Part shown: piece by piece, positions 1 through 64,000 of the stretch
How positions within the stretch are numbered: position 1 is the stretch's first letter
Layout of the letters: each line of letters starts with the position of its first letter
Origin: Chloranthus sessilifolius
Taxonomy: Eukaryota > Streptophyta > Magnoliopsida > Chloranthales > Chloranthaceae
Reading direction: 5' to 3'
NCBI GenBank assembly: GCA_021018995.1
Contig: CM037587.1
Span: 61,974,104 to 62,038,103, forward strand
DNA: 64,000 nucleotides
Program-made: the position numbers and the translations under genes
Notes under the pieces: model-generated
Databases searched by the model: none
What the model saw: the letters and a program-made list of their open reading frames with translations, nothing else
Told to the model about the DNA's origin: nothing

Positions 1-333
1 TTGATCCTCGGTGTTACCAAACATGAAAACGGATCCCCACTAACCAGATGCCCTGACTCCCAAGTTATGAAAAAAAAAAAAACTAATTCATTTCATGACA
101 TAATCAAGGCTACCAATTTATGAAAGTTTTACCATGAAAAATATAATTAGGGCTCTAATTCTCAAAAGTCAAAGTTTCAATTCATTTGAGGACGCCCGAA
201 ATGACTCTTTGATGGCCTCGAGGATTGGCTTCCATCACCCTCCAAGTCGATAAGAGAAGTGGAATTCTTTGCTCTTTGGATCCTGTGTTCTTCCCCTAAC
301 ACATTCCCAAATCCGACATCTACCGGGAGCCGA

Positions 334-456
334 TTATTGCAGTCTGATCATGGGTTTACTCCGGCTCAAAAACGGACTGTTGGAAGGCAAAGTGTCGCGC
401 TTAGCGATTGCGGTGAACCAAGCTGCGAGAGATGCCAAGTCCACTGGTGAGCCGAA
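334..456 (-). CDS. Possible terminal exon of an unidentified host gene
   Basis: On the minus strand a 41-codon phase-0 reading frame starts just after an acceptor-like TGTGGGCAG and ends in TAA at 334-336. The peptide looks protein-like (begins FGSPVDLASLAAWFTAI, ends SKPMIRLQ). A possible upstream exon ends at 569 with the donor-like ACG/GTGAG, and joining across this ~112-bp gap keeps the frame. I do not recognise the family, and no further exons were found up to 2 kb. The plus strand of the same stretch is also open (269-481), so the strand choice rests on the splice-like signals and peptide character. It could be a gene remnant. Confidence 0.3.
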   Translation of the reverse strand, partial: FGSPVDLASLAAWFTAIAKRDTLPSNSPFLSRSKPMIRLQ

Positions 457-569
457 CTGCCCACAAAACCATATCAAATAAGTTGCAAATACATAAAAAA
501 TCTATGGAGAAGAATTATTGAATTGTAACAGAAACACTAAATGTAGTCCTCGGCCAAGTCGATCTCACC

Positions 570-1807
570 GTGCTCGGCCATCGAAGCGGCGAAATTGCAA
601 AACCCATCTTCCCATAGAAGTATCCTCGCACATATCAACCAATAAAGTATCAAACAGATGCTCAAATGGTGAGCATATAGCAAAGTTTTAAGCATGGAAT
701 TTGCAGTTTATTGTTAAACAAAACAGACCTATGAAAGTAAAATCGGTGATTAGCTCCAAATCTCAATAAGCTACATATTGCTAAGTCGAAGGATTCATGG
801 GTCCCAAAGGTTAGCAATTGGAAAGCTTATTTCCTTTTCTTTTTCCTATTTTTAGGGCAGTCGAACGAAAAGCTTTTGCACACCGAAGACACTTATCAGT
901 TGCTGATAACAAATCTTATCAGAGGGTTCCAGTGGAACCTCGGGTAAACTAGTACTAAAATCTGTAATTTAAATGATTGTCCAAACAAATCATATTAGAG
1001 AAATACTCTTCTCCAGTGAGTTGGAGGTGTGCCACAGAGGTCTCGATCTGTCATACAGATTTCTAGAATCATATTTTCTGAAACCATCTCCAAATGATGA
1101 AGAGAGAAAAATTCCATTTAGTACACATTTTTAATACAAATTAGAGACCTAGATTGATGCATTTAGATACATCCACTACCCATTGTTGGAGGCAATAATA
1201 GCTAGGAACCCAGATATTTCAAACTAACCTTTACATTCGCCACTAATCTATAACTATAAGACACTCTTCTCTTCAACAGCTCAATTAGATCCAGCATCCA
1301 CCTTTTGGAGAAACTCAACCAGTATCTAAACCAAAACAAACCCATCTTCGCAACTATGAAGAAGCGCATATTGAAAACCTTAATGAAAAAAGTGCATGAA
1401 GAAATTGATTAACAAAATTAGAAGGCCAAGCTGCTGCATTTCTTGTCCTAGCTCTGCCAATGTTAATTTCCTGCAGCATGACAAAGCATAATATATTATA
1501 GGAACTTTATTGCCTATGAGTTGAGGTCATACCATCTCTATTAAACTAAGTACCACTTTGACCACCCTAATGATGTAAAGGAGTTGAAATCTAAGGGCAT
1601 ATCTCTTAGTTTAAAAACAGATGAAGTGTCAAACTCTTAAATGAGTTAATCAATGACATCTCCATAAGCCCTATAATGGAGGATCATATCATTTTTCAAC
1701 ATGTTGAAAAGTTTTATAACTTCTTCATCAATGCCTAAATCGACCAATGTGCCTTGGATCTTGGCTCCTTCAATTCATGAAGAATATTAATGAGAAGATT
1801 AAAAGAG

Positions 1808-1810
<3 letters not shown>
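570..1810. other. Stretch without a recognisable gene
   Basis: AT-rich sequence with short open frames only. No coding, RNA-gene or transposon signature could be supported. If the exon at 334-456 is real, upstream exons or introns of that gene would lie here. Confidence 0.5.

Positions 1811-1811
<1 letters not shown>

Positions 1812-1874
<63 letters not shown>
1812..1874. repeat. (AT)n microsatellite
   Basis: An uninterrupted AT dinucleotide run of about 63 bp. A shorter TA run lies at about 2272-2295. Confidence 0.95.
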
Positions 1875-1877
<3 letters not shown>

Positions 1878-2319
1878 AATTCTCTTATTAATTGGACTGT
1901 AGGAGCACAACTCATGGGTAATAAAGTTCGAATACTTGTTCATCATCTTTAAAGGTTAATGAAAATAGAGATGCCTGAATAGCCTATATTGCAAAAATGT
2001 TTTCAAGTTGGTCCTAGTGATTGATCTCCATATCTTTAAGTTGTGTTATAATACAGAGGAAGAAGAAATCATATTACTGTTGAGGCTAATGAGATTGACA
2101 GCCTACAAAATATAAAAATCAATATATATTGTTGAGGGTGATGAGATAAACAGCTACAAGGTTTGTCTACAGAACATCGATGTGAAAGGATTTGGTTCAT
2201 CAAATATGCTCCAATTTTTTACATCAAGGCATGATAACAACTTGGTTGGGTAAGGCAAATTTGATCTGTCAATGTATATATATATATATATATATCAAGA
2301 AAGAGAGGGAAGAGGATGA
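1875..2319. other. Stretch without a recognisable gene
   Basis: AT-rich sequence between the microsatellite and the LINE fragment, ending in a second TA run. No feature could be supported. Confidence 0.5.
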
Positions 2320-3012
2320 GAAATGTTTGCATAATTTGTTTGCAAGAGGAGGAATCGGATAACCACCTCTTATACACTACTGGGTTAGTAGGGTACTAGG
2401 GAAATATGGGGAATGGTGATGAAAACTTTCGGTATTAGCTAGGGATTTCCCGACTCTTGCAGTTAGCTTATAATGGCTTGGGAGGGGGAGTATTTATGGT
2501 ATTAAAGGTTCATTTTGGAGAGCTTTTCTATTTGCTATTCTATAGGTGATCTGGCTAGAATGGAATGACAGTATTTTTTGTAAGATAAGGAATCCGGTTG
2601 CTATGGTTATGAGAGTGGCTAGAGATTTAGTTCTCAGTTGGGGGGTCATAAGGATAGGGCGGTTGAGGGGCAGTAGATTGATCGATATTTGGGAAGACCT
2701 GACCGAAACAACTAATTGACCTCAGATTATCTCGTTTCGCTGGTGTGTTTTGGGCAGCCTTTTTATTTTGTATTTTTTTCATTTTTGGCTTGTTGTTTTG
2801 TGTGTTTTCTGCTCTATTCTAGTTTTCCAGCTTTTGGTTTGGTTTGGGTGTATCTATGGGCTGTTTCTTTCTTTTTCAGTCCAAATAGTTTTGGGCTGTT
2901 TTTGCTATTTTGTGGTTTAGTCTCTCATTGCAGCACAAGGTATGTGCTATATATTTCCATTTAATAAGTTCAGCTTTTACTAGTAAGGAAAAAAAATAAT
3001 ATAAAAAAAAAG
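2320..3012 (+). mobile_element. LINE (L1-type) 3' fragment with poly(A) tail
   Basis: Translations in more than one plus frame give a degraded zinc-binding end of a plant L1 reverse transcriptase (MRNVCIICLQEEESDNHLL near 2315-2370), then a tryptophan-rich tail (IWLEWNDSIFCK near 2550, ending IDIWEDLTETTN and TGA near 2718). A T/G-rich 3' UTR of about 250 bp follows, then A-rich sequence at about 2988-3012. Endonuclease and RT core are missing, as in a 5'-truncated LINE insertion. Several stops and shifts break the frame, so it is an old dead copy. The 82-residue T-rich open frame at 2716-2964 is UTR, not a gene. Confidence 0.6.
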
Positions 3013-3779
3013 GCGTAATAATAATAATAACCATGACAGCTAGACAGCCTAGCTGTCTCGAAAAAACCTATAGCTGAGCAGAAGAAGTAGAAACCAAGAT
3101 AGTGACAGTTGTCTCTTGTTTTTCTTTTCCTTTTTAAAGAAAAAAAAGGTAGAAAGACAGGAAGAAAAAGGAAAAGAAATTATAAATACCTATTCGTTGT
3201 GGTTTGTCTCCTCTTCTCTGTGATACCCTAATGAAATATAAGTTATACCAAACTTATAAGTTAATTTATAAGCCTTCCTGTGTAGTTAATTTTCAAGCAA
3301 GAACATGTCACTAAGAATGCAAGTCCAAAGATCATAGTTCCTTGTCATTATACTCTACAATCTATTGTATTTTCCCCTATTTTTTCATTTAATAGAGGGC
3401 AAGGATCCATAGAACCTCTTTGAGGTAAGGATCTCATTGGTCCTTATCTCAGGCTTGATTTTAAAAAATGAGAAAGAAGATGCTATGCATCTAGGGATGC
3501 ATGTTCAGTTTACTGGATCAAAACCGGAACCGAAACCAAAATTTACAAAGTTGAAGGAAACAACTACACATTGAGATTAGAAATCTACAAAGGTGCCAAC
3601 AATCATGCCAAACAAAACAGAATATTCACAAAAAACGTTATTTCAAGTTTTCAAAAAAGAGAATTGACAAGATGCCTTACTTAAATTTAAGAATTGACAA
3701 GATCAAGGTATCAAATCGAGAATAGGTATTAGGAATTGGTTTCAGGAATATGTATTAGGTATTACGTTAACTACATCCA
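3013..3779. other. Stretch without a recognisable gene
   Basis: Begins with an (ATA)n-like run (3017-3030) and is A/T-rich. The segment near 3495-3540 (AGGGATGCATGTTCAG, then AACCGGAACCGAAACC) weakly recalls ends of degraded hAT-type elements, but no matching inverted end was found. It runs into retroelement-like sequence near 3780. Confidence 0.4.
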
Positions 3780-6204
3780 AATAAACTCCTACCAACCGTA
3801 CGCTGCATCCTCCACCAGTTACCCCATGGCTGATTATCTCCCCAATCCCCCTCCATCACCTATCAGCCATTAATGGTCCACCCTTGCCATATCGCCCCTA
3901 ATACAGTCACCCGCAATCCTGGCCAATCCCACTTTTTCCACCTGCCTATCTCTTACTGAGGTTAACCAGGTATGGCCCACCCATCCCTGTCCATCAACAG
4001 CGGTATCTCCAGCATCCCCTGTTATCTCACTCCAAATCACAGGACCAACGTACAATCCTCATCAGCTCTCACTCAGTTATGATCAAATGGACATTAATAT
4101 AGGCAGCAGCAAGGAAGGGGCAGTTGATTTTATCACCAGGTTAGGGAAGATCTCCAAACAGTTAGACACACCGACGCCAGTGTCAGCTCGACCAGAGGGA
4201 ATGAAGGATACCACTGTAGCAAACCCGTTTGAAAAAATGAGCTGAGAACACATACTTGAAACTCAGTTAAGGAGAATGCCGACCCATACCACGGTCTGGG
4301 ATCTATTAATGATGTCCCTGCTCCATTTCCAAGCTCTAATGGGGGCGTTAAAAACTGCACATGTGTCTCTTCAAGTAAGCCCAGATGAGGTTGGGCAGAT
4401 AATCGGGCAGGTGATGGCTCCCAATGCCATCTCTTTTTCAGGTACGGATTTACCGGAAGAGGGAAATAATCATGTTAAATCCTTCAACATTACCGTAGAG
4501 GGCAAAAATATGGTAATCCCACTGGGGTTGATTGATAATGGGCGGTCTGAATGTGTGCCCTCTAAGAGCTGCCACCAAAATAGGCGTGGACCCTTGTATG
4601 TTGAGACCAACAAAAACTAGCGCTAAAGGGTTTGATAATATAAGAAGGGAAATAATTGGGCCAGTTGATCTTGAGCTCGTGATCAGGCCAATGACCTTCT
4701 ACATACCTTTCCAAGTGATGGACATCAAATCTCGTTTCAATATATTGTTGGGACGCCCTTGGTTACATAAACTCTGGCCAATACCATCCACACTACATCA
4801 GAAGTTTAAATTTGTGTTTGGGCAGAAGATCATCACCATCATCGGTGAAAGGCATGATGAAAGGAAAAAAGCTACCCACAGTATTGAGAACCCCAAAGTA
4901 CTGGATGTGCCGCACATGATCGAGGATACAGACCTCCACAACTTTGAATATGAGGTATCAGCGATAGTCCCAGAACCCCCAGAAAGCATCACCCTGAAAA
5001 CCAGAGGCGGAATGGTAGCAGTTGTGGCCATGCTCCAAAAGTGGGGCTATCAGAAAGGAAGGGGATTGGGACCCTGATTATAAGGTCGGAAAGAGGCAGT
5101 CAAGGCCAAAGGCAAACAATAGATCCGATTTGGTTTAGGTTACAAGCCCACAGAAGAAGAGGTTTGAGAGGCCAAAGAGATAGCCCGAGCCATAGCAGCT
5201 GCTAGAGCCCGGGGGATAAAATTTATAAGTGGAGTCCCATCCTAGGCCTCACATTTGGAACACCTTTGTGAGTGCCAGGATTGTGAAGATTGATCAGAAT
5301 GGGGCAACACAATTAACCCCACACAAACCTGTAGCCCCTGTTCACCCCACCAATCCCCAAATTCTTCCTCCCCATCTAGAAATAGACTTAGCCGCCCTAT
5401 CCCTGTTTGAGGAAGAGTTTGTCATACCTGCACAATCCCCCCCTGTGGTAAACTGGCACAGGACCTTACTGACATTTGAGGACAAAATCTCAGACGAACC
5501 CATGGTCAACATGATAGAGGCTGACTTCAAAGAATCATATCAGCCCTCCCTCCATCCAAATAGGTAAAGGAGCAGCACCATAGGTACAAAATTGGGTGTC
5601 TATGCCTCAAACTCTGTGAAACGGCAAGTGGCCTGAAATTCGCCACCCGTTTGCTAAAAAAAAATAACTTATAAAAAGTGAGGCGAGTACTTGGTGGGCA
5701 ATACCGTGTATATATAGGGACTCGCTTTGCCAAGAGCCCATTTCCGAAGAAAATGAAAATCCCAAAAATATAGAAAAAGTATAAAATCTAAAAATATTGT
5801 CTTTCAAAATTCTGAATAAAGTCAAAGAAAATGATGCCTTAATCGAAATCTCCGTCCCACATGAAATTGACCCCTTTCCTGTAGAAATACAAGAAGAGAT
5901 AGGAGTCACGAGTCTGGACGAGGAAATTCCTACCGAGGAGCTCCCCAATGAACTCCTTGAGCGGTTTGCCGACTTTGAGCATGGTCCTACCCCTATCTTT
6001 GAAGAAACAGAGGACGTGAATCTAGTGATCGAGGAGGTTTCTAGAATCACTAAGATCGGAACATCGCTATCTCCCGAGGAAAGAAAAAGCATGATCAATT
6101 TCCTTTGGTCATATCAAGACATCTTCGCATGGTCATACGACGACATGCCTGATTTAGACACTGATTTGATCGAGCATGAGTTGCCACTCTACCCTGATAT
6201 TAGG
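3780..6204 (+). mobile_element. Element D: Tat/Ogre-like Ty3/gypsy fossil fragment
   Basis: A plus-strand fragment with the end of gag, an aspartic protease region (GLIDNGRSE, then FNILLGRPWLHKLWP, about 4500-4790), a G-patch-like glycine-rich segment (GYQKGRGLGP, about 5040-5075) and the linker leading to reverse transcriptase (SYDDMPDLDTDLIEHELPL, about 6130-6190). Protease plus G-patch before RT is the layout of Tat/Ogre elements. Members of that group can splice an intron between protease and RT; the poorly coding stretch at about 5565-5790 sits where such an intron would be (inference). No LTR of this copy is visible. It stops where an Athila-like LTR begins. It is broken, with several breaks, and looks old. 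Confidence 0.75.
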
Positions 6205-6735
6205 TGACTTAGTTGTTATTGTGTATTATAATTATATTATATTCAAGTCTTAACCTATTGCAAGCGCACAATGGAAATTTTAGTACTAGCATAGGATCGT
6301 TCCCACGAGGAAGTTTATTATCTTATTAATTCCTAATTCTATCTTCTATCTAAATCCCTATCTTAAAAACTTTTACTTATCTTTAAGATTTCCTAATCTA
6401 TTGGAGAAATATGAATAAAAAAATGGTTTTCTAAACTAAAGTGCATAAAAATAAATCCTAATCCTTCTTCTTCTGAATAAAGTCGTCAATCTTAATCTTC
6501 AGCTTTCAGATATTTATGAAAATAAATAGTACCGTTACACCATATTTCTAATCTCCTAGCATTGGTCGTCAATCAAGTCTAAGATCCTGTCAACACAGAT
6601 TTAATCTAATCAACAATCAACCAGAAATTTGGACGTCAATCAAACTCTAGCAAACTGAAGATGGAAAAGTAAAAATCATTACACAAATTTGCAAATTCTA
6701 ACCTGAGTCATCAATTCAAATTAAAACTTGGAGAT
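6205..6735 (-). mobile_element. Athila-like LTR fragment (same family as element C)
   Basis: The reverse complement of 6220-6545 matches 42402-42690 (the LTR part of element C), including the shared block around CCTATTGCAAG and GGATCGTTCCCACGA. The family-type end (TGACTTAG on the plus strand, reading CTAAGTCA on the minus) abuts element D, so it appears inserted in D. The other border is unclear; similarity cannot be followed beyond about 6550, and PMD-like sequence starts at about 6736. It may be a solo LTR or the remains of a longer insertion. Confidence 0.6.
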
Positions 6736-7258
6736 GTTTACAAAGTAAATAAATCGTAATCTCTGGAGCGGACCACCGGAAAGGTTCGATCTAACCAAGG
6801 AATCCTCCACACCAACTCAACTGTGGCTAGCCAAAGCTTCAAACCCTGCATGTCTCCCAATGCAAGCATTTGGAATCTGCCCAGAAAGCAGCAGGTCACC
6901 TTACCACAAGCAATATAAAAGTGAGGCATGGGTCCCCAAACGGCAAGGTGCTCCCCTACCAAACTTGAAATAGAAGCAGGCATCCCCTAAGGCACACCAC
7001 CTTGCCCAAGGCAAAGCGTCGAGGCAACGATAAAGCTCCGCCAGGATCAGATGCATCACAGAGCGACCTCCCTCTAATTCGGTCAAGACATTACAGAGTA
7101 CAAGTGAGAAACTTTCTCCCCCAGTGAAGAAAAGAACCTTAGAGATGAGACCAAGAGCAAAAGCCTTCACGTTATAAACACTTATAACTAGCAATTTTTG
7201 TAGGCTCTCATCACCAAAAAGTTCTCTCAGGAATTTCATTGAACACCTGGTGGGCCTT
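6736..7258 (-). pseudogene. PMD-like (plant mobile domain) gene fragment, 3' half
   Basis: Minus-strand open frames give HLILAELYRCLDALPWA and nearby leucine/tryptophan-rich text, resembling the C-terminal part of plant mobile domain proteins (MAIN/MAIL1-type, PF10536). The 5' half lies at 19087-19552, across element E2, whose target duplication GCCTT marks both edges. PMD sequences occur in host genes and are also carried by plant transposons, so the source is unsure. Frame changes within the piece show it was already decaying. Confidence 0.5.
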
Positions 7259-8691
7259 TGTTGTCGATTTCGAGTGTGCTTTGCTTATTGGTTGGTGTTG
7301 AAAATTAATTAAAAACCAAAAATAGAATAGAACAGGGGATGAATCAGCACCAATCGGAAATCCTAGACCTGCAAGATACAGGGTCCTTTGTAGCAAGTTT
7401 TGATAAGTAAGAGTTTGTCCCACAGGGAAAGGTGGTCTAAGGCTCCAAGGGAGCCGTCTCTAGTAGTCCCTCCAGATCTGTCTACAGATCTGGCAGTCCT
7501 AAAAGGAGGGGAGTTTGAGGTCACTTATTCTAAGTATTCTAATAACTAAATTACAGAAAGGATTGAGAGGATGGTTGGAGTGTAAAAAATAATTATAAAA
7601 AGGTGAGAAATATGTTTTTTGAGCCAAGATCAGAGGAGTTCTTGTAACTCAGATTTAGATCTGATGTTATAGAAATTTTGTCCAGAGGCTACATTATCAC
7701 CTCTGAGGAGAAAGGATCCAACCCATCTCTACTGCCATGACTCCACCCTTAGGGCTATAACCTGTCCACTTACATGGTCACAGACTATCCCATAGGGGAG
7801 CCACTATCCAAGGATGGGTCAGAACATAACTATTAAATCATTGCAGGCACTACTTCATCCAGGCTACCAGCTCAAGAATCCATAGGGAACCTCAACCTCT
7901 AAAGTTCCATGTGTGGGTCTAAGGCTGGAAAACAATGATAGCCCAAACACATAGAACCAGCAAGCGGTTGAGTACAACCTTCGATCCAGCTGTCCATTGC
8001 TTGAGAGAGGCTACAATGGTCCAGTCACCAGCCTACAATCTCTATAACTAGATCAGATCCGGCATCTAATGGCAGATCTATACAAATATGGGGGAGTCTG
8101 CCTCTGTACAATCCCTCACCATGCTTCTACAAGCTCAGGTGAAAAGAAGAAGGATCCATCTTGGATCGGTGGATCAGAATCACCCTAAGGCTATAATCTG
8201 TCCACTTAAATGGTCACAGACTATCCCAGAGGTTATCCTCCTCACGGAGCCCAAGACAAAACAAGATTATCGCTGCTACCACCATGTTCACCAGGCTACC
8301 AGCTCAAGCTCCCATGGAGATTTCAGATCTAGTAGGTCCTGTGGTGGAGCTAAGGCTGGAAGACCATGATAGCCCAGACACACAGGTTACTTGGATCTGA
8401 GTGGCCCTTAAAATCAGTCCTCCATTACCTAGGCAATGGCGGATCACAAGGCAGTAGCCTTGCACAGAGCATCTCACAAATTAACAGCAATCCCACAAAG
8501 TATAAATCCTATTACAAAACTTCCATTAATCTAACTCAAATACATATACAAAGTCATAGCCAGCAATTGCTGGACTATGGAGAGAAGAAAAGAAAAAGAA
8601 AAAGAAAAACTACTTACTGCTAAAAAGAAAAGAGAAAAGAAAAGCAATCTGAGGTAGGTTGCCAGATACCTAAACCTAAGCTAGGCCTGGG

Positions 8692-8700
8692 TATATATAG
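8692..8700 (-). promoter_or_regulatory. E2 LTR TATA box
   Basis: The minus strand reads CTATATATACCC, downstream of the CGCGAG-type array. The related LTR at 20675-22515 has TATATAAG (21740-21747) at the matching place. Confidence 0.6.
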
Positions 8701-8879
8701 CAGTGGGGTGGCGGCGCATTAGGGTTAGGAAATCCTAATTTTAACGATGCCACGTGGCCTTCTACTGATCCTTGGATGCCTCGGGGCATGTGCACAGAGA
8801 TTTGAGCATGGGAATGCGAGCTCTAATCATTAGAAGTTTCCAGAATGCCCTCTACTGAAGAGATGGAAGTTTGGGTTTA

Positions 8880-9560
8880 GAGCCTCGCTAGGTAGCTGTA
8901 GTTTCCTAGACATCTCGCATGGTAGCTCATTGCTCTTCGCTAGGATGGTTTGACACTGAAGCTTCAGCCGTCACGAGGTTGCCTTGGTTGGCTCTTCAGG
9001 CAATCGCGCGGTAGAGAGTTGAGCTCTCGCTGAGTTGGAGTTCTCAAGGTTGAATAGAAAACACAGTCTCAAGTGTCGCGAGGTTGCAATTCAAGCAGTC
9101 GCACGGTAAATTAGTCTTCGCTGGGCAGCAGCACGAGAACTGCACAAGCTCTTCTCTTTACATGGACTTCGCGAGTTACCTCGCGAGGTTCTTTTGAGTT
9201 CTGAACTGCGCGAGGTTCTTTATCTTTCTCAATCTTCGCGAGCTGGGCTTTGCCTTCGCCAGGATTCTTTCTTTCTTGAATGGCACACCAACTACGCGAG
9301 GCGTTCTTCTTCTGAGAATTGTACCCCGCAGTGACTGCGCGATAGCTGCATGAGAAATCTTTTGATGCTCTCTCTCCTCAACTATCTTAAGCGAACTTCA
9401 CGAGATTGAGAGAAGTCTATTTTGAACTGCGCGACACTGAGCGTTGTGTTCTATCCTTGATCTTCGCGAGAGCTGCACGGAGTTGAGTTTCTGAAGCTCC
9501 CCAGTCATTCATCTGCGCGAGAGGTTGCTTGTAAAGCCTTGGGAAGCTCAGCTGATCTGT
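8880..9560 (-). promoter_or_regulatory. E2 LTR array of CGCGAG-type motifs
   Basis: More than a dozen CGCGAG, CGCGAC, CGCACG and related hexamers lie in a region otherwise ordinary in composition. Several repeat 11 bp apart; the best is 18657/18668/18679 in the right LTR, which corresponds to about 9327/9338/9349 here, where some CGs read CA or TG. Confidence 0.6.
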
Positions 9561-9746
9561 GCGAGGCTTCAAGGTGCATTCTTGCTGAGGGGCATCTGGT
9601 GCCAAAGCAGGCTCCATAACAGGATTCTTGGCCTTATTGCACTGCTGATTATTTCCTGAACAAAACACTTAAGACGAGTTTATTAAGTGGATAAGGGTCT
9701 AATCAAAGGTTAAGGGGTGAAAAGTGGTACTTTTCAGGTCTTAACA

Positions 9747-9760
9747 CACCCCCAAACCTA
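9747..9760 (-). other. E2 polypurine tract
   Basis: The minus strand reads AGGTTTGGGGGTG directly before the LTR start TGTTAAGACC. E1 has nearly the same tract at 25882-25895. Confidence 0.85.
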
Positions 9761-9960
9761 ATCTTTGCTAGTCCCTTAGCAAAGCTACGTTAAATCTACT
9801 CTAAAAATTAAATGCCACTTTCGTAGGGAGCACAGATACATTTAGCATATGTACCAAGCCTTTTAAACCCCTAGGTGATCCCTAGTGGAGGAGTGAAGTC
9901 TCCTGAGGGTTTTTAGTGAAGACACCCACAAACTTCTCCAATGAAATAGTTAACTAAAGT
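9755..9960. other. Conserved non-coding block shared by E1 and E2
   Basis: Matches 25890-26095 of E1 closely, although the LTRs of E1 and E2 are unrelated by eye. It includes ATGCCACTTTCGTAGGGA and a hairpin-capable CTAGG-TGATC-CCTAG within a longer identical run. No long open frame crosses it. Confidence 0.75.
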
Positions 9961-11600
9961 GCAATGTCTTCCAATGAGCAGTTAAGGAATCAGATTTAGT
10001 CTACTCATGAATCAGCATAAAAGAAGTTTAATTCATTGGTTGCGCAGGAAGTTAGACAGCATAATTGGCATGTTAGCACAGCATTTCCAAATAATTTGTG
10101 ATCACAGAAAACTGCACAAATGCATGTCAGCACTGAGCTTATCCTCATGTCAGAAAATTAGGTTAAGGTCATACAGAATATATTCAAGTTCAGACCCAAA
10201 AGAAAGCTTTTCAGGGCATACTCTCATCAAGGTTTGTTGAGGGGTTCAGTTTCTCACAGGCTCAAGAGCAGTTACATCCCCCAACTGGGTTTGTAAGCAT
10301 GAGCATAGGCAGAGTTCTTAAGTGCTGGCATCATTGTCAGTTTCTCACCATAGATTGGATGATTCCTTATCTTCACATGACAGCTCACCCAATCTTTGGA
10401 TCACAAGGGCTTTTAACTAGGTTAAAATGTGGCTTATGGAGTATGGTTCAAAAGAATAGAAGGTTTGAAAAGGGGTTCAAAAATTGAGAACTCAGTGGGT
10501 GCAGGAGGTGGTTCATGACTTCACCTTCTTGAATTCAGCTCCCTTCATCTTCTTTGAGATTTTCAGATATGAAGTGATCAGTTTCTCTTCTTGATTTTGA
10601 TTTTCCAATGAAGGTTCCTCTTGACTTCTCTCTTATTCCTCTTCATTATTATTTCTTTTGTTTCTTTTTGCTGGAGTTTTCTTCCCTTTTTTTTTTTATT
10701 TTGTTTTTGCTTCTCAGAAATGCCACCATGTCCTCAGTTACCATTCTGCCAGAATAGATGCTTCTTCTCCATTCACCTAATGCTGACCATAGCTAGTCCA
10801 TCTTCAACTCTTTCTCCTTTACCTTCTGAATTCTCAGAGTGAGGGTAGGTTGAATCAGGTTCATAGGTTTAGGTTCAAGTACTCAGGTGTATTTTGAAGA
10901 AATTTAGGATTTAAAGCTCAAAGGGGTATGGACAAGGGCAGTTGCTTTAGGATTGATCTTTTTAGGATCAAACTGTCCAAGAGAAGGCCTTGATCCTTTC
11001 CTAGGTCTCATGGGTACTGTCAGTTATTTCAACTTGGAGTTACCTAACTTCTAGTGAGCACAGAGACTCAGCCAGTCCTTAGAACTAGAAGAAGTGCCTT
11101 AGTTACTCCTCAAAAAGAAAAAAAAATTTTGTAGGCCCAATTCTCACTGGTTCTGGTCATCCTTTGAACTTTTAAGTATGTCCTCACCTTTTTTTCTCTC
11201 TACTGATTCACTAAGTGCAGATACACATGTGTTTCCTTGGTGAAATTATTATGGAAATGTGGAATATTAGGAGTCTATAATGTTCAAAGTTTACATAAAT
11301 TTTAAACTTCTTAATTTTATGATTCTTAAGTAGACAGAGGTCCATTTCCATATTGCTCAGATGGGTCTGCTGCACTTATGTTAACTGTTCCATTGGCAGG
11401 GTCTGCCTGCCATACCCCCAAACCTATGAGGAGCAGTGTCCTCACTGGTTCAAGGTCTATGTGCAGCAGAGTTATGGCAACATAACAGAAAAGAACAAGA
11501 AATAAAGTAACCAACAATAGAAAACAGGATAGCATAGCAGAAAAGAAAGATATTATTATGCTAAAAATAAAAGTACAAAAAGAAAGAGGGAAAGGGAGAA
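9961..11600. other. E2 3' non-coding region
   Basis: Lies between the accessory ORF and the conserved block. It holds pyrimidine-rich stretches (about 10540-10740 on the plus strand) and short open frames that I take as chance. E1 has a similar long region (26095-27480). Confidence 0.5.
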
Positions 11601-11619
11601 AGATTAAGGGTGTGGGGGT

Positions 11620-11841
11620 TTAGAAGGAGGGGGGGGGAGGGAGTGGAGTGGAGGGGGAGGGCTCAGTCTTGCATTTCTTCTTCTGCGGCTGGAGTTTTTC
11701 CTCCTCCTTGGCAATGGTTTGTAGAACCTCCTCGAATTCATCCCAGAGGGGTTGGAGGGGATCTGGCTCTTTGGGGGGCGGCGGGTCCAACCACATCGGG
11801 TAAAACTTGTTGGGCAGTGCGTTTGGCTTGTCATCTGCCAT
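11620..11841 (-). CDS. E2 accessory ORF, 73 residues, lysine/proline-rich
   Basis: A short minus-strand frame beginning MADDKPNALPNKFYPMW, with an acidic and lysine-rich middle and a PQKKKCK stretch that could act as a nuclear signal, ending in a proline run. A TATA-like TTTAAATAC lies about 70 bp upstream (11909-11918). An upstream ATG would make it 147 residues; I prefer the inner start because of the TATA position. I do not recognise a family. It sits where E1 and E3 also carry accessory ORFs. Confidence 0.4.
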   Translation of the reverse strand: MADDKPNALPNKFYPMWLDPPPPKEPDPLQPLWDEFEEVLQTIAKEEEKLQPQKKKCKTEPSPSTPLPPPPSF

Positions 11842-11908
11842 GATGAGGAATAGGGAAGGACCGCGAGAGTGAGATAGGATGTTGTGAAGATGAACATGGC
11901 CTTCCTGT

Positions 11909-11918
11909 GTATTTAAAG
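11909..11918 (-). promoter_or_regulatory. E2 internal TATA-like box
   Basis: The minus strand reads CTTTAAATAC, about 70 bp before the 73-residue ORF and downstream of a CGCGAG-type cluster (12061-12206). Confidence 0.4.
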
Positions 11919-12060
11919 GAGAGGGATTGTGGAAGATGAACCGGTTGAGCAACTTCCAAGTCGCCGCCATTAAATGAGAGTGACTTGGGAAACGACAAGT
12001 CCCAGCGGTCAATGTGGGAAATGACAAATGCATTAGGTTCGCACAGCTAGGTAATTGAAT

Positions 12061-12206
12061 CACGAGAGACCAGAATCACGCGATTATGGGAGTTAGCGCT
12101 GGAAGCACGCTTGATATTCTGCAGCACTGAAACTCGTGACAACGAAAGAATTGGGCCATGCGAATTGCGCGAGCCTTCCCAAATCAAAGCGTGGAACTCG
12201 CGAGGG
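12061..12206 (-). promoter_or_regulatory. E2 internal cluster of CGCGAG-type motifs
   Basis: Contains CACGAG, CACGCGATT, TTGCGCGAGCC, AACTCGCGAGG and others in about 150 bp, between the integrase end (about 12380) and the accessory ORF. The same motif type fills the LTR array. Confidence 0.55.
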
Positions 12207-12379
12207 CCAAATCAGCAATTCACAGAAGAAGAAGTCATACCGATCCTCCGTAACCATTGGCAAGGACAATCAAATCAAACTCCCCATATCTCCTAGAATT
12301 TCCTAAAATTTAAGGTAAAAACTAAAGTAATATAGTACAATATGGACAGAACTGCGGGTCAGGTAGATGTAGGGGTCCC

Positions 12380-13470
12380 CTAAAAATGAATAGTGCACAT
12401 AGGATCTGCAGGTCGTTCAATGCAAGGCTTCAACCTTTGACCATTCACTTTGAAGGTCCTCTCAGATTTGGGGTCCTGGACTTCCGCAGCACCAGATGGG
12501 GAAACATTTACGGCAATATAGGGCCCATCCCATCTGGATTTTAATTTGCCAGGAAAGAATTTTAGTTTGGAGTTAAATAACCAAACCTTACCACCCAATT
12601 CGAGGCTTTTCCTCAGCAAGCCTTTGTCGAAGAAGGCTTTAGCCCGTTCCTTGTAGATCCTGGCATTGGCATAAGCATCCATCCGCAGCTCATCTAATTC
12701 CGATTGTTGTAATGACCTGCGTTGACCAGCAGAAGTTAGATCCATGTTCAAGTTCTTAATGGCCCAATAGGCCCTGTGTTCTAACTTGACTCGGAGATGG
12801 TAGGCCTTGCCATAGACTAGTCTGAATGGGGACATTCCGATAGGGGTCTTATAGGTAGTCCTATAGGCCCACAGTGCATCATCCAGTTTCTCAGCCCAAT
12901 CTTTCGAAGGTCCTACTTTTTCTCAAGGATGTGCTTAATCTCCCTATTGGAAATTTCAACTTGCCCACTTGTTTGTGGGTGGTAGGGAGTAGCAATCCTA
13001 TGGGTCACAGAATATCTCTTGAGCAAGCTCACGAAATTTCTGTTGCAGAAGTGGCTACCCCCATCACTAATAATAGCTCTAGGGGTTCCAAATCTTGAGA
13101 AAATGTTGTGCTTAACGAATTTGAGGACTACCTGGTTATCATTGGTTCTTGTGGCAATGGCTTCAATCCATTTGGAAACATAGTCCACTGCCACTAAGAT
13201 GAATTGGTAACTATTAGAGGGGGGAAAGGGCCCATGAAGTCGATTCCCCATATATCAAACAGTTTTACAACAAGGATGGGCTGTAATGGCATTGAATTCC
13301 TTTTAGACAGCCCTCCTAATTTCTGACATCTCACACATGCCTTGCAGTGTGTGTGTGCATCCTTGAATAAGGATGGCCAGTAAAAACCACACTGTAGGAC
13401 CTTGTCAGCAGTTTTTCTCCCACTAAAGTGGCCTCCACAGGCATTTTCATGGCACATAGCCAGAATACTG
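12380..13470 (-). pseudogene. E2 integrase region
   Basis: Shows the HHCC-type zinc end (CHENACGGHFSGRK, then CKACVRCQKLG), the catalytic core ([14 protein letters not shown] and later [13 protein letters not shown]) and the C-terminal part with [13 protein letters not shown] and [11 protein letters not shown]. In this family integrase inserts the cDNA copy into the genome. The order after RT-RNase H is that of Ty3/gypsy. A fossil. Confidence 0.9.
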
Positions 13471-14900
13471 TGGAAATCACTTTCGGGAACACATCGTCGG
13501 ATGATCTGGTCGATGATTGTATAGGCAAGGTTCCTCCCAGAAAAAATACTTGACCCTTGAGAAGAACAGGTCTTTATCCATTTTGGTCCAGTGGGGAGGA
13601 ATCTTTCCTATAACCAGATAATTAACTATGTGTGCAAACCAAGAGACTACGGATTGGATGGCAAACAATTGCTCATCAGGGAAGGCATCATTTGTAGGGC
13701 CCTCCAGGCATTCCTCCAAGATAATTCTGGACAGGTGGTCAGCCACCACATTCTCCACACCCTTTTTGTCCTTGATTTCGATGTCAAACTCACATGTAAT
13801 GTGAGTATCCATCTAATCAGCCTCGGCTTAGCATCTCTCTTGGACAGTAGGTACTTCAGTGCCGAATGGTCAGTGAAGATCACAGTTTTAGATCCTAATA
13901 GGTAGGCTCTATATTTGTCAACAGTGTAAACCACTGCTAGAAGCTCTTTCTCAGTTGTGGTATAGTTCAGCTGAGCTGCAACAAGATATTTGCTGCTATA
14001 AGCAATGACCACAAGTAATTTATCTTTTCTTTGACCCAACACAGCACCTATTGCCAAGTCTGATGCATCACACATCAGCTCAAAAGGCAGGGTCTAGTCC
14101 GGTGTTTGGAGTACAGGAGCAGAGATGAGGAAGATTTTCAATGTTTTAAAAGCCTTCAGACATTCAGCAGAAAAGTTGAAGGGGACATCCTGACAGAGCA
14201 GGTGGCATAATGGCTTGGCAATTTTGCTGAAGTCCTTAATGAACCTCCTGTAAAATCCTGCATGCCCAAGGAATGATCTGATTTGCTTGACTGTTTTTGG
14301 AGGGGGTAGATTGGCAATGAGGTCCACTTTGGCCTTGTCTACCTCAAGCCCTTCTTTAGAGACTACATGGCCCAACACAATACCTTGTGTTACCATGAAG
14401 TGGCTCTTTTCCCAGCTTAAAACCAAATTGGTTTCCTCACATCTTTGCAGAACTAGAGGTCTGTCAGAGACATCGCCAAAGCTGTCTCCATAGACAGAAA
14501 AGTCATCCATAAAAATCTCCAAAAACTTGTCAATCATGTCAGAGAATATGGCATACATACACCTCTGAAAAGTGGATGGTGCATTACAGAGTCCAAAAGG
14601 CATCCTCCTGTAAGCGAAGGTGCCAAAGGGACAGGTGAAGGTGGTTTTTTCTTGGTCTTGAGGATGAGCAGGATTTGGTTGTACTCGGTATTCATCAAGA
14701 AAAGCAGTAAAAGCTTTTCCGACCAATTTGTCCAGATTTGATCAATGAAGGGAGAGAAATGGTCCTTTCTAGTTTTAGAGTTGAGCTTCCTATAATCAAT
14801 GCACACTCTCCACCGGTTGCCCCTGGTGGCCTCAACTCACCGCCAGTCTCAATCACTATTATGCAGATTTCTTGGGCACCACTTGGATAGGTGCCACCCA
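13470..14900 (-). pseudogene. E2 reverse transcriptase and RNase H region
   Basis: The RT shows MCIDYRKLNSKTRKDHF, MPFGLCNAPSTFQRCM, FMDDFSVYG and SWEKSHFMVTQGIVLGH; RNase H follows with MCDASDLAIGAVLGQ, TEKELLAVVYTVDKYRAYL and TDHSALKYLL. The FMDD variant and wording match the Athila type. A fossil. Confidence 0.92.
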
Positions 14901-14929
14901 ATGAGAATCGGAGATGGGGTAAATCACCT

Positions 14930-16190
14930 CTATCTATTAATGATTTCCTTGAGGACCACTTCCTGCATGTGAGGATTTAGCTTCCTCTGCATTTCCCTGG
15001 AGGGTAATGCTCCCTCCTCAAGATGGATCCTATGCATGCAAATTGATGCATCAATTCCTCCTAGATCGGCAATGGTCCAACCAATTGCCTTCTTGTGCTT
15101 CCTCAAAACTGTGAGTAATTCCTCTTCCTGCCCATTGGTAAGGGAAGAAGAGATAATTACAGGAAGCTTCTCACCTTTCTCAAGGAAAGCATATTTTAAT
15201 GTTTCTGGAAGCTGCTTAAGTTCCAGATCAGGGGCCTGTTGGGTGGATGGCAAAATAGGTGCATTGGAGGTTGGAGGAGGAGGTAGCAGTGTAGGTCTCC
15301 AACTGGAGTGTTGCACTGAGCCCACAGGAGCCTCTGATATTGGCATGTCTTTTGATCTCCTATTTGGGCTCTCTTCCTCCACCATGTCCCAAATGTCAAC
15401 TAAATTCCTGACAATGTTGCCCCACTCTAGCAGAGTGGGCAATTCTTCTTCTACAATTTCCTCTAGTATATCCACTGCAAAGCTCTCCTCATTGTCCATC
15501 TGAGGGTACTTTGCACTGTCGTACACATTCAACTCAACTTTCATATGTCCAAAGGTTACCTCCATTACTCCAGACCTACATTGGATGCAAGCATTGGCAG
15601 TGGCCAAGAAAGGCCTGCCCAGTATAACGGGTATGGGGTTTGGGCTAGTGCTGCAGCCCATATCCAAAACTAAGAAGTCGGCAGGGTAGAAAAACTTATC
15701 CACACCTACTAAGACATCCTCAACCATCCCCAGAGGTTTCCTCTTAGACCTGTCAGCCATCATCAGCACAATGGGGGTAGCCTTCAGCTCCCCCAAACCT
15801 TGTTGCAGATATACATTGTATGGCAACAGGTTAACACTGGCTCCAAGGTCTAAAAGGGCTTTTCCAATTGTATGATCGCCAATTACACAGGGAATAGTGG
15901 GTATACCTGGATCTTGCAACTTTTCAGGTATTGCTATGTTAAATACAGAATTCACTGTATCAGTTGCAAAGATCTTCTTGGACACATGGCCTCTAGCCTT
16001 TCTCTTTTGGGTGCAAAGGTCTTTCAGGAACTTTGCATAGGCTGGGACTTGTTTAATTGCCTCAAGCAGGGGTAAATTGATTTTACACTGAAAGTCTCCA
16101 TCATTTCCTCCAACTGGGCATTCCCTTTTCAAAAGGGACAGACTATTCGAGTGAGGAAATGGCGGTAGAATCTGTTGGTTCCTCATTGCA
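14930..16190 (-). pseudogene. E2 protease and linker region
   Basis: An aspartic protease fold with LLDLGASVNLLPYNVYLQ and ILGRPFLATANACI, followed by a long acidic/proline linker and the pre-RT segment ICMHRIHLEEG. One long open frame covers most of it. Confidence 0.88.
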
Positions 16191-16369
16191 AGCCCATGAT
16201 TAAACTTCTTTTTTCTTTTTCATGTTTATCTTCTGCTGAGGCTCAACTTCTGACCTCTTTATTTTTCTCGCAAGGTGGCGGTTCTTAACTTGGTGGCCCA
16301 ACAACATCTCTTTCAGGATCATGTGCATCATCTATGGAAATTGCCTCATGATACATTGCCACACAGTTA

Positions 16370-17800
16370 TTTACCAACTGCGGACCTTAGGGTAGTGACA
16401 GCATTGGTGTCCTCAAACTCTGAGGAAGCTTCCTTAATGAAAAACTGACCCTTGTGGTTAGCAATTGGCTGGCAGGGCATTCTGCCTTCATCTCTCCTAG
16501 CCAAGGTTTTGGACATTTGGCTCAGTTGCTCTTCCATTTTCTGGAGGCTTTGACCATGAGAATCCACAGTCTGAGCTAAGGAACCCAAGTTTTGCAATGA
16601 AGCCAAGACTTGGTCCTCGAAGGAAGTATTTCTTGGTTGAGAAGGAGGTAGAACCAACTGATTTTGCTGCTGATGGGGCTGCTGGTGGTGCTGGAAGGTA
16701 GACCTTGGGGCATGCCCTTCATGGAACTGCTGCTGTGGCTTTTGTGGTAAAGCCAACATCTGCTGGGGCTGCATGTAGTTATCTTGCTTCCACCTCAGAT
16801 TTGGGTGGTCTCTGCATTGGTAACCAGCATTTTGATGCTGGTATCCATATGGCTGCCTGTTGTAGCCCCCAGATTGTTGCTGGCCATAAGACTGAGCAGC
16901 AGCAGCATGTTCAAACATTAATTCCAGAAATTGCCCTGCAGATGGACATTCCTCCACTGTGTGCTGTGGGGACTGGCATATGAGACATGCCTCCGCCAAA
17001 TGAGCAGCCCTTCTGGGTTGCATCACAGTCAACAATTTATCAAACTTCATAGAGAGGTTTGCCATCTGTAGCCGTAGGTCATCGTTCCCAGACACATCAT
17101 AAATTTTTCCTTTGGATCCAGCAGCAGGCCCCACCTTTGACTCAGATTCCTGATTAATTCTTGCCAGGGATGGCTTTTGAAAAGCATTCTCGCTAATCAC
17201 CTCAAACAATTCCCATGCCTCCTCAGCAGTCTTGTGCATGTAGGATCCACCACAAGAGGCATCAACCATATCTCTATTTTTCTCATCAATCCCATTGTAG
17301 AAGCTTTTTTGGGATCTTGTGGTGGGGGCATTGTTTGAGTATCTCTTTAAACCTATCCCAGGACTGGTTAAAATCTTCAGTTGGGGATTGAGAAAATGCA
17401 AGAATCTCTTTCCTCAACTGGCTAGTTTTGGTCTCAGGGAAGAACTTGGTTAGGAATGCAGTGCGAGGTCTTTCCATGAAGCAATCTTTGTTGTTGGGAA
17501 GAGTGGCCAACAGTCGCCCTATCCTTCAGAGAGAAGGGAAAGAGTCGAGCCAGTAGCCTCGGGTCCCAAACCTGATATTAAAAAGTGGTGCACAAGGCTA
17601 GAATGGTCAATATGCTTGTAAGGGTCTTCTTTGCTAAGCCCATGGAAAGCTGGCAGCATCTGGATGATGGAAGTTTTTATCTCATAATTCCCCTGAACAT
17701 CAGGGAATTGAATGCTATAGGGGGAGTTGTAGTCATCCGGAGCATTCAACTCCTTGAGGGTTCTGGGGTGTTCTTCACCCATGGTTACTGATGCAGATTT
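16370..17800 (-). pseudogene. E2 gag region
   Basis: Retrotransposon gag features (FFPETKTSQLRKEILAF, then FNQSWDRFKEILKQCP) and one CCHC-type knuckle (CLICQSPQHTVEEC), followed by a glutamine/tyrosine-rich tail typical of Athila-like gag. A fossil. Confidence 0.85.
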
Positions 17801-18242
17801 TCCTGGGGGCTCTCCTGTGGTGTGCCTGTCTCTTCTAAGTCTCCTCCCCCTTTCTATCTCGTGGTTTAGAGACTCTAAAGTAGGGGTGAGGATCTCCTAG
17901 CCCATACAAGCACACCCACAAAGAAGCAAAGCTTGCACATTGCAAAAGAATACTTATACACAAAAAATTTATCTAACTATTTTATAGCTATCCAAAGAAT
18001 ACATTTAAACTATCCTAGATAATCTTGCTGGAAAAATTGTTTAAAAGAAAGATGAGATGAGCTTTAGAGTCAGAGAGTTTGCAAACAGAGGTAGCTATGC
18101 TCCAATTGCATTCCAACTATCCTTCACTGCTGCTGTCCAGATCTGTAAGAAAGATTCACAATTATGTCAGCAGTATCAATTATTCACATGTATAAAGAAT
18201 ACTAAGAATACAAAAACTAAGGGTCTACTATTAGAACATCTC

Positions 18243-18260
18243 TCCCCGGCAGCGGCGCTA
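18243..18260 (-). other. E2 primer binding site (tRNA-Asp type)
   Basis: The minus strand reads TAGCGCCGCTGCCGGGGA, two differences from the E1 site. Like E1 it is separated from the LTR by the same six bases. About 440 bp of leader without a gene lies between this and gag. Confidence 0.8.
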
Positions 18261-18266
18261 AAAACT

Positions 18267-19081
18267 TGTTGTCGTTTTCAAGTGTGCTTTGCTTATTGGT
18301 TGGTGTTGAAAATTAATTAAAAACCAAAAACAGAATAGAACAGGGGATGAATCAGCACCACTCGAAAATCCTAGACCTGCAAGACACAGGGTCCTTTGTA
18401 GCAAGTTTTGATAAGTAAGAGTTTGTCCCACAGGGAAAGGTGATCTAAGGCTCTAAGGGAGCCGTCTCTAGTAGTCCCTCCAGATCTTTACTTGGACTTC
18501 GCGAGTTGCGTCGCGAGGTTCTTTTGAGTTTTGAATTGTGCGAGGTTCTTTATCTTTCTCAATCTTCATGAGCTGGGCTTTACCTTCGCCAGGATTCTTT
18601 CTTTCTTGAATGGCGCGCGAACTGCGCGAGGCGTTCTTCTTCTAAGAATTGTACCCCGCGACGACTGCGCGACAGCTACGCGAGAAATCTTCTAAAGCTC
18701 TCTGTCCTCAGCTGTCTTAAGCGAACTTCATGAGATTGAGAGAAGTCTGCTTTGAACTGTACGACACCGAGCGCTGTGTTCTACCCTTGATCTTTGCGAG
18801 AGCTGCGCGGAGTTGAGTTTCTGAAGCTCCCCAGTCATTCATCTGTGCGAGAGGTTGCTTGTAAAGCCTTCGGAAGCTCAGCTGATCTGTGCGAGGCTTC
18901 AAGGTGCATTCTTGCTGAGGGGCATCTGGTGCCAAAGCAGGCTCCATAACAGGATTCTTAGCCTTATTTCACTGCTGATTATTTCCTGAACAAAACACTT
19001 AAGACGAGTTTATTAAGTGGCTAAGGGTCTAATCAAAGGTTAAGTTAATGGGTGAAAAGTGGTACTTTTAAGGTCTTAACA
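18267..19081 (-). repeat. E2 right LTR (5' LTR), short form
   Basis: Matches both ends of the left LTR but is only 815 bp. It keeps better CG-containing motif copies than the left LTR, for example three CGCGAN hexamers 11 bp apart at 18657, 18668 and 18679. Confidence 0.92.
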
Positions 19082-19086
19082 GCCTT

Positions 19087-19552
19087 CCAATGAGACTTTT
19101 TCCATAATCATATTTCTTCAAACCCAAAGTCCTATGGACTGCTTTGGCGTAACCCGGCTTCGACATCACTCTCACAAGACCTTTGTGCAGCTTTAAACTC
19201 GACAAGCTAGAGAGTTCTTCAAGTGTGGGAGACAACACACAGTTCCCAAAATGAAAGACATGGGTATCCACTTCCCAAAGGAGGCTGCCACATGAAAAAG
19301 GTCCAATAGTAGAGGAATGTTAAAAAAAGATGAGAGACAGGCTAACCCAAGCTCATTCAAACCCACAAGCTCACTCTCATTCATACTCTTTAACCACTTC
19401 TTTAGAAAATTGGGCCCCACGCCCAATGAGGGAAGTATAGCGGTCTTGGCCCCCCCATGAGAGGCGGGGTTAGAAAGTGGGTCCATTGACATACAAGGAT
19501 ATTTCCAAAGATATAAATTCAATGTAGGACGATGGACCCACCCTTGAGAAAG
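19087..19552 (-). pseudogene. PMD-like gene fragment, 5' half
   Basis: The minus strand gives WLKSMNESELVGLNELGL and MDTHVFHFGNCVLSPTLEEL, the pattern of the plant mobile domain N-terminal part (a tryptophan/aromatic segment, then FHFGNCxxxPTLEE). It continues across E2 at 6736-7258. Upstream it abuts a Tat-type LTR end, so the start of the domain is missing or displaced. Confidence 0.6.
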
Positions 19553-20110
19553 TGTGCAACCGTGGGATTTTTGACGATCCCGTTGCGACGATGCGCTCAC
19601 TAACGAAAATATAGAGTTGCCATCTGGAGCTTTTGATGTCTTGAGAAACCTAGATCATTTTTATAAGCACCAAAGTGCTACAAATATAACTCTGAATCCA
19701 GTCCATACCAATGGTTCTTGAGTAGGGGCTTTGGTTATCGATTGGGAAGGTGTTAGGCACCCAATCAACCCGCTTAATGCGGTTTCTACTAATGGCCAAA
19801 ACAACAACAATATAAATGAAATGAAAAAGGCTTCCTCTTGCCCAAATGGGTCTTAAAATCTTATTTGTGCCCCTTCGTTCCTATCGAAAATTCGGTGGCA
19901 TAACGGCACGAATGGGGGGATAGAGGAGAAATCGAGAATGTAGAGGAATAGAGGGGAGAGTTAAAGCTCGCGGGCCCTTGTTGCACCATTGTGGAGCCTT
20001 GCGTTGACTTGCTTCAGTGAGCTTTTGAAGGCCTGTATGGTAAGGAATGGGGTTATAACTCCTAAGGCTTAATAGCTAAGAGATAGAGGGAGAAGGTAAA
20101 TGGGTAGCAC
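19551..20110 (-). repeat. Tat/Ogre-type LTR fragment
   Basis: Similar to 40846-41400 of T2, including TGCAACCGTGGG at the end, the AAGGTGTTAGGCACCC block and the CTAATAGCTAAG block. Only the last ~560 bp of the LTR is present. No primer site follows it, so it looks like the 3' end of an insertion next to the PMD fragment. Confidence 0.7.
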
Positions 20111-20674
20111 ACACCTAATAGGCCAGTATGGTAAGTAACCAGACACACAGGTTACTTGTAATATAAAAAAGAACCATTGTCCAAACAGTGGTATAATAGG
20201 CCACAATTAAAATCAATTGTTTATTACATTAAATAGTGGTTTAATACCTTAATCCTCTTATCACGTGTAAAACTATGGGACCCTCATTATTTTCTTATCT
20301 TGTAACTCTTGTCTCTTTTATCACAATTAATAGATCACAAAACAGCCGTTTCCCCCTCCCTCTCGCTCCATCTCCCTCTTCGAAACCCTAGCCTTCATCT
20401 CCCTCTTCCAAACCCTAGCTAGGGATTTAAATTGTAGAATATCAAAGGAGATCTATGTTGAAGGTTGGAGACGACGCCATTGATGCGGAGATCTATGTTG
20501 AAGGTTGGAGACGACGCCATTGAAGTAGAGAACTATATTGAAGGTTGGAGATGACGCTATTAAAGCAGAGATCGGCGTTGAAGGTTTTCTTTTGATTGAG
20601 ATCTAGTTTGCGAGCCGTCATTTCACCATTTGGCAGATGGAAATCAAGTTTTAGAGCCCTCACTCTGAGATCGC
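20111..20674. other. Unassigned stretch with MITE-like and repeat parts
   Basis: Begins with GGCCAGTATGGTAAGTAACC, similar to GGCCTGTATGGTAAGGAA 90 bp earlier. It then carries paired imperfect CAATTGTTTATTAC-like text, a CT-rich segment with two AAACCCTAGC copies, and a tandem repeat. No coding region recognised. Confidence 0.4.
20449..20590. repeat. 40-bp tandem repeat, about 3.5 copies
   Basis: Units begin GAGATCTATGTTGAAGGTTG; the first two differ only at their ends and the third has several changes. Each contains a GACGACGCCATT-like core. Confidence 0.85.
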
Positions 20675-22515
20675 TGTTAAGACCTGAAAAGTACCACTTT
20701 TCACCCCTTAACTTAACCTCTGTTAGACCCTTAGTTATTTAATAAATATGTGTTAAGACTATTTTGTAGGTAATAAGCAGCAGCTGTAGATAAGGCCCTA
20801 ACCCTGCTAAGAAGCCTACACTTGCACCAAAACTCCAAGCAACTGGTAACACATTCACAGAGGAAAGAAACACCAAAGTAGAACACACCTGGATGTTCAC
20901 ATTGAATGCCCAAGTGGGCCCCAAAAGTTTCTCAGAAGAAAAGAAGTTAGACCCAGACAGAGAACTTGGCTGCAGCATAGGCAAAGCACAGTAGCAACAA
21001 GTCAAGAAATGAGCCTCGCACAGATGTCGCAAGGTTCAAGTGATTCAGAGAAAAATGCTTTGTGCAGTTGTCACGAGTTTCTCAAGGCAACACACCAACT
21101 GCTTGCGCTGTTCTCGCGCAGATTAATGATAGAAGGGCTCGAGAAGTAGACTTCGCACAGTTCTCACGAGACTCAGTTGTAAGCTCTCGCACAGTCTCGC
21201 GTAGCTCAAAAGAGCAGCATTTAATCCTTGTGAAATTTGCTGAGGAGAGAGCTCCAGGCACTTCTGCGCATAGCTGTCGCACAGTGGCAGCGGGATGCAG
21301 ATCTTTAGGGGACTACTCATGCAATCCAGAGGCCAATGCACATTGCTTCTTCATGGGGATCCCCGCGAGATTCACTAAGGAATGAACTATGTGTGCGAAT
21401 CCCACGACAACAAGAGCAATCCCACGACGACCAGAGCATTCTCGCAATGACCAAACTATCTATCCCGTGACTGTAGAAGCTTCAAGCCAATGCAATCCCG
21501 TGACGACCACTCTATCACGCGATAAGACCTGGAAACCAATGCTACCTAGCGAGGCTTGGGATCTTAACTTTCCCCCACTTCTGTAGGGGTAGTCTGGGAA
21601 CTTCTAGAAACTAGGGCACGCACTCCAATGCTCTAATCTCTGTGCACACGCCCCAAAGCATCCAAGGAACAGAAATGGGCCACATTTGCATCGCTAAAAT
21701 TAGGGTTTTCCTAACCCTAATGCCCCCACAGTCGACTGCTATATAAGCCTAAGCCTAGTTTAGGTTTAAGAAGGAGGTGAGGGCTGAATTCCTCCTATCT
21801 TCTTGAATCGACTGTAGAGTTCCAATAGGCTAAGGTTAGGATTTAGGCAACATCTTTTTCCCTTTTCTTCTCTCCATAGCCTAGCACTTGCTGGCTATGC
21901 CTTTGTATGTCTATTTAGAATAGTTTTAATGAAGTTTTATAATAGGATGCTATACATGTATGGGATTGATGTTTGAGGGTTGTTCTGTACAAGGCTGCTG
22001 CCGTGAGATCCTCCATCGCTAAGTTATATTGTAAGCAATGGAGGATTGTTTTTAAGGATTTACTCAGATCCAAGTGACCTGTGTGTCCAGGCTAGTGCAC
22101 ATATGGAGGCCTATGCCCCACCACAGGACCCACTAAATCTGAATCCCCATGGGAGCCTGAGCTGGTTACCTTGTGAACATGGTCGTGGCAGTAATCTACT
22201 TGTTCTGTCTGAGACCTATGTGAGGAGGATAGCCTCTGTGGATAGTCTGTGGCCATTTAAGTTGATAGGTTATATCCGTAGGGTGAGGCCAATCCACAGA
22301 TCTAAGACAGATTCTTCTTCTCTGCACTTGTGCATGTAGCCCTATGAGAGATTGTGCAGAGACAGACTCCCCTGTATTTGTATAGACCCACCATCAGATG
22401 ACAGATCTGATCTGGCTGTAGAGATTGTAGGCTTGTGACTGGATCACTGCTATCTCTCTAAAGCAGTGAACAACTAGATCTAAAGCTAGTACTCAAACTC
22501 TTGCTGGTCCTGTGT
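20675..22515 (+). repeat. Partial LTR of the E2 family, opposite orientation
   Basis: Starts TGTTAAGACCTGAAAAGTAC like the reverse complement of 9746. It can be followed through a CG-rich motif array (about 21010-21530), a TATA box (21740-21747) and the transcribed part up to about 22515, where T2 gag sequence begins. The last ~650 bp of a full LTR are absent. It is diverged from the E2 LTRs, so it is older or a sister subfamily. Confidence 0.75.
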
Positions 22516-24605
22516 GTCCTAGAGTGGGGTTGGGAAAATAATCCGCCAAGTTCAGAGGTTCAATTACCCCAATATTTCTATCTTCCAAGTCTCTTTGCAG
22601 CGGTGCCATTAAATTTTCCTAGTCGCAGATGTAATCTGATGGGTCAAAGTCTTCATCATCCTCTCCTACCATGCCAATAGTGGGTCTTGAACCAGTTCCA
22701 CTAGGTGGATGTGGTGGCAGTGGCACCTGATGTATGTTTGCATGCTGGTTAGCTTGGGAGGTGCAGGGGGAATGATTTTCCCAGCCTCAATCAGATCCTG
22801 TATTGCGTGCTTTAATGGGAAGCAATGATCACTAGGATGACCTGGCCCTTTGTGGAAGTTGCAATGGGTGTTGGGGTCATAGTTCCTTGGGATGGGATTT
22901 GGTGGAGGCCGCGGTTGGAGTGTTGTGACCAACCCTTTTTCTATTAGTAAGGGTAATAAAATATTTAGTGATTGCCCCAAAGGTGTTCCGGGGTCATCTA
23001 TGCCTCCTTTCAATTCTCGGTTCTCTGTCTCAGCTCGTTTCTGACTGGAGCTGGCTGTGCGGCTTTAAATTGGAATGGGATTATAATAGTGTTAGGCCTA
23101 GCATTCATGACATTCTGCACATCTGTCCCAATTCTTCTATCATTCCTCTACTCAGAGAATCTCTTGACCCCGTCGGCCCTATTTGATTTTTGCTTAAATG
23201 CCCTTCTCTGATAGCGTCCTCGCAACAATTGGCGTTCCTCACCAAATCAGTAAAGCTAGACTGTTGTTGGTAAACGAGGATGTTTGAGATGACTGGCAAG
23301 GTATTTTTTAGGATCATCTCAATCTGCTCGTCATCAAGTATTCTGTTTCTTACCTAAGCTGCCAATGCTCTCCAACGCCCAAGGTAATCGCTGAAGGTCT
23401 CGTTAGAGTTCTGCTTTAATTGGGTCAAATCTGAATTGTGAGGTTTAATGTTTATGTTGTAGACATACTACTCTTGGAATAAATATGTTAGAACTTTCCA
23501 TGTTTTTATCATGGATGGTTCTAGGGACGTGAACCACCTCAAGGTCGGGTCCATCAGACTTTTCTGAAAGACTTTTATAAGCAGGCACTCGTCCCCACCA
23601 TATTGGCACATGTCCCCATAGTATGACTTGAGGTGTGAGATGGGGTTGCCCATGTTGTTATATTTATCAAAGACCGGCACTTTGAATTTTGGGGGCAAGG
23701 GGACTTCAGCAAATAAATATAAGGTCGAGAAATTTGTGGCATGGATTTTGGCTGCACCCATCTTCAACAGCTGCTTGTGGATTTTGTCTAATTGTTCTTT
23801 CAACTACTTAGACTCTTTAGACAGTGGCGCTATTTTTTCAATGGTTGACCTTGATTCACTTTGTGCTACCGGGGGGTTGGTGATTATGGGTGGAGGATTG
23901 ATGCTGGCAAATGCCCAGCATAAGCCCCGCTATTCTTGATCTCATCTTCCTCATATTGTGGGTCTACATATGGTGCAGTGAGGGTGAGATTTTCTTGTTG
24001 GTGTGGCTGGGCTGGATAGGTGTCGGGTGGGACCATTGGAGGTGAGGGAAGTTTTGTGGAGTGATAGGATGAGTGGAATTTAGTTTTTGAGTTGGGCCCT
24101 GATGGGGCCACTGTGTTTTGGGGGAAAGCTTGGAGATGGCATTGGGGTGCAGGGACATGGGTGAATTGGGGTTGATGGAGGATAGGTGCCAGGCTCCCGC
24201 CTTGGGTCGGGTGGGAGGTTTGTGTGTGAGGGAGATATTGAGGGAATTGTGGAGGGTATGGGTATGTGGACCCAAGGTTTGGGCCTTGCTGGGCTTGGGT
24301 ATAGGATAAGGAACTTGGAGGGGTCTAGTTCGTAAGGCCTAGGGAAAATTGGCCCATTGGGCTTTATTGGGTTTGGGTCATTGGGCCCTGGTAGGTTAGA
24401 CCCATTGGGCCTTGGTGGGGTTGGCCCATATGCCTTAGTGCGTTTGGCCCATTGGGCCTTGGTGGGTCTGGCCCATTAGGCCCTGAAGGATGTGGATGAT
24501 GGGGGTTTTGGCCATTGGGCCTTGGTGGGTTTGAGGTAATGAAGAATGGAGACTTGAGAGTGTGCATGATGGGTTGGAAGATGTGTGATTAGAATGAGGG
24601 GGGAT
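22516..24605 (-). mobile_element. Element T2, downstream part (Tat/Ogre-like gag)
   Basis: The minus strand shows gag: a coiled start (MKEQLDKIHKQLLKMG), the core (PISHLKSYYGDMCQYGGDE, then LRWFTSLEP) and a Tat/Ogre-type motif CNFHKGPGHPSDHCFPLKH (about 22830-22870) with AIQDLIEAGKI. It continues the gag that starts at 38784-39470; E1 lies between, flanked by GGGAT on both sides. The downstream pol is not in the window. A broken fossil with several breaks. Confidence 0.8.
24341..24530 (-). repeat. 24-bp repeats in T2 gag, proline/asparagine-rich
   Basis: About six imperfect units of the CCCATTGGGCCTTGGTGGG type. On the minus strand they read as repeated P-N-G-P and P-P-R-type text, an expanded low-complexity part of gag. 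Confidence 0.7.
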
Positions 24606-25426
24606 TGATCAAATTTTAAATAAACCCTTGCAAGTGTACAAGATCTGTTCTAGTGAGGCAAGAACAAGGGTGTCGAACCCACAGGGAAATCTGAAATTTT
24701 ATTCAATTCTTCCTAGAGATGTAGAAAATATCCCCGAGGAAGTACCAAGGGGCAGATTTAATTTTTACCAAAAATTAACACCTTTCTAATTGCAAGAAAG
24801 AAAATAAATTAATCTAAAAATTATGTAATGAGAAATCTAAGAACAAATTTTAAAAACAAGATCAAGGAATTTGCTACCCCAGATTTATACCCTTTTCTAT
24901 TTTTAAACCCACAATTTTATTAACATCAAACACACCATCATTCTAAGAGAAACATGACTAGTAATTAAGCGTGATCATTAACCCGGCATACCCTATCCAA
25001 AAACAATGACTCAGCCTAATCGCGGTATGAATCATGTGAAAAGCATAGCGTATCTCATGGTATTTTAGATCAAAACACTAAAAACATGATCACTACACTT
25101 TGAGAATAACGATTTGATGATGAAATTATCAAACTATGGCATTAAACATAAAATATAGGTACTTATCTGGGGATCGCATCCTCCTTGATCTACAGCCTTT
25201 AGCCTCTCATCCTTGGTGCAAGATCTTCAATTGTATTCAAAACCATTCCCAAAGTAAAGAGCAAAGAAGGTGTAAAAGAAAAATATGTTCTTGGAAAATC
25301 TCAACACAATTTTATTACTCTAAGAAAACCCTCTTACAAAAGTCTCTAATTATTACACAAATTTGTCTCAAAACTAAAATTCTCTATTAAAAAAGCTCTC
25401 CCTATTCCAAAAGCTGTAGCCTCTCT

Positions 25427-25435
25427 TTTATAATG
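25427..25435 (-). promoter_or_regulatory. E1 left LTR TATA box
   Basis: The minus strand reads ATTATAAAAG, 26 bp downstream of the nearest TCAATCGATTGA doublet (25462). Confidence 0.65.
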
Positions 25436-25461
25436 GCCGAACATACCTAACCCTAATTGCC

Positions 25462-25632
25462 TCAATCGATTGAGACAGAAGTCTCAATCGATTGACTTTA
25501 ATCTGAATTCCTTAGGGCACTTCTGCCTTCATGTCTCAATCGATTGAATTTCATGTCTCAATCGATTGACTTTCTAGGGTTGAGTTTTACTCCATCTGTC
25601 AATCGATTGACCATAATGCCTCAATCGATTGA
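25462..25632 (-). promoter_or_regulatory. E1 LTR array: three TCAATCGATTGA doublets
   Basis: Sites start at 25462/25484, 25536/25558 and 25599/25621; every pair is exactly 22 bp apart with a different 10-bp spacer. All six are exact. Confidence 0.93.
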
Positions 25633-25881
25633 ATCTTCAATGCAAAGCCTTCCCTTTCTTGATGGAAGTTGATTCTCTTCATGGCTTTCAATGCTTCTTT
25701 GGACCTTTTTGTCCATAGCTCTTTTATAGCCTGTAATTTCCTTCTTTTATGCACTTGAACGATCTAATTGTCAGAAACACCTGTAAACATCAAAACCTCG
25801 CAACAACCATCAGATGCTTTCATTGAACACCTAAATGTAGGATTTAAAGTGTGAAATATAGTCATATTTCAGCACCGATCA

Positions 25882-25895
25882 CACCCCCAAACCTA
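25882..25895 (-). other. E1 polypurine tract
   Basis: The minus strand reads AGGTTTGGGGGTG right before the LTR start TGATCGG. Confidence 0.85.
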
Positions 25896-26095
25896 CACTT
25901 TGCTAGTCCTCGAGCAAAGAGAATGATAAATATAAAAATAAAACTAACATCCTAAAATTTAAATGCCACTTTCGTAGGGAACACGATTGCACTTAGCATG
26001 TGCAACAAGCCTTTAAACCCCTAGGTGATCCCTAGTGGAGGAGTTGTGTCTCCTGAAGGTTTTCAGTGAAGGTACCTACAAACTTCAAGGCTATC
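25890..26095. other. Conserved non-coding block shared with E2
   Basis: Counterpart of 9755-9960. It keeps AAATGCCACTTTCGTAGGGA and the CTAGG-TGATC-CCTAG hairpin block although the neighbouring LTRs are unrelated. Confidence 0.75.
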
Positions 26096-27496
26096 GGAAT
26101 TTCAGAATTGATTAATCATGTCCTTTAGCAATTAGATGCCCCTGAAAAATCTTTTTAGAATACATCTAACCATGTTCATTCCATTTATGCCACATTCAGT
26201 TCAGACCATTGTCTTCTAATGTTCATATTTCATGCCTCAATGTCATGAGATCATCACTGCCCAAAGTTCTTATGTCAGAGGAAAAACTTAAACTGGAACT
26301 TTTAGATCACATGTCTAGACTCCAATCCTCACCATGGGTATACACTCAGAATGAAATCACTCCCGATGAATGAGTTTTTTTTTTTTTTTCCATGTGTGAG
26401 ATGGAATTGTAACACAATTAGAAGAAAATCTCACAAGTTTAAAGAAAGACGGTGTATCAAAGTATTATACAAGTAATCTCATTAAGAAAGATATCTGTAT
26501 TTTAAGCATGCATATATCAAGCACCATAGACAATTATGTACTTACTCTCCACAAGGCATCTCATCACTCATGATTGGATCAAAAAGGTCTTTTCTAAGGT
26601 TGTAATGGGGCTCGGGTTAAGGTTAAGAAAATAAAGGAAGAATGGATTCAAAAATTTCTGAGAAATTGGAAAAGAAACAACTTCTGATTTTGTATTTCTA
26701 TTCTTTTTCTTTTCTAGTCTCTCACCATTCTTCTCAATATATTTTTCATTGTTTTTACAATTTCCTTTTTCCTTTTTTTTTTTTTTTTTTTTAGTACACA
26801 CTACAACACATATAATCCCCACTTACTCTCTTTTCACTCATTTTCATCCCTTGTTCCTAATTTCTCAGAAATAAGTAAGGGCCAACTGAATTTTCAGAAG
26901 CGGTAAGGGGTTAAAGGTTATTGCAGCTTATCAAAGAATGTATAAAGGTAAATTTTCCAATAAGCTCAAAGGTGTACTAGAAGGATAAATTTATGAGGTG
27001 AGACAGTTTAAGCACAGACGAACCAATGATGGCCTTAGATCATTTCCTTTCATGATGGTAAAATACGCCTATTTGCCTTAAGTTAGTATACAATGATTTC
27101 TAGTGTAATGTTATAACACACATAAAATCACAAATCAAAGTAACCGGAATGAGATTTAACAATTGGAACAAGAATTTCAAGGATACTCCGAATTTATTTC
27201 AGCACTCATCAAGAACGAGGACAAGTGTTTCAAAGACTTTCAAGGTTTTAGTCTTTCTTTGTGATCTTTAGGATTCCATGTTACACACTTAATCCTCCGA
27301 TTTTGAGATTGAAAGCGATTGATGAAAACAATTATTTTTAAGCATGATTCATGATCATTAATGTTCAATATCTACACCTTATGGGCACTCATAAAATAAC
27401 CATGGTATGATAGCATTGGTTAAAAGAATTCAGGAAGAATCTTCATGCTCACAAATATGAATAATCAATTAAATTACAGCATTTGCCAACCATCAG
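26096..27496. other. E1 3' region without a recognisable gene
   Basis: AT-rich with pyrimidine runs (poly-T near 26373-26389 and 26768-26793). No motif copies and no convincing coding region. Confidence 0.5.
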
Positions 27497-27552
27497 TCAA
27501 TCGATTGAGACCAAGTTCTCAATCGATTGACAGATTGGACTCAATCGATTGA
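27497..27552 (-). promoter_or_regulatory. E1 motif triplet
   Basis: Three exact TCAATCGATTGA copies at 27497, 27519 and 27541, each 22 bp apart. Confidence 0.9.
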
Positions 27553-28389
27553 CTGATAAACATTCAAAAATCCGAGAACTGCCAAAACGTTTTTTTTTTT
27601 TATTATTATTATTATTTATTTTTTTTAGAAAACAACCAATTACCCCCCCAAACCTGAACTGGCCAATGTCCTCATTGGTGATGATGCGGAGAAAAGGAAG
27701 AAGGCCTCCCCCAAACCTGTTCTATGCAATCAAAGGACAAAACAACCGAGCAAGTGAAAGAGAGAAAACACAAATACGAAACTAAATTTTTATTAAAAAG
27801 AAAATTATTACAAAGTAAAGCAAAATCGAACGTGATGCAACACGAAACAAACGTACCCAAAACGAAAACAAACCGAACCGAAACAACGAAAACATAAAAA
27901 CAACCCTACCCTAAAGACATGTAAAATGAGATCCTAAAAACCGAAAACAAATCCTCTAGTTCTCCATGGTAGAAATTCCTCCCCGCGGCTTCGGAAAAGC
28001 GTAGTGCCACATTTCTGCAGAAATTCCAACCGCGCCGACGGGTGGGATTGGTGCCCGAGGTGGTGATAAGGGTGGGGTAGGGGTGATACGGGTGATGAAA
28101 CAGATGCTTCATCAAGGTGGAGGATGCCATGGGTGGACCAATCGAATGGTGGCGGGGGAGCGGTGTATCGCACGCTTTGAGCCGGGCTCCCTTAACTTGT
28201 GGATCATGCTCGAGTACGAGGACGGATGGAAGACATGGCGCCAAGGTGGGGATGGATATTGAAAATTGGGACTAAGAGGAGGACCCAGCAAGTGCCCGAA
28301 ATAGCTAAAAAGTTCCTAAAAGAGGGACACTCTAAAGAAAGAAATTTCGGAAGTCGGTGCGTGAAAAATTTTTTTTTAGAACAGAATAA

Positions 28390-28707
28390 TCGATCGATTG
28401 ACATGTTGGTGTCAATCGATTGACAAGAGAGGTCAAAGATATTAAATCCGATCTCCAAATCAAATATTTGGAGAAACTTCCCTATTCCAGCAGGGATTGA
28501 CTGGCTGACCAAGCAAGTTTCAATCGATTGGCACCTAAATGTCAATCGGTTGATATACCATACTAAAAATAGAGGTCAACACCAGGACTGTCCAAATTGA
28601 GGTGCATCAGTCAATCGATTAAGACAGAATTCTCAATTGATTGACTGAGGAAAATATAGGGAAGCATGAGGGAGATCAATCGATTGAGAGAGATCTCAAT
28701 CGATTGA
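28390..28707 (-). promoter_or_regulatory. E1 motif cluster, four doublets
   Basis: Sites start at 28390/28412, 28520/28542, 28611/28633 and 28676/28696. The first three pairs are 22 bp apart, the last 20 bp. Several copies here have one changed base, including CG to TG. They lie on the 3' side of the accessory ORF region. Confidence 0.88.
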
Positions 28708-28849
28708 CTGAGAGCTAGAAATCAACCACAAATAGGCCCAAAACAAAGAAAATATTATCATTGAAGCTTGCATACACCGATCCGATACATCAACAAAAAC
28801 AAAATAAACACAAAACAGAAAAATGTCAAAACAAAACAAGACAATCATT

Positions 28850-29971
28850 AGACATCATCATCATCATCCTCATATTCTGGTTCCCGCTCCTCGTTCATTG
28901 CCGCTCTCGCGCCGTCGATGAAATGGTTGGCACGACCCGGGAATGACTCGCGAGCCATCCGCATAAGGAGAGCGGTTTGAAATCGGGACCGCCTATCCAC
29001 ACCACCGAGCCGTGCATTCAGCCCGTCCATCTGCACCTCGAGGCGAGCAACAGCCGCCTCAGCATCAAAATCGGGGACCTCTTCAGGACGAGGTCGCCTA
29101 ACACCGCCACGTTACGTGTGCGGTTTGACGGGAGGAGGAGGAGCTTCAACCGGGCCGATTACGCGGATGATCGCCTTGATACTCTTGACCCAAACATTCA
29201 CACCATATTGATAAAATTGCATGTCACCCATCACCTCATCGTCATAGATGGGGCAGCCAAGGTGATCCAGAAGGTGCATCACATAGTGTGGGAAGTGTAG
29301 GAGAATCGCGGCAAGCTTGGCGGGTACGGCGGCACCGGCGATATCACTATGGCAGCGGTACATCTCCGCGAGCATCAACCCAGGTGCATCAAACCAAGTA
29401 TTGGTGTGTGCTACGTAGAGCGCCTTCACCCGACCCAAAGTCCTCTCGGTCTTTGTGCCATGTGGCAGAAGGTTATTGGCCATAACGATATCCCAAAAGA
29501 GGATATCCATGGGCAACACAAGCTTTAGGCTGACCGGTCCCACGATGACCACCACACATATCGTTAATCATATCATCTTGGCTACGCTCGATAGCCGGAG
29601 GAAGGTGGTGGTTCACGGGACGAGCCTCGTAGAAATTAAAAGCACGGGCGAGATCAGCGGCATGGAGGTTATATTGCCAGTTATCGATCTCGATGGTGAT
29701 GAACGACAATCCGGTTGGGGAGAGGGTCTCGGGCACCCACACCATCTTTTGATAGAATAGCCGAATGATGCGCGGGGCTACATCGATGGGTGGGGTCAGG
29801 AAGATTTGCCGGAGGGCCTCGATGAATTGAGCGACCGATGCATTCCGCGATGTTCCGGTACTTCACCAAATCGAAAAAAAATTTCGTTTGGAATTGGCGA
29901 TCGATATAATGCTCATTAGGGATGCGCGGTGGATCATTGGCTGGGCGCGGTGGTCGGATAAGGGCAGCCAT
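28850..29971 (-). pseudogene. E1 accessory ORF region
   Basis: Minus-strand frames starting MAALIRPPRPANDPPRIP and running through text such as MANNLLPHGTKTERTLGRV, PGLMLAEMYRC and LLHFPHYVMHLLDHLGCP. This resembles the ORF that Athila-type elements carry after integrase (ATHILA ORF-1 / putative plant transposon protein families), known by name only; no motif proves a function. It is more GC-rich than its surroundings and free of the element's palindromes. A TATA box (30056-30064) and motif array lie just upstream. Broken, with a few breaks. Confidence 0.55.
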
Positions 29972-30055
29972 TTGATCAAAACAAGGATGAGCAAGAGATC
30001 TCGGCGTGACAAGTTGGCTGGATTTCGAATGAGGACTCCACGGGTGGGGAGTACC

Positions 30056-30064
30056 ATATATATA
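30056..30064 (-). promoter_or_regulatory. E1 internal TATA box
   Basis: The minus strand reads TATATATAT about 85 bp before the ATG at 29971 and 9 bp after the nearest motif doublet. The LTR has the same order (doublets, TATA, transcript). Confidence 0.55.
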
Positions 30065-30073
30065 GTGTGAATC

Positions 30074-30497
30074 TCAATCGATTGAGGCTTAATTCTCAAT
30101 CGATTGAGGATGCATGGACTTCCCACGTCGCGAGGTGGGAGCGGCAACGTGGCACTGCCTGGGAGAAAGGGGCTCTTGCCATTACTCCACTATTGAAGGT
30201 CAATCGATTGACACTAAGGTGTCAATCGATTGAGGATTTATAGCGCCGGTTGGTGTCCTTGGAAACGGAAGGGCATTTAAAGGGCCAAGGAAAACCACCC
30301 CAAGAAGGCAGCTGCCATGACAAGAGTTGTCGGGTGGCTGTCCAAATTCCAACACAAATGCACAAACTCTTAAGATGTCAATCGATTGAGGCCAAATGTT
30401 CAATCGATTGAGACAAAAGACTAAAAAAATGATGATGAATCTCAATCGATTGACACAGACCCGTCAATCGATTGAGGAATCACAGTCAATCGATTGA
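30074..30497 (-). promoter_or_regulatory. E1 internal motif array upstream of the accessory ORF
   Basis: Nine exact TCAATCGATTGA copies at 30074/30096, 30200/30222, 30378/30400 and 30442/30464/30486, all 22 bp apart within groups. The array fills the gap between the integrase end (about 30655) and the internal TATA box. Confidence 0.92.
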
Positions 30498-30654
30498 CTG
30501 TGGACTCTTGTTTTTTTTTTTTTTCGGTAAAATAAGACTAAACTGAAAAGAACAACAAACATGGAAAGACACACATAAAAAAAATAAATAAAACAACTGG
30601 GGTGCCTCCCAGGAAGCGCTGAGTTTACATGTCGACAGCTCGACCTTTCAGTGA

Positions 30655-31990
30655 TCAGTCCTCAGGATCACGGAGGTGCATCGCCTCAATCATTAACTGG
30701 GTGATCGGCTCAAACATTGGTTTGAGTCTTTGCCCATTAACTTTACAAATGCGATTGTCAACAAGGCTCCGAATTTCAATGGCACCATGCGCACTAATGG
30801 ACACTACCTGAAATGGGCCTTCCCATCGAGATTTTAATTTTCCCGGGTGGAGTTTCAGTCGGGAATTGAATAACCAAACTTTTTGGCCAACGTGAAATTC
30901 TTTTCGAGAAATGGACGCATCATGCAGCTTTTTGTACCTTTCCTTGTACATCTTCGAATTCTCATACGCTTCGTAGCGTAATTCCTCCAATTCATTCAAT
31001 TGCAATCGGCGATGCGACCCGGCTGCGTGCATGTCAGAATTAAATCTTTTTATCGCCCAGAATGCTTTATGCTCCAATTCGACAGGAAGATGGCAAGCTT
31101 TCGTAAACAATTCAAACGGAGACATTCCAATCGGAGTCTTGAATGCGGTCCGATATGCCCACGAGCCTCTCGAGAGCCGGTTTGACCAATCTTTTCTATC
31201 CCGCGGACCGTTTTTCTAGAATTTGCTTAATTTCCGATTAGACACTTCCACTTGACCGCTAGTTCTGGATGGTAGCAGTAAAGCAACTTTGTGAGTGACG
31301 CCGTACTTCTTCATTAAGGTGGCAAAATGGCTATTACAAAAATGCGAACCGCCATCGCTGATGATTGCTCTTGGAATCCCGAATCGGGTAAACACATTTT
31401 CTCTGAGGAATTTGACCACAACCTTATGATCATTCGATCGGGTTGCCACAACTTCTATCCATTTCGAGACATAATCAACAGCCACTAGAATATATGAAAA
31501 CCCAAAGGATGGGGGAAAAGGACCCATAAAGTCAATCCCCCAAACATCAAAAATTTCAACAATCAGAATTGGATTAAGAGGCATCATATTCCGTTTTGAA
31601 ATATTGCCAAGCTGTTGACATCGTCGGCATTCCTTGCAAAATTGAGCAGCGTCACGAAAGATGGAGGGCCAGTAGAATCCGCTTTGAAGGATTTTCTGGG
31701 CGGTCTTTTGTCCTCCGAAATGGCCGCCACAGGCCCCAGCATGACACAAGTGTAGGACGCTCATTTACTCCTCTTCGGGTACACATCTCCTGATGAGCTG
31801 ATCTGAGCAGAATTTGAACAGACATGGTTCATCCCAAAAATAGTATTTTATTTGGGAGAAGAAGAGATTCTTATCATTCTTACCCCACTCAGTGGGGATT
31901 CTGCCAGTAACCAGATAATTCACAATGTTCGCAAACCATGGAACCTTTGGATAAGCTACATCAATTGCTAGCAAATGTTCATCCGGAAAC
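30655..31990 (-). pseudogene. E1 integrase region
   Basis: Zinc-binding end (HAGACGGHFGGQK, CKECRRCQQLG), catalytic core ([31 protein letters not shown]) and C-terminal part ([29 protein letters not shown]). Very similar in order and wording to E2 and C integrases. A fossil. Confidence 0.9.
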
Positions 31991-34550
31991 GTGTCACGGA
32001 TGGTCTCAGGTATTTCAGATTCTTCAGGTAGAATTCTCGACAAATGATCAGCCACCACGTTCTCAACCCCCTTCTTATCCTTAATCTCGAAATTGAACTC
32101 TTGGAGCAGAAGGATCCAACGGATTAATCTCGGTTTAGTATCCTTCTTTGCTAGAAGATATTTTGAGCGGAATGATGATGAAAAGACCACTATTTTTTAT
32201 CCAAGCAAATAGGAACGAAACTTGTCCGGAGCATACACCACGCCTAATAATTCTTTCGGTGGTGGTGTAATTGAGTTGGGCATCAATTAATGACTTGCTA
32301 GCATAATAAATTACGTGAGGTAATTTATTCACCCTTCCGCCCTAGGGACTCCAATTGCGTGTCGGATGCATCACACATGAGTTCGAATGGGAGAGAATAA
32401 TCCGGTGGATGATTGGTGCATTGGATAAGAGCTCTAATTTCAAAATGCTTGCATGCGTCCTCGAAGAATTCAAAAGGAACATCTTTGCCAAGCAAGGTGC
32501 ACAATGGTTTAGCCACCTGAAATCCTTAATGAACCTTCTATAAAATCCTGCATGACCCAAAAATGATCGAATTTGTCAAACACTGTGGATGAGTGGCAAG
32601 TTAGCAATTAGATCAACTTTTGCTCTATCCACCTCGATTCCTTTCTACGTGAGATAATGTGCCCCAGAACAATCCCTTGTTTAACCATAAAATGGCTCTT
32701 CTCCCAGCTAAGAACAAGTTTGGAGTCAACACAACGTTGCAGCACTTGTGAAAGATGATTCAAACAAGAATCAAAGGTTCTCCCAAAAACCGAGAAGTCG
32801 TCCATGAATACTTCAATGAATTTGTCGATCATATCTGAAAATATGGCCAACATACACCGTTGAAATGTGGCGGGCATTACATAGGTCAATGGCATCCTGC
32901 GGTATGCAAACGTACCATAAGGGCATGTGAACGTTATTTTTTCTTGATCAGCTGGGTAGACAGGCACCTGATTGTATCTCGAATACCCATCAAGAAAACA
33001 GTAAAACTCTTGCCCAGCTAACTTCTCAAGGATTTGATCAATGAGCGGAAGGAAATGATCCTTTACGGTGGCGGTGTTTAATTTCCGAAAGTCAATGCGC
33101 ATATCGCCATCCAAAGAGTTTCTTGGGGACCAATTCTCCTTCAAATAGCTTCCTTCACGGTGATTCCGGACTTTTTTCTAACAATTTGGTGGACTAACCC
33201 ATTCACTATCAGAAATCGGATAGATGATTCCAGGATCAAGGAGTTTAATGACTTCTTTTAGAACGACTTCTTGCATGTTTGGATTAAGTCGCCTCTGTAG
33301 TTCCCTTGAAGGTTTACTCGCGTCTTCCAAATGTATTTTATGCATACATATCGATGGGTCAATCCCTTTGAGATCAGTGAGAGTCCAACCGATAGCTTCC
33401 TTGTGCTCTTTCAGCACCTTCAACAACTCTTTTTCTTGTTCTGCCGACAACGTGGATGAGATTATTACTGGAAGTGTTTCATGAGGTCCCAGAAAAGCAT
33501 ACTTGAGGGACTCTGGCAATTGTTTCAATTCCACAAGTGGTGGTTGCTCAAGTGATGGAGGCAGCATGTCCTTCACCTCAACAGGTAATGATTCTATCTC
33601 AGGCACACTCGCATCTAAGTGGTCATCCTGGCATGATGAGCTAGACTCTATCTCGTCGGACTGCTTCTCTTCCGATCCTTTCTCTTCATAGATGGCCAAC
33701 AAAGCATTTTCAAATTCCTCTTTGGTAAGCATTGAAGGTAATGCCTCATCCACCACTTCATCTATCTGATCGATGTAAAAACATTCGACCTCATCCTCGT
33801 TTGGGAAATGGTTCATCGCATGGAAGATATTCAATCAAACCTTCATGTTTCCAAAAGAAATGTCCATGACTCCGTCGACAATTAATGCACGCGCTGGTCA
33901 GAAGCGAGAAACGGACGTCCAAGGATGATGGGGACTTGATTAAGTGACTTAACGTGTGTCCATGTCCAAAACAACAAAATCTCGGAAAGACAAACTTATC
34001 TATTCCAACCAAGACATCCTCAATAACGCCCCTCGGTCGTCTTTCTGATCTATCTGCCAGTTGCAGTGTGACCGTTGTGGGTCTCAATTCACCCCGTCCG
34101 GGTTTCTCGTACAATGAATATGGGGTTTAATTAACACGGCTCCCAAATCCAATAACGCTTTCCCAATGGTTGCCCACCAATGACACATGGAATAGTAGGA
34201 ACCAGGGTCTTTTAGTTTTTGTGGGGTTTCCAATTGCAATATAGAACTGACTTGATTAGTCAAGAACACTTTCCTCGAAACATGATTACGTGCCTTTCTC
34301 TTCCGAGTGCATAAATCTTTGAAAAACTTTGCATACTCAGGCACTTGCTTGATCGTTTCAAGCAATGGAAGGTTTATCTTTACTTGCTTAAATGTTTCGA
34401 AAATATCTTCCATTTTTGTTGGTCCCTTTCCCATTCTTGATGGAGGAGTTAGGCATTGAGGAAATGGTGCCTTTGGGACAAAAGGTGCGGGTTCCCCTTC
34501 TGAATCTTCGTCTTGTCCTTGTTGGATAGTTGAGGGAGACTCATTCTCTA
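31990..34550 (-). pseudogene. E1 protease, RT and RNase H region
   Basis: Protease text (KALLDLGA near 34160), acidic linker, pre-RT segment ICMHKIHLEDASKPSREL, RT (QILEKLAGQEFYCFLDGYS, TFQRCMLAIFSDM, FMDDFSVFG, SWEKSHFMVKQGIVLGH) and RNase H remains ([23 protein letters not shown]). Athila-type. A fossil with several breaks. Confidence 0.9.
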
Positions 34551-36379
34551 TCACCTTTTCTTTTCCCTTCTCTCTTCTTTTCTCTTCCTCTTTCTCTTTT
34601 CTGGTCTCTTTCTCTTTCTCTTTTCTTTTCTCTTTCTCCGCTCTTCTCGCTGACTCTTTCTCTTTCTCTGCTTCCTGCTCTTTATGCCTTCACTTTCTTC
34701 TTCGTCGCCACGGCACTTCCACTTGATTATGAACTTCCGTCCACTTTCGCATACTTTCAATGTGACTTTTAATGGTCTTTCATCAGATGATGCTTGGCCT
34801 CGAGGATTGTTGATGGGTTGGCTGGGAAGCTTACCCTCCTCTCGTCGACTCAGTTGATTTGCCAATTGACTGACTTGGTCGATTATCATCTGTTGAAAAG
34901 ATTGCATACTGCGCATCACCTTATCTTCCAGATCAGAATCCTTTGAAGTGCTTGTATGAGATTGATTAGGATTCTGATTGAAATTTCGATTTTCCTAAAT
35001 CAGAATTTGGATGAGAATATGAAGCATTCTGCTGAAAGTTAGAATTCTGGTGAAAATTAGAATTCTGCTGAAAATTCTATTGTGGATGGAAATTTTGCTG
35101 AAAATTTTGTGGAAACGCTTGTTGTCCACTCATAGGATTGGCTCGGTATTGCTGGTTGACCTGACCAGTTTGGTTTGATCCACCCCATCCTAAGTTGGGG
35201 TGATTTTTCCACTCTGGGTTGTAGGTATTTGAGTACACGTTTCTACCTTGCCGCTGATAAGATTGAGTGACATTTATCTGCTCTGGAAGAGTAGATTCAT
35301 CAGGAAGGAATGTCAAGGTAGTTGGGCACTCATTAGCCATATGACCTGGGTGTTCACAAATTGAGCATACAGTGGGGGTGACAGGAACTTTAGCTTGCTT
35401 GGTTGCAGCTAACAACATGTTCATCTGTTTGGACAGCATATCAACCTTGGTTGATAGATCAGAGTTATTATTGTTGACCTCATACAATCCGTCTTTGGTC
35501 AACACATGAGATTTAGGTGCTAAGTCCAAAGTGGTTCGCCCCAGTGTCTCACTTTGTATCGAGGTTTGATACAATTTCTCAAACAATGCCCACAACTCAT
35601 CGGCCTCTTTCGTGGCACAAGATCCACCGCAAGATGCATCAACCATGCGTCTTTCTTCAGGAATCAGTCCATTGTAGAAACTTTGGACTTGTTGCCACCT
35701 TGGAACTTGATGGTTAGGGCAACTTCTGATCAACTCCTTAAAACGTTCCCAACATTCATGGAATGTCTCTGTAGGTTGTTGGGAAAAGAAAAGGATCTTT
35801 TGACGCATCTCTATGGCTTTAGTCATGGGAAAATATTTTTTTAGGAACTGACGATGTAGCTCGGCCCAACTCTGAATAGATTGCGGTTCTAAAGAATAGA
35901 ACCACGTTTTTGCCTTGTCTCTTAAAGAGAACGGAAAGAGTCGGAGCTTCGCTATCTCATCAGTAACATTGTGGACTCTGAACATTTTGCATACCCCAGT
36001 GAACTCGTTCAGATGAACGTCTTGGATTTTCGTTGCCAAACCATGGAATATTGGTAGCATTTGAATCATCGGATTTGAATTCATAATGATTCCCTGGAAT
36101 GGGAGCATGCATGATACACTCCTGATCCTCGTATAAACCAGGATCATTATAGTATACAAGTGTTCTAGGTCCCCCATAGTAATTATTGTTCCCATTATTT
36201 CCATTATTCACATTGTTGCCATTCTGATTGTTGTTTTCATTCATTTCTTGCTCTTGATCAGCCATGGTATCAGTAGGATGATACTGATTCCGTTGGATTC
36301 TACGATTGTCTCGCAAAGATCGTTCGATCTCCGGATTAAACGGTAGCAAATGTGGGTGATGAGAACGAGTAAAGCTCAT
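34551..36379 (-). pseudogene. E1 gag region
   Basis: Gag start MSFTRSHHPHLLPFNPEIER, an asparagine-rich stretch, the gag core (FPFSLRDKAKTWFYSLEP, FLKKYFPMTKAIEMRQKI, FHECWERFKELIRSCPNH) and a CCHC knuckle CSICEHPGHMANEC at about 35330-35375. Then a glutamine/asparagine-rich tail and a charged run (about 34560-34720) coded by TCTTT-type simple sequence. Confidence 0.88.
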
Positions 36380-36434
36380 ACACTACACCCACAATCAAAG
36401 GTTTGAAGAACCCAAAATAAGTCCTCAAACAGAC

Positions 36435-36759
36435 TCAATCGATTGAGACAGTGGTCTCAATAGATGGACAGAAGCACATAAAATTTCACACAAATGACTT
36501 GTCAGTCAATCGATTGAGGGGATACTCTCAATCGATTGAGGTTCCAAGAGTCAGAAAGCACACAGAATATCAGAAAAAGACTTTGTCAGTCAATCGATTG
36601 AGAGGCTTCTCCCAATCGATTGAGGTTCAAAGATTAAAAACACACAAGAATTCTGTCAATTGATTGACATAGGAATGTCAATCGATTGAGAAAAGAGTAG
36701 AGAGCACACAGAAAGTGGCTCAGTATCAATCGATTGAGAAAGGAGCTTCAATCGATTGA
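36435..36759 (-). promoter_or_regulatory. E1 leader motif array, five doublets
   Basis: Sites start at 36435/36457, 36506/36528, 36590/36612, 36656/36678 and 36726/36748, all 22 bp apart. Starts 56 bp upstream of the gag ATG. Three copies have changed bases. Confidence 0.9.
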
Positions 36760-36779
36760 ATGCTGCTATGAACAGAGAG

Positions 36780-37330
36780 CAAAGTAAGAAGAAAAAGGAA
36801 AGAAAACCACTCAATTTTTATTTTTATTTTTATTTTTATGTTTATTATTATTATTATTATTATTTTTTTTTTTTAAAATTAAAATTCAGAAAAATAAAAA
36901 AAATAAAATCTAAATTCGAAAATTAGAAATTAGAAATTAAAAACCTAGAAAACCCTTCCTAAAAGAAAACTTCTAAACTAAGAATATAAATTTCCTAAAA
37001 ATATAAACTTCCTAAAATATAAACTTCCTAAAAGAATAAAAAAAATAAAAATATGAACTTCCTAAAAATAAAAACTTCCTAAAAGAATAAAAAAAAATAA
37101 AAATATAAACTTCCTAAAAACTATTTTTAGAAAATCCTATAAAATCTAAAAGAGGAAAATAAAAAAAATAAAAAATAATAATAAAAAAAAAAAAATCCTA
37201 CTAAACTAAGAATTTCTAAAAACCTAAACTTCCTAAAAGAAGATTGCAAAATCTAATCTAAGAGAGAAGAATTAAGGAAAGAAAAAAAAAAAAATTTTTT
37301 TTTATTTTTTTATATATTTTTTTCAAATTT
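36780..37330. repeat. E1 leader low-complexity A/T region
   Basis: ATT and poly-T runs (about 36815-36875, 37286-37325), and about six imperfect copies of an ATAAACTTCCTAAAA-type unit at about 36985-37125. No gene. Confidence 0.85.
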
Positions 37331-37331
37331 G

Positions 37332-37431
37332 TCAATCGATTGACAGAGTTGAGTCAATCGATTGAGGCACAATTATTGTCAAAAAAAACACACAACCTCA
37401 ATCGATTGAGAAACAAGTCTCAATCGATTGA
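37332..37431 (-). promoter_or_regulatory. E1 leader motif array, two doublets
   Basis: Exact TCAATCGATTGA copies at 37332/37354 and 37398/37420, 22 bp apart, close to the primer binding site. Confidence 0.92.
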
Positions 37432-37483
37432 CTGTTATAAAAAAAAAATCTCTAGTCGGAATTTACTCGAAATTTCGCCGATT

Positions 37484-37501
37484 TCCCCGGCAACGGCGCC
37501 A
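37484..37501 (-). other. E1 primer binding site (tRNA-Asp type)
   Basis: The minus strand reads TGGCGCCGTTGCCGGGGA, the site typical of Athila elements, six bases from the LTR. Confidence 0.9.
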
Positions 37502-38326
37502 AAAACTTGATCAAATTTTAAATAAACCCTTGCAAGTGTACAAGATCTGTTCTAGTGAGGCAAGAACAAGGGTGTCGAACCCACAGGGAAATCTGAAATT
37601 TTATTCAATTCTTCCTAGAGATGTAGAAAATATCCCCGAGGAAGTACCAAGGGGCAGATTTAATTTTTACCAAAAATTAACACTTTTCTAATTGCAAGAA
37701 AGAAAATAAATTAATCTAAAAATTATGTAATGAGAAATCTAAGAACAAATTTTAAAAACAAGATCAAGGAATTTGCTACCCCAGATTTATACCCTTTTCT
37801 ATTTTTAAACCCACAATTTTATTAGCATCAAACACACCATCATTCTAAGAGAAACATGACTAGTAATTGCATGATCATTAACCCGGCATACCCTATCTAA
37901 AAACAATGACTCAGCCTAATCGCGGTATGAATCATGTGAAAAGCATAGCGTATCTCATGGTATTTTAGATCAAAACACTAAAAACATGATCACTACACTT
38001 TGAGAAAAACGATTTGATGATGAAATTATCAAACTATGGCATTAAACATAAAATATAGGTACTTATCTGGGGATCGCATCCTCCTTGATCTACAGCCTTT
38101 AGCCTCTCATCCTTGGTGCAAGATCTTCAATTGTATTCAAAACCATTCCCAAAGTAAAGAGCAAAGAAGGTGTAAAAGAAAAATATGTTCTTGGAAAATC
38201 TCAACACAATTTTATTACTCTAAGAAAACCCTCTTACAAAAGTCTCTAATTATTACACAAATTTGTCTCAAAACTAAAACTCTCTATTCAAAAAGCTCTC
38301 CCTATTCCAAAAGCTGTAGCCTCTCT

Positions 38327-38335
38327 TTTATAATG
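38327..38335 (-). promoter_or_regulatory. E1 right LTR TATA box (active 5' position)
   Basis: The minus strand reads ATTATAAAAG, directly downstream of the motif array; as the 5' LTR of this copy it would drive the genomic transcript. Confidence 0.65.
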
Positions 38336-38361
38336 GCCGAACATACCTAACCCTAATTGCC

Positions 38362-38534
38362 TCAATCGATTGAGACAGAAGTCTCAATTGATTGACTTTG
38401 AGTTCGAATTCCCTTAGGGCACTTCTGCCTTCATGTCTCAATCGATTGAATTTCATGTCTCAATCGATTGACTTTCTAGGGTTGAGTTTTACTCCATCTG
38501 TCAATCGATTGACCATAATGCCTCAATCGATTGA
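38362..38534 (-). promoter_or_regulatory. E1 right LTR motif array
   Basis: Three doublets, each 22 bp apart. One copy (38384) reads TCAATTGATTGA, a CG to TG change relative to the left LTR. Confidence 0.93.
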
Positions 38535-39762
38535 ATCTTCAATGCAAAGCCTTCCCTTTCTTGATGGAAGTTGATTCTCTTCATGGCTTTCAATGCTTCT
38601 TTGGACCTTTTTGTCCATAGCTCTTTTATAGCCTGTAATTTCCTTCTTTTATGCACTTGAACGATCTAACTGTCAGAAACACCTGTAAACATCAAAACCT
38701 CGCAACAACCATCAGATGCTTTCATTGAACAGCTAAATGTAGGATTTAAAGTGTGAAATATAGTCATATTTCAGCACCGATCAGGGATGTTTTGGGAGGC
38801 TTTCCAATTGGTGTAATCTCGGACCATCTCATCCATCATGGCCATTGGAGAGGGGGTGGATGGAAATGGTTCATTTGATGGAATGTGGGGTATGGGTGAA
38901 GTGAATGTGTGGGAAAAACTGGGCATGGCCCCGGTAAAATTGGGCAGGACTTGGGTAGATAGGGGGGGTATGTGGTGGATCATAGAAACTGGGTGTGGTA
39001 TGGGGGAAGGTGGGTGGATCGAGTATATGTTGGGAAGATGAAGGATGGGGTATGGTTGTAAAGGTAGGGAATTGGGTCGGGTTTTGAATGGATGTGAGTG
39101 GAAATTTTGATTGATTTGGCATGGACATGGGGGGAGAAATGGGCATGTTTTGGGAACGTGATGGGAAATGAGGTGTCGGATTTTAGGTGTTTTGAGAGGT
39201 GGTGGATGGGAAGATAGGGGCACCGAAGGGGCCGATGACGATAAAGGGAGGTTGGGTGAGAGGGATGGATGTGAACATCTCTTCCGCATGGGAATGAGTT
39301 GGAGAACTTGGCGGGGATGAGTCGGGATCGACGTATGCCGGATCCACTGCCCACGACATGGCTTGGTGACGGGTGGGGTACGGGTGCCTCGAATGGGGCT
39401 CGTAAAGCTTTCTCCTTCTCCCCCTATGGGATGATGGAGGATAAGGTGATGTCGTTGTGCCGGCACCACGATGGTTTCTTCTTTTTCGGGTTTTTTGGTT
39501 TATTTAATTTTTTGAAATTTTATAAATGGATTTTTATGATGAACAACTCCGGGGCCCTTGAATGCCCGTTCTGGATGGTTTTTGTACCCGAAATAAATCT
39601 TGTGGCGAGATCCTGATGCGCTTCAAAAGAATCAAAGGGGGACCCTTTGATCTATTGAAGGCATGAGAATCAATGCAAACAACCCAATCCCCTGGAGCGA
39701 GTCAATAAGAAGTTACTCTCTTTTGATCGACGGGGGTGTAGTGGGTGTTGGGGAGTGCGGGA

Positions 39763-39773
39763 CCTATATAAGG
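39763..39773 (-). promoter_or_regulatory. T2 leader TATA-like box
   Basis: CCTATATAAGG, readable on both strands, about 75 bp past the palindrome array and about 300 bp before the gag frame. Confidence 0.4.
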
Positions 39774-39847
39774 TGCTAAACCACTAAGCGGGAAACTCGG
39801 AGATGTAGAAAAGGCCTCAGACTCAGGCTGCATTGCTCAGGTCAGGC

Positions 39848-40014
39848 TTGGTGTGTTTATTACATGCGCTAGGCCAAATTTTGTCAGACTAAGGTTGGCG
39901 CGTGTATTACATGCGCCAAAGAAAATCTGGGTCTTTCCAAGCTTGGCACGGGTATTATATGCGCCAAAGTAAACTTGGGGAAAGGTGGCTTTATGCATAT
40001 TTTACATGCGCCAG
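39848..40014 (-). promoter_or_regulatory. T2 leader palindrome array
   Basis: Four 25-bp imperfect palindromes with arms TTGGCGC and GCGCCAA and an 11-base TGTATTACAT-type loop, at 39848, 39895, 39943 and 39990 (47, 48 and 47 bp apart). Three related copies lie in the LTR (41851, 41928, 41974). Confidence 0.8.
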
Positions 40015-40520
40015 GCATAAACAGTGGGGTCAAATATTTTTGATAGTAGAACAGGAGCCCGAAATTGGTCTCTTTTTTTGGCTTTCTAGAAGCAATGCTT
40101 TCAGGGACTGATTTCCTAGTTGCACCAGGTCTCTCCTCACCGAACATAGGGATACAAGGCCGATTCGGGACTACTAAAGTTCTCCCCCAAGGGTTTTAGG
40201 CTTCGCAACTGGATAGGTTACTCACCCTATATGCCTCTGGCGCAAGCGCCTTCTCAGATACTAGGTGGGGTGGTTCTTTTTCGGATCATCACCACTAGGG
40301 GCTGCCGCTGTACCGAGAATCAGGGCGTTTATATCTTGGCCTAAAATTCCCAACCTATGAAAATCTACCCCCATAAAAATTTAATTATGTCCCCTCTTGG
40401 TTCAGTTTTATTTTCAGATATTAGGAGAGTTTTTTTAAAGTACAAAAATGAGGGGTGATGGTCCCATGTCGCCTCTACGGGTCGGCGTCCACTGATGAGA
40501 TATGATCAAACGTAAAGCAA

Positions 40521-40724
40521 TGCGCAAGTAGGCCCGCCAATCGACTAAGGCACATAAATGATGGAAAGTAAAGGAATCGTAAAGACAATGAGCAAGTAGG
40601 CCCGCCAATCGGCTAAGGCACGTAAATGACAGAAAATAGAGAAATTGTAAAGACAGTGCGCAAGTAGGCCCGCTGATCGGCTAAGGCACGTAAAATGACA
40701 GAAAAGTAGGGGTGGAAAAATTGA
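40521..40724. repeat. 68-bp tandem repeat, three copies
   Basis: Units begin at 40521, 40589 and 40657 (TGCGCAAGTAGGCCCGC type). It lies in the T2 leader close to the primer site. Confidence 0.88.
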
Positions 40725-40822
40725 CGGAATCGTAGGGGTGAGTGAAAAATAAGAGAAAAACAAGCAAATGTTAGTAAAAACAAAGAAAAAGGCCATGTTT
40801 CAAGGGAAAGCTCTACTAGCAA

Positions 40823-40843
40823 TTCCCTAGCAGAGTCTCCATC
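40823..40843 (-). other. T2 primer binding site (tRNA-Arg type)
   Basis: The minus strand reads ATGGAGACTCTGCTAGGGAA, close to the tRNA-Arg site used by Ogre/Tat elements, two bases from the LTR end. Confidence 0.7.
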
Positions 40844-40845
40844 TG

Positions 40846-42401
40846 TGCAACCGTGGGGTTTTTGACAATCTCGTCGTGACGATGTGCACTCTCAAAAAAA
40901 TATAAAATCGCCACCCAGAGATTTTGGTGTCTCGGGAAACCTAAATAAATTTTATAAGCACCGAAGTGCCAAAAATATGACTCTGATTCACCAGACTATG
41001 CCAAAGGCTCTTGGATAGGAGCTTCGGTTATCAATCGGGAAGGTGTTAGGCACCCGTCCAACCCACTTAAAAGCAGTCTCTACTTGTGGCCAAAATAAAC
41101 TAGAAAAATAGGAAAGAAAAGAGCACTTCCTCTTACCCTAAGGCACCTTAACCCTATTTGTGCCCCTCCGCCACTATAGAGATTTTAACGGCGTAATGGC
41201 ACAAATTCAAGGGTAGAACAAAAGCTAAGAAGGTAGAGGAATAGAGGGGAGAGCCGGAGCTCTCGGGCCCTTGTTGAACGTGCGTGGACCTTTGCGTAGG
41301 TGCACTTGACGAGCTTCCGATAGCTTGAATGGTTGGAGAATGGGTTCTAACCTCTAAGGCCTAATAGCTAAGGGGTAGAGGAAGAAGGCTAAGGGGCGGT
41401 TCTCTTTTAACTCAAGGTTTTTTACTGGAAGATGGGGTCTAAGGGGGCTTTGAATTCTGGAATTAGTATGGAATGGGTGCACCAATGGGAGGAAAAGCTT
41501 CTCTTAATCTTTTTCTCTCTTTTAAAATTTTTCAAGCCCTCGAAAATGGAGGGGTGCCTCTCTATTTATAGGAAAAAGGGAGGTTAGGAGGGTGCTTAAG
41601 TGCTAATTAGGGTTAGCAATTAGGTAATTTTCTAATCTAAGGTTTCCTAGGATTTTGAAAGCTTAGAAATGTGAGCAATGGGCTTCAATGGTAGATGATA
41701 GGGTGTGGTTTCAAATGACTAAAGGGTTACAAATAGGGTAATCAGGGGTGCAACAGTCCTAATGAAAGACATCCTAAACATTGAAATGGTCAACAAGTCA
41801 AACCCCAAAAGTAGATTTTGAGCAAAAACCTATGGTTACAGTAGTTAAGCCTGGCGCATGTATTATACACGCCAAGCATAGCTACAGTGTCCAAAAGTTC
41901 AGAGCCTAATGAGGGGCCCACCTATACTTGGCATGTGTATTAGATGTGCCAAGCCATTTTTGGAAAAAAATGGCTTAGTGCATGTAATACATGCCCCATG
42001 TATGCCCCAACCAACTGCAGTTCCTGGGCACTACTTGGATCGTCGTAACTTTTGACGTACAACTCGGATTGAAGTGATTCTTTGCTTGTTGGAAAGTTGA
42101 AAACCTCTAATTTTCAATGGAATAAGATTCAATCTTGGTAGAGGTCCCTTCTAGACCTGGCACATATCTTTCTCTGACCATGGCTCGGGAGGGTCAACTA
42201 TGGGTCCGAAGAGGTCGGGGCTAATTCCTACGGGTATGGGCAAGTTCCTAAGAGTTTGGGAAGATTCTTAAGAGTTTTGGGCAAGTTCTTAGGGGTTTGG
42301 GAAGATTCCTAAGGGTATGGGAGAAGCTATCGGAAGCTCGGGGGTGCGCCTCTCTCGAAGTATGTTTCGATCGGGCCATGGGCCAAATTTGGGTGTCTAC
42401 A
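40846..42401 (-). repeat. T2 5' LTR
   Basis: The minus strand starts TGTAGACACCC and ends GGTTGCA. It has three palindromes (41851-41998), a TATA box TATAAATAGA (41562-41571) downstream of them, and the AAGGTGTTAGGCACCC block shared with the fragment at 19551-20110. Confidence 0.85.
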
Positions 42402-45274
42402 ATAGTGTAATCGTGCTATTTAATTTCATAAATATCCGATAGCTAAAGATTATGATTGAAGACCATAATCTGAAGTAGGAGGATTTAGGATTTATTTTCT
42501 GTAAAATTTAGATAAGAAAGAATTCTTTATTCATATTTCTCCAGTAGTTTAGGAACTTAAAAGATAAGTACAAGTTTTCAGAAAATTAAGTGAATATAGA
42601 TAAACCTGTCTTCGTGGGAACGATCCTATGCTAATACGACGATTTTCATTATGCCCTTGCAATAGGTTAAGGCTTAATTAGATACACATATAAGTAGCGA
42701 TCAATAAGTGTGCAATACGATGAACTGTCGCTGATCTTAAAGGGATTGACCCCTCAATAGATATGCATTATATTCATTTGGAGGATAATGCCAAAACTTT
42801 ACGAGAAAGCCAACGACGATTAAATTCAAATATGAGGGAAGTTGTTCAAAAGGAAATTGTGAAACTACTAAACGCAGGTATTATTTACCCAAATTTTGAC
42901 AGTGAGTGGGTGAGTCCCATCCAGGTAGTCCCAAAGAAATCTAAGGTTATGGTGAAAGAAAATGCAGCCGGTGAGTTGGTTCCATTACACGAAATCACAG
43001 GGTGGCGTGTATGTATCGATTACCAGAAGTTAAACTTAATGGCTCGCAAGGATCATTTTCCACTACCCTTCATTGATCAAATTTTGGAAAAACTTGCAGG
43101 TCAAGAATATTTTTGCTTTCTAGACCGATATTCAGGGTATAATCAAGTTTCAGTCTACCCAGAAGTCCAAGAAAAGATTATCTTCATGTATCCTTTTGGA
43201 ATATTTGCTTATCGTCGCATGCCCTTTGGGTTGTGCAATGCTCCTGCAACATTCCAAAGATGCATGATGTCGATCTTTTCTGATATGATAAGCAAGTTTC
43301 TTGAAGTATTCATGGATGACTTTTCGGTATTTTGCCAAACTTTTGATTCTTGTCTTGATCATCTTGCCCTCGTCTTAGAAAGATGGGAAGAAACTAATTT
43401 AGTGCTAAGTTGGGAGAAGAGCCATTTTATGGTCCAAGAAGGTATAGCCTTAGGACACATCGTCTCTAAAAGGGGAATAGAAGTTGGCAAGGCCAAAATT
43501 GATGTAATAGCGAATCTACGGCCACCAAAATTCAGTAAGGCAAATTCAATCTTTTCAGGGCCATGCCGGTTTCTATCGCCGCTTCATCAAAGATTTTTCA
43601 AAAATCTCGAGACTATTGTGCCATCTATTAGTAAATGAAGTACCATTTAACTTTGATGATGCCTGTCTTGACGCATTTAACAAGCTCAAGGAACTTCTTT
43701 CCTCTGCACTAATTATTCAGTCCCTTGACTACTCCCTACCATTTAAAGTAATGTGTGATGCCTCTGATCACATAATAGGCACAGTCCTGGGACAGCGGAA
43801 AGACAAGGTCCCTCATTTAATCTACTATGCGAGCCATACCTTGATTGAAGTTCAGGTGAACTACACTACCACTAACAAAGAGCTTCTAGATGTTGAATAT
43901 TGAACTCGACAAATTTTGACCATACCTTTTGGCATAAAAAATTGTCATCTTCTCTGATCATTTTGCACTAAAATACTTTTTGTCTAAAAAGGATGCCAAA
44001 CTAAGACTAATCAGATGGATCCTACTTTTGTAGGAATTCAACTTCGAAATCAAGGATGAGAAGGGAGTTGAAAATGTGGTAGCTAATCATCTGTCTAGAA
44101 TAGAGCTACCTGAAACCATCAGTAAAGAGCCTCTACATGATACCTTTCCGGATGATCAACTTTATGCCATCCAAGTAATTGTACCATGGTATGCAAACAG
44201 CGTGAATTATTTGGCAAAAAGAAAGATTCCCCCGACCTGGTCCAATCAGGACAAGTATATTTTCTTTTCTAATGTAAAATACTATATTTTGGAGGATCCT
44301 GACCTATTTAAAATTTTCCCCGACAAAATAATTAGGAAATGTTTGCCCGATAGAGACATCCACAATATTCTACAATTTTGTCACACTGATTCTTGTGTGG
44401 GCCACTTTGACAGAAAGAAAATTATTGCCAAGGTACTACAATAAGGATTTTATTGGCCATCACTTTTTAAGGATGCCCAGAATTTCTGAAAGGCTTACCA
44501 TCATTGTCAGAAGTTAGGAGCCATGTCCCGAAGGAACATGATGCCCCTGCAACCGATTTTGGTTGCAGAACTATTTGACATATGGGGCATTGATTTCATG
44601 GGTCCCTTTCCACCTTCATTCAAATTTATGTATATACTTGTAGTCATTGACTACGTATCAAAGTGGGTGGAAGCAACGACCACAAGAACAAATGATCACA
44701 AGGTGGTAGTCTCTTTTATCAGGGACAATATATTTGCACGATTTGGCCCAGGAGCTATTATAAGTGATGGGGTTGCCATTTTTGTAACAAGTATTTTGAG
44801 AGTTTGGTCAAGATATATGGTGTTATGCATAAACTTGCAACCCCTACCACCCACAAACTAGTGAACAAGTTGAGGTTTCAAACCGAGAAATAAAGAAAAT
44901 ATTGGAAAGAACTGTTTGCCCTAATAGAAAAGATTGGTCCATAAGATTGAATGATGCTCTGTGGGCATATAGAACGGTTTATAAAATTCCCATTCGCATG
45001 TCCCCTTTTCGATTGGTCTATGGTAAGGTGTGTCACTTACCTGTGGTATTAGAGCATAGAGCTCTATGGGCTATCAAACCACTGAATTTTGAGTTCACTG
45101 CATCTGGTGAACAACAAAAACTCGAACTCAATGAGCTTGAGGAAATTCGAAATGATGCATGCCAAAATGATCGAATTTACACGGACAAAACCAAGGCATT
45201 CCATGATAAACATATTCTAAGAAAAAGTTTTGAGCTGGGCCAACAAGTTGGGCTATATAATTCGAGGTTGAAGC
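42402..45274 (+). mobile_element. Element C: Athila-like fossil, plus strand
   Basis: The tail of an LTR (42402-42700, matching 6220-6545 inverted), then RT directly (IHLEDNAKTLRESQRRLN, VCIDYQKLNLMARKDHF, FMDDFSVF), RNase H (MCDASDHIIGTVLGQ) and integrase ([31 protein letters not shown]). Gag and protease are not seen. T2 was inserted into its LTR and F at its integrase end. Broken with several breaks, and older than T2 and F. Confidence 0.85.
42763..45274 (+). pseudogene. Element C RT, RNase H and integrase region
   Basis: Reads in the usual Ty3/gypsy order and is closest in wording to E1 and E2 of this window. It stops inside the integrase C-terminal segment (LYNSRLKL), exactly where F's LTR begins. 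Confidence 0.88.
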
Positions 45275-46250
45275 TCTAACACCCCCGAATTCCCGAATCC
45301 GATTCTATGAGTGTTGCACGTGCTCGTAAATCGAAAACAGTCTACGCCTTATAACCTCGACAAAATCAAACACTAATTCGAATAGGGATGTAAATAATTG
45401 ATGGTGTATCAGGGCACACTAGAGACATTTGACATTTTTTACCTTAACACTGAGACAATTACTTTGACCAGTCTGATCACACGAACGTGACTCATTTACT
45501 TAGACGAACGTGGAATCATCGACCTGAAATTTTGACATCGATCTCCACGTGTCAGCATAAACGTATTGTTGAGCCTTTGGATGAAAGACCCATACACGTG
45601 CCCATCTACTGGGAACAGTTGACACTTTGGTTTTAAAATTGATCACGACGTGTCAAACCGACCACCGTGGCTATTGAAACCCCTAATCCAATGGTGTTCT
45701 AAAGGCCCACACACCAAGTGTTCTGTACGAATTGTTCACCAAATCAAAACCTTTGGAGATTAAATGGCTCCACGTATAACCAAAGCCCTTGCCATGTCTT
45801 CTCTTCATGCACTTACTTGAGAATTGAGACTCGGATCCCGAGGTCGGATCAGGCTTGTGCCCACCCCCACAAACATTTAATTTGAAAGTAATTAACTTTA
45901 AGTTAATTAAGAATCTAAAATGAGATGGATGGCCAACACTAGATCAAGGGCGATCAGGTGCACTCTAGGCACGAACCGAACCCAGCTCCAGTGACCCAAA
46001 CTGACATATGTTTATAGGTATAGATGTAACATCCTGAAAACTCTGAACCCGAATACGCTGACTAAATGTTCATGTTCGATAACCATAGGCGATGTGCGCC
46101 TCGGATTTAAAATAATTATTTTATTATTTTTCGTAAAGGTGTGTCGTTGTATTAGGGGAGTGCATTATAAAGTCCACTTTTGGGCCCTTGGATGAGAACT
46201 AGTACACCAAGCCGTAGTGTGCAAGCTTCACACTGCATCGACACCACATG

Positions 46251-46260
46251 CTATAAAAAG
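46251..46260 (+). promoter_or_regulatory. Element F LTR TATA box
   Basis: CTATAAAAAG followed by a plausible start region. Unlike E1, E2, E3 and T2, the palindrome cluster of F lies downstream of this box. Confidence 0.6.
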
Positions 46261-46852
46261 GGAATTCACACGCATAAGCCAAGTAAAAACCTACGTGTGA
46301 ATTCTATTCCACTTGAAAGAAGGGAGTCGTGTGAGAAAAGAGCTTCCATTCTCCTTCTTCTTCGTCTTGTGAGAGAATCCAACCGTTGATCTCCTCTCGA
46401 ATGCAAGATTTTTGTTCCACATTGTGAGAAACTTCGATTTTGACTCCATAAGATCGAAGAGGAGCAAGGGTTGAGCCACCGAACTAACGTGAAGCTCCAT
46501 GCCAGAGTTCCATCGATACGATCAATGTGATCGTTGCATGTGTAATTTGTTTTTATGAAGATCATCGCATATTAGAACCGAGCGTGTTTTGACATTGATC
46601 ATCGAGAAAGTCCACATCCATGGCGTCTTTATTGATCGATCTCAACCATTGAAGGATTTACATGCTTGACACTTATAGCTCTTGATATTGATCATCGCAA
46701 ACTTCGCATGCGCGATATAATAAGCTAAGCAAATATATTGATGCCATGTGAAAGTGATTTCTAGGTTTTAGATGATGGATGCGTTAGTTTTATTAGAATT
46801 TGTGGTTGTTTCAACTGGAGAAGATGAAGAAGAACCGAGCTGGTGTCTGTCA

Positions 46853-47115
46853 AACTCGCCCGGGCTAACCTAAACTAGCCAGGGCGAGTTGCCTTCAAAG
46901 TGTAAGTTGTGTGTCTAGAAAACTCGCCCGAGCAAGTTTTCTAGGTTTAAATTTCGGGAAAAAGTCGCCCACACCACTTTAGGTGCCACTTGAAATCTGA
47001 AGGGCCAGCCTGGGCGACCTTCTGAACTCGTCGGGCCAAGTTGGTTGTGGAGCATGAAAGTTAAAAGACTTACTAAACTCGCCCGGGCAACTTCTGAAAC
47101 TTGCCGGGGCGATTT
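46853..47115 (+). promoter_or_regulatory. Element F palindrome cluster
   Basis: Copies of an 18-bp palindrome, consensus AACTCGCCCGGGCGAGTT, at about 46853, 46873, 46921, 47003, 47025, 47076 and 47098. Pairs are 20, 22 and 22 bp apart. A half-like copy lies at 46962. Confidence 0.75.
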
Positions 47116-48813
47116 TGAGCCAAATTCTGACATAGTTTGAGTATTTTAACCATAACTTTTGACCCCAAATTCAGAATGGAGAGATTCACATGGAGTTGGA
47201 AAGATGACAATGAGCCTCACAACTTTGCAGGAATACCAATTTCATGATCAAATCTGTTAATGGTCAAAATTGAACAATAAGATGGAGAAAGTTCTTCATG
47301 ATCCAAAGTTCACTTGAACTTGCCCATTTCCATCTTCGTTTTAAGAAAACACTTAAGTAAACCAAAGGATTAGTAATTTAAAGAAATCCCTAATGCATCC
47401 TTGTTTATGTAATGTAGAGTAAGGAATCGGACCATCGATCAGGACGTTGCATTGCTTTTCTGTGACTTCGGAGTAAGGTAGGGAAATTCAACACAGAAGT
47501 TCATCTTGATGCTAATTCATGGACTTGATTTTGTTTTATACTTGAACATTTGATAGATTTGAAATGCCTCAAATCTTGGTTTATGTTTGAATAAAGTGAA
47601 CTTCGAATTTTGTTTTGTAACGACCCGACTTTTCCAATCCTTACGGTATAGGAAAGGCCGGTTCATCAACTTATTGATTTCTCAATAAGCCGTATTCAAA
47701 CAGAAGCCGGCACATAACAATGATCTAAAACAGAGGCAAAGTAGTGATAAACCATAAATCAAAAGCTTGATATAACAAATCTATCACTATGAGGAACCAA
47801 AAGGAACCACCGGTGATGGCCAATCCAACACCTAAACTAATGGTTCACGATGATGGTTCCTCAAGTGATATCAAAAGAACAGAATAAGGCCTAGGGCCCA
47901 ATATTCAAAACAATATTCAAACAAAATACCAAAAATATAGGATCTAGAGATCAAGGGAAGAACTCCTCAGCAGGTAAATCTAATTCCTCCTCAGGAATAT
48001 AGTCAGAATCCTCCAAATCCTCCGATCCCAAATCGGCCTCAAAGACCGTGACGATAGTCGAGGTGAGCTAACAACAAAGCCCAATAGAGGAAACAGATCT
48101 ATTTGCATTTCATTATAAGTTCATTATAAGTAAAGGTTTTTCAAAAGATGTAATTTGGATCAAATATGGTTTTCAAATGATGCTTTAAAACGAAATCTCC
48201 AGATTCTAATCCTCGAGTTAAAGCGAATACATAAATCGATGTGTTCAAATTTTCATTGAGCATGCTTCTTATATTAAATTTATAACTTAATTTTATCTCT
48301 CAAATTTCCTATAGCATGAGAGCAAGGTGCATTACCGATGGGAAAACCCTCATCGACCATCTGTTCATGAACCCTTTTTCAATGCTACAAGCCCCTACGC
48401 TATGAGGGAAACTTGCCAAAGTTATACCGTCAACACGGTTGGTAGAATCTAGGGCATCGCTCGACGACTCAAATCAAATGCGATGCTAACGTATTTCAAT
48501 ACTTATATTCATAACATAATACTGATTTTCGGAAGTTCTGATTCAAAAGTTCTGATTCAAGATTTAACTGAGATTCTGAGGTTCAATTTGCAAAGTTCTT
48601 AGTTATAACAAAGTTTCCAAATTTTCAGATTTGTGTCATATAATCAGAGTTTTATTCATGTGTGCAAATCAATTTCCAAATTTATACTTCTTAATTTAAC
48701 AAAAGAAACAGTCTTTACTTACAATTTAATGCAAATAAAATACAAGGTTCCCTACCTTAACAAAGAGCTTCCAATCACACAAAAAGTCCTCACCAAGGAC
48801 TCCCAACAAAACC

Positions 48814-48823
48814 TATATATATT
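48814..48823 (-). promoter_or_regulatory. E3 LTR TATA box (left copy)
   Basis: The minus strand reads TTAATATATATAGG, about 90 bp downstream of the palindromic array. The right LTR counterpart is at 58573-58580. Confidence 0.5.
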
Positions 48824-48909
48824 AACACTCAAGTGTTAATATAAAACCAAAAATCAAACTAAGAGATTGCGGATCAAAAATCCAACAAACGATTTGAATG
48901 CCGATAACA

Positions 48910-49080
48910 GATAGAAATTCGAATTCAAATTGCGGGTCGAATTTGAAATTGATGGTCGATTCTAAATTCAATTCTAATTTCGAATTTACACTTCGTGACA
49001 TAAAATTGAAAATCGACACTTGATTTTCAATTCGATGGTCGATTCAAATTCGACGATTTGAAAATCGACAATGATTTTCT
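48910..49080 (-). promoter_or_regulatory. E3 LTR palindromic array
   Basis: Repeated half sites of the AAATCGA/TCGATTT and AAATTCGA/TCGAATTT type face each other with short gaps. The right LTR (58685-58835) has a related array, including a CCCTCGATTT copy. Confidence 0.65.
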
Positions 49081-49805
49081 CGCATGAAATTTTGTAAAAA
49101 TTCGGATCTTTGATCCTTTTTTTTTTTTTTCGCCACAGATTGTTTAGCCAATAATTACCTTTATAAACTAAACAAAATACAACATAACATGTTTAACTAA
49201 TGTGTTTTAAAACCTACCTTTTGACGTATATTTAGTTGTTTCGCTTGCACCAATCACGATCGGAAAACATCTCAAAGCTCAAATAGCTCAAATTTTCACT
49301 TCACCATCCAATAAGGTGACCACAAATTTCATCCAACCAAATCACAGAGGTTCTCACTCTCCACATCACTCTTCTCTTTCTATAGATCAAAATGATCCGA
49401 ATACAAATCTAAGGTTAATTAATGGTTGAGATGTGAAGAGGAGTTCTAAATCTTACAAGATCTAAGATCAATGAAGCAAGGCCTTTAAGGCTTAAATTTC
49501 CAACGAGAGAGAGATTAATCTTCTCTTGCACTCTCTCTTATAACCGACAACTAAACAAATTAATATCTAGATATTATATTTTTGTAACTTATCTCCTAAA
49601 ATAGAAAAAGTGTCCGACGCTAACCACAAACACCTACGTTATGGTGTAAGTCATCGCTATGACTTGCACACATCGCTTGACAAAACCTCTTACCACTAGT
49701 CTTAGCATAGCCTTATCTTACTAAAAGTCCAAAAATATTATACCGTATTTTCCCGCACGCTTCCCGAGGTAAACTAAAAATAGGTCAAAATATCGTGATA
49801 TTTCA

Positions 49806-49818
49806 TTCTCCTCCTTAG
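49806..49818 (-). other. E3 polypurine tract
   Basis: The minus strand reads CTAAGGAGGAGAA just before the LTR start TGAAATATC. Confidence 0.75.
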
Positions 49819-50577
49819 GAATTTTCGTCCTAAAATTGAAGACAACACATACCACAAAAGGAAACGAGAAATAACGGGGTGCACGGTGCGATGGTCTCAC
49901 AGGCACGCAAGTCAAGGGATGAAATCCAGAGTAACGTGGATGTACGACTGTGGCACCGGAAGGGCCATAGAGGGTTGCATCCGTACATGGATGCTCACCC
50001 CAAGTGTCACGTGCCGGGAAACCGTCACACCCACACACACAGAGCAAAACCAGAGCAAAAAGCATGTAAACAAGCAAATACAAGGAAACAGAGCGGAGGT
50101 ACTCAGGAGAGTACAAATCCAGAGAACAAGCCCAACCTGCATAAAAACCCCACATATGGAGTGCAACAGAAATCGAAACATACCCACAATAGAACAATTA
50201 CCGTGCCAAGAAGGAATGGATATGAAAATAGACGACGTAGTATGTCAAACCAAAATAACAGAATATCCAATGCACGTCAAAAAGTATATAAGAGATAACA
50301 AAAGATATAAGGACCACCAGGCCCTAAATAATCCAGGCTGTAGAAAATAATACATGCCCACAAAAACAAAAACAGATCCCCCCCTTTACCATGGAATACT
50401 CAGAAATCCCCCACACGAGATGTGCCCGCCTGATCCAGATCATCACCAAGACCAACATCGCCACCCGCATCTCCCGGCCGTCAGAAGGAATATCGTAACC
50501 CGACGTCGAAGGGCGATAGACCGAAGCGCGTAAGTCAGCCAGGTATGTGGTGTAATCATCAGGGAACGCGTGCTGCA
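49819..50577. other. E3 3' region without a recognised gene
   Basis: Lies between the accessory ORFs and the polypurine tract. Open frames here on both strands overlap each other and look like chance; A-rich on the plus strand near 50030-50300. Confidence 0.5.
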
Positions 50578-51680
50578 TCAGATAAGAAAGAGCGCCGCCA
50601 TGCACATCCAACTCGACGATAGAGTCGGCGTGGTGAGCTCGTGGATCCGTGGCTCATCGCGGTCATCCGTCGGTGAACTCGAGAGCGTAAGGATATCGCC
50701 TGTAATGTGAGCAGGGGCAACATGAGCAGGATCCTCATCGGCATCACGTGCATCCGCATCAGGAACTGCTGGTTCTTTAGGAGGTTTCACAAGGCGACCG
50801 TAGGTTTGACCCCAATTGACCAGTTTATACATCTTTCTACCAGCAGTAGACTTGAGTTCGGTAGGAGAAATGTCATATTCGGGACCCGCTCGATAATTTT
50901 CAATCATGATAGAAATTAAACGGGCATAGGGAATGCCCTTCTTCGGCGTTTTTATTTGTTTCCCGCTTTCACGTGCCTTAATAAGCCCCTTTAAAAGTAC
51001 CTCGAGCACTAAACCATCGCTCTTAAAAGCAAAGAAATAAAATCTTGGAGAGGACCGCGCTCCAGATTTATGTCCAAGAGGGTAAAGGGTAGTCTTAAAA
51101 TTTTATCCAAAATCCACATAGATTCGCATATGTGTGCGAACAATGGACCTACTGCACTGTGGACGCCCTTGCGCATTTGAGCCGTTAGCTCGTGAGAAGG
51201 GACTGGTTTGGGAAAGGGAGGACCTAAACGCATGGTTTTAGAGTATTTCAACGGGCAACGTAGTGCCACAGCCATGTCATCTAAGTCAAAAGTATAATCT
51301 CGCCCACCAATTTCAGTGTAAATTTTCTTCCCGTCCTGCAAGGGCGTATATGTTGGTAAACAAAGCACTAAACGAGGATAAAATGGTCACTAAATTCAAG
51401 GCAATGTGAAGGTCACCGATTTTTCAAGGTATTCACTGCCTCGTGGTGGTAGTTTGTTGGTCAAACAATTCCCGGTGAAAACATACTCATAGGCTAAGCC
51501 CTTGATGCTCCAAAATTCATTGGCCGCCAGCATTGAGGGGGCATGATGGTGTGGTCGAGAAGGTGGTGGAACCGACCGAGGTGGTTCCTGGTGGGCTGCC
51601 TGTAGGGCGGTTAGATGAACCACTAAGCCTCTTGGAGGTGGGGTTACGAATAGGTGGCCTTCTTAGGTCCCATTGGAAAA
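50578..51680 (-). pseudogene. E3 accessory ORF region
   Basis: Minus-strand frames after the chromodomain, with NEFWSIKGLAYEYVFTGN, LDDMAVALRCPLKYSKTM, ILDKILRLPFTLLDINLER and IPYARLISIMIENYRAGPE. The pattern recalls the 'putative plant transposon protein' (PF20167-like) family often found with Athila/Tat elements; this is recognition by style, not proof. It has the same orientation as pol. A palindrome cluster (51942-52047) lies just upstream. Broken, with a few breaks. Confidence 0.5.
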
Positions 51681-51941
51681 AAAACAACAAGCAAAAATCC
51701 ACAGATTACAAGTAACAGAGAGAGATAGAGGAATGGTGCAAGGGTTACCTTGTGAAAAGCCCCAAATCCGATTTCCTAAGAGTGAAATCCAAATCCTTGG
51801 TGTAATCCGTGTGAAAACCCCTTCGATTTTGGCAAAAAGAATGATGAAAACCCTAAAAACCACCAAATCGCCCAAAACCCTAAGCCTAAACCCACAGAAA
51901 AGCAACCAGAAATAACAGAGCCCGAAATAGGAGCCCCACTT

Positions 51942-52047
51942 AAATCGAGAAAACCGACCCTCGATTTAAAATTCGTGGGTCGAATTTGAATTCGACACTC
52001 GATTTTTGTGAAATCGACCCTCGATTTCAGAAATCGACCCTCGATTT
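51942..52047 (-). promoter_or_regulatory. E3 internal palindrome cluster
   Basis: Five palindromes in about 105 bp at 51942, 51969, 51989, 52011 and 52031. The best are AAATCGACCCTCGATTT (twice, 20 bp apart). Steps are 27, 20, 22 and 20 bp. A weak TTTAAG box follows. It lies between the chromodomain and the accessory ORFs. Confidence 0.8.
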
Positions 52048-52270
52048 TTTTTTTTCAAGTGTCTGAGGTCTTCAAAATTTCAAATTTTTGACATTTTTAA
52101 GGCATTACCTTGGGTCCAAATGGACCATTTGTGTGTCCATTTCATGCAAAACAACTCAGTTACTGATAATAGCTATATTTCAGTCTAATTTGGGCTAAAA
52201 AGTTTTACGAAAATAAACTTAAAAATTTGTTGTGATGGAAAAATAGCAAGTCCGAGTCTGATTGGACTCG

Positions 52271-52320
52271 TAAAATTTTTTATTTTTTATTTTTTATTTT
52301 TTTTTTTTTTTTTTTTTTTC
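52271..52320. repeat. T-rich tract
   Basis: About 50 bp of T with a few A in the non-coding gap after the chromodomain of E3. Confidence 0.9.
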
Positions 52321-52507
52321 TGGTTTGTTCAGCAAGGAAAAACTGTGAAAGAGTTACAAAATGAGCATATTTTGGACCATGACCATGACATGTCAAGGCC
52401 AAATGGTTCAGTAAATGTCCAAATAGGTAAGTGACCATAGACCGAATTTAGGTCACTAGACCTATAGTGAGTAGCATACCAGAATTGGGTCTAAGGCCCA
52501 AAAAAAT

Positions 52508-52800
52508 TTAAGCAAAAAGGCTCGGAAATTGGTCCCGGAGCTCAGCTTCACGCTCCCAAGTGGCTTCCTCTGGTGTATGATTCCTCCATTGTACAAGAAC
52601 CAAAGGAATCGTTTTAGTGCGTAGGATCTGCTCCTTGCGATCCAAAATCTGAATCGGGTCCTCAATCACCGTCAAACCATCCTGAAGCTCAATGGGTTGG
52701 TAATCAAGCACGTGAGTCGGGTCACGTATGTATCGACGAAGCATCGACACATGGAAGACGTTGTGCATGCTAGACAATTGTGGCGGTAGCGCCACTCGAT
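52508..52800 (-). pseudogene. E3 integrase end with chromodomain
   Basis: MHNVFHVSMLRRYIRDPTHV marks the integrase tail; a chromodomain follows, with LVQWRNHTPEEATWEREAEL. In chromoviruses this domain guides insertion to chromatin. A Tekay-like arrangement. Confidence 0.9.
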
Positions 52801-52849
52801 AAGCAACCTCCGACTCCTAATATCTCAAAAGGCCCAACGCATCGAGGAC

Positions 52850-53870
52850 TCAACTTCCTCGCTCAGAACCTCATAACGCCTTTCGTAGGCGAAATCCGAA
52901 CAAAGACATTCTCGCCAACCTCAAAATCCACGTGTCGCCTCTTGAGATCGGCGTAGCTCTTTCCGACGACTCGAAGCTACTCGTAGTCGCCATCAACCGA
53001 ACTGCTCTCGGTCGGCGCTCAACTATCTCAGTCCAATAATGAGCTTCTCACCCACTTCTTCCCGCTTCAACGCGATCGACACCGTCGTCCCATATAAAGC
53101 CTCGAACGGAGCCATACCGATGTTAGCTCGAAAGCTATTGTTGTAGGCTAACTCGATCGAGGCAAGTGTTGGTCCCATGACCCGTGAAAATCCAACATGC
53201 AAGCTCTCAGCATGTCCTCTATGATCTGATTCACTCGCTCAGTCTGGCCGTCCGTCTGTGGGTGAAATGCAGGACTAAAGTCAAGACGAGAACCCATTCC
53301 TTCCGAAATTTCGCCAAAAGTGTGAAGTAAACAACGGGTCCTCGTTCGACACAATACTAGCCGGTATCCCATGCACTAACAATCTCCTTGAGGTATAACT
53401 CTGCAAGTCTACTAGCTGTATACGAGGTATTGTATGGTAGGAAATGAGCAGATTTGGTTAGCCGATCGACAATGACCCAAATGGCATTGTTCTTCCTCAG
53501 TGTTTTCGGTAAACCTAGAATGAAGTCCATCGAAATGGCTTCCCATTTCCATTCGTGCACGTAAAGGTCAGAATAACCCCGGATTCGATGGTCAACCTTA
53601 ACTCCGACAAACTAGGCACCGCGACACGCATCAAATGACGCCGCGTTTCAAACCTCGCCACCAAAAACTTTTCATCAAGTCCTGATACATCTTGGTGCTA
53701 CCAGGATGTATGGCATACATGGATTTGTGAGCCTCTTCTAGAATAGTGTCCCGAAGCTCTGAGCTTGTCGGTACACATACACGGTCACGAAACAACAAGG
53801 TTCCATCTGCTCGAATGGTGAAATCCTTCTTGCTGCCACACTCGACATCTCGTCGAATCGCCATCACTCA
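52850..53870 (-). pseudogene. E3 integrase region
   Basis: AHKSMYAIHPGSTKMYQDL (zinc-binding region), then WEAISMDFILGLPKTLRKN, and DFSPAFHPQTDGQTERVNQ, the core signatures of chromovirus integrase. A fossil. Confidence 0.9.
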
Positions 53871-53999
53871 TCATCGGTCATCAAGCTTTCTAATATTCTC
53901 AAGAGCGAGGGCGATAGTACAAGAGTAGCCATCAATGCTCCCGAGCCGTTTACATCGAACCGTGAGCTGCCCAAAGCCATATCCTCCAAAAGCTTCCAT

Positions 54000-55430
54000 C
54001 GCTGAATCCGGCTCACAAGATGTGATAATCGTCAGACCTTCTCATCGAGAGCATCAAGAACGACATTTGCCTTTCCCGGATGGTACGTAATCGAGCAATC
54101 ATAGTCTTTCAAAACTCCATCCATCGCCGCCTCATGTTCAAGTCCTTCCGAGTGAACAGTACTTGAGATCTTGTGATCGGTGAATATATCAAATATTTCA
54201 CCGTAGAGGTAATGTCTCCAGATCTTGAGAGCGAATATAATCGCCGCTAACTCGAGGTCATCGGGATAACTTCTCTCATGGTCCTTCAACCGCTTAGAAC
54301 CATAAGCAATAACCCCGTGTTGATTAAGCACGCAATTAATCCGCCATAAGAAGCATCATCTACTGCGAAGCCTCCACTCAAGGTATAGCAATAAGTACCG
54401 GCAGTAGTCAAGCGACGCTCAACTCAAAACTCGCTCACACGCTCGTCCCAATCGAACTTTGCATTCTTTCGTAAGTCGTAAGCGGACCAGATAATTTCGA
54501 GAAACCTTCGACAAATCGCCGATAGTACCCTGCCAAACCAAGGAAACTCCGGACTTCTGTAACTGTCGTAGGCTGTTCCCAGTTCACCACAGAATCGATC
54601 TTTGTAGGATCCACTGAAATGCCTGACTCAGAGACAACGTGGCCTAAGAAACTGACCTGATCGAGCCAAAACTCACACTTGCTGAGTTTGGCATATAATT
54701 GATGGTCCCTGAGTGTTTGAAGAGCCATCCTTAGATGTTGCACATGCTCCTCTCTGGTTTTCGAATAGATGAGGATGTCATCTACGAAATCAACCAGATT
54801 TATCAAGGTGTGGTTTGAACACCCTGTTCATCAGATCCATGAAAGATGCAGGCGCATTTGTCAATCTAAATGGCATCACAAGAAATTCATAGTGGCCATA
54901 ACGCGCCCGAAACGCAGTTTTGGATACATCTTCCACCTTGATCTTGAGTTGGTGATAGCGACCTCGCATCAATCTTTGAAAAGAATTTGGCACCTTGCAA
55001 TTGATCAAACAAGTCATCTATCTATGCGGAAGAGGATAACGATTCTTAATCGTCATCTTGTTGAGTTGCCTATAATCGATACACAGACGCATCGATCCAT
55101 CCTTCTTTTTCACAAACAGAACCGGTGCACCCCAAGGAGAAACACTCGGTCGAATAAAGCCTTTGTCTAACAACTCTTGAAGCTGTTCCTTGAGCTCCTT
55201 CAACTCAGCAGGCGCCATTCGATAAGGAGCCTTGGACAATGGTTCTGTACCCGGAGCTAAGTCGATCGCAAACTCAATCTCTCGATCCGGTGGCAATCCA
55301 GGCAAGTCATCAGGAAAAACATCGGGAAACTCACTAACTACTGTAAGAAGTGCAATGTCCCGATCTTTCTCCTTACTATCTTGCAAGTAAGCAAGATATC
55401 CACAGCATCCGTTCCTCATCATGCGCTCAG
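54000..55430 (-). pseudogene. E3 RT and RNase H region
   Basis: [78 protein letters not shown], then RNase H (VIAYGSKRLKDHERSYPDD, FTDHK). The FVDD form is chromovirus-type, unlike the FMDD of E1, E2 and C. A fossil. Confidence 0.92.
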
Positions 55431-57203
55431 CTCGGATGGCGGAAATAATAGGTGCAACGCTCGATTTGACTCAAAAATCGAAATGATTTCATCTTCGGTG
55501 GTCGGAAGGTTACGATCTTCCGTAACAGTCCCACATTCGCATGGTATGCGACAACCAATCCATCCCGAGAATCACGCCGAACCCCGCCATTTTCGGTAAA
55601 TCATGTCGGTCATTGTCTCGTGGTCATCAACTATCACGATCAAGACTTGCACATCAGATTCTGGCCGAAAGCGAGCTTCAGAGAACCTTCACATCCAAGA
55701 CAAACGCAGGGGGTTTGGGTACAATGCTCATCTTCTCGGAGAAAAGAGGAGTAATGAACGAGTGACTAGACCCAGGGTCTATTAATACTCGTGCTTCAAT
55801 TTTACTTGAGTCGCTTCCACAACTCATCATAAGTGTACCTTAATAAAAAAATTTGTCATTAATTATGTATGCTTATATGCAATGATGTTATTGTATTTTC
55901 AATGTATTGACAAGGAGTATATAATTCAATCAATAAAATTTAATACTAAAAGTAAAATCTGAACTTTAAAAAATACCTTGGACCACGTCATTCGACGCTT
56001 TGGGCATTTTATGGCCACTGTGACAGACTGACCTTGAACCGTAGGGTCGCTACGACTTTTATGAGAGACTGTCGTAGTCCGCCCTTTCTCAACAATAGGA
56101 CACTCCTTGATCATATGACCAGCCTGTCCACACCAAGCATGCTCCAAAGTGTTCCCGCAATCCTCCTGCTTTTATGTGTTTTCCCACATCTTGCACACAA
56201 AGGAGTAGAAACAGAGTAACGGTGATCCCTTCGTTGAACCTTGAGCCACGAAGCTCCACTGAGGTGCTCCCACCGAATGGTTGTCCTGGTGACGAACTCT
56301 GCGGTCTCTGATATGAAGACGTCACTGGTCCTGAAGCAACAGCTGGTCTAGAGTATGATGGCTGACTAGGGTAGGGAGGAGGTCTAGAGTACCTCGGCTT
56401 TATGTTCACCCGCCTCAAGCACTCACGCCCCGCCAAACCGATTTTTATTTCCCTGCTCTCGCCTCAAGTATTGTTTTTGAATGTCCTCCTCTGCTATGAG
56501 GGCCTTTGTCATGACGCCAGCATACGTCTCCATCTCCCACATAGACACCCTCTCCTGAATGTTCGGCCTCAATCCTCTCTGAAATTTCTGAGCTCTCATC
56601 AGCTCAGTGGCCACGTGTAAGGGTGCAAATCTGGAGAGTCTATCAAACTCAGCGCCGTACTCGCGCACAGACATCTCATCCTGTTTCAGCTCGATGAACT
56701 GGACTTCCCACTGATGACGCACGATCTTAGGAAAATATTGATCGTTGAACGTCTCCACAAACTCGCCCAAGTCCATGGAGTATTAGGGTAGTCCCGCCTC
56801 TCATCCTAGAAACAGACTTCCACCACGGATCCCTCTCCAAAGTTTGAAGGATGCCCAGACTTTCTCAACATCTCATAATCGCAAAGACTTCAAATATCTT
56901 CTCTATCTCATCAAGCCACGCCTCGGCTTCCATAGGATCCGTCTGTCCTGAGAATGTAGGAGGTCTCATCCTCCTAAACTCGGCGAATCCTCCTGGCTGA
57001 TGTCTGGCTGCCAGCATCTCTGTCTGTCTATCAATGGCTGCAGTCTGTTGAGCCATGTTAGTGGCCAAGGCTGCCAGCACCTGGTCCACATTCCCTCCTG
57101 GTGTCCCGTCAGCTCCCAGAGTATCTGCATTAGGGCCAGTGGCAAACCTTCCTCTGCCACGTGAGGTACCTACACCCTCATCGATCTCCTCAAGATGAGC
57201 CAT
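55430..57203 (-). pseudogene. E3 gag and protease region
   Basis: Gag begins MAHLEEIDEGVGTSRGRGR and has FSGQTDPMEAEAWLDEIEK, FNDQYFPKIVRHQWEVQF and FDRLSRFAPLHVATELMRA. A CCHC knuckle (CGQAGHMIKECP, about 56095-56135) and a degraded protease region follow. A fossil. Confidence 0.88.
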
Positions 57204-57340
57204 GCGTGGACCCTCTACCTCGGCCTACCGCCTCGAATCATGGAGGCATGCCGATCCGTCATTGTTGAAAACAATAACAATTGATCAGTAAGATTGTCAA
57301 GACAATCTATCCCTAGTCCTAAGACTCTGAACCTAGAGCA

Positions 57341-57354
57341 TGGCTCTGATACCA
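57341..57354 (-). other. E3 primer binding site (initiator tRNA-Met type)
   Basis: The minus strand reads TGGTATCAGAGCCA, two bases from the LTR. Confidence 0.88.
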
Positions 57355-57356
57355 AC

Positions 57357-59575
57357 TGTAACGACCCGACTTTTCCAATCCTTACGGTATAGGAAAGGCC
57401 GGTTCATCAACTTATTGATTTCTCAATAAGCCGTATTCAAAGTGTTTACACATAACAATGATCTAAAACAGAGGCAAAGTAGTGATAAACCATAAATCAA
57501 AAGCTTGATATAACAAATCTATCACTATGAGGAACCAAAAGGAACCACCGGTGATGGCCAATCCAACACCTAAACTAATGGTTCACGATGATGGTTCCTC
57601 AAGTGATATCAAAAGAACAGAATAAGGCCTAGGGCCCAATATTCAAAACAATATTCAAACAAAATACCAAAAATATAGGATCAAGAGATCAAGGGAAGAA
57701 CTCCTCAGCAGGTAAATCTAATTCCTCCTCAGGAATATAGTCAGAATCCTCCAAATCCTCCGATCCCAAATCAGTCTCAGCACCTGTGACGTATAGTCGA
57801 GGGTGAGCTAACAACAAAGCCCAATAGAGGAAACAGATCTATTTGCATTTCATTATAAGTTCATTATAAGTAAAGGTTTTTCAAAAGACAGAATTCGGAT
57901 CAAATATGGTTTTCAAATGATGCTTTGCAAACGAAATCTCCAGTTCTAATCCTGAGTTAAAACTGAATACATAAATCTGATGTGTTCGAAATTTTCTGAC
58001 TGAGCATGCTTCTTATATTAAATTTATAACTTAATTTTATCTCTCAAATTTCCTATAGCATGAGAGCAAGGTGCATTACCGATGGGAAAACCCTACTGAC
58101 CATCGTCGTTCATGAACCCTTTTTCTGAATGCAACAAGCCCCTACGCTATGAGGGAAACTTGCGCCAAAGTTATACCACAACACGGTTGGTAGAATCTAG
58201 GCATCGTCGACGTACCTCAAATCAAATGCGAGATGCTAACGTATTTCAATACTTATATTCATAACATAAATCGATTTTGGAAGTTCGATCCAAAAGTTCT
58301 GATTCAAGATTTAACTGAGGTTCTGAGGTTCAATTTGCAAAGTTCTTAGTTATAACAAAGTTTCCAAATTTTCAGATTTGTGTCATATAATCAGAGTTTT
58401 ATTCATGCTGTGTGCAACTGAATTTCCAAATTTATACTTCTTAATTTAATAGTAAAACAGTCTTTACTTACAATTTAATGCAAATAAAATACAAGGTTCC
58501 CCTACCTTAACAAAGAGCTTCCAATCAAGCACAAAAAAGTCCTCACCAAGGACTCCCAACAGTCAAAACCTACATATATTAACACTCTCAAAGGTTAATA
58601 TAAAACCAAAATCAAACTAAGAGATTGGATCAAAAATCCAACAAACGATTTGAATGCGAAGCAACAGATTAGACTGACAAATTCAAATTGTGGTCGAATT
58701 TGAAATTGATGGTCGATTCTAAATTCGACCCTCAATTTCAATTTACACTATAAAATTGAAAATCGACACTGATTTTCAATTCGATGGTCGATTCGAAATT
58801 GACCCTCGATTTGAAAATCGATAAATGATTTTCTCGGACATAGAAATTTTGTAAAATTTGGATCTTTGATCCTTTTTTTTTTCGCCATGCATTGTTTAGC
58901 CAATAATTACCTTTATAAACTAAACAAAATACAACATAACATGTTTAACTAACAGGTTTTTAAAAACCTACCTTTTGACGTATATTTAGTTGTTTCCGTT
59001 GCACCAATCACGCATCGGAAAACATCTCAAAGCTCAGCAGTTCAAATTTTCACTTCAGTCCATCCAATAAGGTGACCACAGCCTCATCAGTCAACCAAAT
59101 CACACAGAGGTTCTCACTCTCCACATCACTCTTCTCTTTCTATAGATCAAAATGATCCGAATACAAATCTAAGGTTAATTAATGGTTGAGATGTGAAGAG
59201 GAGTTCTAAATCTTACAAGATCTAAGATCAATGAAGCAAGGCCTTTAAGGCTTAAATTTCCAACGAGAGAGAGAGATTAATCTTCTCTTGCACTCTCTCT
59301 CTTATAACCGACAACTAAACAAATTAATATCTAGATATTATATTTTTGTAACTTATCTCCTAAAATAGAAAAAGTGTCCGACGCTAACCACAAACACCTA
59401 CGTTATGGTGTAAGTCATCGCTTACATGACTTGCACACATCGTTTGACAAAAACCTCTTACCACTAGTCTTAGCATAGCCTTATCTTACTAAAAGTCCAA
59501 AAATATTATACCGTATTTTCCGGGCACGCTTCCCGAGGTAAACGAAAATAGGTCAAAAATATCAGGGATATTTCA
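57357..59575 (-). repeat. E3 right LTR (5' LTR)
   Basis: Pairs with 47616-49805. Long identical runs are broken by many small insertions or deletions. TATA box 58573-58580; palindromic array about 58685-58835. Confidence 0.94.
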
Positions 59576-59580
59576 TGTTT

Positions 59581-61122
59581 TGTTTCATGTTAGCATATGA
59601 TTTCCCTGTCTTGATTGAACCCTGTATATGAAAAGCGATTTTTAAAATCTGCATATGTTTACGAATCCTAGTCAGAATATGATATTTGAACCTAATGATT
59701 ATGTTTTTGAACCCGAATATTTTGAAGAACTTGAAACCGTAAATTTTTGCCTTCATTCGAATTGTTAGATTAGTATATGATTTTTGAAACATGCCTTGAA
59801 ATGAATTTTGTGACTTGATTTCCGTATATGAAATACAATTTTTGATCGGAAACTAGAAATTAATCTTTTCTTAAAAATTTATTTCCAATAAGAATTCGAG
59901 AGCGTAAGTCTATATAAGAAATTGAATCGGAACGTGACATTTGAACTCGAAGATCTAATTAAGACTCCGAAATTGAACTTGAAATTCGAAGCATGTTTTG
60001 TGTATATGAAACCTCGAGCCTTGAACGCGAATAGAAATTCGAATTGTGAATAAGTACGTGAATCTGGACTAAAACATGGATCATAGGAATACTGGATACT
60101 GAATACTGGATAATGAACACTGAATATTTTACACTGGACACTAAATATTGGACACTGAGCATACTGCATTACTGGACCGATACGGCGGGTTGAACCGTAC
60201 ACATTGTACTGTGTATTGGACTGGCTCGGTGGTTAAACTGTGCATCATGTATTGCATACTGGACCAGCTCGGCGGTTAAACCGGGCATCATGTACTGCAT
60301 ACTCCACCAGCTCGGCGGGTTAAACCGTGCATCATGTACTTCATACTGGACCATTGTATACTGTATACTAGACTGACATGTAAGGTTAAACTGTATACGT
60401 TATTCGAAGTAAATAAGAAAACCCTGAAATGATAAGCTAAATCAAAATATATGAATACTGATCATGATTTTTGAAGAAGAACTTGAAACTTGATACTGAT
60501 CACAAGTGAAATAGAAACTGAAAATTATGCTTGCGACGCTGATTTTGAAGTCAAGATTTTATAAATCCTATTTTGAAACCTGTTTTGGATATGATGATGT
60601 TTCATTTTCGAAATTTGATTTTGTCTTGACCTGAAAAATGAAATTGAGGTTTGATTTTTCCGAATGAATTTCAATCAATCAACTCTGTGAATTTGTTTGA
60701 AAAGATGTATATTGGCATTGAATTTCTCTACTGAGCTTAGACTGTTAGCTCATCCCTCAACTATACGCCACAGGAATAAGCTTTGAGCAGGACCTGAAGA
60801 TTTCATTAGATCCTACTGAGAAGCTTCCGTGTTACCTCCAGTTTTGGTATAATTATGGAGCTTTGTAGACATTGGAGTTATATTTTCTATTCTTGTACAC
60901 CACTATTTAGGTGCGGTCAGTCGTCACCGGTGGTTCTTTTGTTTGTTACATGTATAAAGCTTGAGATTTTTATCTGCCATTTTTGTTGCTTGTAAATTTC
61001 AGTTTGTTTGCTCTTATGATATGCCATATCTGTAATGGAACATGGTCTGCAATCCGACGGCACGGGTTTTTCCCAGTTGTACAAAAAAAAAAAAAGTGTT
61101 AGGAAAAATTTGGGCTGTCACA
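59581..61122 (+). repeat. Element F 5' LTR, second part
   Basis: Continues F after the E3 target duplication and ends CTGTCACA next to the primer site. It contains two tandem-repeat zones (60080-60360) and a poly-A run (61083-61095). No gene. Confidence 0.8.
60080..60360. repeat. Tandem repeats in F LTR: 9-10-bp and 44-bp units
   Basis: First, a run of ATACTGGATACTGA-like 9-10-bp units (about 60085-60175). Then about four 43-47-bp units built around CTCGGCGGTTAAACCG and CATCATGTACTGCATACT. The inner CGGCGGGTTAAACCG-type part repeats with small changes. Confidence 0.85.
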
Positions 61123-61124
61123 GG

Positions 61125-61137
61125 TGGTATCAAAGCC
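61125..61137 (+). other. Element F primer binding site (initiator tRNA-Met type)
   Basis: TGGTATCAAAGCC, one change from the usual TGGTATCAGAGCC, two bases after the LTR end. Confidence 0.85.
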
Positions 61138-61381
61138 TAGGCGCTAGGTCTTACTTGGGACTCAAACGCGATGGTAGTAGGTTTCGTCTGATCTTAAGAG
61201 GGTTATCCACGATCCCTGTTCTCTAGGTCTTCTCGGGATTCAGAGCCATGTCTCTGACCGCCTTAAGATTTTGTCAGAGCTTAGGTGTATATTGTCAGGA
61301 CATAGGAACTATAAATTGACATGCTTTTAGTCTTAACGATCACTTATCATTGATATCTTTGTCTTATCTTGGCAGATCAGT

Positions 61382-62450
61382 ATGCCTCCATAAGCCGACA
61401 AAGGGCTAACCGTACCAACGACTTTCCTGTGGGAGAAGGAAACAATGGCAGCCGTCTCAAACAATTGCTAGAGACCATGGTCAACCAACAAGTTACATTG
61501 CTAGTAGAGAGATGCCAACCCTCAGGATTCTAGGATTTTAGACAGATGTGACCTCCTAGCTTCTATGGTCAAACTGATTAGATGGAAGCAGAGCAATGGT
61601 TAAACCAGATGGAGAAGGTTCTTCGGAGAATCCCATGCACCGAAGAAGAGAAAGTGAGTTGGGCCACTTTCCAACTTGAGGGAGAGGCGGATCCATGGTG
61701 GAAGTCCATCAAGAGAACCCGAGCGCTAGGGACACCATGGACATGGGCAGAGTTTATGGAAGTGTTCAATGAGAAGTACTTCCCTGCACCCGAGCGACGA
61801 CAGATGGAGATCCAATTCGCGGCGTTGTAGCAAGGCCAAATGACAGTGTGAGAGTATGAGTTGGAATTCACTAGACTCTCTCGGCTTGTATCATTTCTTA
61901 TGGCTACTGAAATTATGAAAGCCCAAAAGTTTGAGTATGGACTAAGGCCGATGATCAAGGAATAGATTTCCCTGTTTGAGGCGACTACTTATGCACAAGT
62001 CATGAGATTGGCACTTATCGCCGAAAGGGACATCAAAAATATGAACAAGAGAAGTGAAGAACAAAGTTAGAATATGACAAGTCAAGTGCAGCCATATGTC
62101 CATGAGCCTACGAGCCAGAGACTGGGGTTCCTAATGTGAGCACCAAGTCAGCCGGCTCAGACTACATATTTGCAGCCACCTTCAGTTGCACCTCCTACAC
62201 TTTTCGTCTTTCATGTGTTACTACTACCGGAGCAGCAAGGGTTCAACAAACTGCTTGCATGTCTTCATCTGCACCGTATGAACTATGCTCAAGATGTGGG
62301 AAACACCCTAAGATGGAGGTGTGTCGATGGGCCACGGGTGCATGTCTCAGATGTGGCGCACAAGGACATCGCGTGAGAGATTGTCCCGAACCAAGGGAGC
62401 AGACGCCAATTGCGACCAATACTTCGAGGCCCTCTCGATTTTCTAGGTAG
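61382..62450 (+). pseudogene. Element F gag region
   Basis: MEAEQWLNQMEKVLRRIPC, TFQLEGEADPWWKSIKRTR, FMEVFNEKYFPAPERRQME and a CCHC knuckle CLRCGAQGHRVRDCP. A chromovirus-type gag, distinct from E3 gag. No protease, RT or integrase follows. A broken fossil. Confidence 0.82.
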
Positions 62451-63022
62451 AGGCGTATCCACACTGTAGTAGCATCATTTGGGGTAATTTTCCTCTTTAT
62501 TTTGTCTAATTTCACAACCTCCAATGAACGATCATATGTGAAATTCGTTTCTATTTGACACTCCATGAGTTGTGTACACTTTCTATTTACTCGTCGGCAT
62601 ACAAATCTAGCGACCCTACACCTAGAGCAGGGTAGTGACAACTCGCGACGCAAACCTTGAGAGATCAATGAGCAGAGAAACATTTTCTCGAACGCTTATC
62701 AAATGACAAGATACATAGAAGAGATAGGGTCACTGTGAGTACTGATAGGAGGTGAGCCCAATCTTTTAACCAAAGAATCCAAAACACACCTGCCTAACTT
62801 CCATCGTCCATTCGACATGTTCGGCTTCGATGTCAAATGTCTCCTGTATTCCAAATGGCACATATGAATTTTTGAGGGCAAAAATTCCTTCTAGGAGGGA
62901 AAATGTAATGACCCTGATATTCAGGGATGTTGAATAACAGATTCTGGAGGAGAACGCGACTGATTTTGGTCGGAACTACCATGCATCTATTCCGCCCGAA
63001 AATTTTTTAAGACAATTTTTTT
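62451..63022. other. Element F interior tail of unclear origin
   Basis: No pol domain recognised on either strand. Near 62890-62925, GGAGGGAAAATGTAATGACCC looks like a polypurine tract followed by a different LTR start, only about 130 bp before F's own tract. Confidence 0.45.
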
Positions 63023-63035
63023 AAGGTGGGGAGGA
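63023..63035 (+). other. Element F polypurine tract
   Basis: AAGGTGGGGAGGA directly before TGTAACACCCCC. Confidence 0.85.
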
Positions 63036-64000
63036 TGTAACACCCCCGAATTCCCGTACCCGATTCTATGAGTGTTACGTGTGCTCGCTAACCAAAAATA
63101 GTCTGCGCCTTGTAACCTCTACAAAATCAGTCACTAATTCAAATAGGGATTTAAATAATTGATGGTGTATCAGGGCACACTAGAGACATTTGACAATTTT
63201 GACCTTAACACTGAGACAATTTCTTTAACCAGCCTGATCACACGAATGTGACCTGTTTACTCAGACGAACGTGGAATCATTGACCTGAAATTTTCACATC
63301 GATCTCCACGTGTCTGCATAAACTAATTGTTGGGCCTTTGGATGAAACACCCATACACGTGCCCATCTACTTAGAGTAGCCGACACTTTGGTTTTAAAAT
63401 TGATCATGTCGTGTCAAACCGACCACTGTGGCTATTGAAACCCCTGACCCAATGGTGTTCTAAAGGCCCACACACCAAGTGTTGGGTACGGATTGTTCAC
63501 CAAATTAGAACCTTTGGAGATTAAATGGCTCCACGTATAACCAAAGCCCCTGCCACGTCTCCTCTTCATGCACTTGCTTGAAAATTGAGACTCGGATCCA
63601 GAGATGGAACCAGGTCCATGCCCACCCCCACAAACATTTAATTTAAAGGTAATTACCTTTAAGTTAATTAAGAATAAAAAATGAGATGGACGGCCTACAC
63701 GTGATCAAGGGCGATTAGGTGCACCCTAGGCACAAACCGAACCCGAGTCCAGTGACCCAAACTAATATATGTTTATAGGTATAGGTGTAACATCCTGAAA
63801 ACTCAGAACTCGAATACGCCGACTAAATGTGCATGTTCGATACCATAGGCGATGTGCGCTTCAGATTTAAAATAATTATTTTATTATTTTTCGTAAAGGT
63901 GTGCCGTTGTATTAGGGGAGTGCATTGTAAAGTCCACTTTTAGGCCCTTGGATGAGAACTAGTACTCCAAGCCATAGTGTGCGAGCTTCACACTGCATCG
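63036..64000 (+). repeat. Element F 3' LTR (start; runs off the window)
   Basis: First 965 bp of the LTR, matching 45275-46240; the TATA box and palindrome cluster would lie past the window end. Confidence 0.9.

Follow-up and report, generated by a model that had tools for sequence, protein, structure and literature searches.

E1, a Ty3/gypsy LTR retrotransposon in the 64-kb window (the whole stretch of DNA analysed here), carries a palindrome array that has the core of the tobacco element Tnd-1 and a strict paired geometry. The array precedes two putative promoters, a likely one in the LTR and a probable internal one for an accessory gene. We place slightly more than half of our confidence in the reading that the palindrome doublets are tandem operators for a dimeric factor, probably of the host, whose binding we infer from the arrangement of the sites. 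This reading is ranked best because the arms are kept, the spacers vary, the pitch is rigid and coding DNA is avoided. The array makes two matters testable, namely which plant factor reads such arrays and how plant retroelements express their env-like ORFs, and the doublet with its constant 22-bp pitch offers a probe for pull-downs. Compared with the first-pass annotation of this DNA, the placement near TATA-like words, the complementarity of the spacer ends, the Sirevirus RM (Tnd-1) as nearest system and the bacterial pairs at 21-24 bp are new.

The LTR pair of E1 was found by self-comparison, and the element is flanked by the 5-bp target duplication GGGAT (24601-24605 and 38784-38788). Pfam matches comprise gag, RT and integrase. 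The RT (32611-33177) lies before the integrase (31219-31764) in sense direction, both on the minus strand, which is the Ty3/gypsy order and sets E1 apart from the Ty1/copia Sireviruses. An alignment of the two LTRs over 1279 columns contains 13 mismatches. The parts of the element are:

24606-38783, sense on the minus strand: E1, Ty3/gypsy LTR retrotransposon with gag-pol and a broken accessory ORF
37508-38783, minus strand: 5' LTR, 1276 bp, TG..CA ends
37485-37501, minus strand: primer binding site TGGCGCCGTTGCCGGGG, read from the sequence
30655-36379, minus strand: gag-pol, frames broken, no palindrome sites
28848-29971, minus strand: accessory ORF, open pieces spread over at least three frames, no palindrome sites
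24606-25881, minus strand: 3' LTR

We take the primer binding site TGGCGCCGTTGCCGGGG to be of tRNA-Asp type; the tRNA-Asp-type sequence TGGCGCCGTTGCC occurs at 37485-37501. A TGGCGCCGTTGCC primer binding site is presumably a mark of the Athila lineage of Ty3/gypsy, and Athila is not named in the one paper found with TGGCGCCGTTGCC. E1 also has the Athila-type trait of an additional ORF that follows pol and precedes the 3' LTR, here broken and on the sense strand (28848-29971). Its pieces, with a likely ATG at 29971, probably once formed one ORF. An Rfam search gave no match at the gathering threshold, and a tRNA search found none.

With at most two mismatches allowed, TCAATCGATTGA has 47 matches in the window, 46 of which lie within 25462-38534. 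Dinucleotide shuffles contain 4.91 matches on average and 12 at maximum, and 0 of 100 reach 47. The E1 sites comprise 37 exact and 9 changed copies, while 0.0019 exact copies are expected in 14178 bp under an order-2 model of the window remainder. They form 22 groups, 20 doublets and two triplets (27497-27552 and 30442-30497), with no singles. For the sites, the exact and changed copies, the groups and the lack of singles, our recount agrees with the annotation. Three of the groups recur in the second LTR; setting these aside leaves 40 sites in 19 groups that do not stem from LTR duplication. By region, six sites lie in the 5' LTR, 14 in the leader, none in gag-pol, nine in the gap between pol and the accessory ORF, none in the ORF itself, 11 in the 3' noncoding region and six in the 3' LTR. 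These counts bear out the earlier description of sites in both LTRs, in the leader and on either side of the accessory ORF, and of palindromes kept outside coding DNA (0/46 in gag-pol or accessory ORF). Under random placement, the probability that 0 of 22 groups hit the 6900 coding bases among 14179 is P = 4e-7, a value that includes the groups of the second LTR and takes groups as independent. The motif is absent from E2 and E3, two related Ty3/gypsy elements of the window. A stray match with two mismatches is located at 55899, outside E1. The groups are, in sense direction:

38362-38534, minus strand: three doublets, 5' LTR, LTR positions 250-422
37332-37431, minus strand: two doublets, leader, just past the primer binding site
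36435-36759, minus strand: five doublets, leader before gag, diverged units 66-84 bp apart
30074-30497, minus strand: three doublets and a triplet (four groups), gap from pol to the accessory ORF
28390-28707, minus strand: four doublets, downstream of the accessory ORF, containing the sole 20-bp step
27497-27552, minus strand: triplet, 3' noncoding region
25462-25632, minus strand: three doublets, 3' LTR

Within groups, 23 of 24 steps measure exactly 22 bp and one measures 20 bp (28676/28696), as had been claimed. Mean pairwise identity is 0.963 for arms, 0.359 for spacers and 0.277 for outer flanks; the spacers are not as conserved as the arms, and equal conservation is what the annotation had named as refuting its own reading. 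A functionless palindrome pair that spread within the element by duplication or gene conversion is, in our judgement, very unlikely. The five units at 36435-36759 do resemble diverged tandem copies, and the arms of the two LTRs differ at 1/72 positions, so that they are not better conserved than the entire LTR. When these five leader units are aligned, however, 20 of the 22 invariant columns are arm columns, and flanks and spacers of the units have diverged while the arms have not. Direct-repeat identity between the left and right flank of a doublet is at chance (57/200 vs 57.4 and 61/200 vs 59.1), target duplications are missing from the group borders (mean 2.05 vs 2.01 at random places), and the coding bases, 6900 in number, are free of sites. 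Two specific origins were rejected on these grounds, tandem duplication of a 22-bp unit for want of direct-repeat identity in the flanks and insertion of a mobile mini-palindrome for want of target duplications at the group borders. The distances from group to group are not phased at 10.5 bp (Rayleigh p about 0.25). A 22-bp period of these distances gives a Rayleigh p of 0.024, among four periods tried, and we give it no weight.

The annotation had further proposed that only the arms and their distance are kept. Arms and pitch hold, but the ends of the spacers tend to be complementary. The first and last spacer bases can pair in 14 of the 20 steps, against a shuffle mean of 9.0, as G-C in eight and as C-G in six. 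The sum of paired spacer runs, 29 vs 15.8, is reached by 0.2% of shuffles with reshuffled halves, which we regard as moderate evidence because this value needs a run statistic chosen afterwards. At single depths, depth 1 is reached by 1.6% of shuffles and depths 2-5 show nothing; the first three depths summed are reached by 10%, and keeping one of the five tandem units weakens the complementarity to 1.8% of shuffles. Complementary spacer ends mark the doublet as a unit, and from them it may be a single 34-bp dyad. Symmetry of the outer flanks, or of the flanks of single arms, is at chance level.

The same complementarity would lengthen the stem if the doublets acted in the genomic RNA as hairpins with a stem of 12-15 bp and a loop of 4-10 nt, in packaging, in dimerisation via the self-complementary arms or as a small-RNA source, which we consider rather unlikely. 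Hairpins are physically feasible, and sense RNA folds far better than shuffles at 36425-36770 (z -9.2) and at 28380-28720 (z -8.0), yet any close palindrome pair folds well. Hairpin energy on the sense strand averages -18.1, compared with -16.9 for reshuffled halves (1.7% of 300 shuffles), but the non-sense plus strand gains equally (-18.4 vs -16.9, 0/300 shuffles). Small RNAs are attracted to palindrome-rich Sirevirus LTR regions, according to PMC10760457, which cites Bousios 2016. A hairpin, however, could form without the 10-base spacer found in 23/24 cases and without arms that are themselves palindromic and fixed in sequence. None of the arm changes is compensated at the paired position in the partner arm, the spacer complementarity drops as described once a single tandem unit is kept, and the LTR sites lie upstream of the likely TATA box. 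Of the three readings offered by the annotation, protein binding sites, RNA hairpins and small-RNA-related units, the first is still the best, whereas hairpins leave spacer and arm unexplained.

Two candidate TATA boxes are found close to palindrome groups:

38325-38332, minus strand: candidate LTR TATA box TATAAAAG, LTR position 452
30057-30064, minus strand: candidate internal TATA box TATATATA, followed after about 90 bp by the likely accessory ATG

TATAAAAG lies 30 bp downstream of the last LTR palindrome, and TATATATA lies 10 bp downstream of the last palindrome before the accessory ORF. The doublets are thus placed as if they were operators of two promoters, those of the LTR and of the accessory ORF. 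TATAWAW has 11 overlapping matches at nine places on the E1 sense strand (14178 bp). TATA matches are weak evidence in AT-rich DNA. The 11 sites 3' of the ORF and the 14 leader sites have no obvious promoter nearby. The LTR doublets are preceded by another TATAAAAG at 38630 (LTR position 154) and would be transcribed if the true start were there.

In the operator model, a symmetric dimer would bind each TCAATCGATTGA, that is, two inverted TCAATC half-sites, in double-stranded DNA. Two dimers, separated by two turns of the helix, would share almost the same face and could act cooperatively over the 34-bp dyad. Genomic RNA would be driven by the three LTR units immediately upstream of the TATA box. 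The groups in the gap after pol, which immediately precede the second TATA box, would probably drive the accessory ORF via an internal promoter, and the leader and 3' groups could act as further enhancers. Protein on the paired palindromes would in this way switch the E1 promoters on. The half-sites are, as a guess of ours, homeodomain-type. A host transcription factor seems the likelier binder than an element protein, and our literature search found no plant factor for CAATCGATTG.

That the doublets are recognised by an E1-encoded protein, such as the product of the accessory ORF, with an anti-silencing role like that of VANC, is in our view unlikely. Sites do occur in every noncoding block and beyond promoters, as PMC5735166 reports for VANC targets, and E2 and E3, relatives by RT and integrase, have neither the motif nor a match to four accessory pieces. 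This comparison rests on three elements, however, with E3 cut off near 45285. The accessory pieces show no significant Pfam domain (best LexA_DNA_bind, E 0.1, not significant), and single-sequence structure models of two of them were uninformative (pLDDT 42-44) and were discarded. Moreover, E1 shares its 10-bp core with Tnd-1, an unrelated element that has no env gene (PMC2829016), which points to a shared host factor. A stronger form, in which E1 has its own operator code of 22-bp palindrome pairs read by a self-encoded protein and thus a VANC-like self-recognition in a retroelement, appears quite unlikely; such a reader would open chromatin or couple the genomic and internal promoters.

Paired palindromes with the core CAATCGATTG of E1 also occur in bacteria. 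The pair is present in 24/396 genomes of one bacterial order and, in a search that allowed distances of 10-40, all 24 pairs lie 21-24 bp apart, or 23/23 without genome G001, which had been picked for its 22-bp pair. This distance appears to fit two protein dimers two helical turns apart. Full TCAATCGATTGA is found in 4/82 bacterial arms. The idea of TTGCAATCGATTGCAA operators of LacI type was dropped, with 4/82 arms of that form, and operators of a dimeric repressor are our guess for these pairs. The core and the pairing at 21-24 bp are common to both systems, but organisms and proteins are unrelated and the bacterial sites are single pairs. Among genome contigs searched for the core pair, 41 loci were found, all with bacterial titles; a reading of their sites and flanks added no plant relative. 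Viral contigs gave 0 matches to the exact doublet, one match (L042) to the relaxed core pair, whose site and flanks were looked at, and no relatives with E1 gag and pol C-terminal queries.

The annotation had named VANDAL elements and their VANC proteins as the nearest parallel, which we replace by the Sirevirus RM. VANDAL and E1 share a short motif repeated in the noncoding DNA of one family and specific to that element (PMC5735166, PMC10398659), and the VANDAL motif lies outside the coding probes tested there, comparable to the 0/46 sites in E1 coding DNA. However, the Arabidopsis VANC motifs YAGTATTAY and AGTTGTCC/AC are not palindromes (PMC5735166), VANDALs are DNA transposons for which the excerpts report no fixed pair spacing, and a Pfam comparison of the E1 accessory pieces recognised no VANC relative. 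Loss of DNA methylation upon binding is a further trait of the VANC system. The palindrome-rich cis-regions of maize Sirevirus LTRs, small-RNA hotspots according to Bousios et al. 2016 as cited in PMC10760457, resemble E1 in having hairpin-capable palindrome clusters in a retrotransposon regulatory region, but their motif is CACCGGACNNNGTCCGGTG.

The Sirevirus RM is a palindromic repeated motif of Ty1/copia LTR retrotransposons, upstream of TATA and env (Bousios et al. 2010, PMC2829016). Among the Ty1/copia elements compared there, palindromic arrays are described as Sirevirus-specific and without a known factor. As in E1, many copies of one palindrome cluster in the LTR (and in the linker, if env is present), mostly just before the TATA box, and are conserved while flanks diverge. 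Sireviruses have at least eight copies per element and E1 has 40 with one LTR counted, 37/46 of its sites being exact; the cluster upstream of TATA corresponds to LTR positions 250-422 before TATAAAAG at 452, with the second TATAAAAG at 154. In Tnd-1, a tobacco Ty1/copia element, the LTR contains ACAATCGATTGT eight times, and the 10-bp core of this motif is that of E1. It is one of two Sireviruses described without a conserved TATA motif, and also without CpG islands, and it therefore supports the motif, not the TATA placement (PMC2829016). In contrast to the Sireviruses, E1 is Ty3/gypsy, and its sites are paired at a fixed 22-bp pitch, of which the excerpt of PMC2829016 makes no mention. Linker copies stand before env in Sireviruses (77/79), whereas in E1 nine sites precede the accessory ORF, 11 follow it and 14 belong to the leader. 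Its 40 sites in one LTR plus internal noncoding DNA compare with at most 32 in linker plus 3' LTR there, and the CGG-CCG core is missing in E1, as it is in Tnd-1.

Judging by its retrotransposons, the window is plant-type DNA. It holds several of these elements, side by side or nested, and one of them, E1, carries an array of the 12-bp palindrome TCAATCGATTGA. Our recount agrees with the first-pass annotation: 46 copies, 37 of them exact, lie in 22 groups, and 23 of the 24 steps between neighbouring sites of a group measure 22 bp, the remaining one 20 bp. With the second LTR left out, there are 40 sites in 19 groups. By chance, 4.9 sites with up to two mismatches per 64 kb are expected from shuffling, and 0.0019 exact sites in 14 kb from an order-2 model. 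The sites had also been described as kept out of coding DNA, and none is found in 6900 coding bases of 14179. The array is real and strongly non-random. The final arm of the triplet 30442-30497 extends to a perfect 22-bp palindrome, CACAGTCAATCGATTGACTGTG (30481-30502).

Features of E1 and its relatives
24606-38783, minus strand: E1, LTR retrotransposon with an LTR pair, TG..CA ends and a GGGAT target duplication
37485-37501: E1 primer site, TGGCGCCGTTGCCGGGG
38630 and 38332, also 25728 and 25432: TATAAAAGAG words in the E1 LTRs
7258-19083: E2, a second Ty3/gypsy element, whose LTR pieces match at 92-96% identity
about 40500-46300 (limits approximate), plus strand: E3, relative of E1

The E1 LTRs are 1276 bp each, with 13 mismatches over a 1279-column alignment. 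E1 has Pfam matches to Retrotrans_gag, RVT_1 and integrase (rve), and is assigned to Ty3/gypsy because the reverse transcriptase (RT) precedes the integrase. It contains an extra (accessory) ORF 3' of pol, which together with the primer site presumably suggests the Athila lineage. Both gag-pol and the accessory ORF have broken reading frames, which were analysed as found, unrepaired. Between two clusters of sites, the sense strand has a GC-rich open stretch 121 codons long (27906-28271), which gave no match in a Pfam search and is possibly the remnant of another ORF.

Mean pairwise identity is 0.963 for arms, 0.359 for the 10-bp spacers and 0.277 for outer flanks. In the leader, five units at intervals of 66-84 bp resemble diverged copies of each other, and 20 of their 22 invariant alignment columns are arm columns. 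Such conservation of the arms speaks against a simple recent tandem duplication within E1, although a single element cannot prove selection. Of 72 arm positions, one differs between the 5' and 3' LTR, which matches the LTR-average expectation. Four of the ten arm changes affect the cytosine of the central CpG, three as C-to-T transitions, which hints at methylation of the sites.

The claim that only arms and distance are kept stands for the arms and the pitch, and the spacers do vary, but spacer ends tend to be complementary. Counting a single LTR, there are 20 steps of 22 bp. In 14 of them the spacer begins and ends with complementary bases (G-C in 8, C-G in 6), against a mean of 9.0 when the 3' halves are shuffled; 1.6% of shuffles reach 14. 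The summed paired run is 29 versus 15.8 in shuffles (0.2% of shuffles; 0.3% without triplets, 0.1% without the LTR, 1.8% when the five tandem units are reduced to one). Depths 2 to 5, each tested alone, give no signal, and 10% of shuffles reach the sum over the first three depths; outer and single-arm flanks lack this symmetry. Because the run statistic was picked after the per-depth test, we grade the evidence for spacer-end complementarity as moderate. It suggests that each doublet forms one unit around a single dyad.

Function of the doublets as RNA hairpins is ranked second. For two clusters, the sense RNA has a far more stable fold than shuffled sequence (z -9.2 and z -8.0), yet such folding is expected from any set of palindromes, and the ranking follows because RNA function requires neither a constant 10-base loop nor palindromic arms. 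The preferred reading is that the doublets serve a dimeric DNA-binding factor as tandem operators, at what is likely the LTR promoter and at a probable internal one. The E1 sense strand (14178 bp) contains 11 overlapping TATAWAW matches, which fall at 9 places. The LTR doublets stop 30 bp before TATAAAAG (38332; LTR position 452), the group 30074-30107 stops 10 bp before TATATATA (30064), which itself precedes the likely accessory ATG by about 90 bp, and a TATAWAW at 37316, within an AT-rich run, follows a leader doublet by 16 bp. Of the two TATAAAAGAG words in each LTR, one is at LTR position 154 and the other at 452, and the three doublets separate them; against the TATA placement, the second TATAAAAG, at position 154, is upstream of the doublets, and TATAWAW at 38630, 37791, 30242, 25728 and 24889 is not close behind any doublet.

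The RT of E1 shares 61% identity with E2 and 70% with E3, and the stretch at the inner edge of the E2 left LTR, an LTR apparently interrupted at 7479-9155, matches its E1 counterpart at 76% identity (9710-9936 versus 25844-26086). A scan of E2 and E3 found no sites with up to two mismatches. The closest approach to a doublet in either differs at 10 of 24 positions, a level that shuffled sequence also reaches (8-10 mismatches). The four accessory ORF pieces of E1 have no match in E2 or E3. Because the array is absent from E2 and E3, it was gained by E1 or lost around it, as judged from three elements of which E3 is cut off near 45285. There the E3 pol match ends and a repeat common to 45277-46240 and 63038-64000 starts, so that another element may cut into E3. 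Two direct repeats of 2.2 kb, 92.5% identical (47616-59576), are likely the LTRs of another element.

In a prokaryote collection, the core CAATCGATTG is paired at 22 bp in 41 loci, far above a chance expectation of about 0.2 for 257 Gb (our arithmetic, equal bases). These come from Sphingomonads, Bacteroidota, rhizobia and others (for example locus L002, 5071-5102). With 10-40 bp allowed, 24 of 396 genomes of one bacterial order have one pair each, all 21-24 bp apart: 21 bp in one, 22 in 7, 23 in 13 and 24 in 3; one of the 24 (G001) was selected for its 22-bp pair. This shows a second setting in which pairs of the core come to lie two helical turns apart. The outer bases of bacterial arms vary (TTG..CAA in 4 of 82 arms, TCAATCGATTGA in 4 of 82). 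Our guess is that these are paired operators; they do not point to the identity of the plant factor.

Among open-licence full texts, the exact 12-mer TCAATCGATTGA occurs only in two papers, both unrelated by title, and for CAATCGATTG Bousios et al. 2010 (PMC2829016) alone, among the matches listed, is by title on plant retrotransposon motifs. For Sirevirus motifs, the relevant passages of PMC2829016 propose regulation and an internal env promoter and state no known factor. Table 3 there gives eight copies of ACAATCGATTGT for tobacco Tnd-1, a palindrome with the same 10-bp core as that of E1; with 1024 possible 10-bp palindromes and the 13 motifs listed there, a chance core match is about 1% (our arithmetic). 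Against a full parallel, Tnd-1 is described in those passages as without a conserved TATA motif and without CpG islands. VANC motifs, to which the sites had been likened, are also repeated in noncoding DNA, but those given in the relevant part of PMC5735166 are not palindromic. Palindromic repeated motifs are an already known kind of feature in plant retrotransposons. The strict doublet, its spread over all noncoding blocks and its Ty3/gypsy host appear to be new within the open-licence papers searched.
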